From a virus: DNA of 52,930 nt. Location: the IMG/VR virus record IMGVR_UViG_3300024305_000003, positions 1 through 52,930 of that record; one strand, given 5' to 3'. A model generated the notes under the pieces. It ran no database searches. It was given only the letters and a program-made list of their open reading frames with translations, and had not been told where the DNA came from. Positions 1 through 52,930 of the stretch are shown here, in pieces. Made by a program: the position numbers and the translations under genes. Numbering within the stretch: position 1 is the first letter of the stretch; each line of letters begins with the position of its first letter.

Positions 1-1050
1 CTATTTCGACGGCTTCGCGATGGCGCCAACCCGGCGATAAACCCGCTCGGTGATCTGCTCTTTTGTGTGGCCAAGCAGCTTGCTGGCGTCTGCCAGATCC
101 AGAATCTCGCTGGCGGCCTTCGGCCGGATGTCGCGAAACTGGAATTGGCGGATGCGGCCAGCCAGGTCAGGGTCGCACTGTTTATCGGCTGCCAAGGCCG
201 CTGCGGCCCTTGCATCATCCCAGCGGTTGCGCAGCATCGCCCTCGACACTCGAAGGCCGCGACGATTAAGTATCAGAAATGGCGATGGGTGACCCGCGTT
301 GCCCGTTGCGATTCGCTCGAGCAAGATGCCGAGAGAGTTCGGTTGGCCCTCATGCTGTGTCTGGATACGAAGGCGCTTACTGGTCTTGCCCTGGCTCACC
401 AACAGGTACCCGTCGACAACATCATCACGCCTCATGCTGAGCACGTCGGCCGGACGTTGCCCAGTGAGATACGCAAGGTCCATGGCGTCACGCAATTCGT
501 GGCAGGCCTGCTGATAGACTGCGGCCCATACGGCGTCATTGGCGTAGTAGTCGCGTGGCTTTTCCTTGTTCTTGCGCACGCCCATGCAGGGGTTCGCCTG
601 CTCGCAAAGGCCCCACTCGCGAGCGATGTTGAAGACGTGGGAGAGCAGGGCGATCTCCCGGTTCGCGCGAGTCTTGGCGGACCTTGCGTCGCGATACTGG
701 GCAATCATGGCTGGGGTGATCGCTTCGATGGGGGCGTTATCGAAAACCGTCCGCAGCTGCTTGAGCTCGGCCTTGTTGTCTCGCTGTGTGCGAGGCGCTT
801 TGCCCGGAATAATGTCTCGCTCATATCGGTCAAGGATGGATTTCATGAGCTTCAGATCGCCCGGCGCGTCGCGAGCCTCCAGTTCCGCCCACCGTAAGCG
901 AGCCTGATTCAGATCGCTGCCCAGCGAGATGTCCTTGCCGTCTGGCCCGCGATAAAAATAGCTGACCCATACCTTCCCGTTTTTTCGCAGGCGAGTGCGG
1001 CGATACATGTTGATTGGAAGGTTGCGGTTCTCCGGCTTGCGTGGGCGCAT
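1..1050 (-). CDS. int: Tyrosine-family phage integrase
   Basis: Site-specific recombinase of 349 residues that would integrate and excise the prophage by strand exchange through a tyrosine-DNA intermediate. An N-terminal arm-binding part (about 1-75) and a SAM-like core-binding part (about 75-160) precede the catalytic domain. Visible catalytic residues are R199 (in TGQRP), K222, R309, H328 (in LLGHT) and Tyr338. The usual first histidine of the HxxR box is arginine here (R306 in FRDIR), a substitution I infer to be tolerated. The stop codon sits at the window edge, so an attachment site, if adjacent, lies outside. It is the last gene of the leftward operon, and the start follows the preceding stop by one base. 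Confidence 0.95.
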   Translation of the reverse strand: MRPRKPENRNLPINMYRRTRLRKNGKVWVSYFYRGPDGKDISLGSDLNQARLRWAELEARDAPGDLKLMKSILDRYERDIIPGKAPRTQRDNKAELKQLRTVFDNAPIEAITPAMIAQYRDARSAKTRANREIALLSHVFNIAREWGLCEQANPCMGVRKNKEKPRDYYANDAVWAAVYQQACHELRDAMDLAYLTGQRPADVLSMRRDDVVDGYLLVSQGKTSKRLRIQTQHEGQPNSLGILLERIATGNAGHPSPFLILNRRGLRVSRAMLRNRWDDARAAAALAADKQCDPDLAGRIRQFQFRDIRPKAASEILDLADASKLLGHTKEQITERVYRRVGAIAKPSK

Positions 1051-1051
1051 G

Positions 1052-1288
1052 TCAGTTCACTTTCGAAAAGTCTGGGGTCCACGCCTGTTTGGCGGGAGCC
1101 GATGGCTGGGGCTCCACAGCAGGCGTGCCAAGCTGCTGCCTTGCGTACTGCCTTCCCACGAGCGGGCGCCGTCCACGGCTTTCGATGTAATGCCAGCCGT
1201 GACTGTTCAGCCAGCGGCGCTGCCATGCTCGCGCCTGGTAACCGGTGATCATGGCCAGCTCTTCGTCAGAAAGAATTTCACTTTCCAT
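1052..1288 (-). CDS. DUF4224-type protein, possible excisionase
   Basis: A 78-residue protein resembling the DUF4224 family often found next to integrases in Pseudomonas prophages. Seen: an acidic start (ESEILSDEEL), then ITGYQ and a basic GRRPLVGRQYAR patch, consistent with a small winged-helix or helix-turn-helix DNA-binding fold. Family members sit where excisionase or recombination directionality factors are expected, so that role is inferred from position. An alternative ATG nine codons upstream (1315) exists. I prefer 1288 because the conserved block begins there and a GGAG lies upstream. It is directly upstream of the integrase. Confidence 0.6.
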   Translation of the reverse strand: MESEILSDEELAMITGYQARAWQRRWLNSHGWHYIESRGRRPLVGRQYARQQLGTPAVEPQPSAPAKQAWTPDFSKVN

Positions 1289-1344
1289 GGGCAATAGTTC
1301 TCCGTCGCCGCTCATCGGTGGGCGGCTGCGCTTTAGGATAAAAA

Positions 1345-1722
1345 TTAGGACAACTGCAGCGTGCCAGCTACCACGGCATGCGGGTTGCGTGAGGTCTGCG
1401 CCAAGCCCAGCACGTAGCGCAGCTTGGGGTCAGCGGCGCGTGTCGAGAGGCGGGCGAGCACGCTGCGCAGGGTGCCGGCGTGCTTGTGGATGGCCGCGGC
1501 GAGGCCCATGCAGAGCACGACCTCCTTGTCACCGAGCGGCTTGCGGTCGGCGCGCCACCACAGGTGCGGGTAGCCGACCTTGCCGCGCTCGCGCACGACC
1601 TTGCCTTCCCGTTCCAATACCGTCAGCTCCGTGCGGATCTGCGCGATGGGCAGGCCCGTCGCCTTGGCGATGTCCGCCGTGGTCGTGCCGTCGATATGAG
1701 TGATGTGCTTGAGCAGGCTCAT
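1345..1722 (-). CDS. Winged-helix DNA-binding protein
   Basis: About 125 residues. The N-terminal half (roughly 1-60) reads as a winged helix: a recognition-type segment (TTADIAKATGLPIAQIRTEL) followed by a beta-wing (EGKVVRERGKVGYPHLWW). The C-terminal half is a short helical tail of unknown role. The start at 1722 is chosen because its ATG overlaps the stop of the preceding gene (ATGA), a coupling repeated through this operon. The larger reading frame to 1740 would overlap more. It is probably a phage transcriptional regulator; target and effector cannot be inferred. Confidence 0.6.
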   Translation of the reverse strand: MSLLKHITHIDGTTTADIAKATGLPIAQIRTELTVLEREGKVVRERGKVGYPHLWWRADRKPLGDKEVVLCMGLAAAIHKHAGTLRSVLARLSTRAADPKLRYVLGLAQTSRNPHAVVAGTLQLS

Positions 1723-1925
1723 GCGGCAGCGTCCTCGCATCCGTAGTTGATGAGGCCGGTGGCGCCCTGGTCGGCGTCGTTGGCGATGGTGTTCAGCTGG
1801 CGTGCCAGTTGGCGTAGTTCGGCGGGGCTGAGCGTGATGCCCAGCGTCGGCAGGCCGTAGATCGCGGTGCGCGGCGCGCCGTCATTGCCGAGTGCGTGGT
1901 AGGCCGTCATGGCTCTTTGCTGCAT
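1719..1925 (-). CDS. Hypothetical small phage protein
   Basis: A 68-residue protein not recognised by motif. Seen: a central helical segment rich in Leu, Arg and Gln (SPAELRQLARQLNTIANDAD) and no membrane segment. The start has an AAGGAG ribosome site eight bases upstream. Its 5' end overlaps the 3' end of the 43-residue gene upstream in another frame, and its stop overlaps the start of the winged-helix gene. It belongs to the compact set of small accessory genes between the methyltransferase and the integrase. Confidence 0.5.
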   Translation of the reverse strand: MQQRAMTAYHALGNDGAPRTAIYGLPTLGITLSPAELRQLARQLNTIANDADQGATGLINYGCEDAAA

Positions 1926-2013
1926 GGGGCTTCTCCTTGGGCGGTGTGCAGCGCAGGCAGTCGCATTCGCCGATGCGTTGGCCTGTCGTGCGGCAGTAGG
2001 TGGGGCGGTTCAT
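1882..2013 (-). CDS. Cysteine-rich micropeptide
   Basis: A 43-residue open frame whose ATG overlaps the TGA of the upstream gene (ATGA at 2010-2013), the pattern used by its neighbours. Four cysteines are clustered near the N-terminus (C7, C17, C19, C22), so a small zinc-binding knuckle is plausible but unproven. The C-terminal half is basic (PPKEKPHAAKSHDG). It overlaps the next gene by 44 bases. Coding is inferred from overlap and composition only. Confidence 0.45.
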   Translation of the reverse strand: MNRPTYCRTTGQRIGECDCLRCTPPKEKPHAAKSHDGLPRTRQ

Positions 2014-2231
2014 TTCGCTTCGGTCTCGGTCCAGGGCAGGTACTGCAGCTCCCAGGTCGGATGGAACGGCATCGTGTGTTTCAGGCCGTCGAGCTGGATG
2101 TTCAGCCGGCAGTTGCGGGCGCTGCGGATGGTGCCGAACTCCTGCTTGCCGTCGCCGGTGTAGACGACGCGCCCACCGCGCTTGGCGGGCACGCCGTACC
2201 ACTTGCGGGTTCGTTCCATGTTGCCAGCCAT
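2010..2231 (-). CDS. Hypothetical small phage protein
   Basis: A 73-residue soluble basic protein of unknown function. The ATG follows the stop codon of the previous gene without a gap (TAG-ATG), indicating translational coupling. A second in-frame ATG lies four codons in. Strand-like residues (GGRVVYTGDGKQEFGTI, CRLNIQLDG) suggest a small beta-barrel. No catalytic motif is visible. Confidence 0.55.
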   Translation of the reverse strand: MAGNMERTRKWYGVPAKRGGRVVYTGDGKQEFGTIRSARNCRLNIQLDGLKHTMPFHPTWELQYLPWTETEAK

Positions 2232-2687
2232 CTACGCCTCCTCCTGGCCTGCAGCAGCACGGCGCGCAGCCGCCTCGCCGTCACGAAAGCCGCTCGCCGC
2301 GGCCGTTGCCATATCCACCGCCGAGAAGCCTTCCTGCGCGGGATCGAGCTGAGCGAGTGGCTTCAATCCGTAGTCGCACTTGCAGTCCCATTCCTCGGCC
2401 CAGTATTCGCCTTCGCCGTCGACCCCTTCGCCGTCGATCTCATCCTCTGGCGGGCGATTTTTCACGTTCACCCTCTCGCAGGTGTGCGTGACTTCCCCAG
2501 CAATGACGTTTTCGACCTCCTCGTCCCAGCCATCGTCGAGGTAGCTCTGGATGATCCCGTCCGCCGCTGCATCGCGGTCTTCGGCGGTGCGGAAGTAGGC
2601 GAAGTCCCCGTTCTGCGGATCGAAGATGAAGTAGCGGAACTCTGCGGAAGGCGTGTCACTGCTTGCGATTTTCTCTGCGATGCTCAT
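2232..2687 (-). CDS. Hypothetical acidic phage protein
   Basis: A 151-residue acidic protein not assigned to a family. The N-terminal region (FRYFIFDPQNGDFAYFRT, about 18-35) looks like a small alpha/beta unit. The middle is strongly Asp/Glu/Gly-rich, with a WDCKCDYGL segment, and the C-terminal tail is Ala/Arg/Glu-rich. A GAGGAAA ribosome site precedes the start. An acidic, DNA-mimic-like composition invites comparison with small anti-restriction proteins, but no specific resemblance is claimed. Confidence 0.55.
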   Translation of the reverse strand: MSIAEKIASSDTPSAEFRYFIFDPQNGDFAYFRTAEDRDAAADGIIQSYLDDGWDEEVENVIAGEVTHTCERVNVKNRPPEDEIDGEGVDGEGEYWAEEWDCKCDYGLKPLAQLDPAQEGFSAVDMATAAASGFRDGEAAARRAAAGQEEA

Positions 2688-2697
2688 GTGGGTTTCC

Positions 2698-3219
2698 TCA
2701 GAAAAGACTAGGTGTCATGCCGCGCTGCACGTCTGGCTGCGGCGGCGGGATGGGTATCGGGCGTGCGGCCCGCTTGGGTTCAGGTACCGGCTCACCGACG
2801 CGCAGCGCGGGCGGGATCGGTGGCGGGTTGAAGGAGGCGGCCAGCGCCGGTCCGTTGTCGTAGGGCTGCCAGGCCTCGACCAGCTCCCAGCGATCGACAA
2901 AGAAGGACGGCCGCTCGATGAAGTGACCGCCAGCGGCGAACCGCACCTTGACCAGCCCGTCGCCAATCGGCCGGCGGGTGGCCGGCGTCCAGGCGTCCGG
3001 CTCGGCTGCCGGTGCAGCGGGCTCCGCTGGCACATCCTCGGTCATCGCGAGGAACAGGCGCTGCGACTCGTTGCCGGTGGCGATCACCCGTCCGGCGACC
3101 GTCAGGGTGCCGTAGTCGTTGCGCCCGCAGCCCCGGCAGACCTGGTAGTCGAAGACGGCGCCGGCCTTCCGGTTGACGGCTTGCGCATCCTTCATGGCGG
3201 CGCCGCATTTGCATTCCAT
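2698..3219 (-). CDS. Zinc-ribbon-like phage protein
   Basis: About 173 residues. The N-terminus carries two cysteine pairs (MECKCG, then CRGCGRND about 28 residues later), consistent with a treble-clef or zinc-ribbon module. A Pro/Ala-rich linker and a second folded segment with VKVRFAAGGHFIERPSFFVD follow, and the end is proline-rich. The start at 3219 is chosen because the longer frame would run into the methyltransferase gene and a GGAG lies seven bases upstream. Function unknown; it lies just downstream of the methyltransferase. Confidence 0.55.
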   Translation of the reverse strand: MECKCGAAMKDAQAVNRKAGAVFDYQVCRGCGRNDYGTLTVAGRVIATGNESQRLFLAMTEDVPAEPAAPAAEPDAWTPATRRPIGDGLVKVRFAAGGHFIERPSFFVDRWELVEAWQPYDNGPALAASFNPPPIPPALRVGEPVPEPKRAARPIPIPPPQPDVQRGMTPSLF

Positions 3220-3236
3220 GGCTGTCTCCGCGGGCG

Positions 3237-4958
3237 TTAGGCGGCGAGCGACTGTTGCCGCTGCGTCTGCCAGGGGTTGTTGGCGCGGGCAATGGCGGCC
3301 ATCGGCGGCGGGCTTACGCTGTTGCCGCACATGTGCACCTGCTCGCTCTTGGTGAACAGCCGGCCGTCGTGCCCGCGCTGGATGATGTAGTTCGGCGGGA
3401 AGCCTTGGGCTGCGTACAGTTCATGGGGCTGCAGCATCCGCAGGCAGATGTCGACGATCACGTAAGGGTCGCCGCCGATCCAGACCGTGACCAGCGCCAG
3501 GCGGTCCTTGGTGGTGATGGTGGGCAGCGGCGCGCCAGGTGACGACAGATTGTCCGTACCGTAGTAGCTCATGAGGAAAGCCGCGCAGCGCAGCGCGCCT
3601 TGCTCCACGTCTGGCGAGAGCTTGCATTGGATCAGGGCGTGATGCTCGGCGTCGGCGGTCAGCGTCGGCACCGGCTCGGCCATTCCGCGACCGGCGCAGT
3701 TCTTGCGCAGAGTCACCAGATTGGCCGTCACCAGCTGCTGCTGGCTGCCCCTGTTGGTGACGGTGGTCATGGGGTCATCGAGCGGCTTGGAGTGCGTGGT
3801 GTTGAAACCGCCGTTGGCCTGAGCGAGAAAGGCGGTGGCCAGCGCGTGCTTGATGCCGCCGGCCACTACGGTGCCCAGCGGCTTGTCCATGCCCGGCGCG
3901 CGCGGAGCCTGGCCGGCGCGCTCGCCGTAGCCCACCTGGATCAGACTCGGCGAGGCCAGCGCAAACGAGCCGCCGCGCGGCCAGGCCGTGACGGTGTTGA
4001 GCGGCTGGTCGACCGGCTGCACGGCATCGCGCGACCAGTTGGCGATCGGCACGATGAAGGGCTGGGCCTTGCCGAGCACCTCGCGCTGAATGCCCTTGGC
4101 GATGCGGCGCAGGGTGGCCTCGGCCAGTGGCTTCTTGCGGCCGAAGATGCTCTGGCCCGGTATCGACCAGTCGATGCACTCTGCCGCGGTACGGTAGGGC
4201 TTCTGGCCCTTGGCGGGCCTGGCTGCGTGAGTAGGTGCCGGCCAGACGATCGGCTCGCCGTCGCGCCGGGCGACCAGAAACAGTCGCTCGCGGCTGGTGG
4301 GTGCGCCGAAGTCGCAGGCCTTGAGGATGCGGTGCTCGACGGCGTAGCCCAGCGCCTTCAGCTGCCCGAGGAACTTGCGCCAGGTGCAGCCCTTGCGCTT
4401 CGGATCCGGCACCAGGAACTGCTCACTGCGCGGCACGCGCTCGCCGGGGCCTGCGACCGAGCCGTCGCAGCGCACCACGCGGCCGGTGGCCTTGTCTCGT
4501 TTGGCGATCAGCGGCCCCCATTGCTGGATCTGCTTCACGTTTTCCAGGCTGATGATTCGTGGCTGGCCGATCCCAGCCCACTTGATCACCACCCAGCTCA
4601 GGTTTCGAATCTCGGCGCTTCGCTGCTGGCCGCCCTTGGCCTGGCTGAAATGGGTGCAGTCGGGGCTGGCGTGATACCAGCCGATCTTGCGCCCGGCTAG
4701 CACGCGCACCGGGTCCACTTCCCACACGTCCGTCTGCAGGTGCAGGGCGCCAGGGTGGTTGGCTTCGTGCATGCTGATCGCAGCCGGGTTGTGGTTGATG
4801 GCAATGTGCACCGGTCGCCCGAGGCCCATCTCGAGCCCAGTGCTGGCGCCGCCGCCGCCGGCGAACAGATCGACGTTGATTTCTTCATCCTGCTCGGTAA
4901 GCGGCAGGCCATACTGGGTGCGGAAGTCGAGCGGGGCGGGCTTCTTGAGTGAGGTCAT
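3237..4958 (-). CDS. DNA (cytosine-5) methyltransferase
   Basis: A 573-residue C5-cytosine methyltransferase. The S-adenosylmethionine motif I is NVDLFAGGGGAS (28-39). The catalytic cysteine is C101 in SPDC, a variant of the usual PC dipeptide. The ENV motif is at 139-141, and motif X-like GNSVSPP is at about 545-551. The long middle section is the target-recognition region. No endonuclease partner is adjacent, so it is an orphan modification enzyme, probably protecting phage DNA from host restriction or marking it for regulation (inference). Its start overlaps the stop of the upstream helix-turn-helix-like gene. Confidence 0.93.
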   Translation of the reverse strand: MTSLKKPAPLDFRTQYGLPLTEQDEEINVDLFAGGGGASTGLEMGLGRPVHIAINHNPAAISMHEANHPGALHLQTDVWEVDPVRVLAGRKIGWYHASPDCTHFSQAKGGQQRSAEIRNLSWVVIKWAGIGQPRIISLENVKQIQQWGPLIAKRDKATGRVVRCDGSVAGPGERVPRSEQFLVPDPKRKGCTWRKFLGQLKALGYAVEHRILKACDFGAPTSRERLFLVARRDGEPIVWPAPTHAARPAKGQKPYRTAAECIDWSIPGQSIFGRKKPLAEATLRRIAKGIQREVLGKAQPFIVPIANWSRDAVQPVDQPLNTVTAWPRGGSFALASPSLIQVGYGERAGQAPRAPGMDKPLGTVVAGGIKHALATAFLAQANGGFNTTHSKPLDDPMTTVTNRGSQQQLVTANLVTLRKNCAGRGMAEPVPTLTADAEHHALIQCKLSPDVEQGALRCAAFLMSYYGTDNLSSPGAPLPTITTKDRLALVTVWIGGDPYVIVDICLRMLQPHELYAAQGFPPNYIIQRGHDGRLFTKSEQVHMCGNSVSPPPMAAIARANNPWQTQRQQSLAA

Positions 4959-5350
4959 GGGGCGGGCTTCTCGTCGTCATCCGTGACCGATGCGCAGCCG
5001 ATATCGAGATTGCGCAGATCCTGGATTGATATGGTGTTCGTGCCATCGGTGATGGCCCAGCTCGGCAGCTCGAGATTCTTGAACGTGCCGGAGAAATGTC
5101 GGTACGCACCTAGCGCTGCGCGTTTGAACGACTTGGCGGCAACAGTGCCGATAGGAATGTCTTTACCCCCCCCCTTGAGGGTGAGCTGGAACGTAGACAT
5201 AGCTGCGATGCGTTTGGCCGCCGCCCGCACGGTGCTTGGCGCGAGCTTCAGTTCCTTGGCGAGCTCCGGTACAGATTTATCCAGCAGCGCTTCGACAATG
5301 GCCTGGTCTCGCGCGGGGCTGCGCAGGCCGGCATAGATTACGGTTTGCAT
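4955..5350 (-). CDS. Putative HTH protein with G9 tract
   Basis: A 131-residue protein coupled to the methyltransferase by an ATGA overlap. An N-terminal segment (PELAKELKLAPSTVRAAAKR) looks like a helix-turn-helix. The remainder is mixed alpha/beta and unassigned. The start at 5350 has GGAG seven bases upstream. The coding strand carries a run of nine guanines (plus-strand C at 5166-5174) inside codons for LKGGGK. Loss or gain of one base would truncate the product, so the gene could be slippage-prone. Function is unknown; a regulator acting with the methyltransferase is one guess. Confidence 0.6.
   Translation of the reverse strand: MQTVIYAGLRSPARDQAIVEALLDKSVPELAKELKLAPSTVRAAAKRIAAMSTFQLTLKGGGKDIPIGTVAAKSFKRAALGAYRHFSGTFKNLELPSWAITDGTNTISIQDLRNLDIGCASVTDDDEKPAP
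5166..5174. repeat. Nine-base C/G homopolymer
   Basis: Nine consecutive C on the plus strand (G on the coding strand) inside the gene at 4955-5350. Such tracts are prone to replication slippage and are also a common source of sequencing indels. Confidence 0.9.
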
Positions 5351-5435
5351 GGCTGTCTCCAGGCAAAGCGCCGCCATTCCACGCGCGTAGCGGCGGCAAA
5401 GAAAGTTCGTGACGGGATTGCGCGAAAGCTCGCCG

Positions 5436-6443
5436 CTAAGTCGAGGCGCGCTTGAGCTGGTCGGTCAGCTGCGTGGGTAGGTTGCGGATGATCAGCACGT
5501 CGCGGGCCTTGTCGAACTCGACCTTCGAGCCCAGCAGGTGCGATTCGAAGCTGATCGACAGGCCTTCGGTGCGTCCGGTGAAGCGGCGGAACTGATTGAG
5601 GGTGCGCTTGTCCGCCGGGAATTCGGCAGACATGCCGTAGTCCTTGTTGCGGATGAAGTCGGCGAAGGACTTGGGGCGCTCTTCATCGAGCAGGCTGGAC
5701 AGTTCTTCGAGGGTGATCGCCTCGCCGAGCTTGGCCTGGGCGGTGGCGTAGTCGACCAGCGCGCTGGTCTTTTCGCGCGCCTGTTCCTCCGGCAGGTCTT
5801 CGCTTTCGACGTAGTCGCTGAAGGCCTTGAGCAGGGTGCGGGTCTCGCTCGGGGCGTCGACGCCCTCCTGGCAGCCGATGAAGTCACGGAAGTACTCCGT
5901 GGCCCTGCGCCCCTGCTTGCCCTTCAGGCAGGAGATGTATTGCCTCGACTGTGCGTTGTTGCGCCACTCGCTGAGGTTGATGCGCGCAGCCAGGTGGAGC
6001 TGGCTCACGTCCAGGTACTTGGCCGTCTCGACGTCCAGCGCCTCGCTGACGGCTACGCCTTCGCTGTGATGCAGCAGGGCGATGGTGAGGTAGTCGGTCA
6101 TGCCCTGCTGGTAGTGCGCGAACAGCACGTGGCCGCCGGTGGCCAGGTTGGATTCCTCCATCAGCCGCTGCAGGTGCTCGACCGCGTCATGGCTGAAGCT
6201 GGCGAAATCACGGCCGCCGTCGAGGTAGTCTTTCAGCCAGCCGCTGAGTGGGTAGGCGCCGGACTCTGCGTGAAACAAGCCCCAGGCCTTGCCAGGCTTG
6301 GCATTGTAGCTCTCGTTGAGGTCGGCCAGCAGGTTATCCATGGCGCTCGAGTCGCCAACTTCAGAGCTGCGGGCGGTAAGAATGGACGGCGAACCGTCGG
6401 GCTTCTTGTCGATGAGGTGAATGATTGCGTGGCGGATCGGCAT
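5436..6443 (-). CDS. yejK: YejK/NdpA-family nucleoid-associated protein
   Basis: A 335-residue protein matching the YejK/NdpA nucleoid-associated family over its whole length. Recognised features are the N-terminal [12 protein letters not shown] segment, the block around [17 protein letters not shown], the [17 protein letters not shown] segment and the C-terminal [16 protein letters not shown] region. The cellular protein binds DNA and the nucleoid; the phage copy may remodel host or phage chromatin (inference). The start at 6443 is preferred over an upstream ATG because family homology begins there and a GAGG lies upstream. It is directly downstream of the VR2 gene in the leftward operon, with VR2's hairpin in the gap. 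Confidence 0.88.
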
Positions 6444-6477
6444 GGCTTGCCTCGGAATGCAGGGATAGGGAAAAGCC

Positions 6478-6498
6478 GCCCAGCGCTGCGCGCCGGGC
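6478..6498 (-). other. GC hairpin downstream of VR2
   Basis: Inverted repeat with nine-base arms (one G-T pair) and a three-base loop, on the coding side 13 bases after the stop codon of the VR2 gene. No T-tract follows, so it is not a good terminator. Its place matches the hairpin after VR1 and the structures known to aid target recognition in BPP-1. Confidence 0.7.
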
Positions 6499-6511
6499 AA
6501 ATTCATAAAGG

Positions 6512-7093
6512 CTAAATTTTCAATCTGCGGACGGGGCGCACCAGATACGCATCGGTCTTGCCGTAGTTGTACTGGGAGCCATCGCTGAAGCGCTGGATCC
6601 AGGCGCGGTAGGTGTTGGGAGCGTACTCAGTCGAGGTCCAATACCATTCGCCATCCTTGAATGACTCCGGGGCGTTGATCCACGCCAGCGCGAGCTCTGC
6701 CTTGGATGGCAGGTAGAAGTCCCCGAAATCGCCCTGCTTGAAGGCAGCGGCATATTCGGCGGCCGGGTGATCACTTTCAGCGAGCAGCGCTCGGGTATTG
6801 CTGGCGCCGTCGCGCAGGCTTGAGGCGCTCGACTTCTTGCCGTAGCCACCCCATTCCAGCTCTGGATCCTCATGCTCGACGGGAACGATGAGATGCCAGC
6901 GCTCGCCGTTGTCATGCATCACGCCGGCGTAGATGCCGCCTTGCTCTGGCCACATCTGCCCTGGGGAGTGGGTGGTCGGGCAGTCATTGCGGGTCGCGCT
7001 GGAGAGCTCGATCTCAAGCGCGACCCTGATCAGCTCCGGGTTGTCAGTGATGATTCTGGTGTTTCCTTCGGTCAGTTCGATGAGGCGGCTCAT
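6512..7093 (-). CDS. DGR variable protein 2, DUF1566/C-type-lectin-like
   Basis: A 193-residue soluble protein, with no signal peptide or membrane segment, ending in a DUF1566 (Lcl-type, C-type-lectin-like) domain. Seen: [13 protein letters not shown] (compare WHLPARDQLELLY in the tail target), [11 protein letters not shown], and the closing [11 protein letters not shown]. Residues 154 to about 190 are encoded by VR2, a copy of the template repeat changed only at adenines. Variable residues include Y, R, S, Y, Y, G and D where the template encodes Asn. An AAGGAG lies eight bases before the start. It is expressed from the early leftward operon, unlike typical virion targets. Ligand and role are unknown. 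Confidence 0.85.
6523..6634 (-). repeat. DGR variable region VR2 (remote)
   Basis: A 112-bp match to the template repeat at 34258-34369. Ten positions differ, all of them adenine in the template (A to T, C or G). The first 24 and last 28 bases are identical in TR, VR1 and VR2. It lies on the opposite strand, about 27.6 kb from the TR. Confidence 0.95.
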
Positions 7094-7148
7094 GTGACGG
7101 GCTCCTTGCTGGCGTAAATATGGTGTGCGTGACGCATTGGCGTGACGG

Positions 7149-7409
7149 CTAGGGTGTTTTGATCAGGTCGGCATGGACGGACGGCGCTTGCTGGCTTAGC
7201 CGGTACGCTCCGTGGATCAGGCGGGTTATAAAGTCTTGGGGCTCGTCGATGCCGGCCCGCCCCATCATCTCCACAAGCTTGGCGTCGGTGCCCTTGAACA
7301 AATCGAGCTTGATCGAGCGGGAGAGGAGGCGGGCCAGCCGCTCTTCCTCGGCGAGCTTGTCGCGCTCGCGCTTCTCACGCTGGCGGTCAGTGGCGGACTT
7401 GGCTGTCAT
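7149..7409 (-). CDS. Hypothetical small helical protein
   Basis: An 86-residue highly charged protein. The first 45 residues are Arg/Lys/Glu-rich (DRQREKRERDKLAEEERLAR) and predicted helical, followed by DAKLVEMMGRAGIDEPQDFI and a short tail. The start at 7409 forms an ATGA overlap with the stop of the upstream gene. The pattern suits a small DNA- or RNA-binding phage protein, but no family is recognised. Confidence 0.55.
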   Translation of the reverse strand: MTAKSATDRQREKRERDKLAEEERLARLLSRSIKLDLFKGTDAKLVEMMGRAGIDEPQDFITRLIHGAYRLSQQAPSVHADLIKTP

Positions 7410-7804
7410 GCGCGGCACCGCCCGTCGTCGCGCAGTTCTATGCCGTACTTGGCAGCGATCTGCTCCACCATCACGGTGTTGAGCTTGAAGCCTTGCCCTT
7501 TGAGGGCCTTGTAAATCTCGTAGGAGGTGCGCCCGATGGGGCCGTGCTCCGTCTCGATGACGGCCAGGTCGGCGATGCGCCCAGCAAGCTCGGCCTGTTG
7601 CCGCTCCTGCTCGCGGCGCGCCTTTGCCTGGCGGGTGATGCTGGTGTTCCAGCAGGACGGCTTCTGCGGTGCACGCTCGGCGTGGTCGAGCCGGGTGATC
7701 GATCCGCCGCCCGCCAGAAAGGCGCCGACATGGACAAGTAGGGCGCGGCGATCCGTCTCCCGGCCCGGCGGGGTCGGAAGGTTGAGTGTGGTGAGGTGGT
7801 GCAT
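7406..7804 (-). CDS. Hypothetical phage protein
   Basis: About 132 residues, unassigned. Seen: an N-terminal segment with GRETDRRALLVHVGAFLAGGG, a charged helical stretch (QAKARREQERQQAELAGRIA), and a C-terminal segment IGRTSYEIYKALKGQGFKLN that could form a small helical DNA-binding unit. The ATG at 7804 has GGAG just upstream; extending further would need a TTG start. It lies between the recombination pair and the VR2 gene. Confidence 0.55.
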   Translation of the reverse strand: MHHLTTLNLPTPPGRETDRRALLVHVGAFLAGGGSITRLDHAERAPQKPSCWNTSITRQAKARREQERQQAELAGRIADLAVIETEHGPIGRTSYEIYKALKGQGFKLNTVMVEQIAAKYGIELRDDGRCRA

Positions 7805-7853
7805 GTGAGTCTCCGTCAAGGCGCCCTGTGCGGGCGCCGAATCGGGTGGAAGG

Positions 7854-9575
7854 TCAGGCGGCGATGCGCTGCTCGATGTTGCCGATGTGGGCGATCAGGC
7901 TTGTGCAGATGCGGGCGAAGTCCGAGGCGCGGTAGAGCACCGTGGCCCGGTCGCGACCGACCGGCTCGATGCCGATGCTGCGCAGGAAGTCGGCGGTCAG
8001 CGAGAAGCCCAGGCGGGCATTGATGTCGCCCAGCTTGATGCGCTGGCCGTCGTCTGCCGGCTGCAGGGTGGCTGTTGCGGTCGGGTGCAGGTCGAGCGTC
8101 CGGGTCAGTTCGGCGACGAACACCGTGTCACTGATTTCTGCGGCCGGCTGTGGTGGCGCTTCGGCGGCCAGGCGTTCGCGCTCTGCGGATTGCTCGGCCT
8201 GCTCCTTGCCGGCCTGCTCGCGCGCCAAGGCGGCGCGCTCTTCCTCGCGGATGCGCTCGCGCTCGGCTTCGGCGCGGGCCTCGGCCTTGGCTTTCTCCTC
8301 GGCTTCGTGCTCGGCGATGCGGCTCTTGATGATCGCCTCCAGCGCCTCGTTGTCCTTGAGCACCAGGTGCTGGGTATCGCTGAACAGGAAGGCATGGTCG
8401 GCGGCCAGAGTGCGCAGGCTGGCCAGGTTGGTTTCGATGGCTTCGGCGGCGGCGTTGGCTTCGATCTTCAGCCGGGCCAGTTCGGTATCGGCGGCGTCCT
8501 GCAGGGTGGCGATGGTGCGCTTGCCCTTCATCACGCCGGCGAAGTCGGCGCGGATCGGTGGCAGTTGCACCTTGCCCAGGCGCTTGTTGATCGCCCCGAC
8601 GTGGGCCGCGAAGGCGCTCTCCGCGCCCATCTTGATCTCCAGGCGGCGCTGCTCTTTCATCGCCTTGACCAGCTTGTCCAGCTCCAGGCGCGTGCTGCGG
8701 GCTTCGGCGGTGATGTCGTCGATCGCGCTGAACAGCCGATCGATGCTCTCCGTCTGGCTCAGGGCGTGCTGCTTGGCGGCCTTCAGCCGGTCTTCGACAT
8801 CGCCGCACCACTTCACGGCCTGCTCGGCATCGGCAAAGTCCTGATCGGTGACCAGATCGCGATTGATCGCGCCGATCACGTCCAGCGCGTGCGCCTTGAA
8901 AGCGTCTAGGTTGCTGTTGGTGACCATGCCGGTGACTTCGATGCGCAGCGCTGGCAGCGTTTCCGGGGTGCGGCCCACGGTCTTGGGCGCGGCAGGCGCC
9001 TCGGGCTCGAAGGAGGCCAGGTCTTCCTCGAACTGCTTCCAGCCCGCGAGGATCTGCTCGATGCGGCCGGGCACCGGGCGGTACTCGAGGTGATGGAAGT
9101 TGTCCTCGGTGCCGTCCGAGCAGACGAAGATCGCGCGCTCGGCGCCTGAAACGTGCAGTTGTTGCTCCAGCTGGACCCAGTAGTGCGCTTCCAGCTCGCC
9201 GGCGGCGATCTGCTGGATCAGTGACTGATTGAGCGCCTTGTGCTCGAACAGGGTGTCGCCGAGCATCGTCATGCCGTCCATGCTCGCCAGCAGGCCGCCG
9301 CGCGTTCCGACCACCGGGTAGAGGTCTTCGCCGATCATGCGTTCGACGATGGGCCGCGCCGCGGCCTCGGTGGCGTGCCCGTTATCGAACAGCCGCTGGG
9401 TAGCGGCGTCGACCTCAGGCGCCAGGCCTGTTTTCTTCTGTTGCAGCAGGTCGCTGCGGCTCTGGTACTTGGAGACGCCGAGCATGGCCGGCGCTTCGGA
9501 GGCAGTGAAGTACTCCGCGCGCAGGGCATGCCACTCTGGCGAGCCCTGCTGTACGTCGTGGATGGTCATGTTCAT
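7854..9575 (-). CDS. YqaJ-family viral exonuclease
   Basis: A 573-residue protein whose first 200 residues match the YqaJ/lambda-exonuclease nuclease fold: QGSPEWHALR, TASEAPAMLG, H67 and E70, SMDG (D100) and FEHK (E111, K113), the metal-binding set of this PD-(D/E)XK family. The long C-terminal part (about 240-500) is rich in Ala/Glu/Arg and includes a strong coiled coil. It would resect double-stranded DNA ends to give single strands for the RecT protein encoded immediately upstream, whose stop overlaps this start (ATGA). Together they form a phage recombination pair. Confidence 0.9.
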   Translation of the reverse strand: MNMTIHDVQQGSPEWHALRAEYFTASEAPAMLGVSKYQSRSDLLQQKKTGLAPEVDAATQRLFDNGHATEAAARPIVERMIGEDLYPVVGTRGGLLASMDGMTMLGDTLFEHKALNQSLIQQIAAGELEAHYWVQLEQQLHVSGAERAIFVCSDGTEDNFHHLEYRPVPGRIEQILAGWKQFEEDLASFEPEAPAAPKTVGRTPETLPALRIEVTGMVTNSNLDAFKAHALDVIGAINRDLVTDQDFADAEQAVKWCGDVEDRLKAAKQHALSQTESIDRLFSAIDDITAEARSTRLELDKLVKAMKEQRRLEIKMGAESAFAAHVGAINKRLGKVQLPPIRADFAGVMKGKRTIATLQDAADTELARLKIEANAAAEAIETNLASLRTLAADHAFLFSDTQHLVLKDNEALEAIIKSRIAEHEAEEKAKAEARAEAERERIREEERAALAREQAGKEQAEQSAERERLAAEAPPQPAAEISDTVFVAELTRTLDLHPTATATLQPADDGQRIKLGDINARLGFSLTADFLRSIGIEPVGRDRATVLYRASDFARICTSLIAHIGNIEQRIAA

Positions 9576-10339
9576 GCGTCGGTTACCTCGAGGTCGCGGA
9601 TGGCTTGTTTCTGCTCGTCGGTCAGCACGACCTTCGAAGCGGACATCTTGATGATGCGATCGGCGGTGGTTTTGCCGCCCTCGATCAGGTCTTTCCAGTC
9701 GGCCAGCTTGGTGGCGAACTCGGTGTCGTCGTAGGCGGGGAGGCTGGCCGGCTGCTGTTCCAGCGATTTGCGTTCGGCGGGCTGGCTGGTCCGAATCGCG
9801 CCCATGTCGCGCTCTGCCGGCATGTCCTGAACTTCCTCGGCGACCGGCATACCGCGCAGCACGTCGGGGAAGACGTCACGCAAGGCGAAGGCTCGCGCCC
9901 GCATCTGGCGCATGCGCTTGGGGTGCTGGGTCCAGGGGCCGGACTTGCCGGTCAGCCCGGCAGTTTTCGCGTCATCCATGCTGAAGGTACGGACCTGCTC
10001 GTCCTCGCCGCGACGCTTCACGCGGCAGGTGGCAATGTGGCCGTCATCTGTCTCGTAGATGTATTCGCAGAGCGGCGAGCCGCGCACCAGGGCGATCACT
10101 GCGTCGCCCCACAGCGCCGGGCGCCCGTTGATCACTGCGATGTTCTGCATGGCCTGCATCGGCTGCAGGCCAAGCTCAAGACCCCACTGGATGGCCACCA
10201 GGATGTTGCCGGGGTTACCGCTGAAGTCCTTGGGCACGATGCTGGACTTGGCGAGGATGTCGGCGAAGCGCATGGCCTCGTCGAGCGATTGGGGCGTGAG
10301 GCTGAACCCCTTGGCGGGGGATACGGCGATATCAGTCAT
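9572..10339 (-). CDS. recT: RecT-family single-strand annealing protein
   Basis: A 255-residue protein recognised as RecT/Bet-like from the block GNILVAIQWGLELGLQPMQA, the INGRPALWGDA segment and TGKSGPWTQHPKRMRQMRAR. RecT proteins bind single-stranded DNA and anneal complementary strands, here probably on ends resected by the adjacent YqaJ exonuclease. The C-terminal 80 residues are more variable, with a Ser/Pro/Gln-rich linker and a helical end. The start is the only reasonable ATG and is followed by MTDIAVSP. It is translationally coupled to the exonuclease. Confidence 0.92.
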   Translation of the reverse strand: MTDIAVSPAKGFSLTPQSLDEAMRFADILAKSSIVPKDFSGNPGNILVAIQWGLELGLQPMQAMQNIAVINGRPALWGDAVIALVRGSPLCEYIYETDDGHIATCRVKRRGEDEQVRTFSMDDAKTAGLTGKSGPWTQHPKRMRQMRARAFALRDVFPDVLRGMPVAEEVQDMPAERDMGAIRTSQPAERKSLEQQPASLPAYDDTEFATKLADWKDLIEGGKTTADRIIKMSASKVVLTDEQKQAIRDLEVTDA

Positions 10340-10398
10340 CGTGTTCTCCAGGCACGCAGCCCCCTACGGGCTTGCGCATTGGTCAGGTGGGTGGGCGG

Positions 10399-10500
10399 TC
10401 AGGAAAAGGTGTGTTCGATAATCAGCCGCCCGGCGAGCGCCAGGCTGAAGAGGCTCACTGCGGCGAAGCCGCCGCAAAGCAGCAGGGCGCGCTCGGTCAT
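10399..10500 (-). CDS. Single-pass membrane micropeptide
   Basis: A 33-residue frame (MTERALLLCGGFAAV start) with one hydrophobic segment covering about residues 5-26. Its ATG overlaps the stop of the preceding micropeptide gene. It is one of three consecutive tiny overlapping membrane genes. Unknown function; lysis inhibition, host membrane or superinfection roles are possible but unsupported. Confidence 0.5.
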   Translation of the reverse strand: MTERALLLCGGFAAVSLFSLALAGRLIIEHTFS

Positions 10501-10613
10501 CCGGTGATCTCCCCTGCGAGCGCGCTCAGGTAGACCCAGCCGGTGAACACGGCCAAGGCGATCGCGAAACCTCGCCAGAAGGCGTAGCGCTTGGCGCGCT
10601 GGTAGCGGGTCAT
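10497..10613 (-). CDS. Single-pass membrane micropeptide
   Basis: A 38-residue frame with a basic N-terminus (MTRYQRAKRYAFWRG) and a hydrophobic segment at about 16-34. Both ends overlap neighbouring micropeptide genes by ATGA. The positive-inside pattern suggests the N-terminus stays in the cytoplasm. Confidence 0.55.
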   Translation of the reverse strand: MTRYQRAKRYAFWRGFAIALAVFTGWVYLSALAGEITG

Positions 10614-10711
10614 ATGCCCCCCAGCAGGCCCACATGGACCAGATAGGCAAGGAAGGGGGCGACAACGAACAGCAGGCCGGCGCCACCCGCGATTTCCTTC
10701 AGGGCATGCAT
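10610..10711 (-). CDS. Single-pass membrane micropeptide
   Basis: A 33-residue frame (MHALKEIAGGAGLLF start) with a hydrophobic stretch from about residue 11 to the end. The ATG lies inside the 3' end of the 140-residue gene, and the stop overlaps the next ATG. It is the first of three tiny coupled membrane genes. Confidence 0.5.
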   Translation of the reverse strand: MHALKEIAGGAGLLFVVAPFLAYLVHVGLLGGI

Positions 10712-11121
10712 GGCAGCAACTCCCGGTGGCGGTATGAGAAGGCGCTGCTGCGCAGCTTGCTGAGCCGATCGAACACCGGCAGCGGGATCACGCCAAAGAC
10801 CAGCGCCGCGGTGATCATTCCGTCCGCAAATCGGTCCCGGTACAGCAGGGCCTCGAGGTTCTCCGCGTCGCGAATGGCGTGGAGCTGGAACGCGATCCGG
10901 GCGAACCCGCATTCGGTCGGGTTGCTGCTGGTCCTGGCCCGCATGTCTTGAGCGAGCCGGTTCGCGACGCGCACAGCCTTGGCCTTGCGGAGTGACTCTT
11001 GCAGTCGCTTTTCAAGGGTGCGCTCTTCCGTTTGGCTCAGATACTTGGCCGCAGCCCCATAGTTGCCCGCGCTCGCGCGGTCGCGGTTACGCGCCGTATA
11101 TACGTGCTGTTGATTGCTCAT
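10699..11121 (-). CDS. Hypothetical first gene of leftward operon
   Basis: A 140-residue protein, unassigned. It is basic and helical, with a central segment EKRLQESLRKAKAVRVANRL, then CGFARIAFQLHAIRDAENLE. The C-terminal half has a mildly hydrophobic stretch (ADGMITAALVFGVIPLPVF). As the first gene after the repressed promoter, it occupies the position of early regulators in lambdoid phages, but no N-type arginine-rich motif is clear. Confidence 0.55.
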   Translation of the reverse strand: MSNQQHVYTARNRDRASAGNYGAAAKYLSQTEERTLEKRLQESLRKAKAVRVANRLAQDMRARTSSNPTECGFARIAFQLHAIRDAENLEALLYRDRFADGMITAALVFGVIPLPVFDRLSKLRSSAFSYRHRELLPCMP

Positions 11122-11594
11122 TGCAGTTCCCTCGCTGTCTGCGCCAATCAGGCAGCCGCCTCCTTCATCGCAGGACCAGTGCTATGAATTGGAATGGAAG
11201 AGGCTGTCTCGATGGGCGCTTGGGTAGATGATTGCCGCGCTCACCTGCTGGGCTCTTGCGCGGCTAGTCGTTCTGGTTGTCAGGCCGGGGTTACAGGCCA
11301 CCTCCGGCTGGGCTCAACTTCGCTGCTTTGCACTGTCCCGGTGTTGCGCCTCATCTTGGCTCCGGCAGGGAGTGCTCGCCGCGCGTCTCGGGGGCTGCTG
11401 ATTCCAGTCGCATCAACAGGTCGAGCCGGCATGGTCACCAGAGCCATGCGTGGGACGGGGTTCACCCATCGGTAGCAGTCGTTTTATCCGCCGTCGCTCA
11501 GGCAAAAGCCTGTCGGGACTGCTGGCGGGTTCGGCATTGGTAAAGAGCGGTGGGCTGGTAGGCCCTGCCAGGGCTAGGCCGTGGCGTTGAGATA
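11122..11594 (-). other. Long leader of the leftward operon
   Basis: About 470 bases between the predicted leftward promoter and the first gene. I found no convincing gene on either strand. A 13-base near-perfect palindrome (11562-11574) is present. The stretch may be an untranslated leader with regulatory RNA structure, but nothing specific can be shown. Confidence 0.4.
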
Positions 11595-11623
11595 AATATG
11601 TACCAACGGTTCATTTGAGTCAA
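11595..11623 (-). promoter_or_regulatory. Leftward early promoter (PL-like)
   Basis: On the minus strand: TTGACT (-35, 11618-11623), a 17-base spacer and CATATT (-10, 11595-11600). One operator copy overlaps the -10 and spacer, and another abuts the -35, so repressor binding would block it. Confidence 0.75.
11597..11614 (+). promoter_or_regulatory. Repressor operator copy 1
   Basis: TATGTACCAACGGTTCAT, sharing TATGTACC-N4-GTTCAT with the site at 14441. It overlaps the -10 and spacer of the leftward promoter. Confidence 0.7.
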
Positions 11624-11639
11624 GAACCAAAAGTACATA
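11624..11639 (-). promoter_or_regulatory. Repressor operator copy 2
   Basis: Minus strand reads TATGTACTTTTGGTTC, matching the other operators in both half-sites, and lies immediately upstream of the -35 of the leftward promoter. Confidence 0.65.
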
Positions 11640-11802
11640 AATTTGGCGTGACGATGCTGCTCGCTTTGCGAGGGGTGGGGAGATGGGCATGTTCAGCGCT
11701 AACCGCAGCAGAAGAGCCCTTCAGGATTCTTGGCTAGTGCGGCGCTGAGGGTGTTGCGGCAGGCTTGAGGGGCGGGTGATGCGAGCTGTGGCTAGCTCGG
11801 CA

Positions 11803-12084
11803 TCAGTCTGCCGGCACGGCTGATTGCGGGTCGAATTTTTGCCAGGGGCCCGCCGGAGGCGGTGCCGTTCGAACTTGCCCCTTCGGGTAGACATTGCAGT
11901 AACGGGCAAGAACGCCAATCGAGCCGCTGGTATGGACGTCTTCGAGATGCCGAACCATACATTCCTCCCAGGTAGCCGGCTTGCTGTGGTTGACTGTCAG
12001 CACGCCAGCAACGTAGGCCAGCAGCGCCGTACCCGCGAACATCCCTATGAGTAGCGCTCGAGGAATCGGGCGACTCTTGTCCAT
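11803..12084 (-). CDS. Small single-pass membrane protein
   Basis: A 93-residue protein with a short basic start (MDKSRPIPR), one hydrophobic segment (about 10-31, ALLIGMFAGTALLAYVAGVL) and a C-terminal portion with two cysteines (C41, C62). An AAGGA lies eight bases before the ATG at 12084; longer frames lack one. It is downstream of the immunity operon in the same direction, so it could be a lysogen-expressed exclusion or cargo gene (inference). The 163 bases between it and the leftward promoter elements show no gene. Confidence 0.6.
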   Translation of the reverse strand: MDKSRPIPRALLIGMFAGTALLAYVAGVLTVNHSKPATWEECMVRHLEDVHTSGSIGVLARYCNVYPKGQVRTAPPPAGPWQKFDPQSAVPAD

Positions 12085-12116
12085 ATCCAGTTCCTTTGAA
12101 GGGTGATGCGCTTGGC

Positions 12117-13004
12117 TCAGGCGCAGCGCTCGCGCCACCAGCCAACAGTCAGGTCGGCCAGTTCGCCAGTGTTGCCGGCCTCGATAACCTCGATGCCTGT
12201 CGCGCGAATGCGATCGATCTGCCTGCGGGTGACGGCATCGTGCTTGCGGAACTCCAAGCTGGTCAGGCCGCTGTCGGCGCGGGGAACCAGAACCGATATG
12301 GCGGCGGCCTGGCGGTCGGAGTTGCTGCGGATGAGGTTCAGGTCAGCTGAAGCCTGCAGCAGATTGATCTCCACCACCAGAGGGCTCTTATACCATGCCG
12401 AAACGATGGTTCCGGATGCGCTGGCGCTCAGCAGAGGAACGTCCATCTCGATGCGATGCCCGCTGGAGCGTAACGGCAGCTGGAAGCGCTCGGTCTGGAT
12501 GATGCGAGAGGCCTGCATGTGCATCCGTTGCTTCATCAGATCGAACACCGAGGAGCGGAGCTTGGGCGTGGACTGATAGCGGAATGCATATTCCTGGGCG
12601 CCTTGGCGGGGCCGGCCAAGCGTGACAACGTCGTGATAGAACTCATCAACGACCGCCTCGGCGCTTACGCCAGATGCGAACAGTGGAGCGCCAAGCCGTA
12701 TGGTGTCGCTGAGCATGTCCGGGAGGTCCGCGCCGGTGTCCATGATCGACGCTTCGATGTCGTAGAGCAGGTGGGCCAGATCGTTATGATCGATACGGTC
12801 CTCGTATAGGCACTTGAGGCGATCGAAGTTATCGAGCATCCGCACCTCTACGCTGCCGGCATGGGTAAACATGACGCCTACATTGAGGAACTCGCCAGAG
12901 TCTTCGTCCAGGCAAACGCTGATCGGCCGCCAGTACCCTTTGACGACAGGAGTATCTGAGCGCTTCTCAGTTAATCGGGAGCGTAGTCGGGCGACTGCGT
13001 TCAT
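12117..13004 (-). CDS. DUF3037-like partner of HipA-like kinase
   Basis: A 295-residue protein. The N-terminal block (GYWRPISVCLDEDSGEFLNV, followed by GVMF) resembles the opening of DUF3037 proteins, which are known as neighbours of HipA-like kinases. The remaining 200 residues are unassigned. Its ATG overlaps the stop of the kinase gene (ATGA at 13001-13004), so the two are translated together. Co-expression with the repressor suggests activity in the lysogen, as a defence, exclusion or toxin-antitoxin-like pair (inference). It is longer than simple DUF3037 proteins as I recall them. Confidence 0.6.
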   Translation of the reverse strand: MNAVARLRSRLTEKRSDTPVVKGYWRPISVCLDEDSGEFLNVGVMFTHAGSVEVRMLDNFDRLKCLYEDRIDHNDLAHLLYDIEASIMDTGADLPDMLSDTIRLGAPLFASGVSAEAVVDEFYHDVVTLGRPRQGAQEYAFRYQSTPKLRSSVFDLMKQRMHMQASRIIQTERFQLPLRSSGHRIEMDVPLLSASASGTIVSAWYKSPLVVEINLLQASADLNLIRSNSDRQAAAISVLVPRADSGLTSLEFRKHDAVTRRQIDRIRATGIEVIEAGNTGELADLTVGWWRERCA

Positions 13005-13879
13005 ATCAAATGGCCTGCCGCCTTGGCGTAGGATGCGGGATCGAGCAAATCTTGCAGCAACTGGATGATGGCGTCGATGTCGATCTGCTCGAAGAACTCA
13101 GACAGCACTTGCCGCGCTGCGTTCTCGCCATCCTGCCGGAAGCTCACTGCAAAGCCATTATATGCCATGACTCGAATACCCGAGTTGGGCAGCTTCTCGC
13201 TCCAGTGCGGGTTGTGCAGGTCGATCAGCCACTGGAGCCTGTTTATGCATGGGTCGGGGAAGGTGCCGGTGCGCCCGGGCGTCCAGTTGGGGAAGTTGAG
13301 GATGCGCCCGTGATCGATGAGCGTCAGGCTGTTTGGCCCGGACGCAAGTAAGTTGCCCGCGTTGCGGTCCGAGTTCATCAGCCAGCCATCGAACGCGATG
13401 ACCTTGGGCGAGTCCGGGTTCTTGGCCAGCTCTAGTGAAAGGCGCTTCAGGCGCCGGTCATGCAAAGAGGTCAGCTGCGCACCACTGAGGTGCCGCTGTT
13501 TAAGGCTCGGGAACTGCATGTCCTGGCTGAACCAGCAGAAGTAGTCTTTCTGCTGATGGCGCCCTGCAGCCTTGTCCAGCTCAGGCCAGAGCGAAGCTGG
13601 GATCTGCTCTCGGTCAAGCATGATGATGCCGGCCGTAGACGGAACGGTCAGCCCACAGGACTTGGCGAGCACGTGGCCTAGCGCCTCGTTGATCAGCTCC
13701 TGGTTGGCTACGTACCGCCCTGTAGTCGGGCACTGGATCTGGTCGGTGAGCGGCTTTACGTAGCAGCGAATCGAGCCGGCCGCGGTGCGAACCTTGGCTC
13801 TGAAAATCGGACTTATCCCCTTGCTCGCCGGTTCGCGGAGCGTACCCCCAAAAGCGTCACTGCTTAGAATTTCGATCAT
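13001..13879 (-). CDS. HipA-like kinase family protein
   Basis: A 292-residue protein of the HipA-like (HipA_2-type) kinase group. The catalytic loop is visible as FDGWLMNSDRNAGNLL with D171 and N176. The metal-binding aspartate is D189 in LIDHG, where typical kinases have DFG. An N-terminal lobe lysine is plausible at K42 (CYVKPL). It lacks the N-terminal subdomain of full-length HipA. Its start lies within the end of the repressor gene (23-base overlap), and its stop overlaps the DUF3037-like gene. It probably phosphorylates a host or phage protein; the target is unknown. Confidence 0.75.
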   Translation of the reverse strand: MIEILSSDAFGGTLREPASKGISPIFRAKVRTAAGSIRCYVKPLTDQIQCPTTGRYVANQELINEALGHVLAKSCGLTVPSTAGIIMLDREQIPASLWPELDKAAGRHQQKDYFCWFSQDMQFPSLKQRHLSGAQLTSLHDRRLKRLSLELAKNPDSPKVIAFDGWLMNSDRNAGNLLASGPNSLTLIDHGRILNFPNWTPGRTGTFPDPCINRLQWLIDLHNPHWSEKLPNSGIRVMAYNGFAVSFRQDGENAARQVLSEFFEQIDIDAIIQLLQDLLDPASYAKAAGHLI

Positions 13880-14393
13880 CGGCCTTCAGTTTTCCCCTGA
13901 GCTTTTCATAGCTTCCCGCCCGGCCTTTTGCGTGCTCTGTCGGCGCGCTTTCGAAACGAGCAGCGATGCGATCCAGTAATTGCACGTCTTCATCCGTAAG
14001 CCGGCCCTGAGCGGCCGCCCGTGCGATTCTTTCCAGGGCGCGGCGCGAGCGCGGCGTGGTGATCATTGCGAGCAAGTTGGCCTGCTCTGCGGTAGCCGAC
14101 CGAGCTGGGCTGTCTTCGCCGACGCATGACTCCGTATTTTCGGCAGGCGCAACCATGGCGCCCTCGCCGTACTGCAGCCACTCAACGCGCACGCCAAGCT
14201 CATTGGCGATAGCAACCATGTTGGCGCGACCTGGCATGGACTCTGCGTTCCACCACTTGCTCGAAGCCTTCGGGGTTTTTCCTGTCATTTCCGCGAGGCG
14301 AACGCCAGCGCCCCACTCGGGAATGCCGGCGTGAGCTAGAGCTTTTTTTAAGCGAGCGACAAATTCGCTACGCAGATCATCCGACTGAACCAT
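13857..14393 (-). CDS. CI-type lysogeny repressor (HTH, no peptidase)
   Basis: A 178-residue repressor. An N-terminal helix-turn-helix region (about 8-65) includes GAGVRLAEMTGKTPKASSKW and RANMVAIANELGV. The C-terminal half is helical and lacks the S24 LexA-type serine/lysine peptidase, so induction probably does not use RecA-driven self-cleavage in the usual way. The ATG at 14393 is chosen because a TATTAT -10 element (14437-14442, minus strand) would start transcription near 14430, downstream of the alternative ATG at 14438. It diverges from the Cro-like gene across an operator and is overlapped by the kinase gene. Confidence 0.8.
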   Translation of the reverse strand: MVQSDDLRSEFVARLKKALAHAGIPEWGAGVRLAEMTGKTPKASSKWWNAESMPGRANMVAIANELGVRVEWLQYGEGAMVAPAENTESCVGEDSPARSATAEQANLLAMITTPRSRRALERIARAAAQGRLTDEDVQLLDRIAARFESAPTEHAKGRAGSYEKLRGKLKADDRNSKQ

Positions 14394-14413
14394 AGGTTCA
14401 ATATCCCACGCGC

Positions 14414-14441
14414 TTGCGTGTACTTTCAGTACCGGCATAAT
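14414..14441 (+). promoter_or_regulatory. Rightward early promoter (PR-like)
   Basis: TTGCGT (14414-14419), 16-base spacer, CATAAT (14436-14441). The operator at 14441 begins on the -10. An inverted GTAC-N5-GTAC (14420-14432) in the spacer may be a weaker site. Confidence 0.55.
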
Positions 14442-14459
14442 ATGTACCTTAAGTTCATA
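14441..14459 (+). promoter_or_regulatory. Repressor operator copy 3
   Basis: TATGTACCTTAAGTTCATA is an imperfect palindrome matching the two operators near 11600. It lies between the divergent repressor and Cro-like genes. Confidence 0.72.
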
Positions 14460-14478
14460 AATGCTCGGAGACCTCGTG

Positions 14479-14874
14479 GTGAGCGCATTAAAAGAAGCCA
14501 TCAATAAGCTCGGAGGGGTTGCGCAGGCAGCAACTCTATGTGGGGTAAGCCAGCGGGCAATCTACAAATGGCTGAGCTCAGGAACCCTTCCTCGCACTGA
14601 ATACACGGGTGAAACCCATTACGCCTCCCGGCTCGCTGATGCGTCCGCTGGCCAGTTCACCGCCGAATGGCTGCTTGCTGAGGCAGCCCCAACGAAGACG
14701 GCGACCCAGCAGGCCAGCCCTAAGCCTGCCCAACAAGGCGAACGCCGAGCCCCGCGCAAACCAGCCGACCGCCGCGGCCGTCGTGAAACCGATCTATCCA
14801 CCCAGGAAGCCAGGGAGCTGCTGGAGAGCGCCGAGAAGCTCGCCGGCACGCTCCAGCGCATCGCCAAGGACTGA
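14479..14874 (+). CDS. Cro/YdaS-like DNA-binding protein
   Basis: About 131 residues. The N-terminal segment (SALKEAINKLGGVAQAATLC, then GVSQRAIYKWLSSG) is a YdaS/Cro-type helix-turn-helix. The second half is Ala/Pro/Arg-rich and ends in a short helix. I place the start at the GTG at 14479 because GGAG lies eight bases upstream and the family begins there. An ATG at 14461, next to the operator, is an alternative that adds six residues. It probably represses the repressor gene and opens the lytic programme. Confidence 0.7.
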   Translation: MSALKEAINKLGGVAQAATLCGVSQRAIYKWLSSGTLPRTEYTGETHYASRLADASAGQFTAEWLLAEAAPTKTATQQASPKPAQQGERRAPRKPADRRGRRETDLSTQEARELLESAEKLAGTLQRIAKD

Positions 14875-14885
14875 GCCCGAATTCC

Positions 14886-14904
14886 TGGGGCGCTGAGCGC
14901 CCCA
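14886..14904 (+). other. GC-rich hairpin after Cro-like gene
   Basis: TGGGGCG and CGCCCCA arms with a short loop directly after the stop. No T-tract follows, so attenuation or RNA stabilisation is more likely than full termination. Confidence 0.4.
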
Positions 14905-14947
14905 GCTGTACCGCGTCACCCATATCCACCACCAGGAGCAAAGAGCC

Positions 14948-15307
14948 ATGACCCAAACGAAGCTTTGTGAAGATCGCCGCCGCCGGGCACCCGGTACGCA
15001 CCTGATCAGAGAGATCAAGGTCCGCGTCTGTACCGAAGACCATGAGGAGCTGATCCAGGCGTCACGCCTGGCGCATGCAGAGAACCTCACCGGTTACGCG
15101 CGCGACTGCATGTTCATCGGTCATCGCCTGCAGCAGGGCGGCCAGCAGGAGCAGGTACTGGCCGCGATGCTGCTGCAGCAACAGGCCCATCTGCTGACCG
15201 CGCTGTTCCGAGGCGAGCCAATAAGCCAGGAAGAGCTGAGCGAGCTGGTGTTCGGCCTTGCCAAGCAATCGCTCCAGCTCAGTGTGGGCGATACCAAATC
15301 AGCCTGA
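14948..15307 (+). CDS. Hypothetical early protein
   Basis: A 119-residue protein of unknown function. A basic N-terminus (CEDRRRRAPG) and a strand-helix-helix-like segment (REIKVRVCTEDHEELIQASR, then LTGYARDCM) suggest a ribbon-helix-helix DNA-binding unit. The C-terminal half is Gln/Leu-rich and probably a coiled coil. AGGAG precedes the ATG. Its place after the Cro-like gene fits an early regulator (cII-like position), but this is only positional. Confidence 0.55.
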   Translation: MTQTKLCEDRRRRAPGTHLIREIKVRVCTEDHEELIQASRLAHAENLTGYARDCMFIGHRLQQGGQQEQVLAAMLLQQQAHLLTALFRGEPISQEELSELVFGLAKQSLQLSVGDTKSA

Positions 15308-15336
15308 AAGGCCCTGAGAAGGGCGAGGGGAGGGGA

Positions 15337-15537
15337 ATGCCAATGTTCACGAATGAGGTTTGCGAGGCCGCGATTGGTCGGCTGAGCCATGCAGAGCAGG
15401 GTGCGTTGAAGCAGGAGGCCGCACGCCGCGCCTGCTCGATCAACGAGGCGATGTTGCAGGTGGCGCTGGAGAACTTGCAGCAGCAGTTGTACGCGCTGCC
15501 GCTGATGGGTCAGCGCTTGCAGCTGGTCAAGGGATAA
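15337..15537 (+). CDS. Hypothetical small early protein
   Basis: A 66-residue helical protein with a GGGAGGGG ribosome site. No motif is recognised. Residues 5-55 could form two or three amphipathic helices (VCEAAIGRLSHAEQGALKQE). The gene is flanked by similar small inverted repeats (AGGCCCT with AGGGC-type arms) before and after. Confidence 0.5.
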   Translation: MPMFTNEVCEAAIGRLSHAEQGALKQEAARRACSINEAMLQVALENLQQQLYALPLMGQRLQLVKG

Positions 15538-15539
15538 CA

Positions 15540-15580
15540 GCGCCCCTTCGGGGGCGCCTTCGAAGGCCCTAGAAGGGCCT
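15540..15580 (+). other. Two tandem hairpins
   Basis: GCGCCCC-TTCG-GGGGCGC (15540-15557), a very stable UUCG-loop stem, followed by AGGCCCT-AGA-AGGGCCT (15564-15580). They lie just before the replication gene and may tune read-through or mRNA stability. Confidence 0.55.
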
Positions 15581-15597
15581 GCTGCGAGGTTTCAATC

Positions 15598-16389
15598 ATG
15601 GCTGGTGACTGGATCAAGTTCGAACTGATCACCCTCGATAAGCCTGAGGTCTGCCAGATCGCGGACGCTGCTGACATCGATTGTGATGCGGTGGTGGGCA
15701 AGCTGCTGCGCGTGTGGGGCTGGTTCGATCAACAGACGGCAGACGGTAACGCTCCGAGCGTTAGCAAGCGGTTACTGGATCGGATGGTTGGCGTTACCGG
15801 TTTCTGTGAACACATGAAATCGGTGGGATGGATGGTCGAGGCCGACGGCACGATCAGTCTGCCCAATTTCGACCGCCACAACGGCAAAACCGCCAAGAAC
15901 AGGCTTCTCACGGCTAAACGGGTCGCTGCGCACAAGGCTGCTAACGGTAAAGGTAACGCCAAGGGTAACGCTGCGAACGTTAGCGATGCGTTACCTAAAG
16001 AAGATGTAGAGAAGAGTAAAAGCAATACCCCCTTAAGCCCCCCTGCCGGGGGCGGCGCGCAGGACGATTCGCCTGACCAGGGTGAGCAACCAGAGCCCAA
16101 GCCGGCGACCAAGGCCAAGCGCGGCACCCGATTGCCGGACACCTTCCTGCTGACCACGGACATGGCTCGCTGGGCGAGAGACCGGGCGCCAGGGGTGAAC
16201 CTGAGCCTGGCGACCGAGAAGTTCGTGAACTACTGGCGCGGCAACGGCAAGACCAAGGTCGACTGGGTGGCCGCCTGGCGCAACTGGGTGCTCGAGGAGC
16301 AGGACCGGGCCAACTCGCGCCGCGGAGCGCCAGCGGCAGAGCCTGATTTCGAAAGTACCGAGTGGGCCAAGGATCTGGGAGAGCTGTGA
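15598..16389 (+). CDS. Replication initiator, phage O-like
   Basis: A 263-residue protein in the position of lambda O. The N-terminal 100 residues (DWIKFELITLDKPEVCQIAD through LPNFDRHNGKT) fit the winged-helix DNA-binding domain of phage replication proteins. A Lys/Asn/Gly- and Pro-rich linker follows, then a C-terminal block (RLPDTFLLTTDMARWARDRA through WVAAWRNWVLEEQ) typical of DnaT/O-type helicase-recruitment regions. Five copies of an octamer lie inside the gene, as expected if the origin is internal. It is coupled to the P-like gene by a TGATG overlap. Confidence 0.75.
   Translation: MAGDWIKFELITLDKPEVCQIADAADIDCDAVVGKLLRVWGWFDQQTADGNAPSVSKRLLDRMVGVTGFCEHMKSVGWMVEADGTISLPNFDRHNGKTAKNRLLTAKRVAAHKAANGKGNAKGNAANVSDALPKEDVEKSKSNTPLSPPAGGGAQDDSPDQGEQPEPKPATKAKRGTRLPDTFLLTTDMARWARDRAPGVNLSLATEKFVNYWRGNGKTKVDWVAAWRNWVLEEQDRANSRRGAPAAEPDFESTEWAKDLGEL
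15745..15995 (+). repeat. Cluster of GGTAACGC octamers, candidate origin
   Basis: GGTAACGC or its complement occurs at 15745, 15791, 15952, 15964 and 15988, with an inverted pair TAACGC-N5-GCGTTA at 15747-15763. It lies inside the O-like gene, where lambdoid origins carry iterons. Confidence 0.5.
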
Positions 16390-17057
16390 TGAAAAACGCC
16401 AAGGACATCGTCGCCGGTCTCACTCCGGAAAACCTGCCAGCAAGCCTGCCGACCGTGTCGGCTCCGGCGCGTGACGTCGACCCGGGTACCGCCGAGGTGG
16501 TCAACGCGCTGTTTCGCGAGCTGCAGTCGATCTTCCCGGCGTGGAAGCAGGCCTGGCCGACGACCAGGGCGCTGGATGCGGCAAAGCGGTCGTGGATCAA
16601 GGGCTTCATGTCGGCACGGATCAGCACCATCGAGCAGATCCGCCTCGGCATCGAGCAATGCCGCCAGCACGGCGGTGACTTCGCCCCGAGCGTCGGGCGG
16701 TTCGTGAAGTGGTGCCAGCCGACGCCCGAAATGCTCGGCCTGCCGCCGCTGGAGCGCGCCTATGCCGAGGCCTGCCGCAACTCGCACCCTGCTGCCGATG
16801 GGCAGTGGTCGCACCCCGGGGTGTACCACGCAGCCTGTGAGGCCGGATTCCACGCACTGCGCACCCTGAGCGAGGAAGTGAGCCGCCGCCTGTTCGAGCG
16901 CAGCTACGTGGCGACGGTACGCATGCTGCTGGCCGGCGAGCCGCTGCGCGAGATCCCCAAGGCGCTGCCGGAGACGGTGACTGTCCGTACGCCGGAGGTT
17001 GGCCGCGCCGCACTGGCCGGGCTGCGCCAGGCGGTGCGAGGTGCTGCCCATGGCTGA
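16389..17057 (+). CDS. Replication protein P-like helicase loader
   Basis: A 222-residue protein matching the phage replication P family by its block (VVNALFRELQSIFPAWKQAW through RSWIKGF) and the later FVKWCQPTPEMLGLPPLERA segment. P proteins bring the host DnaB helicase to the O-bound origin. The ATG overlaps the stop of the O-like gene. The C-terminal third is helical. The next gene starts inside its 3' end. Confidence 0.8.
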   Translation: MKNAKDIVAGLTPENLPASLPTVSAPARDVDPGTAEVVNALFRELQSIFPAWKQAWPTTRALDAAKRSWIKGFMSARISTIEQIRLGIEQCRQHGGDFAPSVGRFVKWCQPTPEMLGLPPLERAYAEACRNSHPAADGQWSHPGVYHAACEAGFHALRTLSEEVSRRLFERSYVATVRMLLAGEPLREIPKALPETVTVRTPEVGRAALAGLRQAVRGAAHG

Positions 17058-17661
17058 CAAGCTCGCCACACGCCGTAAGCGCAAGGAGCGCCGGCACATC
17101 CTGTTTCGCGTGGAGCGGGCAGTGATCGAGAGCACTGGGGAAGTGGTTGGTGCTCTGGTGCCGCGCTTCGCAACCGATCGCCGACTGATGCGTGACCGTG
17201 GTTACCGGATGGGCGATGACCTGCGGGCCGAACTGAGCAAGCCGCGGCACCTGGGCCAGCATCGCAGGGCGCATCTGCTTGGGGGCCTGGCAGTGGCTCA
17301 GCTCGAAGGGTTCGAGGGGCTGGACCAGCACGCCGCCATCAAGCGCCTGCAGCGCGAATCCGGCGTGTGTTGCGAGGTAGAGCAGATCGATGCTGCACCG
17401 GTGGTGACCGCGATCCTGGCTGCAGCCGAGACGATGCTTGGCGCCGCTGCGACGCGGATGCTCAAGGCCGTGCTGCCGGAAATCAAGCAGATCGACGTGC
17501 TGGTAGCGCAGAGCCTGGCGTTCGACAGGATGGAGCAGGGCGAATTCGAACGGTTCTACGCGGGGATCTGCCAGCACCTGGCCGAGCGCTACTGGCCCGA
17601 TTGCGACCAGGCGCAGATCGAGCAGATGGCCGAACTGATGGATCGGGAGCGTGCGGCATGA
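17050..17661 (+). CDS. Hypothetical phage protein
   Basis: A 203-residue protein. It starts with a basic patch (ATRRKRKERRHILFRV), followed by a segment LGGLAVAQLEGFEGLDQHAA with a later CCEVEQID. The second half is helical. Position in the nin-like region suggests a recombination or DNA-handling role, and a loose likeness to DUF1367-type proteins was noted, but no assignment is safe. The start at 17050 overlaps the end of the P-like gene by eight bases. Confidence 0.55.
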   Translation: MADKLATRRKRKERRHILFRVERAVIESTGEVVGALVPRFATDRRLMRDRGYRMGDDLRAELSKPRHLGQHRRAHLLGGLAVAQLEGFEGLDQHAAIKRLQRESGVCCEVEQIDAAPVVTAILAAAETMLGAAATRMLKAVLPEIKQIDVLVAQSLAFDRMEQGEFERFYAGICQHLAERYWPDCDQAQIEQMAELMDRERAA

Positions 17662-17963
17662 AGATCGCCAGCAAGAAGGTCCGCGACAGCGCCCGCGGCA
17701 AGGACTGCACCGTCCGCATGCCGGGCATCTGCAGCTTCGACCCGGCCACCACGGTGCTTGCGCACATCCCGTGCGGGCAGAAGGGCGTCGGCATGAAGGG
17801 CTTCGACACCGTGGCGGTTTACGCCTGCGCCAATTGCCACGACGTGCTGGATGGCCGCCGCCAGGGGCAGGTGGACTGGCAGGACATCCCGCGGGCTATC
17901 GCAGAGACACATGAGTCCCTAGTAGGGGCCGGGCTTTTGGTGGTGAAGGGAGCAGCGGCATGA
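17658..17963 (+). CDS. DUF1364-type nuclease-like protein
   Basis: A 101-residue protein resembling DUF1364, a small zinc-bound HNH-like family seen in nin regions. Seen: CTVRMPGIC, AHIPCGQKGVGMKG, and YACANCHDVLDGR, giving C18, C25, C39, C57 and C60 as metal-ligand candidates and H61 near the active site. It probably acts in phage recombination or DNA processing. The ATG overlaps the upstream stop, and the next gene overlaps its own stop. Confidence 0.7.
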   Translation: MKIASKKVRDSARGKDCTVRMPGICSFDPATTVLAHIPCGQKGVGMKGFDTVAVYACANCHDVLDGRRQGQVDWQDIPRAIAETHESLVGAGLLVVKGAAA

Positions 17964-18166
17964 AGTGGGCGCAGAAGAAAAACCGGGACGGCGACCCGAT
18001 CAAGGACTGCTGGGTGACCGATGGCGGCTACACCGTGGCGATCTGCCGACTGCCTGAGCAGCGATTCGTGGTGACCAGGCCCGGCGGCAATGCTCCGCTG
18101 GCCTATGTGAGCAGCCGCGAAGAAGTGCTGCGCGTAATCAACATCGACATTGGAGCTACGCAGTGA
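17960..18166 (+). CDS. Hypothetical small phage protein
   Basis: A 68-residue soluble beta-rich protein (YTVAICRLPEQRFVVTRP) of unknown role, sandwiched by four-base overlaps between the nuclease-like gene and the resolvase. It is probably expressed as part of the same translational unit. Confidence 0.55.
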   Translation: MKWAQKKNRDGDPIKDCWVTDGGYTVAICRLPEQRFVVTRPGGNAPLAYVSSREEVLRVINIDIGATQ

Positions 18167-18645
18167 TTCTAGGGATTGATCCAGGCTGTACCGGTGCTCT
18201 TGTCGTGATGACTGACGGCGGCAACTACGTGGCGCACCTGAACATGCCTACAGTGAAGGTCGGCACGAAAAGCCGGGTGAACGGCGCTGCGGTGGCCGCT
18301 TTCATCCGCGAGACCATCGGCGAGTTCAACGCGCACGCCTATCTCGAGCAGGTTGGAGCCATGCCAGGGGGCGGCGAGCGCAAGAGCGGGGCGTCTTCGA
18401 TGTTCACCTTCGGCCATGCAGCCGGAGTTGTGGAAGGAATCCTCCAGGGCATGGCTATCCCGTACACGCTGGTGACCCCGCAGGCCTGGAAGAAGCGCGC
18501 GGGCCTAGTAGGCACCGACAAGGACGCAGCACGCAGCCGCGCCATCCAGCTTTATCCGGATCTGCGGATCCTCGATCTGAAGGGGAAAGGCCAGGCCGTG
18601 GCTGACGCCATCTTGATCGCACGGCACGGGGCCAACTGCGCATGA
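18163..18645 (+). CDS. RuvC-like Holliday junction resolvase
   Basis: A 160-residue RNase H-fold nuclease of the RuvC/phage resolvase type. The first acidic residue is in the N-terminal strand (MILGIDPGCTG, D6). The second is the glutamate in HAYLEQV (E61), and the closing acidic pair is near DKDAA and VADAILIA. It would cut four-way junctions during recombination or packaging. Translation begins with GTG at 18163, overlapping the preceding TGA (GTGA). Confidence 0.85.
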   Translation: MILGIDPGCTGALVVMTDGGNYVAHLNMPTVKVGTKSRVNGAAVAAFIRETIGEFNAHAYLEQVGAMPGGGERKSGASSMFTFGHAAGVVEGILQGMAIPYTLVTPQAWKKRAGLVGTDKDAARSRAIQLYPDLRILDLKGKGQAVADAILIARHGANCA

Positions 18646-18755
18646 ACTACGCACATGCGAACGCTGCGCAAAACCAGGCGGCACGCGCCGTTGAGAAGAA
18701 AAACACTGAATCACTGCGTACGCAAAGTGCGCAATTTGTACGCACTGCGCAATAG
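18642..18755 (+). CDS. Possible 37-residue micropeptide
   Basis: An open frame starting in an ATGA overlap with the resolvase stop. It is low in sequence complexity (Ala, Gln, Asn). The same DNA contains repeated TACGCA and TGCGCAA motifs, so the frame may only reflect a regulatory repeat. Coding is uncertain. Confidence 0.3.
   Translation: MNYAHANAAQNQAARAVEKKNTESLRTQSAQFVRTAQ
18648..18752 (+). repeat. TACGCA / TGCGCAA repeats before late regulator
   Basis: GTACGCA-AAG-TGCGCAA (18718-18734) is repeated as GTACGCA-C-TGCGCAA (18738-18752), with further TGCGCAA (18665) and TACGCA (about 18649). The array ends 14 bases before the next gene, so it could bind a regulator. Confidence 0.55.
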
Positions 18756-18765
18756 GGGAAGGGAT

Positions 18766-19443
18766 ATGCGACTGATCACAGCACGCCAGGCTTGGCGCGA
18801 TTCGCAGTATGAGTCTCGCGGCTCGATTACGGCCGCAACCATGGACCACGCGAAGATCGAAACAAAGCGCGCCGCTGCGAAGCGCAAGACAATCGAGGCA
18901 GTGTTCGCGGCCGTGGGTGACGAGGAGGAAAGTAGGGTCAAGGTCGTGGCGCAGCGAATGGAAGTGCAGGAGACGCGCCGTTCTGCCCGGGACAACAGTT
19001 CGTCGCGGTGCGCTCACATGATGACGATGGGGCGTATCCAGCACGCAATCGCCTCGCTGAACAAGCCGCTGCAGCACTTCGGGCATTACCTCTACTCGCC
19101 GTTGGCCAATGCCCGCGATCAGGATGTTGCGCGCACGCTGGTTTGGTTTGGCTGGGAAAAACCGGCCGGGCTGACGAAAGTGAAGGAGTCGCGAGCGTAC
19201 TGCCTGGTGTTGCCGGCGCTGATGTCATATCAGGGGGTCGTGACAGGTGGGCGTGACGAGTGGACGCCGGGCCGCATCGCCGAATTTGTCGCCGACTGGT
19301 ATGGCGAAAAGATCACCGTCAGCCAATGGTCACGTGACTGGGCCTCGATCTGGGAAAGCCTGCAGCGTACGATCGGTGAGATCGACCAGAAGGCGCTCGA
19401 TCCTGTGGAGTCGGCACTGGAGCAAGCGTTAAGCGCGGCATGA
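18766..19443 (+). CDS. Candidate late-gene regulator
   Basis: A 226-residue protein of unknown family. Its position, last in the early rightward operon after the resolvase and before the lysis genes, is that of Q-type antiterminators. Seen: charged helices in the first 75 residues, a central segment IQHAIASLNKPLQHFGHYLY and a C-terminal segment with WSRDWASIWESLQRTI. No zinc-binding cysteine set typical of lambda Q is visible, so the role is inferred from place only. The start at 18766 has GGGGAAGGGA upstream; the longer frame crosses the repeat array. Confidence 0.5.
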   Translation: MRLITARQAWRDSQYESRGSITAATMDHAKIETKRAAAKRKTIEAVFAAVGDEEESRVKVVAQRMEVQETRRSARDNSSSRCAHMMTMGRIQHAIASLNKPLQHFGHYLYSPLANARDQDVARTLVWFGWEKPAGLTKVKESRAYCLVLPALMSYQGVVTGGRDEWTPGRIAEFVADWYGEKITVSQWSRDWASIWESLQRTIGEIDQKALDPVESALEQALSAA

Positions 19444-19470
19444 CAATGGCTACACGCCGCCTGCACCAGT

Positions 19471-19494
19471 CATGGCTTGTTGCCATGCTATAAC
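19471..19494 (+). promoter_or_regulatory. Palindrome and -10 element of a cargo gene
   Basis: CATGGC-TTGTT-GCCATG (19471-19487) is directly followed by TATAAC (19489-19494), a likely -10. This suggests an operator-controlled promoter for the next gene. Confidence 0.45.
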
Positions 19495-19522
19495 TGCCGC
19501 TCCAAACGCAGGAGCTATACCT

Positions 19523-19984
19523 ATGACCGAAACAACGACTGATCAGGTCGCTCAAGATCCCGAGGAATTTTATCTCGAAACTTTCATGGCCCGTGAGTGG
19601 GACGGCCGACGCATCGACTGGTTTCTTCAGAAGCTGGTATCAATGGCCAACGATAGCGGCCTTGAGTTCGGTGTGACTCTGACCGTTGGCAGCGGAATGG
19701 TGACTGGGACGCTGATATCAGCCGAGAAGTACTTCGCTGCATTCGGGGAATTGTTCGCTGGCGGAATGCCTGGAGATGGAAGCGAGGTCGAGGCAAGCTT
19801 TCGGAAACTAGGGGAGCGCGGACAGGAGGATGACCAGGAAGCTGCCCGGCTCCCTCCGCAGTTCATCCACCTGAAGGATGCAAAGATCATAACGGCCAGC
19901 GGGTCTGTACCTAGCAGGCAGGGCGTGCTTTGGCGCGGAACGATCGCATCGATTAACGGATTTAACTTAGGATCTCTCGCTTGA
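19523..19984 (+). CDS. GvpU-like hypothetical protein
   Basis: A 153-residue acidic protein. The segment GLEFGVTLTVGSGMVTGTLI followed by YFAAFGELF resembles proteins annotated as gas-vesicle accessory GvpU. No other gas-vesicle gene is present, so the name should not be read as function. It has its own AGGAG ribosome site at the ATG (19523), a likely private promoter with a palindrome upstream and a terminator 60 bases downstream. It therefore looks like an independent cargo gene possibly expressed in the lysogen. Confidence 0.5.
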   Translation: MTETTTDQVAQDPEEFYLETFMAREWDGRRIDWFLQKLVSMANDSGLEFGVTLTVGSGMVTGTLISAEKYFAAFGELFAGGMPGDGSEVEASFRKLGERGQEDDQEAARLPPQFIHLKDAKIITASGSVPSRQGVLWRGTIASINGFNLGSLA

Positions 19985-20040
19985 CGCCATGTCGAGCATT
20001 CGCGTACATTTTCGTCATTGTGTAAAGCAGCACCCCAAAG

Positions 20041-20069
20041 AAAGCCCGGCCATCGTGTCGGGCTTTTTT
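20041..20069 (+). terminator. Intrinsic terminator
   Basis: AAAGCCCG and CGGGCTTT arms with a 10-base loop, running into TTTTTT. It ends transcription after the GvpU-like gene. Confidence 0.85.
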
Positions 20070-20523
20070 GTTGGTGGCGTTTGTGTCCGCAGCCAGGGCG
20101 GCCTTTGGGAGAGCCTGGACATTCCCAGCCGGCGGTGGGGTGGTCATTGAAAAACACCGGCAGCCCGCGCGGGCCAGTTCCTACCCTACGGGGGCTCGGC
20201 GCGAGGGCGATCAGCTGAGACTGGTGCATTGGGGTGCCAGCGGCAGATAGCTCTTTGGCAGACAGCGCGGAAAGACGTGCACAACTTTCAAGGCCCCGCC
20301 AAGTGCGGGGCCTTTTCGTATCTGGCCCCGCCGCGAGGCGCTGCCAGGGTCACGTCGGGAGACGTTGCCACAAACCGCCCGGCTTCGGCTGGGCACCTCT
20401 TTCCGGCGCTCGGCCTGGGTCTTTGCTCTCTGGCGGATCGCAGCGCGCGAGCGTCGGGATTTACATGACACCACCAGGCCGAGTGCCGGGAGTGCCCGCG
20501 TGAAGCACACAGGTATCTACTCA
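20070..20523 (+). other. Non-coding stretch before lysis genes
   Basis: About 450 bases with no convincing gene or tRNA. It contains a strong terminator (20290-20316), a palindrome GCCCGCGCGGGC (20163-20174) and a GGC-TTCG-GCT-type hairpin near 20374-20391. The late promoter or antitermination site is expected here but not identified. Confidence 0.5.
20290..20316 (+). terminator. Intrinsic terminator upstream of late genes
   Basis: AAGGCCCCGC-CAAGT-GCGGGGCCTT followed by TT, a long GC stem. It is a candidate site for late antitermination since the lysis genes lie just beyond. Confidence 0.75.
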
Positions 20524-20907
20524 ATGTCCGAGCCAGGCCCACTGACCGCCGCCGGCGGCATCGCGCTGTACAAGCTGGGCGCCTTCGGTTTCATCGCCAT
20601 CCTTGCGGCCGTTGTCGTCATGGCGATGACGCTGCCCAAGACCGTGCGCGAGTTCGTCGTGGCGATGATCAGCACCACTGTTTCGAGCCTCTGCGGCGGC
20701 GCCTTCGTGGTGCGCTGGCTGGAGATCGGCGACTGGGCGAACGATGACGTGGGCATGGTCGCCATCGGCGGGCTGATCTTCGTCTGTGGCCTGCCTGCCT
20801 GGGTGCTGGTGCGCGCCTTGTTCGCCTGGAGCGAGGCGAAGAAGGACCGGCAGATCGGCGAGATCGTCGACGCCGTGCTGGATGCCAAGCGCAAGGTCGG
20901 GCTGTGA
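20524..20907 (+). CDS. Putative holin
   Basis: A 127-residue membrane protein with three hydrophobic segments (about 12-36, 44-65 and 77-100) and a charged C-terminal tail (EAKKDRQIGEIVDAVLDAKR), the plan of a class I-like holin. It is directly followed, with a four-base overlap, by the Rz spanin gene, which supports a lysis role: timed permeabilisation of the inner membrane. A signal-anchor or antiholin start was not seen. No endolysin is next to it; the likely endolysin lies at 36614. Confidence 0.7.
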   Translation: MSEPGPLTAAGGIALYKLGAFGFIAILAAVVVMAMTLPKTVREFVVAMISTTVSSLCGGAFVVRWLEIGDWANDDVGMVAIGGLIFVCGLPAWVLVRALFAWSEAKKDRQIGEIVDAVLDAKRKVGL

Positions 20908-21377
20908 GGCTGTACCTGCTGGCAGGCGCGGTGCTGCTGGCCATCGTCTTGGCCGTCTGGCTGCGACTGGATTACCTGGGCGGCGAGCGTGACCGGCTGG
21001 CCGGTGCGCTGGAGCTGTCACAGCAGGGCGTCGCGCAACTGCAAGAGGCAATCCGGCTGACCGAGGCGGCATTCGCCGAGCGCGACCGGCACGACCAACA
21101 GGCCACCCTGGAGCTGAAGAATGCACGCGATGAGAACCAGCGCCTTGCTGCCGATGTTGCTGCTGGCCGTCGCCGGCTGCTCATCCGCGCCTCCTGCCCC
21201 GCAGTGCCCGCCGATACCGGCGCCGGCCGCGTGGATGATGGAGGCGCCGAGCTCGCTGCAGACGCTCGACAACCTTATTTCGCCCACCGAGAGCAGGTGA
21301 CGCTCGACGAGGCAAAGCTGCGCGGCCTGCAGGCGTATGTGCGCCTGTTCTGTCATCGGCCCGCAGCCATCGAATAG
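20904..21377 (+). CDS. Rz: Rz-like inner-membrane spanin
   Basis: A 157-residue protein starting at GTG (overlapping the holin TGA). One N-terminal membrane anchor (about 2-19, LYLLAGAVLLAIVLAVWL) is followed by a long periplasmic coiled coil (about 25-90), the classic i-spanin layout. It would fuse inner and outer membranes with the lipoprotein encoded within it in another frame. The last 60 residues are less regular because the DNA there also encodes Rz1. Confidence 0.8.
   Translation: MRLYLLAGAVLLAIVLAVWLRLDYLGGERDRLAGALELSQQGVAQLQEAIRLTEAAFAERDRHDQQATLELKNARDENQRLAADVAAGRRRLLIRASCPAVPADTGAGRVDDGGAELAADARQPYFAHREQVTLDEAKLRGLQAYVRLFCHRPAAIE
21121..21300 (+). CDS. Rz1: Rz1-like outer-membrane lipoprotein spanin
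   Basis: A 59-residue lipoprotein encoded wholly inside the Rz gene in another frame. Signal peptide MHAMRTSALLPMLLLAVAGC ends in a lipobox with the lipidated cysteine at C20. The mature part is short and proline-rich (SSAPPAPQCPPIPAPAAW), as in known o-spanins. GGAG lies seven bases before the ATG at 21121; an ATG at 21130 is also possible. Confidence 0.85.
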   Translation: MHAMRTSALLPMLLLAVAGCSSAPPAPQCPPIPAPAAWMMEAPSSLQTLDNLISPTESR

Positions 21378-21419
21378 CGGCACGCCGGGAGGCGCCCGCG
21401 CTTTATCTGGAGAAACACC

Positions 21420-21995
21420 ATGGCCGCAAAGAAAGGGGCCCGTTACGACTGGGCTGCGGTCGAGCGCGACTATCGAACCGGCCAGTACAGCAACCGTGAG
21501 CTGAGCCGCCTGCATGGCCCGTCCGAAGGCGCCATCCGCAAGCGCGCCACCGATCACGGCTGGCAGCGCGACCTGTCCGAGCAGATCCGCCAGCGCGTGC
21601 GGGAGAAAACCACCCTCGCCGTGACCAAGGAAGTCGCTCGGGCTGATTCTGACGAACTGATCATCGAGCAGGCAGCCGAGGCTGGCGCGGAGGTCATTCG
21701 CGGCCACCAGCGCTTGCTGCGAAAGGCCAAGGGGCTCGCCGAGACGCTGATGCAGCGCCTGGAAGGGCAGCTGGAGAAAGGCACCATGACCGTCCAGCTC
21801 AAGAGCGGCGAGGCGGCCGAGATCGACGTGCCTCTGGACTACGCCGGCAAGACGCTGGGCAACGCCACCATGGCGCTGGAGCGCGTGGTGAAGATGGAGC
21901 GCCAGAGCTACGGCCTCGACGTCGAGGACAAGGACAACATCGGCAAGACACTGAAAGAGCTGCTGGCCGAGGTCGCGCCAGGTGTCGAAGAGTAG
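21420..21995 (+). CDS. terS: Terminase small subunit
   Basis: A 191-residue protein with an N-terminal helix-turn-helix (YDWAAVERDYRTGQYSNREL, then GAIRKRATDHGW) typical of small terminases that recognise the packaging site. The middle forms oligomerisation helices (EQAAEAGAEVIRGHQRLLRK). It starts with ATG at 21420 after a spaced AGG site and overlaps the large subunit start by 14 bases. It would load the packaging motor on phage DNA. Confidence 0.88.
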   Translation: MAAKKGARYDWAAVERDYRTGQYSNRELSRLHGPSEGAIRKRATDHGWQRDLSEQIRQRVREKTTLAVTKEVARADSDELIIEQAAEAGAEVIRGHQRLLRKAKGLAETLMQRLEGQLEKGTMTVQLKSGEAAEIDVPLDYAGKTLGNATMALERVVKMERQSYGLDVEDKDNIGKTLKELLAEVAPGVEE

Positions 21996-23628
21996 GGCGC
22001 CGGCCGCCGTCGTCTTCGAGGGTGAGCGGTGGCTGCGGCTGCATCGCGAGGGCAAGCTGACCGATCCGGCCGACCTGCTGCGTGCGCTGGACAACAAGTG
22101 GTACCGACTGAACACGCTCTACAAGATCAAGGACAAGAACGGCAAGACGCGCACCTTCCGTCCGAACAAGCAGCAGCGCGAACGGTTCATCCGTGGCCAC
22201 TGCCGCAACGTGATCCTGAAGGCGCGACAGCTGGGCTTCACCACCTTCGAGATGATCGATGCGCTGGATGACTGCCTGTTCACCGAGAACTTCTCGGCAG
22301 GCTGCATCGCGCACGCGCTGGAAGACGCGAAGGACATCTTTCGGAACAAGATCAAGTTCGCCTACGACCAGCTGCGCCAATCGGCGTGGATGGCGATCTT
22401 CAAGGCGCTGGATCTCAAGCTGCCGGCGCCGACCAGCGACCGCGGCGAAGGCTATGTGTTCGACAACGGTTCGAGCATTCGTGTCTCGACCAGCTACCGG
22501 GGCGGCACGCTGCAGCGCCTGCACGTCAGTGAGTTCGGCAAGATCTGCCGCAAGTACCCGGACAAGGCGCAGGAGATTGTCACCGGCGCCTTCGAGGCGG
22601 TCGGCCTGGGCAACCAGGTGACGCTGGAGAGCACCGCCGAAGGGCGTGAGGGCTATTTCCACGATTACTGCGCCACGGCGCAGAAGCTGTCCGAGGCCGG
22701 CAAACTGCCGACCCTGATGGACTTCCAGTTTCACTTCTTCCCGTGGTGGGACGAGCCGGGCTATCGCCTGGACCCCGTCGGCGTGGTGGTGCCGAGCTGG
22801 CTGCACGATTACTTCGCCGAGCTGGACGCGAAGTACCGGATCAAGACCGATGCGGCGCAGCAGGCGTGGTATGCGAAGAAAGCCGAGGTGCTGAAGGACG
22901 ACATGAAGCGCGAGTACCCGTCCACGCCGGACGAGGCCTTTGCGCAGAGTGTCGACGGCGCCTACTACATGCAGCAGATGCGCTGGCTGCGCAAGAACGG
23001 TCGCATCACGACGAAGGCCGCCTACAACCCGTCGCTGCCGGTCATCACTGCGTGGGACTTGGGCATGTCGGACGCCATGTCCATCGTGTTCTGCCAGGTG
23101 ATCGGCCGCGAGGTGCGGATCATCGACTACCTGGAGCACAGCGGCGAAGGGCTGGAGTTCTACGCCCGCAAGCTGCGCGAGAAGGGCTACACCTACGGCC
23201 AGCACTATGGGCCGCACGACCTGGCGGTGCGCGAGCTCGGGAACGGCAAGAGCCGCGTCGATACCGCTGCGCAGTTCGGCATCCGCTTCGAGATCGTGCC
23301 GCGGATCAGCAACCACGCCGAAGGCATCGAGGCGGTGCGCCAGTTCCTGCCGATGTGCTGGTTTGCCGAGCAGGTCGACGTTGGCGGCGATGACAAGGTG
23401 GTCGGCGTGGATCGGCTGGTCGACTGCCTGGACAACTACCGCAAGGAATGGGACGACCGGCTGGGCGTGTACCGGGCGACTCCGCGTCACGACTGGGCGT
23501 CACACGGCGCCAAAGCATTCGAAACACTCGCCCGGAGCGGACTGTTTGAACTGTCCATCGGCATGAACAGCACGCCGACTGCGCCCAATACCGAGCGCGG
23601 ACGCCGCAACTGGAACGCACACACATGA
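21982..23628 (+). CDS. terL: Terminase large subunit
   Basis: A 548-residue packaging motor. The N-terminal ATPase has a Walker A-type loop ILKARQLGFTT (78-88) and a Walker B-like HVSEFGK with E184. The C-terminal RNase H-type nuclease shows AWDLGMSDAM and, further on, HYGPHDLAVR and VDRLVDCLDNYR. The start codon is GTG at 21982, overlapping the small subunit. It is coupled to the next gene by an ATGA overlap. Confidence 0.92.
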   Translation: MSKSRAPAAVVFEGERWLRLHREGKLTDPADLLRALDNKWYRLNTLYKIKDKNGKTRTFRPNKQQRERFIRGHCRNVILKARQLGFTTFEMIDALDDCLFTENFSAGCIAHALEDAKDIFRNKIKFAYDQLRQSAWMAIFKALDLKLPAPTSDRGEGYVFDNGSSIRVSTSYRGGTLQRLHVSEFGKICRKYPDKAQEIVTGAFEAVGLGNQVTLESTAEGREGYFHDYCATAQKLSEAGKLPTLMDFQFHFFPWWDEPGYRLDPVGVVVPSWLHDYFAELDAKYRIKTDAAQQAWYAKKAEVLKDDMKREYPSTPDEAFAQSVDGAYYMQQMRWLRKNGRITTKAAYNPSLPVITAWDLGMSDAMSIVFCQVIGREVRIIDYLEHSGEGLEFYARKLREKGYTYGQHYGPHDLAVRELGNGKSRVDTAAQFGIRFEIVPRISNHAEGIEAVRQFLPMCWFAEQVDVGGDDKVVGVDRLVDCLDNYRKEWDDRLGVYRATPRHDWASHGAKAFETLARSGLFELSIGMNSTPTAPNTERGRRNWNAHT

Positions 23629-23987
23629 GCAGCAACCTTTTCATCACCGTTGAGCATCGACAGGTGGCGAGCTTCATCGCGTCCAAGTTGGCGCCGCTGG
23701 CTGTGCCGTCCCACCAGGTGCGCAACGACGTGGCCAACATTCAGGTGGACCCGGTGCTGGTGGTGGAAAACCACGACGAGCACCCGGCCATCCAGTTCAA
23801 GTTCGACGTCGCCGACGGTATGGGGCTCGAGGTGCGCGTGAAGCTGGCCGAGTTCGCCGCCAACCCCGCCGGGTACATGCGCGAGCTGGTGGAGAACGTT
23901 CAGGGCATTCGCATTGCTGCCCTGCAGCGCCGCAATGACCGCCGGGCCGAGGTGGCTCAGGTTTACCGGCAGATGGAGGGCGCATGA
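23625..23987 (+). CDS. Hypothetical protein between terminase and portal
   Basis: A 120-residue protein of unknown function, with four-base overlaps at both ends. Seen: mixed alpha/beta, with HRQVASFIASKLAPLAVPSH and a block HPAIQFKFDVADGMGLEVRV. Genes at this place in related phages are small structural or packaging-associated proteins. Confidence 0.6.
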   Translation: MSSNLFITVEHRQVASFIASKLAPLAVPSHQVRNDVANIQVDPVLVVENHDEHPAIQFKFDVADGMGLEVRVKLAEFAANPAGYMRELVENVQGIRIAALQRRNDRRAEVAQVYRQMEGA

Positions 23988-26143
23988 TGAACCTGGGTCT
24001 GCTGCGTTTCCAATCCGCTGGCGAGCTGAAAGCCGAGGAAGAAGCCGAACAGCTGCGCCAGGACGAAGCCCGGCGCATGCAGGCGGTGGAAAGCTCGCTG
24101 TCCGGCCACATTCGCGGCGCCTTCGAGGCGGCGAAGACGGCCAAGCAGTCCATTGAACGGCGCCTGCTGGACTGCGCTCGCCGGCAGAAGGGCGAGTACG
24201 ACGCGGACAAGCTGCGCGCAATCCGCGAGGAAGGCGGCAGCGAGCTCTATCCGAAGCTGACCACCACCAAATGCCGTGCGGCAGCGGCGTGGATCCGCGA
24301 CATCCTCATGCCCGCCAATGGCAGGCCGTGGGGGCTGGACCCGACGCCGGTTGCCGAGATCCCGCCGGACTACCTGACCGCCTTTGCTCAACGCCTCGGT
24401 GAGCGGGCGCAGGGCATGGACAAGCAGCAGCTGGAAGACCTGCTGCGCCGCGAGGTGCAGAACAAGGCCCGGCAGATCGCCGACCGCCATGAAGAGGTGA
24501 TCAACGACCAGCTGGAAGAGGGCGGCTGGAGTGAGGCGCTGGAAGCGTTCATAGACGACTTCGTGACCTATCCCGCGGCCTTTCTGCGCGGCCCGCTGCT
24601 GCAGCGCGTGCCCGAGTTCGCCTGGAAGGAAGGCTGGCAGATGATCGAGGTGGAGGCGATCAAGCCTCAGTTCGCCCGCGTCTCGCCGTATGACCTGTAC
24701 CCCTCGCCGGATTCGTCGGACATCGACGACGGCGCTTACCTGATCGAGCGCGAGCGCTATACCCGTGCACACCTGAACCGACTGCGCGGTGTGCCGGGCT
24801 ACAAGGACGACGCCATCGAACAGGTGCTGGTCGAGCATGGCCGCGGCGGCCTGCGCGAGTGGCTGGCCACCGACTCCGAGCGTGCGCGTCTGGAAGACCG
24901 CAGCCACGACTGGATGACCAACCAGGGCGAGACCATCGAGGGGCTGCATTACTGGGGCAGCGCCCAAGGCCTGATCCTGCTGCAGTGGGGCATGACGCCC
25001 GAACAGGTTGACGACCCGCTGGGCGAATACGAGATCGACGCCATCCTGATCGGCCGGCATGTGATCCGCTGCGTGATCAACCGTAACCCCATGGGCGCGC
25101 GCCCTTACCACAAGGCGTCGTTCCAGCTGGTACCGGGCTCCTTCTGGGGCATCGGTATTCCTGAGCTGATGTCCGACGTGCAGGATATGTGCTGCGCCGT
25201 CGCCCGGGCGCAAGCGAACAACATGGCGTTCGCCAGCGGCCCGCAGATCGAGATATCCATGGATCGCCTGATGCCGGAGGAGAATCCCAACGAGATTTTC
25301 CCGATGAAGCGCTGGCGGACCAAGAGCGACCGCACCGGTACCGGGTCGCAGCAGCCGGCCATTCGCTTCTACCAGCCTGACAGCCGCGCGGGCGAGCTGA
25401 TGCAGGTGTACGCCCAGTGGGAGCAGCGCGCGGACGACGCGACGAACATCCCGCGCTACTCCTATGGCAACGAGAAGGTCGGCGGGGCGGGCAACACCGC
25501 CAGCGGCCTGTCCATGCTGCTGGAGAGCGCGAACAAGGGCATCAAGGACGCCATCCGGCATATCGACCGCGGCGTGACCAGCCGTGTGATCGCCGCGCTC
25601 TGGCTGTTCAACATGCGCTACAGCCCCGACATGTCGATCAAGGGTGACTGCCGCGTGGTGCCGCGCGGAGCCAGCGCCATGCTGCTGCGCGAGCAGACCC
25701 AGCAGGCCCGCCAGCAGTTCCTGGCCGCCACCGGCAACGAGGCGGACATGCAGATCATCGGCGTGGAAGGCCGCGCGCGATTGCTGCGCAGCATCGCCGA
25801 TCAGCTCGACATGCCGGGGCTGGTTCCCGAAGACGACGAGATCAAGGGTCGCGTCGAGCAGCAGAACAAGCAGCAGGGCGAGCAGCAAGCGCAACAGATG
25901 CAGCTGGAGGCCGGCAAGGTTCAGGCAGACGCAGCAAAGAAGCAGGCCGACGCCGGCAAGAGTCAGGCCGAAACCCAGCGGATCATGCTGGAAATCCAAG
26001 CCCTGATGGGGCAACTGCAAGCACTCGGAGGAATGGGTGGACCTATCCCAGGAGGAATACAAGGCGCTGGCCCGGCTGGAGTCCAACAACAGCCCGGACT
26101 GGCAATGCCTCAAGCAGGCGCTGCGCCAGGCTATCAAGGATGA
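23984..26143 (+). CDS. Portal protein
   Basis: A 719-residue portal, the ring at the packaging vertex. The recognisable segment YPKLTTTKCRAAAAWIRDIL and its following DPTPVAEIP, plus YDLYPSPDSSDIDDGAYLIE and KASFQLVPGSFWGIGIPEL, match portals of short-tailed Bcep22/P22-like phages. The C-terminal 100 residues are Gln/Ala-rich and coiled (KQQGEQQAQQMQLEAGKVQA), probably the barrel extension. A second gene begins in another frame inside the last 107 bases. Confidence 0.9.
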   Translation: MMNLGLLRFQSAGELKAEEEAEQLRQDEARRMQAVESSLSGHIRGAFEAAKTAKQSIERRLLDCARRQKGEYDADKLRAIREEGGSELYPKLTTTKCRAAAAWIRDILMPANGRPWGLDPTPVAEIPPDYLTAFAQRLGERAQGMDKQQLEDLLRREVQNKARQIADRHEEVINDQLEEGGWSEALEAFIDDFVTYPAAFLRGPLLQRVPEFAWKEGWQMIEVEAIKPQFARVSPYDLYPSPDSSDIDDGAYLIERERYTRAHLNRLRGVPGYKDDAIEQVLVEHGRGGLREWLATDSERARLEDRSHDWMTNQGETIEGLHYWGSAQGLILLQWGMTPEQVDDPLGEYEIDAILIGRHVIRCVINRNPMGARPYHKASFQLVPGSFWGIGIPELMSDVQDMCCAVARAQANNMAFASGPQIEISMDRLMPEENPNEIFPMKRWRTKSDRTGTGSQQPAIRFYQPDSRAGELMQVYAQWEQRADDATNIPRYSYGNEKVGGAGNTASGLSMLLESANKGIKDAIRHIDRGVTSRVIAALWLFNMRYSPDMSIKGDCRVVPRGASAMLLREQTQQARQQFLAATGNEADMQIIGVEGRARLLRSIADQLDMPGLVPEDDEIKGRVEQQNKQQGEQQAQQMQLEAGKVQADAAKKQADAGKSQAETQRIMLEIQALMGQLQALGGMGGPIPGGIQGAGPAGVQQQPGLAMPQAGAAPGYQG

Positions 26144-26270
26144 GCGCGACGCCCTGGAGCAATCCAGCTCCACCGAAACCCTATACCGGCTGCAGGGACG
26201 CGCCGGAGCCTTACGCGAACTCCTGCAAGCCATCGAGGCCAGCAGGGAGATCGCCAGACAGCACTCATAA
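26037..26270 (+). CDS. Small coiled protein overlapping portal gene
   Basis: A 77-residue helical protein beginning with GTG at 26037 after GGAGG, overlapping the portal gene by 107 bases in another frame. Charged and Gln/Glu-rich, with two helices (CLKQALRQAIKDERDALEQS and GRAGALRELLQAIEASREIA). Function unknown; its place between portal and scaffold suggests a head-assembly accessory. Confidence 0.6.
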   Translation: MDLSQEEYKALARLESNNSPDWQCLKQALRQAIKDERDALEQSSSTETLYRLQGRAGALRELLQAIEASREIARQHS

Positions 26271-26274
26271 CAAA

Positions 26275-26298
26275 GCCGCCCCTCGAGGCGGTTTTTTT
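26275..26298 (+). terminator. Intrinsic terminator
   Basis: CCGCC and GGCGG arms around CCTCGA, followed by seven T. It lies between the portal and scaffold genes and may adjust late transcript levels. Confidence 0.75.
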
Positions 26299-26403
26299 AT
26301 GGGCGACTGCTCGCCATGCCTCGGCCAGGCATAGGCGAATCCAGAACCCCGCCATGTGAACCCCAGCAAGCCGCTGGCTCACCCTGTTTGGAGAAGACCG
26401 CAA

Positions 26404-27309
26404 ATGCTACCCCGCTCAGTGCAAGACCAGGCGGACGCCGCCAAGGCGCTGCAGGACCAGCTGAATCAGCCGGCCACCGAAGGCAACGAGAACCCCGCTC
26501 CCGCAGCGGCTCCCGAGTCCGAGCAGCAGCCAACGCCCGTCGAGCCTGCCGCGCAACCCGCACCTGAACCCCAGCCCGAAACCCGGGACGCTACCTACTG
26601 GCGTCACCGCTTCGATGTGCTGCAAGGCAAATACAACGCCGAGGTTCCCGCGCTGCGCAAGGAAATCGCCACGCTGAAAGACCAGCTGGCTGCCGCCGAC
26701 AAGCAACAACCGGCGTCGGCGGTTCAGCGAGCCCAAGAGGCGATGTCCGACCTGACCGAAGCGGAGATCGAAGAGTACGGCCCGGATCTGGTGAACCTGA
26801 TCAAGCGTGTCGCCGGCAGCGCCGCCGCCCCAAGCAACAACGGCGACCTGCAGGAGATCAAGAGCGAGCTGGGTCAGCTACGTGAAGAGAAGCGACAGGA
26901 CGCCGAAGCGCGCTTTTGGACCGACCTCGAAGCGCAGGTGCCGAACTTCCGCGCCGTCAACGCCGATCCGGCGTTCCATCAGTGGCTCGCCGAGATCGAT
27001 CCGCTGAGTGGCCAGCCTCGCCAGCAACTGCTGGTCGGGGCTCAGCAAGCGCTCGATGCCTATCGAGTGGCTGCGGTCTTCAAGTCCTTCGCCGCCGTAG
27101 CGCCGAAGGCATCGCAAGAACCCATTCCGGGCGAGCTGGTCCAGCCGCGCCAGGCCCGCTCCGCTGCGCCAGAACCGCAGCAGGGCAAGGTCTGGTCGCG
27201 CGCTGAAATCAGCGAGTTCTACCGGAACAAGGCGAGCTATCCCAAGGATCAGGCCGCCGCAATCGAAACCGACATCTTTGCCGCTCAGGCCCAGGGCCGC
27301 ATCCGCTGA
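26404..27309 (+). CDS. Putative scaffolding protein
   Basis: A 301-residue acidic protein directly before the capsid gene. The first 70 residues are disordered (Pro/Gln/Glu/Ala-rich). A coiled-coil segment follows (YNAEVPALRKEIATLKDQLA, about 78-97), then helices and a C-terminal SYPKDQAAAIETDIFAAQAQ tail. This layout and place are those of scaffold proteins that organise capsid assembly and then leave. The start at 26404 is the ATG nearest to GGAGA; the longer frame crosses the untranslated gap. Confidence 0.75.
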   Translation: MLPRSVQDQADAAKALQDQLNQPATEGNENPAPAAAPESEQQPTPVEPAAQPAPEPQPETRDATYWRHRFDVLQGKYNAEVPALRKEIATLKDQLAAADKQQPASAVQRAQEAMSDLTEAEIEEYGPDLVNLIKRVAGSAAAPSNNGDLQEIKSELGQLREEKRQDAEARFWTDLEAQVPNFRAVNADPAFHQWLAEIDPLSGQPRQQLLVGAQQALDAYRVAAVFKSFAAVAPKASQEPIPGELVQPRQARSAAPEPQQGKVWSRAEISEFYRNKASYPKDQAAAIETDIFAAQAQGRIR

Positions 27310-27356
27310 GAGCGCCCTGTAACGCCGTGAGGCGTCACGCTCAGGAGTAACACAAC

Positions 27357-28298
27357 ATGGCAGGTCCAACCCGCGCCGCTGGCGTACCCAACTACAGCTC
27401 GTCCAGCTCTGCCGGCTTCATTCCGGAGATCTGGTCCGGCAAGCTGGTGGAGAAGCTCTACGCCTCCACCTGTTTCGGCGAGATCGCCAACACCGACTAC
27501 GAGGGCGAGATCAAGAACAAGGGCGATACCGTGCAGATCCGCACCGTGCCGTCGATCACCATCAAGGACTACCAGATCGGTGGCGGCCTCACCTACGAGA
27601 AGCCGATCAGCGACAAGGTCGAGCTGCAGATCGACAAGGCGAAGTACTTCGCCTTCGAGGTCAACGACATCGACCGCTACCAGGCCGACATCAAGCTGAT
27701 GGACGAGTTTTCGGACGACGGCGGCGAGCAGATGAAGATCGCCATCGACACCGACATCCTGGCGCGCCACTACGCCGATGCGGCCGCCGAGAACGCTGGC
27801 GCCACCGCGGGCGTCAAGTCGGCCAGCTACAACCTCGGCGCTGCCGGTGCGCCGATCGCGATCACCAAGGACAACGTCCTCGACGTATTGGTGGACTGCG
27901 GCTCGGTACTTGATGAGCAGAACGTGCCAGAAACCGGCCGCTGGATCATCCTGCCGGCTTGGATGAGCGGCATGCTCAAGAAGTCCGACCTCAAGGACGC
28001 CTCGATCATGGGCGACGCCCAGTCGGTCTTCCGCAACGGCAAGCTGGGCACCCTGGATCGCTTCACGGTGTACATCAGCAACAACATGAGCATCGTCGAC
28101 GACGCCGTAGCGGCGAAGAAGGCGACCAATATCATGTTCGGCCACAAGAAGGCGCTGACCTTCGCCAGCCAGATGACCCAGATGGAGACCCTGCCCAACC
28201 CGCAGGACTTCGGCAAGCTGGTGCGCGGCCTCAACGTCTACGGCTCGAAGGTCATCGACCCGAAGGCCATGGGCCACCTGTACGCCGCTCGCGGCTAA
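27357..28298 (+). CDS. Major capsid protein
   Basis: A 313-residue capsid protein. Seen: AGFIPEIWSGKLVEKLYAST, TDYEGEIKNKGDTVQIRTVP, a core IDTDILARHYADA and the closing GSKVIDPKAMGHLYAARG, the pattern of HK97-fold coat proteins of short-tailed phages. It follows the scaffold gene and has AGGAG before the ATG. It would form the icosahedral shell. Confidence 0.88.
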   Translation: MAGPTRAAGVPNYSSSSSAGFIPEIWSGKLVEKLYASTCFGEIANTDYEGEIKNKGDTVQIRTVPSITIKDYQIGGGLTYEKPISDKVELQIDKAKYFAFEVNDIDRYQADIKLMDEFSDDGGEQMKIAIDTDILARHYADAAAENAGATAGVKSASYNLGAAGAPIAITKDNVLDVLVDCGSVLDEQNVPETGRWIILPAWMSGMLKKSDLKDASIMGDAQSVFRNGKLGTLDRFTVYISNNMSIVDDAVAAKKATNIMFGHKKALTFASQMTQMETLPNPQDFGKLVRGLNVYGSKVIDPKAMGHLYAARG

Positions 28299-28310
28299 CC
28301 CTGCAGCATG

Positions 28311-28331
28311 GCCGTCCTTTGGGGCGGCTTT
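28311..28331 (+). terminator. Weak terminator-like hairpin after capsid gene
   Basis: GCCGTCC-TTTG-GGGCGGC (one T-G pair), then TTT. It is probably a partial terminator that favours capsid over downstream transcripts. Confidence 0.4.
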
Positions 28332-28353
28332 GCCGTATCTGGAGCAACGATCC

Positions 28354-28860
28354 ATGGAACTAGCTGAACTGATTGCAGCCGTGAAGGCTGCGGCGACCAA
28401 GGACGCCCTCGAGTCGCTGGTGAAGGTCGAGCTGTCCCTCGATCTGGACAAGCGCAAGTCGCTGAAGGCGCTGCGCGCCGAGGTTCTGAAAGGGCTTGGC
28501 GAAACTGCCGAAGAAGAGGGCGGCGACGCAGATGGCGGCGACGCCAAAGGCGATGCCACCATTGGCGAAGGTTCGGGCCCGGCCGACAGTGCCGGTGACA
28601 CCACTGGCGCGCCTGCTGAGAATCCGGCTGCCACCACGGTCGCCACGGCTGTTGCTGCGCCCGCGCCCGCGCCTGCAGCAACCGCCAAACCGTCCGCGGT
28701 CCCTGTTCAGGCGCCAGTAACCCCGCCAGCCCTGGACGAGGCGCCTGCGCCCGCCCCAGCGCCCGTAGCAAGTAATCGCCTGCTGCGCAACAAGAGCACC
28801 GGTCGCACCTTCATCTGGACGCCCGCACTGGCAGCGCTGGCCGATTTGGAAGAGGTATAA
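28354..28860 (+). CDS. Hypothetical Ala/Pro-rich head protein
   Basis: A 168-residue protein: N-terminal helical region (ELAELIAAVKAAATKDALES, about 2-50), an acidic Gly/Asp stretch, an Ala/Pro-rich linker (60-135) and a short folded C-terminus (NRLLRNKSTGRTFIWTPALA). The place suggests a head decoration or minor head protein, but there is no homology evidence. The ATG at 28354 follows TGGAGC. Confidence 0.5.
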   Translation: MELAELIAAVKAAATKDALESLVKVELSLDLDKRKSLKALRAEVLKGLGETAEEEGGDADGGDAKGDATIGEGSGPADSAGDTTGAPAENPAATTVATAVAAPAPAPAATAKPSAVPVQAPVTPPALDEAPAPAPAPVASNRLLRNKSTGRTFIWTPALAALADLEEV

Positions 28861-28863
28861 GCC

Positions 28864-29535
28864 GTGACCACTGTTGGTGACCTGCTGCGGCGGGCGCGCA
28901 CCGTCCTGCAGGAGATCACGCAGGACGGCACCCGCTGGACCAACCTCGAGCTGCTGGACTGGCTCAACGAGGCCTACGCGACTGTGCTGGCGATCCGTCC
29001 GAGCGCCAACGCCGTCAATGCCGAATTTGGCTGTGTCGCCGGTACGCGCCAGGAACTGCCGGCCCAGGCCGACCGGCTGCTGGGGGTGGTGCGCAACCTC
29101 TCCAGTAAGGCGCAAGGGTTGATCGTGACGCCAATCGACCGGGGCACGCTCGATGCAGCGCGTCGGCGCTGGCACGGTGAGCCGCAGACCGAGGCGATCG
29201 AGCACTTCGTCTTCGATGACCTTGATCCGCGCCGCTTCTACGTCTACCCGCCCGCTGCGGCGACGGCCAAGCTGGAAATCGTCTACTCGCGCGTGCCTGA
29301 GCCCCACGGGCAGAGCGAGGCACACTCCGATTCAGTCGAGGCGCTCCGGCTGCCGGAGAGCTACGCGCCGATCCTGCTGGACATGGTGCTTGCGCGCGCC
29401 TTCAGCAAGGACGCCGAGCACGCCGCGAACCTGCAGCGCGCTACGCTTCATTCGCAGTCGGCACAGGCCGCGCTGGGCTTGAAGATCCAGGGCGCCACAA
29501 CGTCCAGCCCTAACGCTCGCGAGGGGGCTCGATGA
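28864..29535 (+). CDS. Head-tail adaptor protein
   Basis: A 223-residue protein starting at GTG. The N-terminal block (VGDLLRRARTVLQEITQDGT, then WTNLELLDWLNEAYATVLAI) and later YVYPPAA and APILLDMVLARAFSKDAEHA fit phage adaptor proteins (DUF6682 type) that sit below the portal. It follows the head genes directly and ends in a four-base overlap with the next adaptor-like gene. Confidence 0.7.
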   Translation: MTTVGDLLRRARTVLQEITQDGTRWTNLELLDWLNEAYATVLAIRPSANAVNAEFGCVAGTRQELPAQADRLLGVVRNLSSKAQGLIVTPIDRGTLDAARRRWHGEPQTEAIEHFVFDDLDPRRFYVYPPAAATAKLEIVYSRVPEPHGQSEAHSDSVEALRLPESYAPILLDMVLARAFSKDAEHAANLQRATLHSQSAQAALGLKIQGATTSSPNAREGAR

Positions 29536-30098
29536 CCACGATCGCCGATCTGGTGGATGACCTGGTGCCGGAGGTGCCGGGCTGCCCTGCGTCGACGGTG
29601 CGTGATGCGCTGCGATGGGCGCAGCGTGAACTCTGCGCGGAAGGTAACGCTTGGATCGTTAGCGATGGGCCTGTTGTAGTTGGGGCAGATACACCGTTTG
29701 CCGAGGTGGAAGTGCCTTCTGGTGCCGATGCGCTGCGTATCGTGAGCCTGCTGCAAGGAGCGCGCGAACTGAAGCCGGGGCTGGATTACCGCCAGACCGG
29801 CAGCAACGGCGTCGAGTTTCTGCGTGCCACGCCCGACAGCAGCACGCTGCTGGGCTCTCTGGCGTGCAAGCCGGCACGCGGCCGGGACATGCCTGCCGAG
29901 CTGCTCGCCCGCTGGGAGGAGGCCATCAAGGATGGCGCCCGCTCGCGCCTGCTGACACTGCCTTACCCGTGGCGCGACCTCCAGCTATCGGAACACTACC
30001 GCCGCAAGTTCCTCGACGCCCAGGCCGGCGCTCGCTCGCTGGCCGCCAGCGGCTACCAGTCAGGCAGCGTCCGGATGCGAACCCGCAGCTTCGCCTGA
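29532..30098 (+). CDS. Putative second connector/adaptor protein
   Basis: A 188-residue protein coupled to the adaptor gene. Seen: TVRDALRWAQRELCAEGNAW, a beta-rich middle (FAEVEVPSGADALRIVSLLQ), and helices near the end (RKFLDAQAGARSLAASGY). The pattern is that of head-completion or connector proteins in podoviruses. The assignment is positional. Confidence 0.6.
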   Translation: MTTIADLVDDLVPEVPGCPASTVRDALRWAQRELCAEGNAWIVSDGPVVVGADTPFAEVEVPSGADALRIVSLLQGARELKPGLDYRQTGSNGVEFLRATPDSSTLLGSLACKPARGRDMPAELLARWEEAIKDGARSRLLTLPYPWRDLQLSEHYRRKFLDAQAGARSLAASGYQSGSVRMRTRSFA

Positions 30099-30146
30099 TT
30101 CAACGAAACATCCCACATCCTGCATGTCAGCCCGGGAGGGCCACCT

Positions 30147-30551
30147 ATGTCCGCTTTTTCTGATTATCTTGAAAACAAGCTTGCCGACGTGACGCTGCGT
30201 GGCGGCACCTACTCAGGTGGTGCCGTGTTCATCGGTCTCTTCACCTCTGACCCGACCGATGCCGGAACGGGTGCCGAAGTGGCGGATTCCGCTTACCAGC
30301 GGCAGCAGGCGCACACCACCGTCACTTCCGACGGCTTCACTGCGCCGGCGAACGGGGCTTGCAGCAACACACGCACCATCGTCTTCCCGGCCATCGTGGA
30401 TGCGCAAACCACGGTCACCCACTGGGGCATCTTCGATGCTCAGGCTGCCGGAAATCTGCTGTACCACTCGGCAATGCTTAACCCGAAAACCCTGGACCCG
30501 ACTGACGTGGTGTCCTTCCCGATCGGCTCGCTCTCTGTCGTGCTGAGCTAA
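30147..30551 (+). CDS. Putative tail fibre-related protein (Gp80-like)
   Basis: A 134-residue beta-rich protein resembling small phage tail proteins of the Gp80 type: FSDYLENKLADVTLRGGTYS, VFIGLFTSDPTDAGTGAE, and THWGIFDAQAAGNLLYHSAM. It probably forms a small virion tail or fibre component. A good GGGAGG site precedes the ATG. Confidence 0.6.
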   Translation: MSAFSDYLENKLADVTLRGGTYSGGAVFIGLFTSDPTDAGTGAEVADSAYQRQQAHTTVTSDGFTAPANGACSNTRTIVFPAIVDAQTTVTHWGIFDAQAAGNLLYHSAMLNPKTLDPTDVVSFPIGSLSVVLS

Positions 30552-30555
30552 GCCC

Positions 30556-31815
30556 ATGCACCTGTTCGGTAGGTCGCTACTAGGGGGCGCGCTTGTTGCG
30601 GGGTATGTCACCGTATCAGGAGTGGCGGCCTGTAGCGCCACCGCAACAGGCGAGGCGCAGGTTCACTACAAAGGGGCGGGGCTTGCAGAAGTCAGCGCAT
30701 CCGCTTTCGGCGAAGCGCTTCGCGACGCCTCGACCCAGGGCAACGCCGCACAGGCTATCGCCCAAGCCGCTGCGCAGCCTGTAGCGTTCTACCGCGCCGC
30801 TGGCGTAGCGCAGGTCAGCTCCCTGGCTCAGGGCGCTGCGCAGGCCTCGTTCTTTGGCGAAGGTGTGGCGCAATCCGATGCCTACGCAGCAGGCCGCTTG
30901 CAGCGGCGTGTACGCATGCCGTTTCAGCCGCCAGCCAAGGCGGTCGCTTCAGCCCATGGCGAAGTTGTCAGCTACGTGCTGGCCTACGGTCGCCCGGCGT
31001 ATGCTCGAGCAAGGCTGGTGGGCACCACCTACCACGTCGGGCGAGGTGTCGCGCAAGCGACTGCCGCCTTGTTCGGTGATGCGCAAAAGCAGATCGGGGG
31101 GCGCCAGTTCGCTCACGCGCAGGCATCAGCGTTCGGTACTCAGGTGTATATCGCCGGCGCCGCCGGCAACGGCATGGCCATCGCAGAGGCCAATGCCGAC
31201 GCTGCCGTGACGAAAGGAGGTGTTCGGCACTTCGAGCTGTTCGGAACGGCCAGGGCAACCGCCCAGGCCAGCCTGAGCCATGTGTTGATCTACCAGCCCC
31301 AGGTCATGCGCGCCGTCGCTCACGCTTACGGTTGCGCCGTACAGATTCGCGGATTCGCCGGGAAAGGAATCGCCACGGCCAAAGCGACCGGCTACATGGA
31401 CATGACCTATACCGGCCAGGAAGGCGAGCCCGCATCGGTCACCGCAACGGCAAGCGGCTACGGTGTTCGGCACGTTTTCGCGGCCGGCATGGCGAATTGC
31501 ACTGCGCAAGGCTTCGGCAGCGCCATCGCCGAGTTCCGTGCTGCTGGCAGTGCAGTCTTGGCCGCAGAGGCGCAAGCCCGGACGATGCATCTCATGCTTG
31601 CCAATCAACCCGCTGCTGAAGCCTTGGCCACTACCCGCGGGCGAGCGCAGCGGATCGTCATCGCCGGCGGCGTCACCGCTCAAGCTGTTGCCGAGGCATC
31701 TGGCTACAACCAGATCAACGACCTATCCAAAGCGCCTTCTTCTCGCACGGTGATGGTCGCTTACGCCGGCCGAGTGAGCGCCATCGAGGCCGAGCCTCGC
31801 ACAATCAGGATTTGA
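30556..31815 (+). CDS. Ala/Gly-rich repetitive virion-type protein
   Basis: A 419-residue protein of short repeated Ala/Gly strands (units such as AAGVAQVSSLAQGAAQASFF and AAGNGMAIAEANADAAV). Alternating small residues suggest a stacked beta-solenoid fibre or shaft. The N-terminus is hydrophobic (FGRSLLGGALVAGYVTVSG) but does not look like a classical secretion signal for a phage protein. The last 25 residues (SRTVMVAYAGRVSAIEAEPR) fit a tail-module end. It lies before the fibre-tail adaptor and DGR target, so it may be part of the tail fibre complex. Confidence 0.5.
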   Translation: MHLFGRSLLGGALVAGYVTVSGVAACSATATGEAQVHYKGAGLAEVSASAFGEALRDASTQGNAAQAIAQAAAQPVAFYRAAGVAQVSSLAQGAAQASFFGEGVAQSDAYAAGRLQRRVRMPFQPPAKAVASAHGEVVSYVLAYGRPAYARARLVGTTYHVGRGVAQATAALFGDAQKQIGGRQFAHAQASAFGTQVYIAGAAGNGMAIAEANADAAVTKGGVRHFELFGTARATAQASLSHVLIYQPQVMRAVAHAYGCAVQIRGFAGKGIATAKATGYMDMTYTGQEGEPASVTATASGYGVRHVFAAGMANCTAQGFGSAIAEFRAAGSAVLAAEAQARTMHLMLANQPAAEALATTRGRAQRIVIAGGVTAQAVAEASGYNQINDLSKAPSSRTVMVAYAGRVSAIEAEPRTIRI

Positions 31816-31816
31816 G

Positions 31817-32134
31817 ATGGACGTATTTTCCAAGCAGCCAAATGACGTCCTGGATTACGACGTTGACCTGACCGACTGGTTTGCCGATATCGCGGACGAC
31901 GATATCGAGTCGGTCGAGATTACCGTCGCCAGCACAGCGGAGCCGGTACCGGCATTGGTGCTGGGCCCGGCGCCGCACAATCCCTACGTTCTGCTGGGCG
32001 CAAGCCCGCAGCGCTTCAAGCTGTGGCTGGGGGGCGGCACGCACTTCGTCGATTACATCGTGACCTGCGTCGTGCGCACCGAGCAGGACCGGGTTAAAGA
32101 AGTCGAGTTCAAGATCAAGGTGCGTGACAAATGA
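31817..32134 (+). CDS. Fibre-tail adaptor-like protein
   Basis: A 105-residue beta-sandwich-like protein: FSKQPNDVLDYDVDLTDWFA, FKLWLGGGTHFVDYIVTCVV and EVEFKIKVRD. It is similar in plan to small phage fibre-tail adaptor proteins. Its stop overlaps the start of the DGR target gene (ATGA), suggesting that it joins that receptor protein to the tail. Confidence 0.65.
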   Translation: MDVFSKQPNDVLDYDVDLTDWFADIADDDIESVEITVASTAEPVPALVLGPAPHNPYVLLGASPQRFKLWLGGGTHFVDYIVTCVVRTEQDRVKEVEFKIKVRDK

Positions 32135-33645
32135 GCTATGCCAATTTCGTAGAAACGCAGCTGGACGGGCCGTTGACGGCTGAAGGCCTTAGCCTGCTGC
32201 TTCAGCCTGCTCAGGCGCCATACCAGCTACCGCCTGCTGACGGCGGCGTGCTCGTGCTGGCGGACAGCATGGGCAAGCCTGCCGCTGTGGAAATCATCCG
32301 CTATGCCGCGCGTGACGGCCTGACCCTCACCGGGCTGGAGCGGGGGCTCGAAGGGACGGTTGCGCTGAACTGGCCCGGCAACAGCTACTGCTATCAGTCG
32401 CTGACGGCGGGCGGCTTCGAGGCGGTAAAAGAGATCATCGATGTCCATGTCGCCGACCAGAACCCACACCCGCAGTATCTGGTTGCCGAATCCGCCGTAA
32501 GCCTCGAAGGCCCGACCGGCATCTACATTGCGCAGAGCGTGCAATTCCAAATCACCGACTACGACGTGTTCAGTGGCTACCTGGTCCAGGTCTCGGCCGG
32601 CACCGCCAGCATTGCCGGCAGCACGATCAGTTTCACCGCGCCCATGGAGGCGGGCAGCGTGACGCTGACCGTATTCGCGGGCGACTACCGGCGCGACATC
32701 ACGCTGGAGATCCTGCCGGAGCGCCCTGCGGCGCCGGTCATCACATCACCGGAAGCCACCGGCGTCATGGGCAACCCGACGCTATCGACCGGCCCCTTCG
32801 CCCTGATCGGGCCGAACACCGACACCCATGCGGCGACCGACTGGGAAATCTGGACGGGGGCAGGGCGCACCGGGACGCTGGTCTGGTCCTCGCTGAACAA
32901 CTCCACCAGCAAGCTGAGCATCACGCTGCCGGAAAACACGCTGACCGTCGCGACGGACTACCACATGGCGGTTCGGCACATTGGCACAACGTTCGGCGCG
33001 GGCGAGTGGGCAGAGCTGGCGTTTCGGACGGCTGATCAGTTCCTGCCGACCGTCATCGGGCAGGCCTTTGGCGGCGGGTTCTACGCGGGCAAGATCCGCT
33101 ACGCCGATGGCGACTACATCATTATCGTCGCGCCCAAATCTGCCGAGGCCACTCTGGCTCACAAGACGGCGAACAGCGCGACCGCTGGGACGTCGAGCTA
33201 TCACGACGGCCTGGCGAACAGCAACAGCATGAACAACGCCACGCACCCGGCGGCCCAGTATTGCCGCGCCTACAACGGTGGCGGCTTTACCGATTGGCAC
33301 CTGCCCGCGCGCGACCAGTTGGAGTTGTTGTATCGGAACCTCAAGCCAGACACTACGGCGAACATCACTGGCTCGCGCGCCGAGGCCGGCAACCATGGTG
33401 ATAACGCCAACAGCGTCCCGGTTGGCGCTTCGTATACGACCGGCAGCCCGGCCCAGACATCGGCCGCAGCGTTCAAGACGGGCGGAGCCGAGGCATTCGC
33501 AGTGCCTACCTGGTACTGGACCTCGACTGAGTACGCTCCCAACACCAGCGCCGCCTGGGTCCAGCGCTTCAGCGATGGCGGCCAGAGCTTCAGCAACAAG
33601 GCCGTTGCGTATCTGGTGCGCCCCGTCCGCAGATTGAAAATTTAG
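32131..33645 (+). CDS. DGR variable protein 1, tail receptor-binding candidate
   Basis: A 504-residue tail-module protein. Region 1-115 looks like a fibre attachment part, about 120-200 is Ig-like beta-sandwich (SGYLVQVSAGTASIAGSTIS, then FTAPMEAGSVTLTVF), and about 200-300 is fibronectin-like. The C-terminal 190 residues form a DUF1566/C-type-lectin-like domain ([55 protein letters not shown]). Codons 465 to about 502 are VR1 of the retroelement, with 13 adenine-site substitutions. In BPP-1 the equivalent protein Mtd binds the bacterial receptor. Directly followed by the VR hairpin and Avd. Confidence 0.9.
   Translation: MSYANFVETQLDGPLTAEGLSLLLQPAQAPYQLPPADGGVLVLADSMGKPAAVEIIRYAARDGLTLTGLERGLEGTVALNWPGNSYCYQSLTAGGFEAVKEIIDVHVADQNPHPQYLVAESAVSLEGPTGIYIAQSVQFQITDYDVFSGYLVQVSAGTASIAGSTISFTAPMEAGSVTLTVFAGDYRRDITLEILPERPAAPVITSPEATGVMGNPTLSTGPFALIGPNTDTHAATDWEIWTGAGRTGTLVWSSLNNSTSKLSITLPENTLTVATDYHMAVRHIGTTFGAGEWAELAFRTADQFLPTVIGQAFGGGFYAGKIRYADGDYIIIVAPKSAEATLAHKTANSATAGTSSYHDGLANSNSMNNATHPAAQYCRAYNGGGFTDWHLPARDQLELLYRNLKPDTTANITGSRAEAGNHGDNANSVPVGASYTTGSPAQTSAAAFKTGGAEAFAVPTWYWTSTEYAPNTSAAWVQRFSDGGQSFSNKAVAYLVRPVRRLKI
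33523..33634 (+). repeat. DGR variable region VR1
   Basis: A 112-bp copy of the TR with 13 differences, all at template adenines. Changes affect nine codons, giving S, A, V, G, S, F, S, A and V where the template has N, N, I, N, N, N, N, T and N. Confidence 0.97.
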
Positions 33646-33679
33646 CCTTTGACCCTTTGATGCCCGCGCTTGCGCGGGC
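33635..33679 (+). other. Post-VR1 signal and hairpin
   Basis: The 16 bases after VR1 (TGAAAATTTAGCCTTT) are identical to those after VR2 and absent after the TR. At 33662-33679 a perfect eight-base stem GCCCGCGC/GCGCGGGC with a two-base loop follows, 16 bases after the stop codon. Equivalent structures help mark the DGR target in BPP-1. Confidence 0.75.
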
Positions 33680-33698
33680 TAGAGCCTGCAGTTTGCAC

Positions 33699-34109
33699 AT
33701 GTCCAAATCGAAAAACCTGCCGATCTACCGCGCCAGCTACGAGTTGTTGAGCCTGGTCACCGAGCTTATTCGTCACTTCGCCCGCGACTTTCGCCCATCG
33801 CTGGGTCAGCGCCTGCACAACGAGGCCGTACTGCTGGTGCTGATGATCTATCGCGCCAATGCGGCGGAGGACAAGCTGCCCTACATCGGCAAGCTGCTGG
33901 AAACGCTGCAGGTGGTGGAGATGCTGCTGCAGCTGTCCGCTGACCTCAAGCTGATCAGCCTGAAGCAATACGCCCGCTCCGCAGAGCTGACCGCCGATAT
34001 CGGCAGGCAGGCTGGCGGATGGCAAAAGTTCGCCGCGAGCGGTAACGCCTCGCGCAAACATCATGTCAGCAGGCTCAACGCGTCGCCCGCTGCTGGATTG
34101 CCACGGTGA
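33699..34109 (+). CDS. avd: DGR accessory variability determinant
   Basis: A 136-residue Avd-type protein. Seen: LPIYRASYELLSLVTELIRH, the block LHNEAVLLVLMIYRANAAED and the C-terminal LISLKQYARSAELTADIGRQ, then GGWQKF, matching the four-helix-bundle Avd family. Avd is a basic protein that binds the reverse transcriptase and template RNA and is required for retrohoming. The ATG at 33699 is chosen over an upstream one at 33657 because the latter would start within the VR1 hairpin region. Its C-terminal tail (about residues 115-136) extends beyond the core. Confidence 0.92.
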   Translation: MSKSKNLPIYRASYELLSLVTELIRHFARDFRPSLGQRLHNEAVLLVLMIYRANAAEDKLPYIGKLLETLQVVEMLLQLSADLKLISLKQYARSAELTADIGRQAGGWQKFAASGNASRKHHVSRLNASPAAGLPR

Positions 34110-34257
34110 TCCTTCCCGCGCGATTTATCTGGTTGCGTCCCTGGGCTGCGGCCCACGACAGGCCCTTGCGAAACCGCTGCACCATTGCAGCAGGTCTACG
34201 GGCAGTTTCCCGGCTGATCGGCACACGCCTTCGGCTGGGCGACGTGAAGACGCAACT
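34110..34257 (+). ncRNA. 5' part of the DGR template RNA
   Basis: 148 bases between Avd and TR with no clear gene of their own. In BPP-1 the template RNA begins upstream of the TR near the avd end and continues into the reverse-transcriptase gene. The same layout is inferred here. Confidence 0.5.
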
Positions 34258-34369
34258 TCGACTGAGTACGCTCCCAACACCAACAACGCCTGGATCCAGC
34301 GCTTCAGCGATGGCAACCAGAACAACAACAACAAGACCAATGCGTATCTGGTGCGCCCCGTCCGCAGAT
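34258..34369 (+). repeat. DGR template repeat TR
   Basis: 112 bp that match VR1 and VR2 except at adenines. It has 33 adenines, of which 24 lie in the 60-base core made of AAC-rich codons (seven AAC). The 24 leading and 28 trailing bases are the same in all three copies. The TR ends at a change from the shared AGAT to AACC and is followed by a CCCC-GCA-GGGG hairpin (34372-34382). Confidence 0.97.
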
Positions 34370-34391
34370 AACCCCGCAGGGGCCTGCTGAC

Positions 34392-35492
34392 ATGACCCCA
34401 ACCATGGAAGAAATCGTGGTCGCCTACAGCGACTGCAGGAAAGGCAAGCGCAACACCGACAGCGCGATCGCCTTCGAGCTGCGCCTGGCGCGCAATCTGT
34501 GCCGGCTGCGCGATGACCTGGCGTCCGGCCGGTACCGGATCGGCGCGAGCCGCTGTTTCGTGGTCACCAACCCGAAGCCTCGCGAGGTGTGGGCTGCTGC
34601 GTTCCGTGACCGAATCGTCCACCACATTATGTACAACCGGATCGCGCCGGCTTTCGAGGCCTCGTTCTCGGCGGCAAGCTGCGCCTGCATCCCGGGTCGT
34701 GGAACGCTGTACGGCGCCAAGCGGCTGGAGCGCCAGGTTCGCAGCGTTACGCAGAACTGGTCTCGCCGCGCCTACTACCTGAAGCTGGATCTCTCGAACT
34801 TCTTCGTGTCGATTCATCGGCCGACCCTGTTCGGGCTGCTCGAGCCGAAGCTGGGTAGCGGCTGGACCCGAAGCATTACCGAGCAGATCCTTTTTCACGA
34901 TCCGCTTCCAGAGGTCGACGTGCGCAGCCCGCCTGAGCTGATGGCCCTGGTTCCTCGACACAAGAGCCTGTTCCACGCAGCAGAAGGATGCGGCCTACCA
35001 ATCGGCAACCTGTCGTCGCAGTTCTTCGCCAACGTCTACCTGAACGCCCTGGACCAGTTCATCGGGCACCGAATCAAGCCGAAGGGCTACATCCGCTACG
35101 TCGACGACTTCATCCTGCTGCACGAAAGCACCGAGTGGCTGGCCGAGGCCAAGGGGCGCATTGAGGCGTTTCTGGACTCGCGCCTGCGGGCCGCAATCAA
35201 CCCGACCAAGACCGTACTGCAGCCAATCGATCGCGGCGTCGATTTCGTCGGCCAGGTCGTAAAGCCGTGGCGGCGCGTCCTGCGGGGCCGGATGTTGCCG
35301 TCCGCCATCCGCCGGGTTGCCGCGGCTGGGGATCCGGACTCCCGACGCAGCAGCGCCAACAGCTACCTCGGCCTGATGCGCCAGTGCGGCGCCTTCCGAG
35401 AGCGAGCAGATATCGCACGCCTCATGCTGCGCCACGGGCACCCCGTTGACGCCAAGTTTACCCGCGCCTACGCGCACGCTGGAGACCTGTAA
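34392..35492 (+). CDS. DGR reverse transcriptase
   Basis: A 366-residue reverse transcriptase of the DGR clade. The motif A aspartate is D133 in LKLDLSNFF, the DGR-type motif GLPIGNLSSQ is at 201-210, and the catalytic YVDD is at 236-239. A conserved FVVTNPKPREVW block and an N-terminal region of about 110 residues precede the palm. These enzymes copy the TR RNA into cDNA with errors at adenines, and the cDNA replaces the VR. It begins 22 bases after the TR. Confidence 0.96.
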   Translation: MTPTMEEIVVAYSDCRKGKRNTDSAIAFELRLARNLCRLRDDLASGRYRIGASRCFVVTNPKPREVWAAAFRDRIVHHIMYNRIAPAFEASFSAASCACIPGRGTLYGAKRLERQVRSVTQNWSRRAYYLKLDLSNFFVSIHRPTLFGLLEPKLGSGWTRSITEQILFHDPLPEVDVRSPPELMALVPRHKSLFHAAEGCGLPIGNLSSQFFANVYLNALDQFIGHRIKPKGYIRYVDDFILLHESTEWLAEAKGRIEAFLDSRLRAAINPTKTVLQPIDRGVDFVGQVVKPWRRVLRGRMLPSAIRRVAAAGDPDSRRSSANSYLGLMRQCGAFRERADIARLMLRHGHPVDAKFTRAYAHAGDL

Positions 35493-36119
35493 ATGCGCTA
35501 CTTGAATTTCACCTACGTCGATGCAGTGACGGGTCGCCCAGTCAGCGAGACCGCCGCGCGCAACGGCCCGAAAATGCCCGCGGTTGCCGGCTTGCAGTTC
35601 GGCTTCGCGCTTGAATCGCTGTACCCGGCCGTCGTGCCGTCGCTGTACGGAACGTGCGAGGACGGCGCCTCGCTGGATGCGCCTGGCGTGCTTGGCGAGC
35701 TGACGCTTGAGCAGTACGAGGCTGCTCGCGAGACCGAGATGGCCAGTCGCCTGACGCAAGCGAAGGTCGCGGCCATCGCAGCAAACAATGCGGCGTACGA
35801 GGCCGCCATCGCCCTGATGACGGCCGACTATCCCGCCTCTGAAATCGCCACCTGGGAGCGGCAGCGGGCCGAAGCATTGGCCTGGGAAGCGGACCCGGCA
35901 GCGCCGACGCCATGGATTGATCTGGCGGCCTCTGCCCGCGGCCTGGACCGCGATCAGTACCTGTCTCGGACGCTGGCCAAGGTGCAGGCTTTCGCGCGTG
36001 CTTCCGCATGGCTGACAGGGCTGAGGCAGGGCGCAGACGACGCAATCCGCGCAGCCGATTCGGTCGCAGCGGTGCACGCCGTCGCCATCGATTACACCTT
36101 GCCGGAGAGCGCCGCATGA
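35493..36119 (+). CDS. Putative tail-fibre assembly protein (DUF4376-like)
   Basis: A 208-residue protein. The N-terminus (RYLNFTYVDAVTGRPVSETA) and the helical C-terminal half (ERQRAEALAWEADPAAPTPW, then ARASAWLTGLRQGADDAIRA) resemble DUF4376-type phage tail assembly proteins. Its start abuts the reverse-transcriptase stop, and it overlaps the next gene by ATGA. Genes of this type often follow the tail-fibre gene, here with the DGR inserted between. Confidence 0.5.
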   Translation: MRYLNFTYVDAVTGRPVSETAARNGPKMPAVAGLQFGFALESLYPAVVPSLYGTCEDGASLDAPGVLGELTLEQYEAARETEMASRLTQAKVAAIAANNAAYEAAIALMTADYPASEIATWERQRAEALAWEADPAAPTPWIDLAASARGLDRDQYLSRTLAKVQAFARASAWLTGLRQGADDAIRAADSVAAVHAVAIDYTLPESAA

Positions 36120-36568
36120 CCGTCCAGCTTGCATTGCGAAAGCGCGACACCCGCATCGCCGCCCGCGTAATCCAATGGTGGACCGGCTCGATTTACAGCC
36201 ATTGCGAGCTGGTGATCGACGGCTGGTGCTACTCCAGCTCGGCGATGGATGGCGGGGTTCGCCGCAAGCGCATCGACCTCGACCCGGAGAAGTGGGACGT
36301 GGCGCCGCTGCCCTGGGCGGACGATCAGCGGGCGCTGGATTACTTTACCGCGACTGACCACCACCGGTACGGCTGGACGGGCCTGGTACTGAGCCAGCTT
36401 CTCAACCTCAACCGCTCCACTGATAAAGCTCAGTTCTGCAGCCAGTGGTGCGCAGCTGCGCTGGGTCTGCGCTGGGTCTGCCCAGCCCGGCCAGCTATAG
36501 CCCGGCCACGCTGGGCGCCATCTGCGGCTTCGTGGGAAGCCTTCTCGCCGCCTGACCCGTCGACGTAA
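36116..36568 (+). CDS. Phage papain-like peptidase family protein, C-terminus frameshifted
   Basis: A 150-residue frame. The first 117 residues look like the phage YiiX/papain-like cysteine hydrolase group: TGSIYSHCELVIDGWCYSSS (candidate H35 and C36 region) and FCSQWCAAALGL with a cysteine pair. After residue 117 an 11-bp tandem duplication (36458-36479) shifts the frame, giving an Arg/Pro-rich end. Removing one copy would restore a normal end (LPSPASYSPATLGAICGF) with a stop at 36553-36555. The protein may still be partly active. It may act in cell-wall or host-lipid hydrolysis, which is uncertain. Confidence 0.7.
   Translation: MTVQLALRKRDTRIAARVIQWWTGSIYSHCELVIDGWCYSSSAMDGGVRRKRIDLDPEKWDVAPLPWADDQRALDYFTATDHHRYGWTGLVLSQLLNLNRSTDKAQFCSQWCAAALGLRWVCPARPAIARPRWAPSAASWEAFSPPDPST
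36458..36479 (+). repeat. 11-bp tandem duplication causing frameshift
   Basis: GCGCTGGGTCT occurs twice in a row (36458-36468 and 36469-36479). Eleven is not a multiple of three, so the reading frame of the gene changes after the repeat. Confidence 0.85.
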
Positions 36569-36574
36569 AACCAG

Positions 36575-36595
36575 ACCCGCCACGGCGGGTTTTTT
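36575..36595 (+). terminator. Intrinsic terminator
   Basis: ACCCGCC-AC-GGCGGGT followed by TTTTT, 20 bases after the restored stop and just before the endolysin gene. Confidence 0.8.
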
Positions 36596-36613
36596 AATGA
36601 CTGGAGATCCTGC

Positions 36614-36949
36614 ATGACCCTTGGCCAGAAACAGCGCCACTTCACCCGCCTGATTGGCTTGCTCATCGAATGGGCGTACCAGAATGGATACGAACTGACG
36701 TTCGGCGACGCCTACCGCGACCCGCGCCTGCATGGGCAGGTCGGCGAAAAGAAGTCGTACAGCTCGGCCGGCAGCCTGCACAAGGAGCGGCTCGCCTGCG
36801 ATTTCAACCTGTTCAAGGACGGGCAGTACCTGACCCGGACCGAGGATTACAGGCCGCTCGGCGAATACTGGGAGTCGCTGGGGGGCGCCTGGGGCGGGCG
36901 CTTCAACGACGGCAACCACTTCAGCCTCCAGCACGGTGGCCGCAAATGA
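36614..36949 (+). CDS. M15-family peptidase, probable endolysin
   Basis: A 111-residue protein of the zinc peptidase M15 type (L-alanyl-D-glutamate or VanY-like). Zinc ligand candidates are in AGSLHKERLACDFNLF (H57, D64) and DGNHFSLQ (H103). It fits a peptidoglycan-degrading endolysin, yet sits 16 kb from the holin and spanins, within the tail module. It begins 14 bases after the terminator's T-run and overlaps the next gene by four bases. Size is at the small end for this family. Confidence 0.75.
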   Translation: MTLGQKQRHFTRLIGLLIEWAYQNGYELTFGDAYRDPRLHGQVGEKKSYSSAGSLHKERLACDFNLFKDGQYLTRTEDYRPLGEYWESLGGAWGGRFNDGNHFSLQHGGRK

Positions 36950-38568
36950 AGCTGGCCTTCGCGGGATTCCGCGGCGAGATGCCTATCGTCGACGAGCGCC
37001 TCCTGCCCGAGCAGAACGCTCAGGTGGCGCGCAATGTCTACCTGCGGCGCGGCACGCTCAAGCCAGAGCGCGCACCGGGCCCGATTACTGGTCTGCCGAA
37101 CGTCATCGCGCCGTCTTCGCTGTACCGCTATCCGAACGGCAACAATGGCGCCGGCTACTGGATGGTCTGGGGCGGCGGCAAGCGCGTGCACGCGGTGAAG
37201 TCGCCGCTGGCGGATGACGCCTGGCAGCGCGTCTACTGGACGGGCGACGGGCCGCCGAAGATGGGCGGCATCGCCGAGATCACCGGCGGCGCTCAGCCGT
37301 ACCCCGCGCGCAGCTTTCGCCTGGGCATTCCCGCGCCCGCGAACGCGCCCGTGGTTTCCGCGCCATCTGATCGCGTCAGCGTAGAAGAGCACCCGCTGAC
37401 TGCGCTGCAAACGTCCTACGTGGTGACGATGGTCAGTCGCTTCGGCGAAGAGGGCCCACCCAGCTTCGCCAGCTCGCCGATCATCCGCTGGGACATGGTT
37501 GAGGGCGCGCCGGCTGGCGGGGCCGTGGTGCTGAGCCTGCCGGCCGTTCCCAGCGGGGCGCACGACATCATCACCAAGCGCATCTACCGCGCCGAGTCTG
37601 GCGTGTTCCAGCATGTAGGCGATGTGCCGGTTGCTCAAGGCTCATTCACCGACACGGTGCCGAGCGAAAGCATGGGCGTCTCGCTGCCGTCGCTGGAGTG
37701 GGACATGCCCGATGATCGCCTGACCGGGCTGACGGCGCTACCGGGCGGCTTTCTGGCTGGCTACTTCGGCAACACTCTGTGCTTCAGCGAGGCGTTCTAC
37801 CCGCACGCCTGGCCGATCGCCTACCAACTGGCGTTCAGCGAGGACGTGGTGGGCATCGCTGCAGTGGCCGGCGGTCTGGTGGTGGCCACCAACGGGCGTC
37901 CGCACATGATCACCGGCTCGTCGCCTGCAGCCATGGCCGACATGCACTTGGACGAGGACCAGCCCTGCGTTGCTGGCCGCTCGCTGGTGGATATGGGGGA
38001 ATACGCCGTCTATGCCTCGCCGAACGGCCTGGTGGCAGTCGGCGGCGGCTCTGCGCAGCTGCTGACCAAGGCGATGATCTCGCGGGAACAGTGGAAGGCG
38101 CTCAAGCCGGAAACCATCCACGCCTATCGCCATGACGGCCGCTACCTGGCGTTCTATGAGGGTGGCTGCTTCGCCTTCACGCCGGGCGAGGGGTTCGAGT
38201 TCTTCGGCGTGAGCGCGACCGCCGGCTGGTACGACCTGGCGAAAGATCAGCTGTGCCTGATCCAGGGGAATACCATCACCGCCTGGGGCACCGGCGACAC
38301 CATGACGCTGCGCTGGCGCTCGAAAGTGCATGAGGTCGCGCCAGGAAGTGGCGGATTTTCTTGCGCCAAGGTCATCGCGCGGCAGTACCCGGTCACGCTG
38401 CGGCTGATCGCAGACGGCGTGACCATGCTGGAGCTGCCTGTGGCCAGTCGCGATCTGTTCCGTTTGCCTGCAGGCTATGCGTTGTGCCGGGACTGGGAGG
38501 TCGAGGTGGAAGCCGCGCATGAGGTACAGTCCGTCCAGATCGCATCCTCGCCCAGCGAGATCGTTTAA
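36946..38568 (+). CDS. Beta-propeller-like tail or stabilisation protein
   Basis: A 540-residue structural protein. Seen: the opening KLAFAGFRGEMPIVDERLLP and EQNAQVARNVYLRRGTLKPE, a middle with repeated strands (FLAGYFGNTLCFSEAFYPHA, AVYASPNGLVAVGGGSAQLL) and a TAWGTGDTMTLRWRSK segment. The form resembles podoviral tail-stabilisation or hub proteins with propeller repeats. The start at 36946 overlaps the stop of the endolysin gene. Assignment is at the structural-protein level. Confidence 0.7.
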   Translation: MKLAFAGFRGEMPIVDERLLPEQNAQVARNVYLRRGTLKPERAPGPITGLPNVIAPSSLYRYPNGNNGAGYWMVWGGGKRVHAVKSPLADDAWQRVYWTGDGPPKMGGIAEITGGAQPYPARSFRLGIPAPANAPVVSAPSDRVSVEEHPLTALQTSYVVTMVSRFGEEGPPSFASSPIIRWDMVEGAPAGGAVVLSLPAVPSGAHDIITKRIYRAESGVFQHVGDVPVAQGSFTDTVPSESMGVSLPSLEWDMPDDRLTGLTALPGGFLAGYFGNTLCFSEAFYPHAWPIAYQLAFSEDVVGIAAVAGGLVVATNGRPHMITGSSPAAMADMHLDEDQPCVAGRSLVDMGEYAVYASPNGLVAVGGGSAQLLTKAMISREQWKALKPETIHAYRHDGRYLAFYEGGCFAFTPGEGFEFFGVSATAGWYDLAKDQLCLIQGNTITAWGTGDTMTLRWRSKVHEVAPGSGGFSCAKVIARQYPVTLRLIADGVTMLELPVASRDLFRLPAGYALCRDWEVEVEAAHEVQSVQIASSPSEIV

Positions 38569-38588
38569 TCGCCTGCCGGGAGGCACCG

Positions 38589-39920
38589 ATGACCCCACGA
38601 CGCAAGACGCTGCCGGCGCTCTCGCCGAAAGCGCCGCCCGAGCTTCGACCGCTGTTTGCCGCCATGGCCGAGATCCTAGAGACGGGGGAGGGCGTGCGCG
38701 GCGACAAGCTCGACCGCAAGCTGACCCTGCGCGACCTGCTGGACGGCGGCCTGGCCAAGCTGCGGGTGCCGGGCAACCCTGACGGCGGCCTGACGCAGCC
38801 TGACGGCCCGCAGGACATGACTGTCCCACCGCGTCCGACCGGCTTCGCTGCCGACGGCAGCTTCTTCGGCATGATCCACCTGACCTGGGAGCGCCCGCAG
38901 GAGATCTACAACAACCACGCGCTCACCAATATCTACCGCAGCGAAGAGGACAACTTCGCCACTGCGCAGATCATCGGGCGCGAACCCGGGATGTTCTACA
39001 GCGACGTGGTGCGCGACGATGCGACCGTTGTCGATGACCCGCTGAACCTGCCGGGCTACTACTACTGGATCACCTTCAGCTCGACATCGGGCGTCGAGGG
39101 CGCGCCGAACTCGCCGAACGGCACCTTCGCTCAACCGCTCCCCGACGCCGCCTATTTGCTAGGGCAGTTGTCAGGCCAGCTAGGCGAGTCGCAGCTCGAG
39201 CAAGACCTGCGCGCCAGAATCGATCTAATCGACGGGATCGCTCCCGGCTCGGTCAATGCACGCATCGCCAACGAGCGAACCGAGCGCGTCGAGGGCGACA
39301 AGGCAACCGCGCAGCTGGTCACCACCCTGCAGACGACCGTATCAGGAAACACGGCGAGCATTCAGCAGCAAGCCACCAGCATCAACGGCCTGTCTGCGCA
39401 GTTCACTCTGAAGACGGACGTCAACGGCTATGTCGCAGGCTTCGGCGCCTACAACGACGGCAAGACGGCCGACTTCGCTGTGCTGGCCGATCGCTTCTGG
39501 ATTGCGCGACCCGGCGCTCCTTCTTCGGCGGTGAAGCCGTTCATGGTCATCAACGGGATGGTCTACATCGACAGCGCCTTTATCCGTGACGCCTCGATCC
39601 AGGAGGGCAAGCTGGGCCCGATCACCTTCGGCAAGCTGTTCGACAGTGCGGGCCGGCCCGTCACCACGCTCGCCGGCAAGCTGCGCGCCGACATGCTGGA
39701 CGTCGACAGCCTGCGCGTTGGAGACGCCAATATCGCCGGCGTGATCCAGTCCAGCGCCGTGAACAGCCTGGGGCAGCGCCGCTGGATTCTCGACAAGAAC
39801 GGCGGGCTGACACTCAACGGCTCTTCCAGCACCGGCCGCATGGAAGTGCGCGACAACGTGATCAAGGTGTTCGATTCAACTGGCCGGCTGCGCGTGCAGC
39901 TGGGAGATCTCACTGCATGA
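38589..39920 (+). CDS. Tail tip protein with GpJ/DUF1983-like C-terminus
   Basis: A 443-residue protein. It has an N-terminal helical domain (about 1-65), a fibronectin-like domain (about 78-180, MIHLTWERPQ, YYWITFSSTSGVEG), a helical stretch (about 190-260), then a C-terminal region ADFAVLADRFWIARPGAPSS and VKPFMVINGMVYIDSAFIRD typical of DUF1983 in tail-tip J proteins. It probably contacts the host or links fibres. It overlaps the following gene by ATGA. Confidence 0.75.
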   Translation: MTPRRKTLPALSPKAPPELRPLFAAMAEILETGEGVRGDKLDRKLTLRDLLDGGLAKLRVPGNPDGGLTQPDGPQDMTVPPRPTGFAADGSFFGMIHLTWERPQEIYNNHALTNIYRSEEDNFATAQIIGREPGMFYSDVVRDDATVVDDPLNLPGYYYWITFSSTSGVEGAPNSPNGTFAQPLPDAAYLLGQLSGQLGESQLEQDLRARIDLIDGIAPGSVNARIANERTERVEGDKATAQLVTTLQTTVSGNTASIQQQATSINGLSAQFTLKTDVNGYVAGFGAYNDGKTADFAVLADRFWIARPGAPSSAVKPFMVINGMVYIDSAFIRDASIQEGKLGPITFGKLFDSAGRPVTTLAGKLRADMLDVDSLRVGDANIAGVIQSSAVNSLGQRRWILDKNGGLTLNGSSSTGRMEVRDNVIKVFDSTGRLRVQLGDLTA

Positions 39921-40273
39921 GCCACGGGCTGCGCGTCTGGAACAATCAGGGCCAGCTCAGGCTGGACACCCGAGATCGCACCATGCGGCTCACCAGTTCG
40001 ACCTACGTCGCCGGCCGTGAGCTTGCCGCGACAAGGACGCAAAGCTGGTTTCTTTCCCTGCCGGGTTTCAATCCCGCCGTGGATGGCGCGTTCTTGTCTG
40101 GCGCCGAAGCCGGCTATCTGGGCTACGACGGCCCGGACGTTGAGCTTGGCTTTCTCCCGGAGCTTGAGCCGGCCCCGGGCGGCGTTCAACTGATCTGGCG
40201 CGGTTATCCACAGTCGGGCTCCCGAACGATTTGGTACATGGGGGTTTATGTCATGGTACTGAGGGCGAGCTGA
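39917..40273 (+). CDS. Putative minor tail protein
   Basis: A 118-residue beta-rich protein beginning SHGLRVWNNQGQLRLDTRDR, a pattern shared with the middle of the next gene product (YGLRIWGSNGQLLYDAG). The rest is unassigned. It is coupled to both neighbours, and a virion tail role is likely from place. Confidence 0.6.
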   Translation: MSHGLRVWNNQGQLRLDTRDRTMRLTSSTYVAGRELAATRTQSWFLSLPGFNPAVDGAFLSGAEAGYLGYDGPDVELGFLPELEPAPGGVQLIWRGYPQSGSRTIWYMGVYVMVLRAS

Positions 40274-40974
40274 TGGCGTTCGGATTCAAAGCGGTGAATG
40301 ACGATCGTGTCGTTCAGATAGATAATGCCTATCCGGTGCTGCAGCTTGGCGAGTTCGGCAGCGGCGCGGCCAACACCGACATCTACTTTTCACGCACCTA
40401 CCGGACGACAGAGCCGCCCTGGCTGTTCATGCGCGGCGGAGGTGGCGGCTTCCTGATGGGCGTGAAGTTCATCGGCGGCCCAGGAAGCTGGATCGGGTTC
40501 CGCTTCCATGCGAGCGGGGATGTGCACCACAACCACGGGCTTGCCGGGCGAAACCATGGCGTGTGGCAGTTCATGGTTGGCGAGTGGGGAGTCCACTACT
40601 CGAGCGACAAGTACGGACTGCGAATCTGGGGGTCAAACGGCCAGCTGCTCTATGATGCCGGCGTGCGCTTCATCAGCATGAAATACCAGTTCCAGCAGTG
40701 GCGGTACCGATCGCGCCATTCGGACAATGGCTGGCTGTTCTACCATCACTTCCTGACGCTGCCGGCCGATGCGTCGCTGGCAGATCCAGACAACTACCTG
40801 CTGGTCAACCCCATGGTCCGCGAGCGCTTCAACGTGCCAGGCGGTGACAGCACAAGCTTTCGCAAGGTCGGGCCGTTTACCGGCGGCGAAGTGCTGCATG
40901 TCACGCGATCGATGTACCGAAACTTCGAGATCACCTACATCCAGCCAGGAATCATAGGCCGGGCCAGCCTGTAG
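40273..40974 (+). CDS. Putative minor tail protein, paralogous motif
   Basis: A 233-residue beta-rich protein. Region about 115-135 (YGLRIWGSNGQLLYDAGVRF) repeats the motif opening the upstream protein, suggesting an ancient duplication of a fibre unit. Aromatic/histidine-rich patches (SGDVHHNHGLAGRNHGVWQF) stand out. The ATG at 40273 overlaps the preceding stop (TGATG). It is probably a tail appendage component. Confidence 0.55.
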   Translation: MAFGFKAVNDDRVVQIDNAYPVLQLGEFGSGAANTDIYFSRTYRTTEPPWLFMRGGGGGFLMGVKFIGGPGSWIGFRFHASGDVHHNHGLAGRNHGVWQFMVGEWGVHYSSDKYGLRIWGSNGQLLYDAGVRFISMKYQFQQWRYRSRHSDNGWLFYHHFLTLPADASLADPDNYLLVNPMVRERFNVPGGDSTSFRKVGPFTGGEVLHVTRSMYRNFEITYIQPGIIGRASL

Positions 40975-41016
40975 GTTTGATATCCTTCCAGCGTCAATCA
41001 TTGTCGGGAGACAACG

Positions 41017-41490
41017 ATGCCACAGCCCAACGAGCGGGCGTTTCTTCAGCATGTGCTGAAGGACCACGCTGCCGCGATTCTCTTCTGCGAGGCGCTGTTC
41101 CGCGTCTCGCAAGTCCTCGATGACCTGATCGACGGCGACAAGCCCGTCACCAGCGATGCGATCTATCGCGCCTTCTGGGAAGCGATGATCGATATCCCCG
41201 GCAATGCCTTCTATCGCGCCCATGAGCCGATGCTGCGCCCGCTGATGGCGGCCGCCCTGCAGGACTGGCGCGACAGCGTGACACTTGAGCGTGACGGCGA
41301 TCGGCATGGCCGCACGCTGGCCTTCGTGCTGCGCGACCAACTGACCGGCCTGGTGGTGCAGTGCGCCGGCCTTGTTGGTGGGTTCGCCTGGATGCAGCAG
41401 GTGAGCGCCGACATTCGCCGGCACTTCCACGAAGACAAGCTGGACGACTACCTGAACGAGTTCCGCAGCGGAACCGAGGAGGCGCTATGA
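41017..41490 (+). CDS. Hypothetical late protein
   Basis: A 157-residue largely helical protein (HVLKDHAAAILFCEALFRVS, then WEAMIDIPGNAFYRAHEPML) with no recognised family. A GGGAG site precedes the ATG, and its stop overlaps the next gene. It opens the block of candidate ejection proteins. It could be a chaperone or a virion internal protein. Confidence 0.5.
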   Translation: MPQPNERAFLQHVLKDHAAAILFCEALFRVSQVLDDLIDGDKPVTSDAIYRAFWEAMIDIPGNAFYRAHEPMLRPLMAAALQDWRDSVTLERDGDRHGRTLAFVLRDQLTGLVVQCAGLVGGFAWMQQVSADIRRHFHEDKLDDYLNEFRSGTEEAL

Positions 41491-42164
41491 GCGGCGGCGG
41501 AGACAGCGACAACACCATCAAGGACACCCCCGAGCAGCGCTACGCGGCGCAGGTGGCTGCCGAGAAGTGGAACTTCGCCCAGAGCAAGCTGGCCCCGCTG
41601 GAAGACCAGTACATGGCCAACGTCGAAGATATGGATTCGGCGGGACGCATGGGCTACATCCGCGGCCAGACCAATCAGGCGTCGATGGATAACCTGAACC
41701 AGGGGCTGCAGCAGATCAATGCGCAACTGGGCCAGGCCGGCATCAACCCCAACAGCGGCCGCTGGCTGGGCACCCAGGCCGATTTTGCCGAGCAGAACGC
41801 ACAGCAGGGCGGCGAGACCATGGGGCGGGCGCAGTTCCAGCAGGCAGCCGAGCAGGTCAAGGGGCTGCAGAACATCGTCGCCATGGGCTCCGGCGAGTCG
41901 ACCCAGGCACAGGCCGGTTTGAGCGATATTGCCGCGACGTCTGCTGCCGACGCGCGCAGCGACGCCGCCAATAACTTCAACCGGCGCAGCGCCAACCTGC
42001 AGTTGCTGGGTGCTGCCGCCGGCGCCGCGGCCAACTACGGGATGAACAAATTCAGCGGCGCCGCGCCCTCGGCCGGGACAAGCCCGAGCGTGGGCCTGTC
42101 CGGCTTCGACAATGGCTACGGGCTCAGCAGCGGCTCGCTCAACGGCATGAAGTACGGGAGCTGA
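41487..42164 (+). CDS. Candidate internal/ejection virion protein
   Basis: A 225-residue protein rich in Ala, Gln, Gly and Asn, mostly helical in its first 160 residues (QLGQAGINPNSGRWLGTQAD) and glycine/serine-rich at the end. Similar low-complexity helical proteins in short-tailed phages are ejected with DNA. It sits in a run of four such genes before the giant polyvalent protein. Assigned from context only. Confidence 0.5.
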   Translation: MSGGGDSDNTIKDTPEQRYAAQVAAEKWNFAQSKLAPLEDQYMANVEDMDSAGRMGYIRGQTNQASMDNLNQGLQQINAQLGQAGINPNSGRWLGTQADFAEQNAQQGGETMGRAQFQQAAEQVKGLQNIVAMGSGESTQAQAGLSDIAATSAADARSDAANNFNRRSANLQLLGAAAGAAANYGMNKFSGAAPSAGTSPSVGLSGFDNGYGLSSGSLNGMKYGS

Positions 42165-42166
42165 CC

Positions 42167-42595
42167 ATGGCAGTCTACGTTGACGCAGGCGAGGCATTCC
42201 TCGGCGACCAGGGCGCATCCAAGGTGCTCGGCCAGCTGTACCGGGCGCAGTGGGATGACTGGAAGACACGATTCAGCCCCTACATCGACCAGCTGGCGGA
42301 TCTGGCCAGCGACAAATCCTATGCCGCAGGGCAGGGGGCGAACGCTGCTGCCGCCGTGAACACCAGCTACGCCAACACGGCGCAGGGCCTGCAAACCCAG
42401 CGGGCCGGCATGGGTATCAACCTGACCGAGGCACAAATGACCGCCGAGCAGCGGCAGCTCTCGCTGGGCCAGGCTGCAGACGGCGCCTCGGCCTATAACG
42501 CCGCGAAAATCTCGGCGCGCGACATGCAGGACCAGATCCTGGCCGGCGGCTTCGGCCTGTCCAACCTTCCCACCACCGGCCAGCAGCAGGGGTAA
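42167..42595 (+). CDS. Candidate internal/ejection virion protein
   Basis: A 142-residue helical protein (MAVYVDAGEAFLGDQGASKV start; QGANAAAAVNTSYANTAQGL middle) resembling its upstream neighbour in composition. It has no recognised catalytic motif. Probably an internal virion protein. Confidence 0.5.
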   Translation: MAVYVDAGEAFLGDQGASKVLGQLYRAQWDDWKTRFSPYIDQLADLASDKSYAAGQGANAAAAVNTSYANTAQGLQTQRAGMGINLTEAQMTAEQRQLSLGQAADGASAYNAAKISARDMQDQILAGGFGLSNLPTTGQQQG

Positions 42596-42600
42596 GCACC

Positions 42601-42852
42601 ATGTCCTACGGATTACTCGGCCTGAAAAACCAGATGCAAGGCGAGGCGCTCCAGGGCCTGCAGGATCTGGACAAGCAACAGCAGCAGAACCGGATGTTCA
42701 AGGAGCAGGCCGATCAGCAGCAGAAGTCGCAGCGCAAGCAGTCGCAGGTCGGCATGGCCACCAGCGGCGCGATGATGGGCGCCACCGTAGGCGGCCCGGT
42801 AGGTGCAGTGATCGGCGGCGTCGCAGGACTGGTAGCCGGCTCGTTCATGTAA
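42601..42852 (+). CDS. Small glycine-zipper protein
   Basis: An 83-residue protein: a charged Gln-rich helix (LQDLDKQQQQNRMFKEQADQ) followed by a C-terminal glycine-zipper (GATVGGPVGAVIGGVAGLVA). The latter resembles membrane-inserting segments of ejection proteins. It may help form a conduit across the host membrane (inference). Confidence 0.55.
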   Translation: MSYGLLGLKNQMQGEALQGLQDLDKQQQQNRMFKEQADQQQKSQRKQSQVGMATSGAMMGATVGGPVGAVIGGVAGLVAGSFM

Positions 42853-42888
42853 CAGCGCCTTCGGGCACACATATTGCCGGGAGGCAAC

Positions 42889-44130
42889 ATGGCAGGACTA
42901 GATACCCGCGGGGCCTTCGACGGCTTCGTGCAGGGCTTCAACATGATGGACGCCTATAACCACCGCAAGGCGTCCAGTGCTCGCGCCGACCAGGCGCTAC
43001 AGATGCAGCAGCGCGGCCTCGAGATGCGCGAGCAGGAGTTTGCCGCGCAGCAGGAAGGCCGTCAGAAAGAGCAGGATCAGCAGCAGATCGCCCAGTTCTA
43101 CACGGGCTGGGCCAGCGGCATCGAGGCGCCCATCACGCCAGAGCTCGAGCAGGCCTTCGCGCGCAACAAGCTGGCGGACCCTCGCCACCTGTTTCGCCCG
43201 GAAACCGAAGCGGCCGTGCAGTACGCCGACAAGCTGGCCGGCGGCGAAGGCTCGCTGTTCAGCCAGCAGACCGTCGACGCCATGAACGACTTCTACGCGC
43301 CCCGGGTGAACCGCGGCAACGGCGGCAAGAAGCGTCTGGCTGGCATGTACCCCGGGCAGAAGGAAGGCTCGTTCGTGTTCGAACTGGAAGTCGAGGACGA
43401 GCAGGGCAACAAGCGCCTAGCACCGATGACGGTGAACCGCGGCCTGGAAGGAGAAGACGACGAGGTCGCGCAGTACGAGATCGATCAGGCGATCGCTCCG
43501 GTGATGGGGGCGAAATCGATCTACCAGGCGCTCGGCCAGAACCGCGAAAAGATGCTGGGCTACCTGCGCAGTTCCGGGTACCTGCCCAAGGAAGCCGAGA
43601 AGTGGGAGCTGGTCGAAGGTCCGGACGGCGCAATCCTTCAGCGCAATGCGGCGACCGGTAAAATGGAGAGCGTCGTCGGTCGAAAGTCAGTCGGTGCCGG
43701 CGGAGCTTACGCGCCGAGCAGCGACGTGAAGACCCTCGAGTACCTGAAAGCCAACGGCATGAGCGACCAGCAGGCCCGCGACGAACTGGTGCGCCTCAAG
43801 CGAGGCGGAAGCGACAGCAGCATCAGCGCAGGCGATCGCTACCGGGTGGACTACCTCACCAGCCAGATCAAGGAAATCGACTCTCAGCTTGAAGCGTTCC
43901 CGGATGCGGATACCGAGGCTGCATTGCGTCAGCAGCGCGCGGAACTGATCCAGGCTCGCGAAGGAATGGCTCAGCAGCTCGGCCTGGTCGGCGCGCCTGA
44001 GCCGGCGCAGCAGGCAGAACAGCCCGCAGCGCAAGCCTCATCGTCCGCGCCGAAGGTGGGGCAGGTGGAAGACGGCTACGAATTCCTCGGTGGCGATCCT
44101 GCCAGCCCGGAAAACTGGAGGAAGAAGTAA
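42889..44130 (+). CDS. Candidate ejection/internal virion protein
   Basis: A 413-residue protein. Helical N-terminal third (LQMQQRGLEMREQEFAAQQE), a middle globular part (QKEGSFVFELEVEDEQGNKR), and a Gln/Ala-rich disordered tail ending in a block EFLGGDPASPENWRKK. The terminal motif is common in proteins next to giant polyvalent proteins. The ATG at 42889 follows GGGAGG. It overlaps the polyvalent gene by a single base (TAATG). Confidence 0.55.
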   Translation: MAGLDTRGAFDGFVQGFNMMDAYNHRKASSARADQALQMQQRGLEMREQEFAAQQEGRQKEQDQQQIAQFYTGWASGIEAPITPELEQAFARNKLADPRHLFRPETEAAVQYADKLAGGEGSLFSQQTVDAMNDFYAPRVNRGNGGKKRLAGMYPGQKEGSFVFELEVEDEQGNKRLAPMTVNRGLEGEDDEVAQYEIDQAIAPVMGAKSIYQALGQNREKMLGYLRSSGYLPKEAEKWELVEGPDGAILQRNAATGKMESVVGRKSVGAGGAYAPSSDVKTLEYLKANGMSDQQARDELVRLKRGGSDSSISAGDRYRVDYLTSQIKEIDSQLEAFPDADTEAALRQQRAELIQAREGMAQQLGLVGAPEPAQQAEQPAAQASSSAPKVGQVEDGYEFLGGDPASPENWRKK

Positions 44131-47100
44131 TGGCGGGGCCTTGGGAGAAGTACCAGCAGCAGCCTGCCATCGAACAGACAGCGCCAGGGCAGGCGGGGCC
44201 GTGGGCCAAGTATCGGGCCGCCGAGCCGGCAAACGATGCGCCGGCCGAGGCGGCAGGCGAGCAGGGTGGCATCCAGGCCGCTGACTTCGGCAAGGAACTG
44301 GCCGGCGGGGCGCTGATTGGCACCGGCTCTGTCGTAAGCGGCTTTGGCGACCTGCTGACAACGGCAGGTGGGGCGATTGAGCGCGGCGCACGCGCGGTCC
44401 TGCCAGGTGGCACAGTCGACGCACTGAAGAGCATCCCCGCACCAAGCGACCTGCTGTTTCGCCCGGCGGGCCGGCAGATCGAGGCGGCGGGCAAACAGGT
44501 CCAGGCCACCAAAACCGATGCGGCCAAGCAGGCACTGGAAGCCAGCACCCCGCAAGGCGACGTGCTCGACCCGTCCAGCTGGAGCATGGGTGACGATCCG
44601 TCCTTGGTCGGCTACGGGCTGCATGGCGCGAACCTGGTCGGCCAGTTTGTGCCGCAGGCTGCCGCACTCGCCATTCCGGGCGGGCAGGCGCGCATGACCG
44701 GCATGGCCGGCATCGGCGGGCTACAGGCGGGCGGCTCGGCAGGCAACGAAGTCGAGCAGCGCCTTGCGGCCATCCCGGACGCTGAGTTGCAGCAGGTGTC
44801 CGACCTCTACCGCGAGCTTCGCGCGGGCGGCGTGGAAGAGGCGGATGCCCGCGCCCATGTTTCTGCTACCGCACGCGCTGCCGCCTTCCAGGGCGCGGCT
44901 CCGGCTGGCGCTCTGGGCGGCGCAATGACGAACTACGCACTGGGCCCACTACAACGCCAGATCGGCGGCGGCGTCGGTCGACGACTGGCAGGCGGCTTGC
45001 TGCTGGATGCGCCTGCCGAAGGCGCGCAGGAGGTGAGCGAAGCCGTTGCTGCACGGGCGGCGACGAACAGGGCCATCGGCGAACAGCGCGACCTGACCGA
45101 AGACACCTTCGGCGATGCAGTGCTTGGCGCGATGGGTGGCGCTGGTCACGCGACACTTGGCGCGGCGCTGGGCCGCCCGCAGCCGCAGGCGCGCCCTGCC
45201 GAACCTGCTGCTGAAGCCGACGCTACGTTCGACGATACCCCCCAGACCGCGGCGCTGCCGGCGCCGGGGCTGCAGGGCCTGCCCTCGCCCGAGCCGACCT
45301 TCTTCGCCGACCGCCAGGGCAACGTCCAAGACGTCGGCCCGGTGCGCAACGTCGACGGCCAGATGCAGCCAGCCCCGCAGGGGCGCCAGTGGGTCAATCC
45401 GCGCAACCGCGCTGATCGCCCGGTGGGTGGCGAAGGCATGGAGCGCCAGGTGCCACGGGGCGAGCCGGCGCCACTCGAGGGTCAGTTTCAGCACGGGAGC
45501 CGCCAGCGGGTAGCCGAAGCCGCCACGCAGAAGGGCCGGACCCTGGAAGGCGAAACCCAGCAGGCAGCCTTGCCGCAGCCCGAGGCTATCGTGGTCGACG
45601 GCCAGGGCAATGCGCAGCGTGGCGCCACGGCGCCGCAGACATTCGAGCGCCCCCTGGCGGGCGGCCGCGGCATGGACCAGCAGGCGCCAACCGCCATTCG
45701 CCGCGAGGATGACTTCGTGATCCTGACCCGCGCCACAGGCGAGCCGTTCCAGGCGCACGGCGCAGCGAAGGCCAGCAAGGCGTTCCGCGAAGCCAAGAGG
45801 GCAGGCCGTAACCCGACGGTCGCCAAGGTCGATGGCGGCTTTGCCGTGCGCGTGCCGGCAGATCCGAAGCGTTACCAGATGCGCCCCGTCGATCAGGCGG
45901 CACATGAGGCGGCGACTTCGCCTAGCAACGACCTGCCTGCCCCTACGCCTGCGCAGATCGAGGCCGGTAACTACAAGAAGGGCCGTGTTCGGGTGCAGGG
46001 GCTGGACATCTCCATCGAGAATCCGCGAGGCTCCGAGCGCAGCGGCACCGGGCCGGACGGCACGCCGTGGCGCCGCACCATGAGCGACCACTACGGCTAC
46101 ATCAAGCGCACCACCGGCGCCGACGGCGAGCAGGTGGATGTCTATGTGGGGCCGCAAGAGGACAGCGATCAGGTGTTCGTGGTCGACCAGATCAACCAGC
46201 AGGATGGCAGCTTCGATGAGCACAAGGCCATGCTGGGCTATCCCGACCAGGCGACTGCGCTGCAGGCGTACAGCGCCAACTTCGACAAAGGCTGGAAGGT
46301 GGGGCCGGTCACCGCCATGCCGGTGGCCGAGTTCAAGTCGTGGCTGAAAGGCGGGGCGCTTTCCAAGCCTCTCGCACTGCCGAGCCCGATCGTCCAGCCG
46401 GCGGCGGCCGCTGCGCCGCAGAAGCCGCAGGAAAAGTCCAAGCCGAAGGGCGCACGGCGCGCCGTGGACCGAGACCGCGATAGCGTCGTGCAGGCAGCCA
46501 TCCGGCTCGGCGGCATCACCAATCGATGGAAGCAGGACACCACCGGCGACACCAAGGGCAACAAGAGCATCCCGGGCATTGGCGCGCTCTGGAGCGACGT
46601 TACCGGGACCAGCCTGGATGACATGGCGTCGCTGCTCGACCAGCACGGCTACGTGCCTGCCGGCGAGATGGATCGGGACGGCGGCGTGAGCTGGCTGCAG
46701 GACGCGCTGCGTGACGAGCTCGCTGGCCGAAAGACCCACTATGCGCCAGACTCTGCCCGGCAGCTGGAGCAATACGAGCTGGAGATGCTCGACCGCATCA
46801 ATGAACAGCTGGCGGCCGAGCGCGACTTGCGCGAAGCTGAATATGCACGCATCGAGGCCGAGCATGGCCCTGAAGCCGCTGCTGATGCGCGCTCGTTCGA
46901 CGAGATGGCCATCGCTCGCAGCGAACAACTTGATGGAGCCCTGGAAGATGCCCAAACAGACCCCGACACCTACGTCGACGGAGAGCCCGTTGACGAAGCT
47001 GCAGCCGCCCGCCGTGACGACGAAATTCGGCAAGCTGATGAGCGAGAAGATCGCGCTGCAGGAGAAGATCCTGGCACGGCGTTCGACCTCGAGCAGCAAA

Positions 47101-50100
47101 CCGAAGCAGGACTGAAAGAGCAGGCGGAGCGCAACGCTGCCGCCGAGAAGGCCCGCGCCGATCAGGAGCGCGAGGCCGAGCAGAAGGTTCAGGCCGACCG
47201 CGACCGCGAAGACTTCACCCTTACCGGCTCCAACCGGATATCTGACGTTGCCGCCGCGCGCGGGCAGAACGATATGTTCGGCGCCCAGCCGACCACTCCC
47301 GCCAGCAAGGCCAAAGAGCAAGCGACCGAACTGGTCAAGGGCAAGCCGAGCCCTGCAAAACCAGCCGCCGAGCCAAAGCCTGTCAAGGTCGAAGACTTCG
47401 GCGAGAAGCTGGGCGGCGCCCGCAAAGATGAGCTGCGCGGCGTGCGCGAGCGCCTGGACAACATGGACGACCAGGGCATTGCGAACAGCAAGCTCAGCGA
47501 GCTATGGCCAAAGGGCGAGATAGACCGGATCGAAGACAGCTTTCACGCCGCTGCCTACCAGACGGTGCGCGATTTCATCCCGGCCAAGCCGCGCGTTTCG
47601 TACAGGGTCGCCGGCTGGGTCAATCGGGTGAAGGCTGCACGCGAACTTCTCGCCGAACTGTCCCGGCTGGGCAGCGAATCGACCGTCGCGAAGATGCGCG
47701 AGTTCAGCCCTTCGCTGCGGTCGGTGGCGGACAAGATCGAGCTGCTGATGGGCATCGAACGCTCGCAGTGGGGCCGGATCGGGCGCGTAAGCATGGCCGT
47801 TGGCAGCTTCAGCCAGGACGGGCAGATGGTGCCGGGCTCTTGGGCGGAAGTAGAGATCGACGGCCGCAGCAAGCACTTCTACGGCAAGAAATCCATTGCT
47901 GAGGCGATAGGCGACATTCGCTTGGCGCTGAACCTGAACGCAGCCCCCGAAAAGAAGATGAAGTTCGACGTCTACTCGGACCGAGGGACCGGAGAGGTGT
48001 TCATCGCGAAGAATGGCGACCGCGAAACCAGACGGCTCGCCACCTTCAAGACTGTTGCCGAGGCCAGGGACCACATCGCAAACAGTCATGAAAGCCTGGT
48101 CGCTGCATGGGATGCCGTGAAGAACCGCGACAACGTGACCAAGGCCGACATGCGCCGCAGCCTCAATGAGGTGCGCGCGGGCACTGATCACCGCGGCGGG
48201 GCCGACATCACCCCCGAGCAATTCCTTGAGGCGTTCGGCTTCAGGGGAGTTGAGTTCGGCAACTGGGTCGCGCAGGGTGCTGCGCGCGATGGCCGGCAGG
48301 GCATGCTCAACGACGCCTACGATTCCTTCATGGATCTGGCCGAAGTGATCGGCGTGCCGCCAAAGGCGCTGAGCCTTGAGGGCCGTCTGGGCATTGGTTT
48401 CGGGTCGCGCGGGCGAGGCCGGGCCAGCGCTCACTTCGAGCCGGGCACCGTCGTCATCAACCTGACCAAGACCAAGGGTGCGGGCTCGCTGGCGCACGAA
48501 TGGTTTCATGCGCTCGACAACTATTTCGCCGGCAAGCGTGGCGAGAGTGACGCCGGAAAGGTGCGTGAGGCTTCCTACATCACCTACCGCCCAGAACCGA
48601 TGCTGGTAAACAAGAAGTATCCGGCGCAGCGCATGACTCGCGCCAAGCTGGATATGTACCAGGCCAATCACCCGAACGCGCCCCTGTACGCCGAGGAGAA
48701 CTGGACCGCAGACCCCGCCCACCCCGAAGGCGTCCGGCCGAAGGTCGAGAAGGCATTCGCCGAGCTGGTGGAAACCCTTGACCGCTCGCCGATGGCGAAG
48801 CGCTCTGCTGTGCTGGACAGAGGGACGGCAGATGGCTACTGGTCGCGCATCATCGAGCGTGGCGCTCGCTCCTTTGAAACCTACGTGATCGCGCGGCTGG
48901 CGGACCGCGGTTATCGCAACGACTACCTGGCGAACGTCCGCACGCTCGAGGAATTTTCGCGCAGCCAGGACCGCTACCCCTACCTGACCCCGGACGAGCA
49001 GGGGCCGGTTAACGAGGCCTTCGACAAGCTGTTCGCCACCATCGAAACCCGCGAAACCGATTCTGGCGTGAGCCTCTACCGGCTGGATGACGGGGAGAAC
49101 GGTCAGCTGCAGGCTGACGCTGTCACGCAGGCGCTCGCAGCATCACCCGAGCTTGCTGGCGTCAAGGTCGTGCAGTCCTTCGACGACTTGCCGCTATCGG
49201 CACGCATCCGGGCGAAGCGTGACGGTGTTGCGCCGGACGAACTGCGCGGGATCTTCAGCAGTGGGGCGACCTATGTGGTTGCCGGCAACCATGCCAGCGT
49301 TACCGACGCGCTCTATACCGCTGTGCATGAAGAGGTTGGCCACCGCGGCATCCATGGCCTGCTGGGCGACAAGCTGGACGCCACCATGGAGCGGCTCTAT
49401 GCCAGCCAGGCCGCCAGCGCCAAGGGCCGCCAGCGCATCGCACAGATTCGCGAGGCCTATGCCAAGGTGCTGCGCAAGCTCGACGCCCGCAAGCGGCGCC
49501 TGATGATCGCCGAGGAAATGGTGGCGCTGCTCATCGAGGACGGCGAGCGGCCTACCGCGCTGCAGCGTGTGCTGTCGAAGATCCGCGAGCTGCTGCGCGC
49601 GCTGATTCCGCAAGTGCCCTGGACCTATACCGACATTCTGGCGCTGGGCGAGCAGTCCCGTCGTTGGCTGCGCGACAACCAGGCCGGCGCCGCGGATGGC
49701 GAGCGGATGCTCTATGCCTTGGGCGGCAAGCGGCAGCATACCTCCGAGGCGTTCACCGACCTGACCGCCAAGCAGAAGGAGGCGCTGAACAAGATTGCCC
49801 CGCGCACTGCCAAGCAGCAGGCCATCGACTGGTTCCGCGACCATTCGGACCGGGCGCTGCTGAAGATCCGCCAAGGCCTTGTCGACCGCTATGCAGCACT
49901 GCGCGAGCTGGACGAGGCAGCGCACGGCAAGGATGTGCTGAGCACCGACATTGCCAGCAGCGCCTGGGTACTGGCGCGCATGTCGTCGGCGGCCAGCGGC
50001 GCACTGCATGCCATGCTCAACAACGGCCGCATTTACCTGGACCAGCAGCAGAAGGTGATCGACATTCAGGACGGCGAGGCGCTCGGCCTGGGCGCGACGC

Positions 50101-52349
50101 TGGCGCGCCTGGGCTCCGCGGCGGAGATCGAGCGCTTCATGGGCTGGATCGCCGGTAACCGCTCCGCCAAGCTTGCCGCCGAAGGCCGGGAAAACCTGTT
50201 CGACGCCGCCGAGATCGATGCGCTGCGCACCCTCAACCGCGGCACAACCGAACACGGCAAGGCGCGCGGCGCGCTCTATTCCGAAGTGTTTACCGAGTTC
50301 CAGCAGTACCGGGACGACGTGCTGGCGATCGCCGAGCAGACCGGCGTCATCACCCCTGAAAGCCGCGCACTCTGGCGCGACGAGTTCTACGTGCCGTTCT
50401 ACCGGGTGATGGATGAAGACGGAGCTGTCGGCCCGATGGCATCCAAGGGGCTGACCCGCCAGGAGGCCTACAAGAAGCTCAAGGGCGGCAGCCAGAGCCT
50501 GAACGACCTGCTGCAGAACACGCTGTTGAACTTCAACCACCTGCTGCAGGCCAGCCTGAAGAACCAGGCGGCGGCACAGGCGATCGACAACGCCGAGCAG
50601 TTGGGCATTGCGCAGCCAGTGAGCGAGGCGGCGCGGGACAAGAAGGCCAGCACCTTCGTACTGAAGGCCGGCGAAAAGCAGTGGTACAACATCGCCGATC
50701 CGCTGGTATTCGAAGCGCTGAACTCGCTCAGCGATGCGGGGCTGAACAACACCGCAGTGCGGGCGATGAGCTTCTTCAAGCGCCTATTCACCAACATGAC
50801 CACGATCACGCCGCAGTTCATCGTCGCCAACCTGCTGCGAGACTCGATGTCCGCCACGGCTACCTCGCCGGTGAGCAAGAACTTCCTGAAGAACATCGCG
50901 GTCGGCGGGAGCAGCTGGACCGATGCCCGTAAGCGGGCGCGCATGCTCGCCAGCGGCGGCGCCTTCAGCTTCGGCCACATCTATAGCAACGACCCGGACG
51001 AGGTAAAGGCGCACATCACCCGCAACCTGCGCAGCGCCAAGCTGATCGACGGACCGAAGCTGGTGCCGCAGGCATTGAAGGCTGGCTGGGACGCATGGAA
51101 CGCCGTGGCCAACACGGCGGAAAACGCCAACCGGGCGGCGATCTTCGAGCAGAACGAGCAGGGCAGCGGCAAGCTGGCCGCGGCCTTCGAGGCGCGCGAC
51201 CTCATGGACTTCTCGATGCACGGCGCCTGGCCGGCGGTGCGCTTCCTGATCCGCGTCGTGCCGTTCCTCAATGCGCGCCTGCAGGGTCTGGACAAGCTGT
51301 ATCGGGCAGGCGTGAAGCCGTCGCTGCTGACCGCGTTCGGCCAGGGCAGCGCATCGGACAAGCAGGCCGCCGCGCGCTTCACGGCAGTGGTCGGTGCGCT
51401 GTCGCTGGCGAGCATGGCGCTGTTCCTGGTCAACAACGACGACGAGGAGTTCCGCAAGCTCGAGGAATGGCAGAAGGACACCTACTGGTTCGTCCGGCTG
51501 GGTGGCAAAGCCTTCTTCATCCCGAAGCCGTTCGAGGTTGGCGCCATCGCGACCATGGCCGAGCGCCTGCTGCAGCAGGGCATCGACGACAAGGCCACCG
51601 GAAAGCTGTTTGCGCAACGCCTGGGGCACACCCTGACGCAGACCTTCTCCTTTTCGCCGGTACCGCACATGTTCCAGCCGGTGCTGGACGTTTACTCGAA
51701 CGTGGACGCCTTCACGGGTCGACCGATCGAATCGGCCGGCATGGACCGCCTGAGCAAGGGCCTGCGTACCCGGGCGACCACCACGGCGCCGGCGCGTGCG
51801 GCTTCGGCCGTCAGCCGCGTGTTCGGCGATGAGTTCCCGCTGGCGGTGTCACCGATCCAGGCGGACCACTTGATCGCTGGCTACCTCGGCCAGGTTGGTG
51901 CTTGGGGCGCAGGCATGGTCGACACGATGTGGCGTGCAGCGAACGGTGAAAGCCAGCCGGCCAAGCACTGGCACGAATACCAACCGATCCGCCGGTTCTA
52001 CCGCGACCTCGAAACGCCCGCGGCCTACACCCGGTACAGCACCCTGTTTTACGAGGGGCTGCGCGAGGCAAGCAAAGCTTACGCCGACGTGAAGGAGCTG
52101 CAGGAACTCGGCCGCATGGATGAGGCGCGCGAGGTGATCAGCGAAAAGCGCGATCTGCTGGGGGCGCGCAAGCAACTCAACCAGGTGCAGCGCCGACTGA
52201 CCGCGATCAACGGCCGCATGGATGCCGTGCGCCTGGGCGAGCTCGACGCAGATGCCAAGCGCCGAGAACTGGACCGCCTACTGGTGATCAAGAACCGGCT
52301 GACAGAGATGGCCGGCAAGCGGCTGGAGGATATGCGCGCGAAGCGCTGA
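44130..52349 (+). CDS. Giant polyvalent protein with two zinc-metallopeptidase motifs
   Basis: A 2739-residue protein, about 300 kDa. N-terminus has GPWEKY (3-8) and GPWAKY (23-28). About 618-740 resembles the inorganic-pyrophosphatase-like unit of polyvalent proteins (HYGYIKRTTGADGEQVDVYV). About 870-1030 is a charged coiled coil. HEWFHALDNYF (1456-1466) is the HExxH metallopeptidase of LPD1-type domains. HEEVGH (1733-1738) is a second zincin-like site. About 2200-2500 resembles LPD38 with a hydrophobic stretch near 2420. Such proteins are thought to enter the host with DNA and counter defences. It is among the largest genes possible in this genome and occupies the last position of the late operon. 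Confidence 0.85.
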   Translation: MAGPWEKYQQQPAIEQTAPGQAGPWAKYRAAEPANDAPAEAAGEQGGIQAADFGKELAGGALIGTGSVVSGFGDLLTTAGGAIERGARAVLPGGTVDALKSIPAPSDLLFRPAGRQIEAAGKQVQATKTDAAKQALEASTPQGDVLDPSSWSMGDDPSLVGYGLHGANLVGQFVPQAAALAIPGGQARMTGMAGIGGLQAGGSAGNEVEQRLAAIPDAELQQVSDLYRELRAGGVEEADARAHVSATARAAAFQGAAPAGALGGAMTNYALGPLQRQIGGGVGRRLAGGLLLDAPAEGAQEVSEAVAARAATNRAIGEQRDLTEDTFGDAVLGAMGGAGHATLGAALGRPQPQARPAEPAAEADATFDDTPQTAALPAPGLQGLPSPEPTFFADRQGNVQDVGPVRNVDGQMQPAPQGRQWVNPRNRADRPVGGEGMERQVPRGEPAPLEGQFQHGSRQRVAEAATQKGRTLEGETQQAALPQPEAIVVDGQGNAQRGATAPQTFERPLAGGRGMDQQAPTAIRREDDFVILTRATGEPFQAHGAAKASKAFREAKRAGRNPTVAKVDGGFAVRVPADPKRYQMRPVDQAAHEAATSPSNDLPAPTPAQIEAGNYKKGRVRVQGLDISIENPRGSERSGTGPDGTPWRRTMSDHYGYIKRTTGADGEQVDVYVGPQEDSDQVFVVDQINQQDGSFDEHKAMLGYPDQATALQAYSANFDKGWKVGPVTAMPVAEFKSWLKGGALSKPLALPSPIVQPAAAAAPQKPQEKSKPKGARRAVDRDRDSVVQAAIRLGGITNRWKQDTTGDTKGNKSIPGIGALWSDVTGTSLDDMASLLDQHGYVPAGEMDRDGGVSWLQDALRDELAGRKTHYAPDSARQLEQYELEMLDRINEQLAAERDLREAEYARIEAEHGPEAAADARSFDEMAIARSEQLDGALEDAQTDPDTYVDGEPVDEAAAARRDDEIRQADEREDRAAGEDPGTAFDLEQQTEAGLKEQAERNAAAEKARADQEREAEQKVQADRDREDFTLTGSNRISDVAAARGQNDMFGAQPTTPASKAKEQATELVKGKPSPAKPAAEPKPVKVEDFGEKLGGARKDELRGVRERLDNMDDQGIANSKLSELWPKGEIDRIEDSFHAAAYQTVRDFIPAKPRVSYRVAGWVNRVKAARELLAELSRLGSESTVAKMREFSPSLRSVADKIELLMGIERSQWGRIGRVSMAVGSFSQDGQMVPGSWAEVEIDGRSKHFYGKKSIAEAIGDIRLALNLNAAPEKKMKFDVYSDRGTGEVFIAKNGDRETRRLATFKTVAEARDHIANSHESLVAAWDAVKNRDNVTKADMRRSLNEVRAGTDHRGGADITPEQFLEAFGFRGVEFGNWVAQGAARDGRQGMLNDAYDSFMDLAEVIGVPPKALSLEGRLGIGFGSRGRGRASAHFEPGTVVINLTKTKGAGSLAHEWFHALDNYFAGKRGESDAGKVREASYITYRPEPMLVNKKYPAQRMTRAKLDMYQANHPNAPLYAEENWTADPAHPEGVRPKVEKAFAELVETLDRSPMAKRSAVLDRGTADGYWSRIIERGARSFETYVIARLADRGYRNDYLANVRTLEEFSRSQDRYPYLTPDEQGPVNEAFDKLFATIETRETDSGVSLYRLDDGENGQLQADAVTQALAASPELAGVKVVQSFDDLPLSARIRAKRDGVAPDELRGIFSSGATYVVAGNHASVTDALYTAVHEEVGHRGIHGLLGDKLDATMERLYASQAASAKGRQRIAQIREAYAKVLRKLDARKRRLMIAEEMVALLIEDGERPTALQRVLSKIRELLRALIPQVPWTYTDILALGEQSRRWLRDNQAGAADGERMLYALGGKRQHTSEAFTDLTAKQKEALNKIAPRTAKQQAIDWFRDHSDRALLKIRQGLVDRYAALRELDEAAHGKDVLSTDIASSAWVLARMSSAASGALHAMLNNGRIYLDQQQKVIDIQDGEALGLGATLARLGSAAEIERFMGWIAGNRSAKLAAEGRENLFDAAEIDALRTLNRGTTEHGKARGALYSEVFTEFQQYRDDVLAIAEQTGVITPESRALWRDEFYVPFYRVMDEDGAVGPMASKGLTRQEAYKKLKGGSQSLNDLLQNTLLNFNHLLQASLKNQAAAQAIDNAEQLGIAQPVSEAARDKKASTFVLKAGEKQWYNIADPLVFEALNSLSDAGLNNTAVRAMSFFKRLFTNMTTITPQFIVANLLRDSMSATATSPVSKNFLKNIAVGGSSWTDARKRARMLASGGAFSFGHIYSNDPDEVKAHITRNLRSAKLIDGPKLVPQALKAGWDAWNAVANTAENANRAAIFEQNEQGSGKLAAAFEARDLMDFSMHGAWPAVRFLIRVVPFLNARLQGLDKLYRAGVKPSLLTAFGQGSASDKQAAARFTAVVGALSLASMALFLVNNDDEEFRKLEEWQKDTYWFVRLGGKAFFIPKPFEVGAIATMAERLLQQGIDDKATGKLFAQRLGHTLTQTFSFSPVPHMFQPVLDVYSNVDAFTGRPIESAGMDRLSKGLRTRATTTAPARAASAVSRVFGDEFPLAVSPIQADHLIAGYLGQVGAWGAGMVDTMWRAANGESQPAKHWHEYQPIRRFYRDLETPAAYTRYSTLFYEGLREASKAYADVKELQELGRMDEAREVISEKRDLLGARKQLNQVQRRLTAINGRMDAVRLGELDADAKRRELDRLLVIKNRLTEMAGKRLEDMRAKR

Positions 52350-52583
52350 TCAGCGCCGACGCCTGGGCTGTCCGGCATACAGGCCGGTCAGCACCAGGGC
52401 GCCGAAGAGCAGGGCGGGCACGTTGATCAGCAGGCCGATGAGCATGATGAACAGCGGAATGCCCGCCAGGCTGACGGTCAGCCAACCGCCCGTGGTCTGC
52501 CAGGCGCGTGGCATCTGGGTCATTACCAGGCCGCCGAGCACCAGAAAGCCGATGATGCCGCCGACGATCTCGGTCGCATCCAT
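52350..52583 (-). CDS. Small two-segment membrane protein
   Basis: A 77-residue protein with hydrophobic segments at about 5-23 and 36-68 and a basic end (GQPRRRR). Its stop abuts the end of the polyvalent gene, so the two are convergent. The start overlaps the stop of the secreted repeat protein gene (TGATG), so both are one operon. It is a cargo candidate active in the lysogen. Confidence 0.65.
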   Translation of the reverse strand: MDATEIVGGIIGFLVLGGLVMTQMPRAWQTTGGWLTVSLAGIPLFIMLIGLLINVPALLFGALVLTGLYAGQPRRRR

Positions 52584-52930
52584 CAGTAGCAGCCGTAGCT
52601 GTTACAGGTCGACTGGTAATGGTTGCCGTCGGAGTCGGTTCCGGAATTGAAGGTGGTGTCGCCTATCCGGGTGCTGGTCCCGTTCCAGCTGCCACCATCG
52701 GCCGAGTAGCCATTGTGGAAGGTGGTGCCGCCGATGGTGCTGCTGTCCTGGCTCCAGTGGGAGCCGTTGGCGCTATATCCGTCCAGGTGCGTCGTATTAC
52801 CGAAGCGCTGGACATTGTAGGTGTTGCCGCTGTCATCCGTGCAGGTCTGGAAAGATCCGGTTCCGAAGCAGCCGGCGACGGCCGATTGTGCCGCCAGCGA
52901 AAGCGCTACGATTGTGAGAGTCCGTTTCAT
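52583..52930 (-). CDS. Secreted repeat protein
   Basis: A 115-residue protein with a signal peptide (MKRTLTIVALSLAAQSAVAG, cleavage probably after AVA, near residue 19). The mature part contains three degenerate units of about 23 residues (GNTTHLDGYSANGSHW, GGTTFHNGYSADGGSW, GDTTFNSGTDSDGNHY), likely a small beta structure, and four cysteines (C21, C30, C109, C114) that could form disulfides. The start is at the window edge. Function unknown; a periplasmic or surface cargo gene is likely. Confidence 0.65.
   Translation of the reverse strand: MKRTLTIVALSLAAQSAVAGCFGTGSFQTCTDDSGNTYNVQRFGNTTHLDGYSANGSHWSQDSSTIGGTTFHNGYSADGGSWNGTSTRIGDTTFNSGTDSDGNHYQSTCNSYGCY

Follow-up and report, generated by a model that had tools for sequence, protein, structure and literature searches.

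A second variable repeat in an early gene of a Pseudomonas-type podovirus as a probable target of its tail-module DGR

The best-understood targets of phage DGRs are tail proteins. In the stretch of viral DNA analyzed here (52,930 nucleotides, referred to as the window), the template repeat (TR) of a DGR located among the tail genes has two variable counterparts, VR1 in a tail fibre gene and VR2 in a small gene of the early operon. This raises the question of whether one DGR can diversify two proteins encoded in different modules. To judge from the sequence features described below, the single DGR cassette that rewrites the tip of the tail fibre very probably also targets a small early protein encoded 28 kb away on the other strand.

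The DGR core in the tail module

The window is the sequence of a temperate phage of the Pseudomonas type with a podovirus structural module resembling those of P22 and T7. An integrase gene at the left end is followed by a leftward early operon, a rightward replication module, and then the terminase, portal, head, and tail genes. The DGR core is found in the tail module and consists of the tail fibre gene with VR1, avd, the structured RT-15 RNA, TR, and the reverse transcriptase (RT) gene (Table 1). The assignment of VR1 to a tail protein, made in the original prediction, is well supported by the fibre-tail adaptor gene (Pfam Gp77) directly preceding the VR1 gene.

Table 1. Positions of the DGR components, their targets, and neighboring elements in the window
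Feature	Position	Strand	Basis or remarks
Accessory slot with the VR2 gene, bounded by the phrog_4093 gene and NA37	6447..7146	-	Empty in L142; other 255-aa gene in L136
Hairpin GCCCGGCGC-GCA-GCGCTGGGC downstream of VR2, one G-T mismatch	6478..6498	-	Also scores as intrinsic terminator
AT-rich tract immediately 3' of VR2 GTCCGCAG	6503..6524	-	77% AT, as in VRs and unlike TRs
VR2 target gene, 193-aa A-type Lcl_C protein	6512..7093	-	Pfam Lcl_C 34.8 bits (cut-off 34.9); phrog_4245 E 1.6e-31
VR2, 112-bp variable repeat	6523..6634	-	10 changes from TR, all at TR adenines
Two 31-nt iterons in the O-like replication-initiator gene, likely origin	15745..15994	+	Direct repeats 15745-15775 and 15964-15994, 81%
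Fibre-tail adaptor gene, Gp77 family, directly upstream of VR1 gene	31817..32134	+	Pfam PF23148 E 3.1e-16
VR1 target gene, tail-fibre-like protein of 504 aa, B-type Lcl_C domain at C terminus	32131..33645	+	Pfam Lcl_C 48.1 bits; B-type on tree
VR1	33523..33634	+	13 changes from TR, all at adenines; allele differs in every relative examined
Hairpin GCCCGCG-CTTG-CGCGGGC 3' of VR1	33662..33679	+	Kept in L004-L008, missing after TR
avd (accessory variability determinant)	33699..34109	+	Pfam bAvd 42 bits (cut-off 40); part of ORF 33657-34109, start codon inferred
RT-15 RNA, the structured portion of the DGR RNA 5' of TR	34081..34262	+	Rfam RF03018, 116.3 bits
TR, 112-bp core	34258..34369	+	
DGR reverse transcriptase, 366 aa, single ORF, motifs IGNLSSQ and YVDD	34392..35492	+	Pfam RVT_1 E 1.3e-14

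A DGR-type RT, Avd, a TR close to the RT gene, and adenine-specific differences of the VRs were all identified in the window, and the relatives of the RT include the Brt protein of Bordetella phage BPP-1. An IMH-like 3' end and a downstream stem-loop were found for both VR1 and VR2, and TR has neither the AT tract nor the hairpin. The alleles of VR1 differ among all eight relatives compared (L004, L005, L006, L007, L008, L258, L259, and L260). Set against a TR that is the same in the window, L004, and L007, this amounts to natural variation with a constant template, so that the DGR is active at VR1.

Relatives of the VR1 tail fibre that retain Lcl_C were also seen in records G460 to G464 (those of loci L354, L355, and L359 to L361), in which no DGR RT was found and contig ends may hide it. 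Elsewhere in the window, we identified a Proteo-phage-1 structured RNA (20087 to 20165, plus strand; Rfam RF03044, 65.3 bits) and a gene for a 2739-aa polyvalent protein with InPase, LPD1, LPD5, and LPD38 domains (44130 to 52349, plus strand).

VR2, its gene, and its 3' elements

As had been predicted, VR2 proved to be the 112-bp TR with ten changes, every one of them at a TR adenine (10/10; hypergeometric P = 1.6e-6, with 33 adenines among the 112 bases of the TR core); for VR1, the corresponding figures are 13/13 and P = 1.7e-8. Taken alone, the pattern in VR2 is unlike the product of point mutation. All 37 third codon positions of VR2 are unchanged with respect to TR. VR1 and VR2 are read in the same frame in their respective genes and do differ from each other, at 17 sites that are all TR adenines. 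VR2 and TR belong to an inverted pair of 115 nt (6523 to 6637 and 34255 to 34369) with 27,617 nt separating the arms, in agreement with the predicted distance of ~27.6 kb and the opposite strand, and VR1 and TR belong to a direct repeat (33520 to 33634 and 34255 to 34369). The notion of one RT and one TR serving two VRs in different modules is thus supported, but the two proteins are not unrelated as first supposed: each terminates in an Lcl_C (C-type lectin) domain, with ~33% identity over 191 aa.

VR2 constitutes the C terminus of an intact ORF (6512 to 7093), with a Shine-Dalgarno-like AGGAG upstream of its ATG. A structural model of the protein (pLDDT, 88.7) predicts a C-type-lectin fold, for which the best PDB match in Foldseek was the C-terminal domain of Legionella Lcl (8q4e; E = 6e-5). 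A C-type-lectin target domain with a C-terminal VR is found in both proteins, as Lcl_C in the VR1 protein and, in the VR2 protein, with a score 0.1 bit below the Pfam cut-off and a fold like that of 8q4e. Inspection by eye revealed no apparent signal peptide in the VR2 protein.

The leftward early operon comprises genes for a C5-methyltransferase, NA37, the VR2 protein, YqaJ, RecT, and a repressor-like protein. The C5-methyltransferase, NA37, YqaJ, and RecT genes are all on the minus strand, which bears out the predicted location of VR2 among recombination and methyltransferase genes; genes for nucleoid-associated functions are also part of this context. The nonstructural nature of the VR2 gene is supported by this position and by homologues in the early operons of Pseudomonas phages. 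The gene occupies a slot between the phrog_4093 gene (7149 to 7418) and NA37, whose true start is near 6445. In relative L142, only ~80 bp separate these two genes, and in relative L136, the slot holds a gene for a 255-aa protein of unknown function (L136 positions 12483 to 13250). Since the content of the slot differs in the window, L142, and L136, the VR2 gene is cargo of a variable slot. Beside the repressor gene, a HipA_2-like gene (12117 to 13879, minus strand; 25.5 bits, Pfam cut-off 27) adjoins a DUF3037-like gene, and the two may form a toxin-antitoxin or defence pair.

The window is a virus record, and repeats of 112 bp can mislead short-read assembly, so that an assembler might have spliced a VR into an unrelated early gene. 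We find this hardly credible, as VR2 has ten substitutions of its own and is in frame with the A-type gene, and the early-operon sequence flanking it on both sides matches L142 and L136.

The 3' flanks of the repeats were compared across loci L004 to L083 and L265 to L344. The AT content following the IMH-like GTCCGCAG averaged 71% in 241 VR flanks versus 46% in 122 TR flanks, and the AT tract of VR2 was equalled by the window background in 0.05% of draws. A GC-rich hairpin was present in 69 of the 241 VR flanks, compared with none of the 122 TR flanks and 4.3% of random window positions. The VR hairpins of this clade usually begin 25 to 31 nt past GTCCGCAG, and their commonest loops are CTTG (30 cases) and GCA (9 cases); that of VR2 begins 26 nt after CCGCAG and has the loop GCA. 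The AT tract after GTCCGCAG and a hairpin with a CTTG or GCA loop make a usable signature separating VRs from TRs in this DGR clade. In the BPP-1 DGR, a stem-loop 3' of the IMH has been described as helping retrohoming (PMC12875486).

The VR2 stem is followed by CTTTT and passes the terminator scan, and it could be read as a transcription terminator only, which would leave VR2 with no target-site element. However, its stem, its GCA loop, and its position at 26 nt agree with what is seen in VR hairpins of the clade, the sequence after the VR1 hairpin is TAGAGC and not a T-run, and the roles of terminator and target site can coexist; we consider the terminator-only explanation quite unlikely. 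VR2 is unlikely to be a decayed copy, since it carries the cis features that real targets possess and TRs do not. Nor did we see any sign of the decay and loss of expression against which the original prediction had cautioned: the ORF is intact, and it has a ribosome-binding site and VR-type cis elements.

Relatives of the two targets and the origin of the early gene

In a tree of the constant parts of the targets, A- and B-types separate with 100/99 support; VR1 groups with the B-type and VR2 with the A-type, both on long branches. The simplest reading of this grouping is that the usual pair of A and B targets has been split here, so that the tail fibre next to the DGR core has the B domain fused to it and the early operon holds the A gene.

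No close homologue of the VR2 gene was found in the viral_contigs set or the GTDB contigs, and its best match in 398 Pseudomonadaceae genomes was 48% identical. The eight best homologues in these genomes were all located beside Avd and an RT. In Pseudomonas phages Haboob, phPA-G, and Cruim01, full-length homologues of the VR2 protein are DGR targets, encoded in early operons where Avd and RT adjoin them. Phage U7 has a full-length homologue in its early operon and no RT match in the region inspected, and orf68 of D3 gave a partial match. The homologues inspected are thus usually in early operons and beside an Avd-TR-RT set of their own.

At least two VRs were found in 68 of the 76 GTDB loci that have a VR, and two tandem targets are the rule in related DGRs. 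Remote VRs at 3 to 10 kb are common in the same RT clade, which indicates that this type of DGR needs no adjacency of its targets. Many early-operon DGRs of the clade (loci L014 to L082 and L274 to L324) have a third VR 3 to 10 kb upstream on the same strand. A VR on the opposite strand was seen in none of the other clade loci searched, where ~150 RT loci were scanned for TR-like repeats within 10-kb flanks. A second tail DGR with a remote early target was likewise found neither in these loci nor in 49 records scanned for Lcl_C, nor in the orphan A-type records checked for an RT. G455, in which a VR lies 44 kb away, was considered as such a case and rejected; it is compatible with circular permutation of the contig, the VR then being the usual remote one ~9 kb upstream.

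As the original prediction had proposed, TR-like repeats were sought in relatives and the VR1 alleles compared. The DNA pattern search returned copies of VR1 and TR only, with VR1 different in each relative. No second VR2 allele was found, and no relative carrying the TR of the window has VR2, RT relatives L004 to L008 included. VR2 could be a frozen copy, that is, an older VR1 allele that recombined into the early gene and has undergone no retrohoming since, a reading with which the single VR2 allele is compatible. The 3' flank TTGAAAATTTAGCCTTT, which is the same in VR1 and VR2 and missing from TR, can also be taken in this sense, with the VR1-type end stemming from recombination. However, TTGAAAATTTAG also occurs 3' of a VR in another DGR, L020, and hence need not derive from VR1. 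In addition, VR2 equals none of the nine VR1 alleles seen and retains all cis elements, and the remote VRs of the clade generally have zero or one non-A change, as ongoing homing predicts. We therefore regard a frozen copy as unlikely. The identity of VR1 and VR2 at the 5' TGGTAyTGGACC was also considered as a sign of recombination and rejected, because the conserved WYWT residues account for it.

We favor the reading of VR2 as a live target. Probably, the phage acquired the VR2 gene as a lone accessory gene in a slot that already existed, and the gene would have brought along at its end a VR, a stop codon, and 3' elements suited to the tail DGR.

Mechanism, precedents, and implications

RT and Avd would produce adenine-mutagenized cDNA from the TR RNA, and this cDNA would replace either VR by retrohoming, which would require homology and 3' cis elements and not adjacency. 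A DGR supplied on a plasmid edits chromosomal targets, which indicates that adjacency is not required, and a reconstituted DGR edits best those targets that point away from the replication origin (PMC12875486). In the window, the iterons suggest that the origin is likely to be within the O-like gene (15598 to 16389; phrog_2509); GC skew gave no clear origin signal. With the origin in this gene, VR1 (plus strand, 33.6 kb) and VR2 (minus strand, 6.5 kb) would both point away from it, codirectional with the forks. With the proposed retrohoming mechanism, orientation, and gene gain included, we hold it to be highly likely that the single DGR of this phage has a true second target in VR2.

The split-target architecture is not new, with one earlier report, on the gut Bacteroides phage Quimbyvirus (PMC8008677; Microbiome 2021). 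Like the window, it has one DGR with two C-type-lectin targets, one downstream of the tail fibre genes and the other nonstructural and encoded far away on the opposite strand, in the neighborhood of methyltransferase genes and a nuclease gene (PMC8008677). The Quimbyvirus-type layout of a structural target and a distal, opposite-strand, nonstructural one is thus found in the window. The RT of Quimbyvirus, however, is split over three frames, whereas no split over overlapping frames is seen in the single 366-aa RT ORF of the window. The window also differs in its Lcl_C targets, its Pseudomonas-like host lineage, and an early target with known homologues. The resemblance is one of layout, not lineage. 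What is new here is a member in Pseudomonas-type podoviruses, an unrelated phage group, and a better-resolved origin of the early target.

The early-operon DGRs of Haboob, phPA-G, and Cruim01 resemble that of the window in their RTs (55 to 57% identical), Avd, and RT-15 RNA (annotated in Cruim01), as well as in an A-type target homologous over its full length to the VR2 protein in a leftward early operon. Their targets, however, lie beside Avd-TR-RT, whereas the window has its core among the tail genes and an A-type target that stands by itself. In nd4 and nd12, unlike in the window, both targets are within the DGR cassette. The window is set apart in host group and target fold from nd4 and nd12, from the Faecalibacterium phages Lelie and CP11, and, as cited in PMC11792537, from Roseburia phage Shimadzu. 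The DGR of BPP-1 is similar in its tail location, its VR in a receptor-binding protein, and its IMH and stem-loop 3' of the VR, but it has one target and its RT is only 32% identical. A literature search for early DGR targets of Pseudomonas yielded nothing specific.

The A-type VR2 protein is probably an early, intracellular C-type-lectin binder. For the distal target of Quimbyvirus, a role in phage-host conflict was suggested by the authors as a proposal (PMC8008677). Our guess, offered tentatively, is that the surface of the VR2 protein is diversified against a variable intracellular partner such as a host defence protein or a protein of a competing phage. More speculatively still, one DGR and one template might serve two phases of life, with the tail fibre acting in attachment and the cytoplasmic early protein binding a variable factor of the host or of a rival phage in counter-defence or superinfection control.

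The phage of the window cleanly separates the tail type of DGR target from the early, apparently intracellular, type. Since the A-type gene stands alone in a swappable slot that is empty in a relative, its deletion as a single gene would leave the DGR and the tail untouched. The phage is also a test case for a single template whose two targets lie on opposite strands and both point outward from the likely origin. If the two-phase reading is true, specificity at entry and specificity after entry would evolve together.
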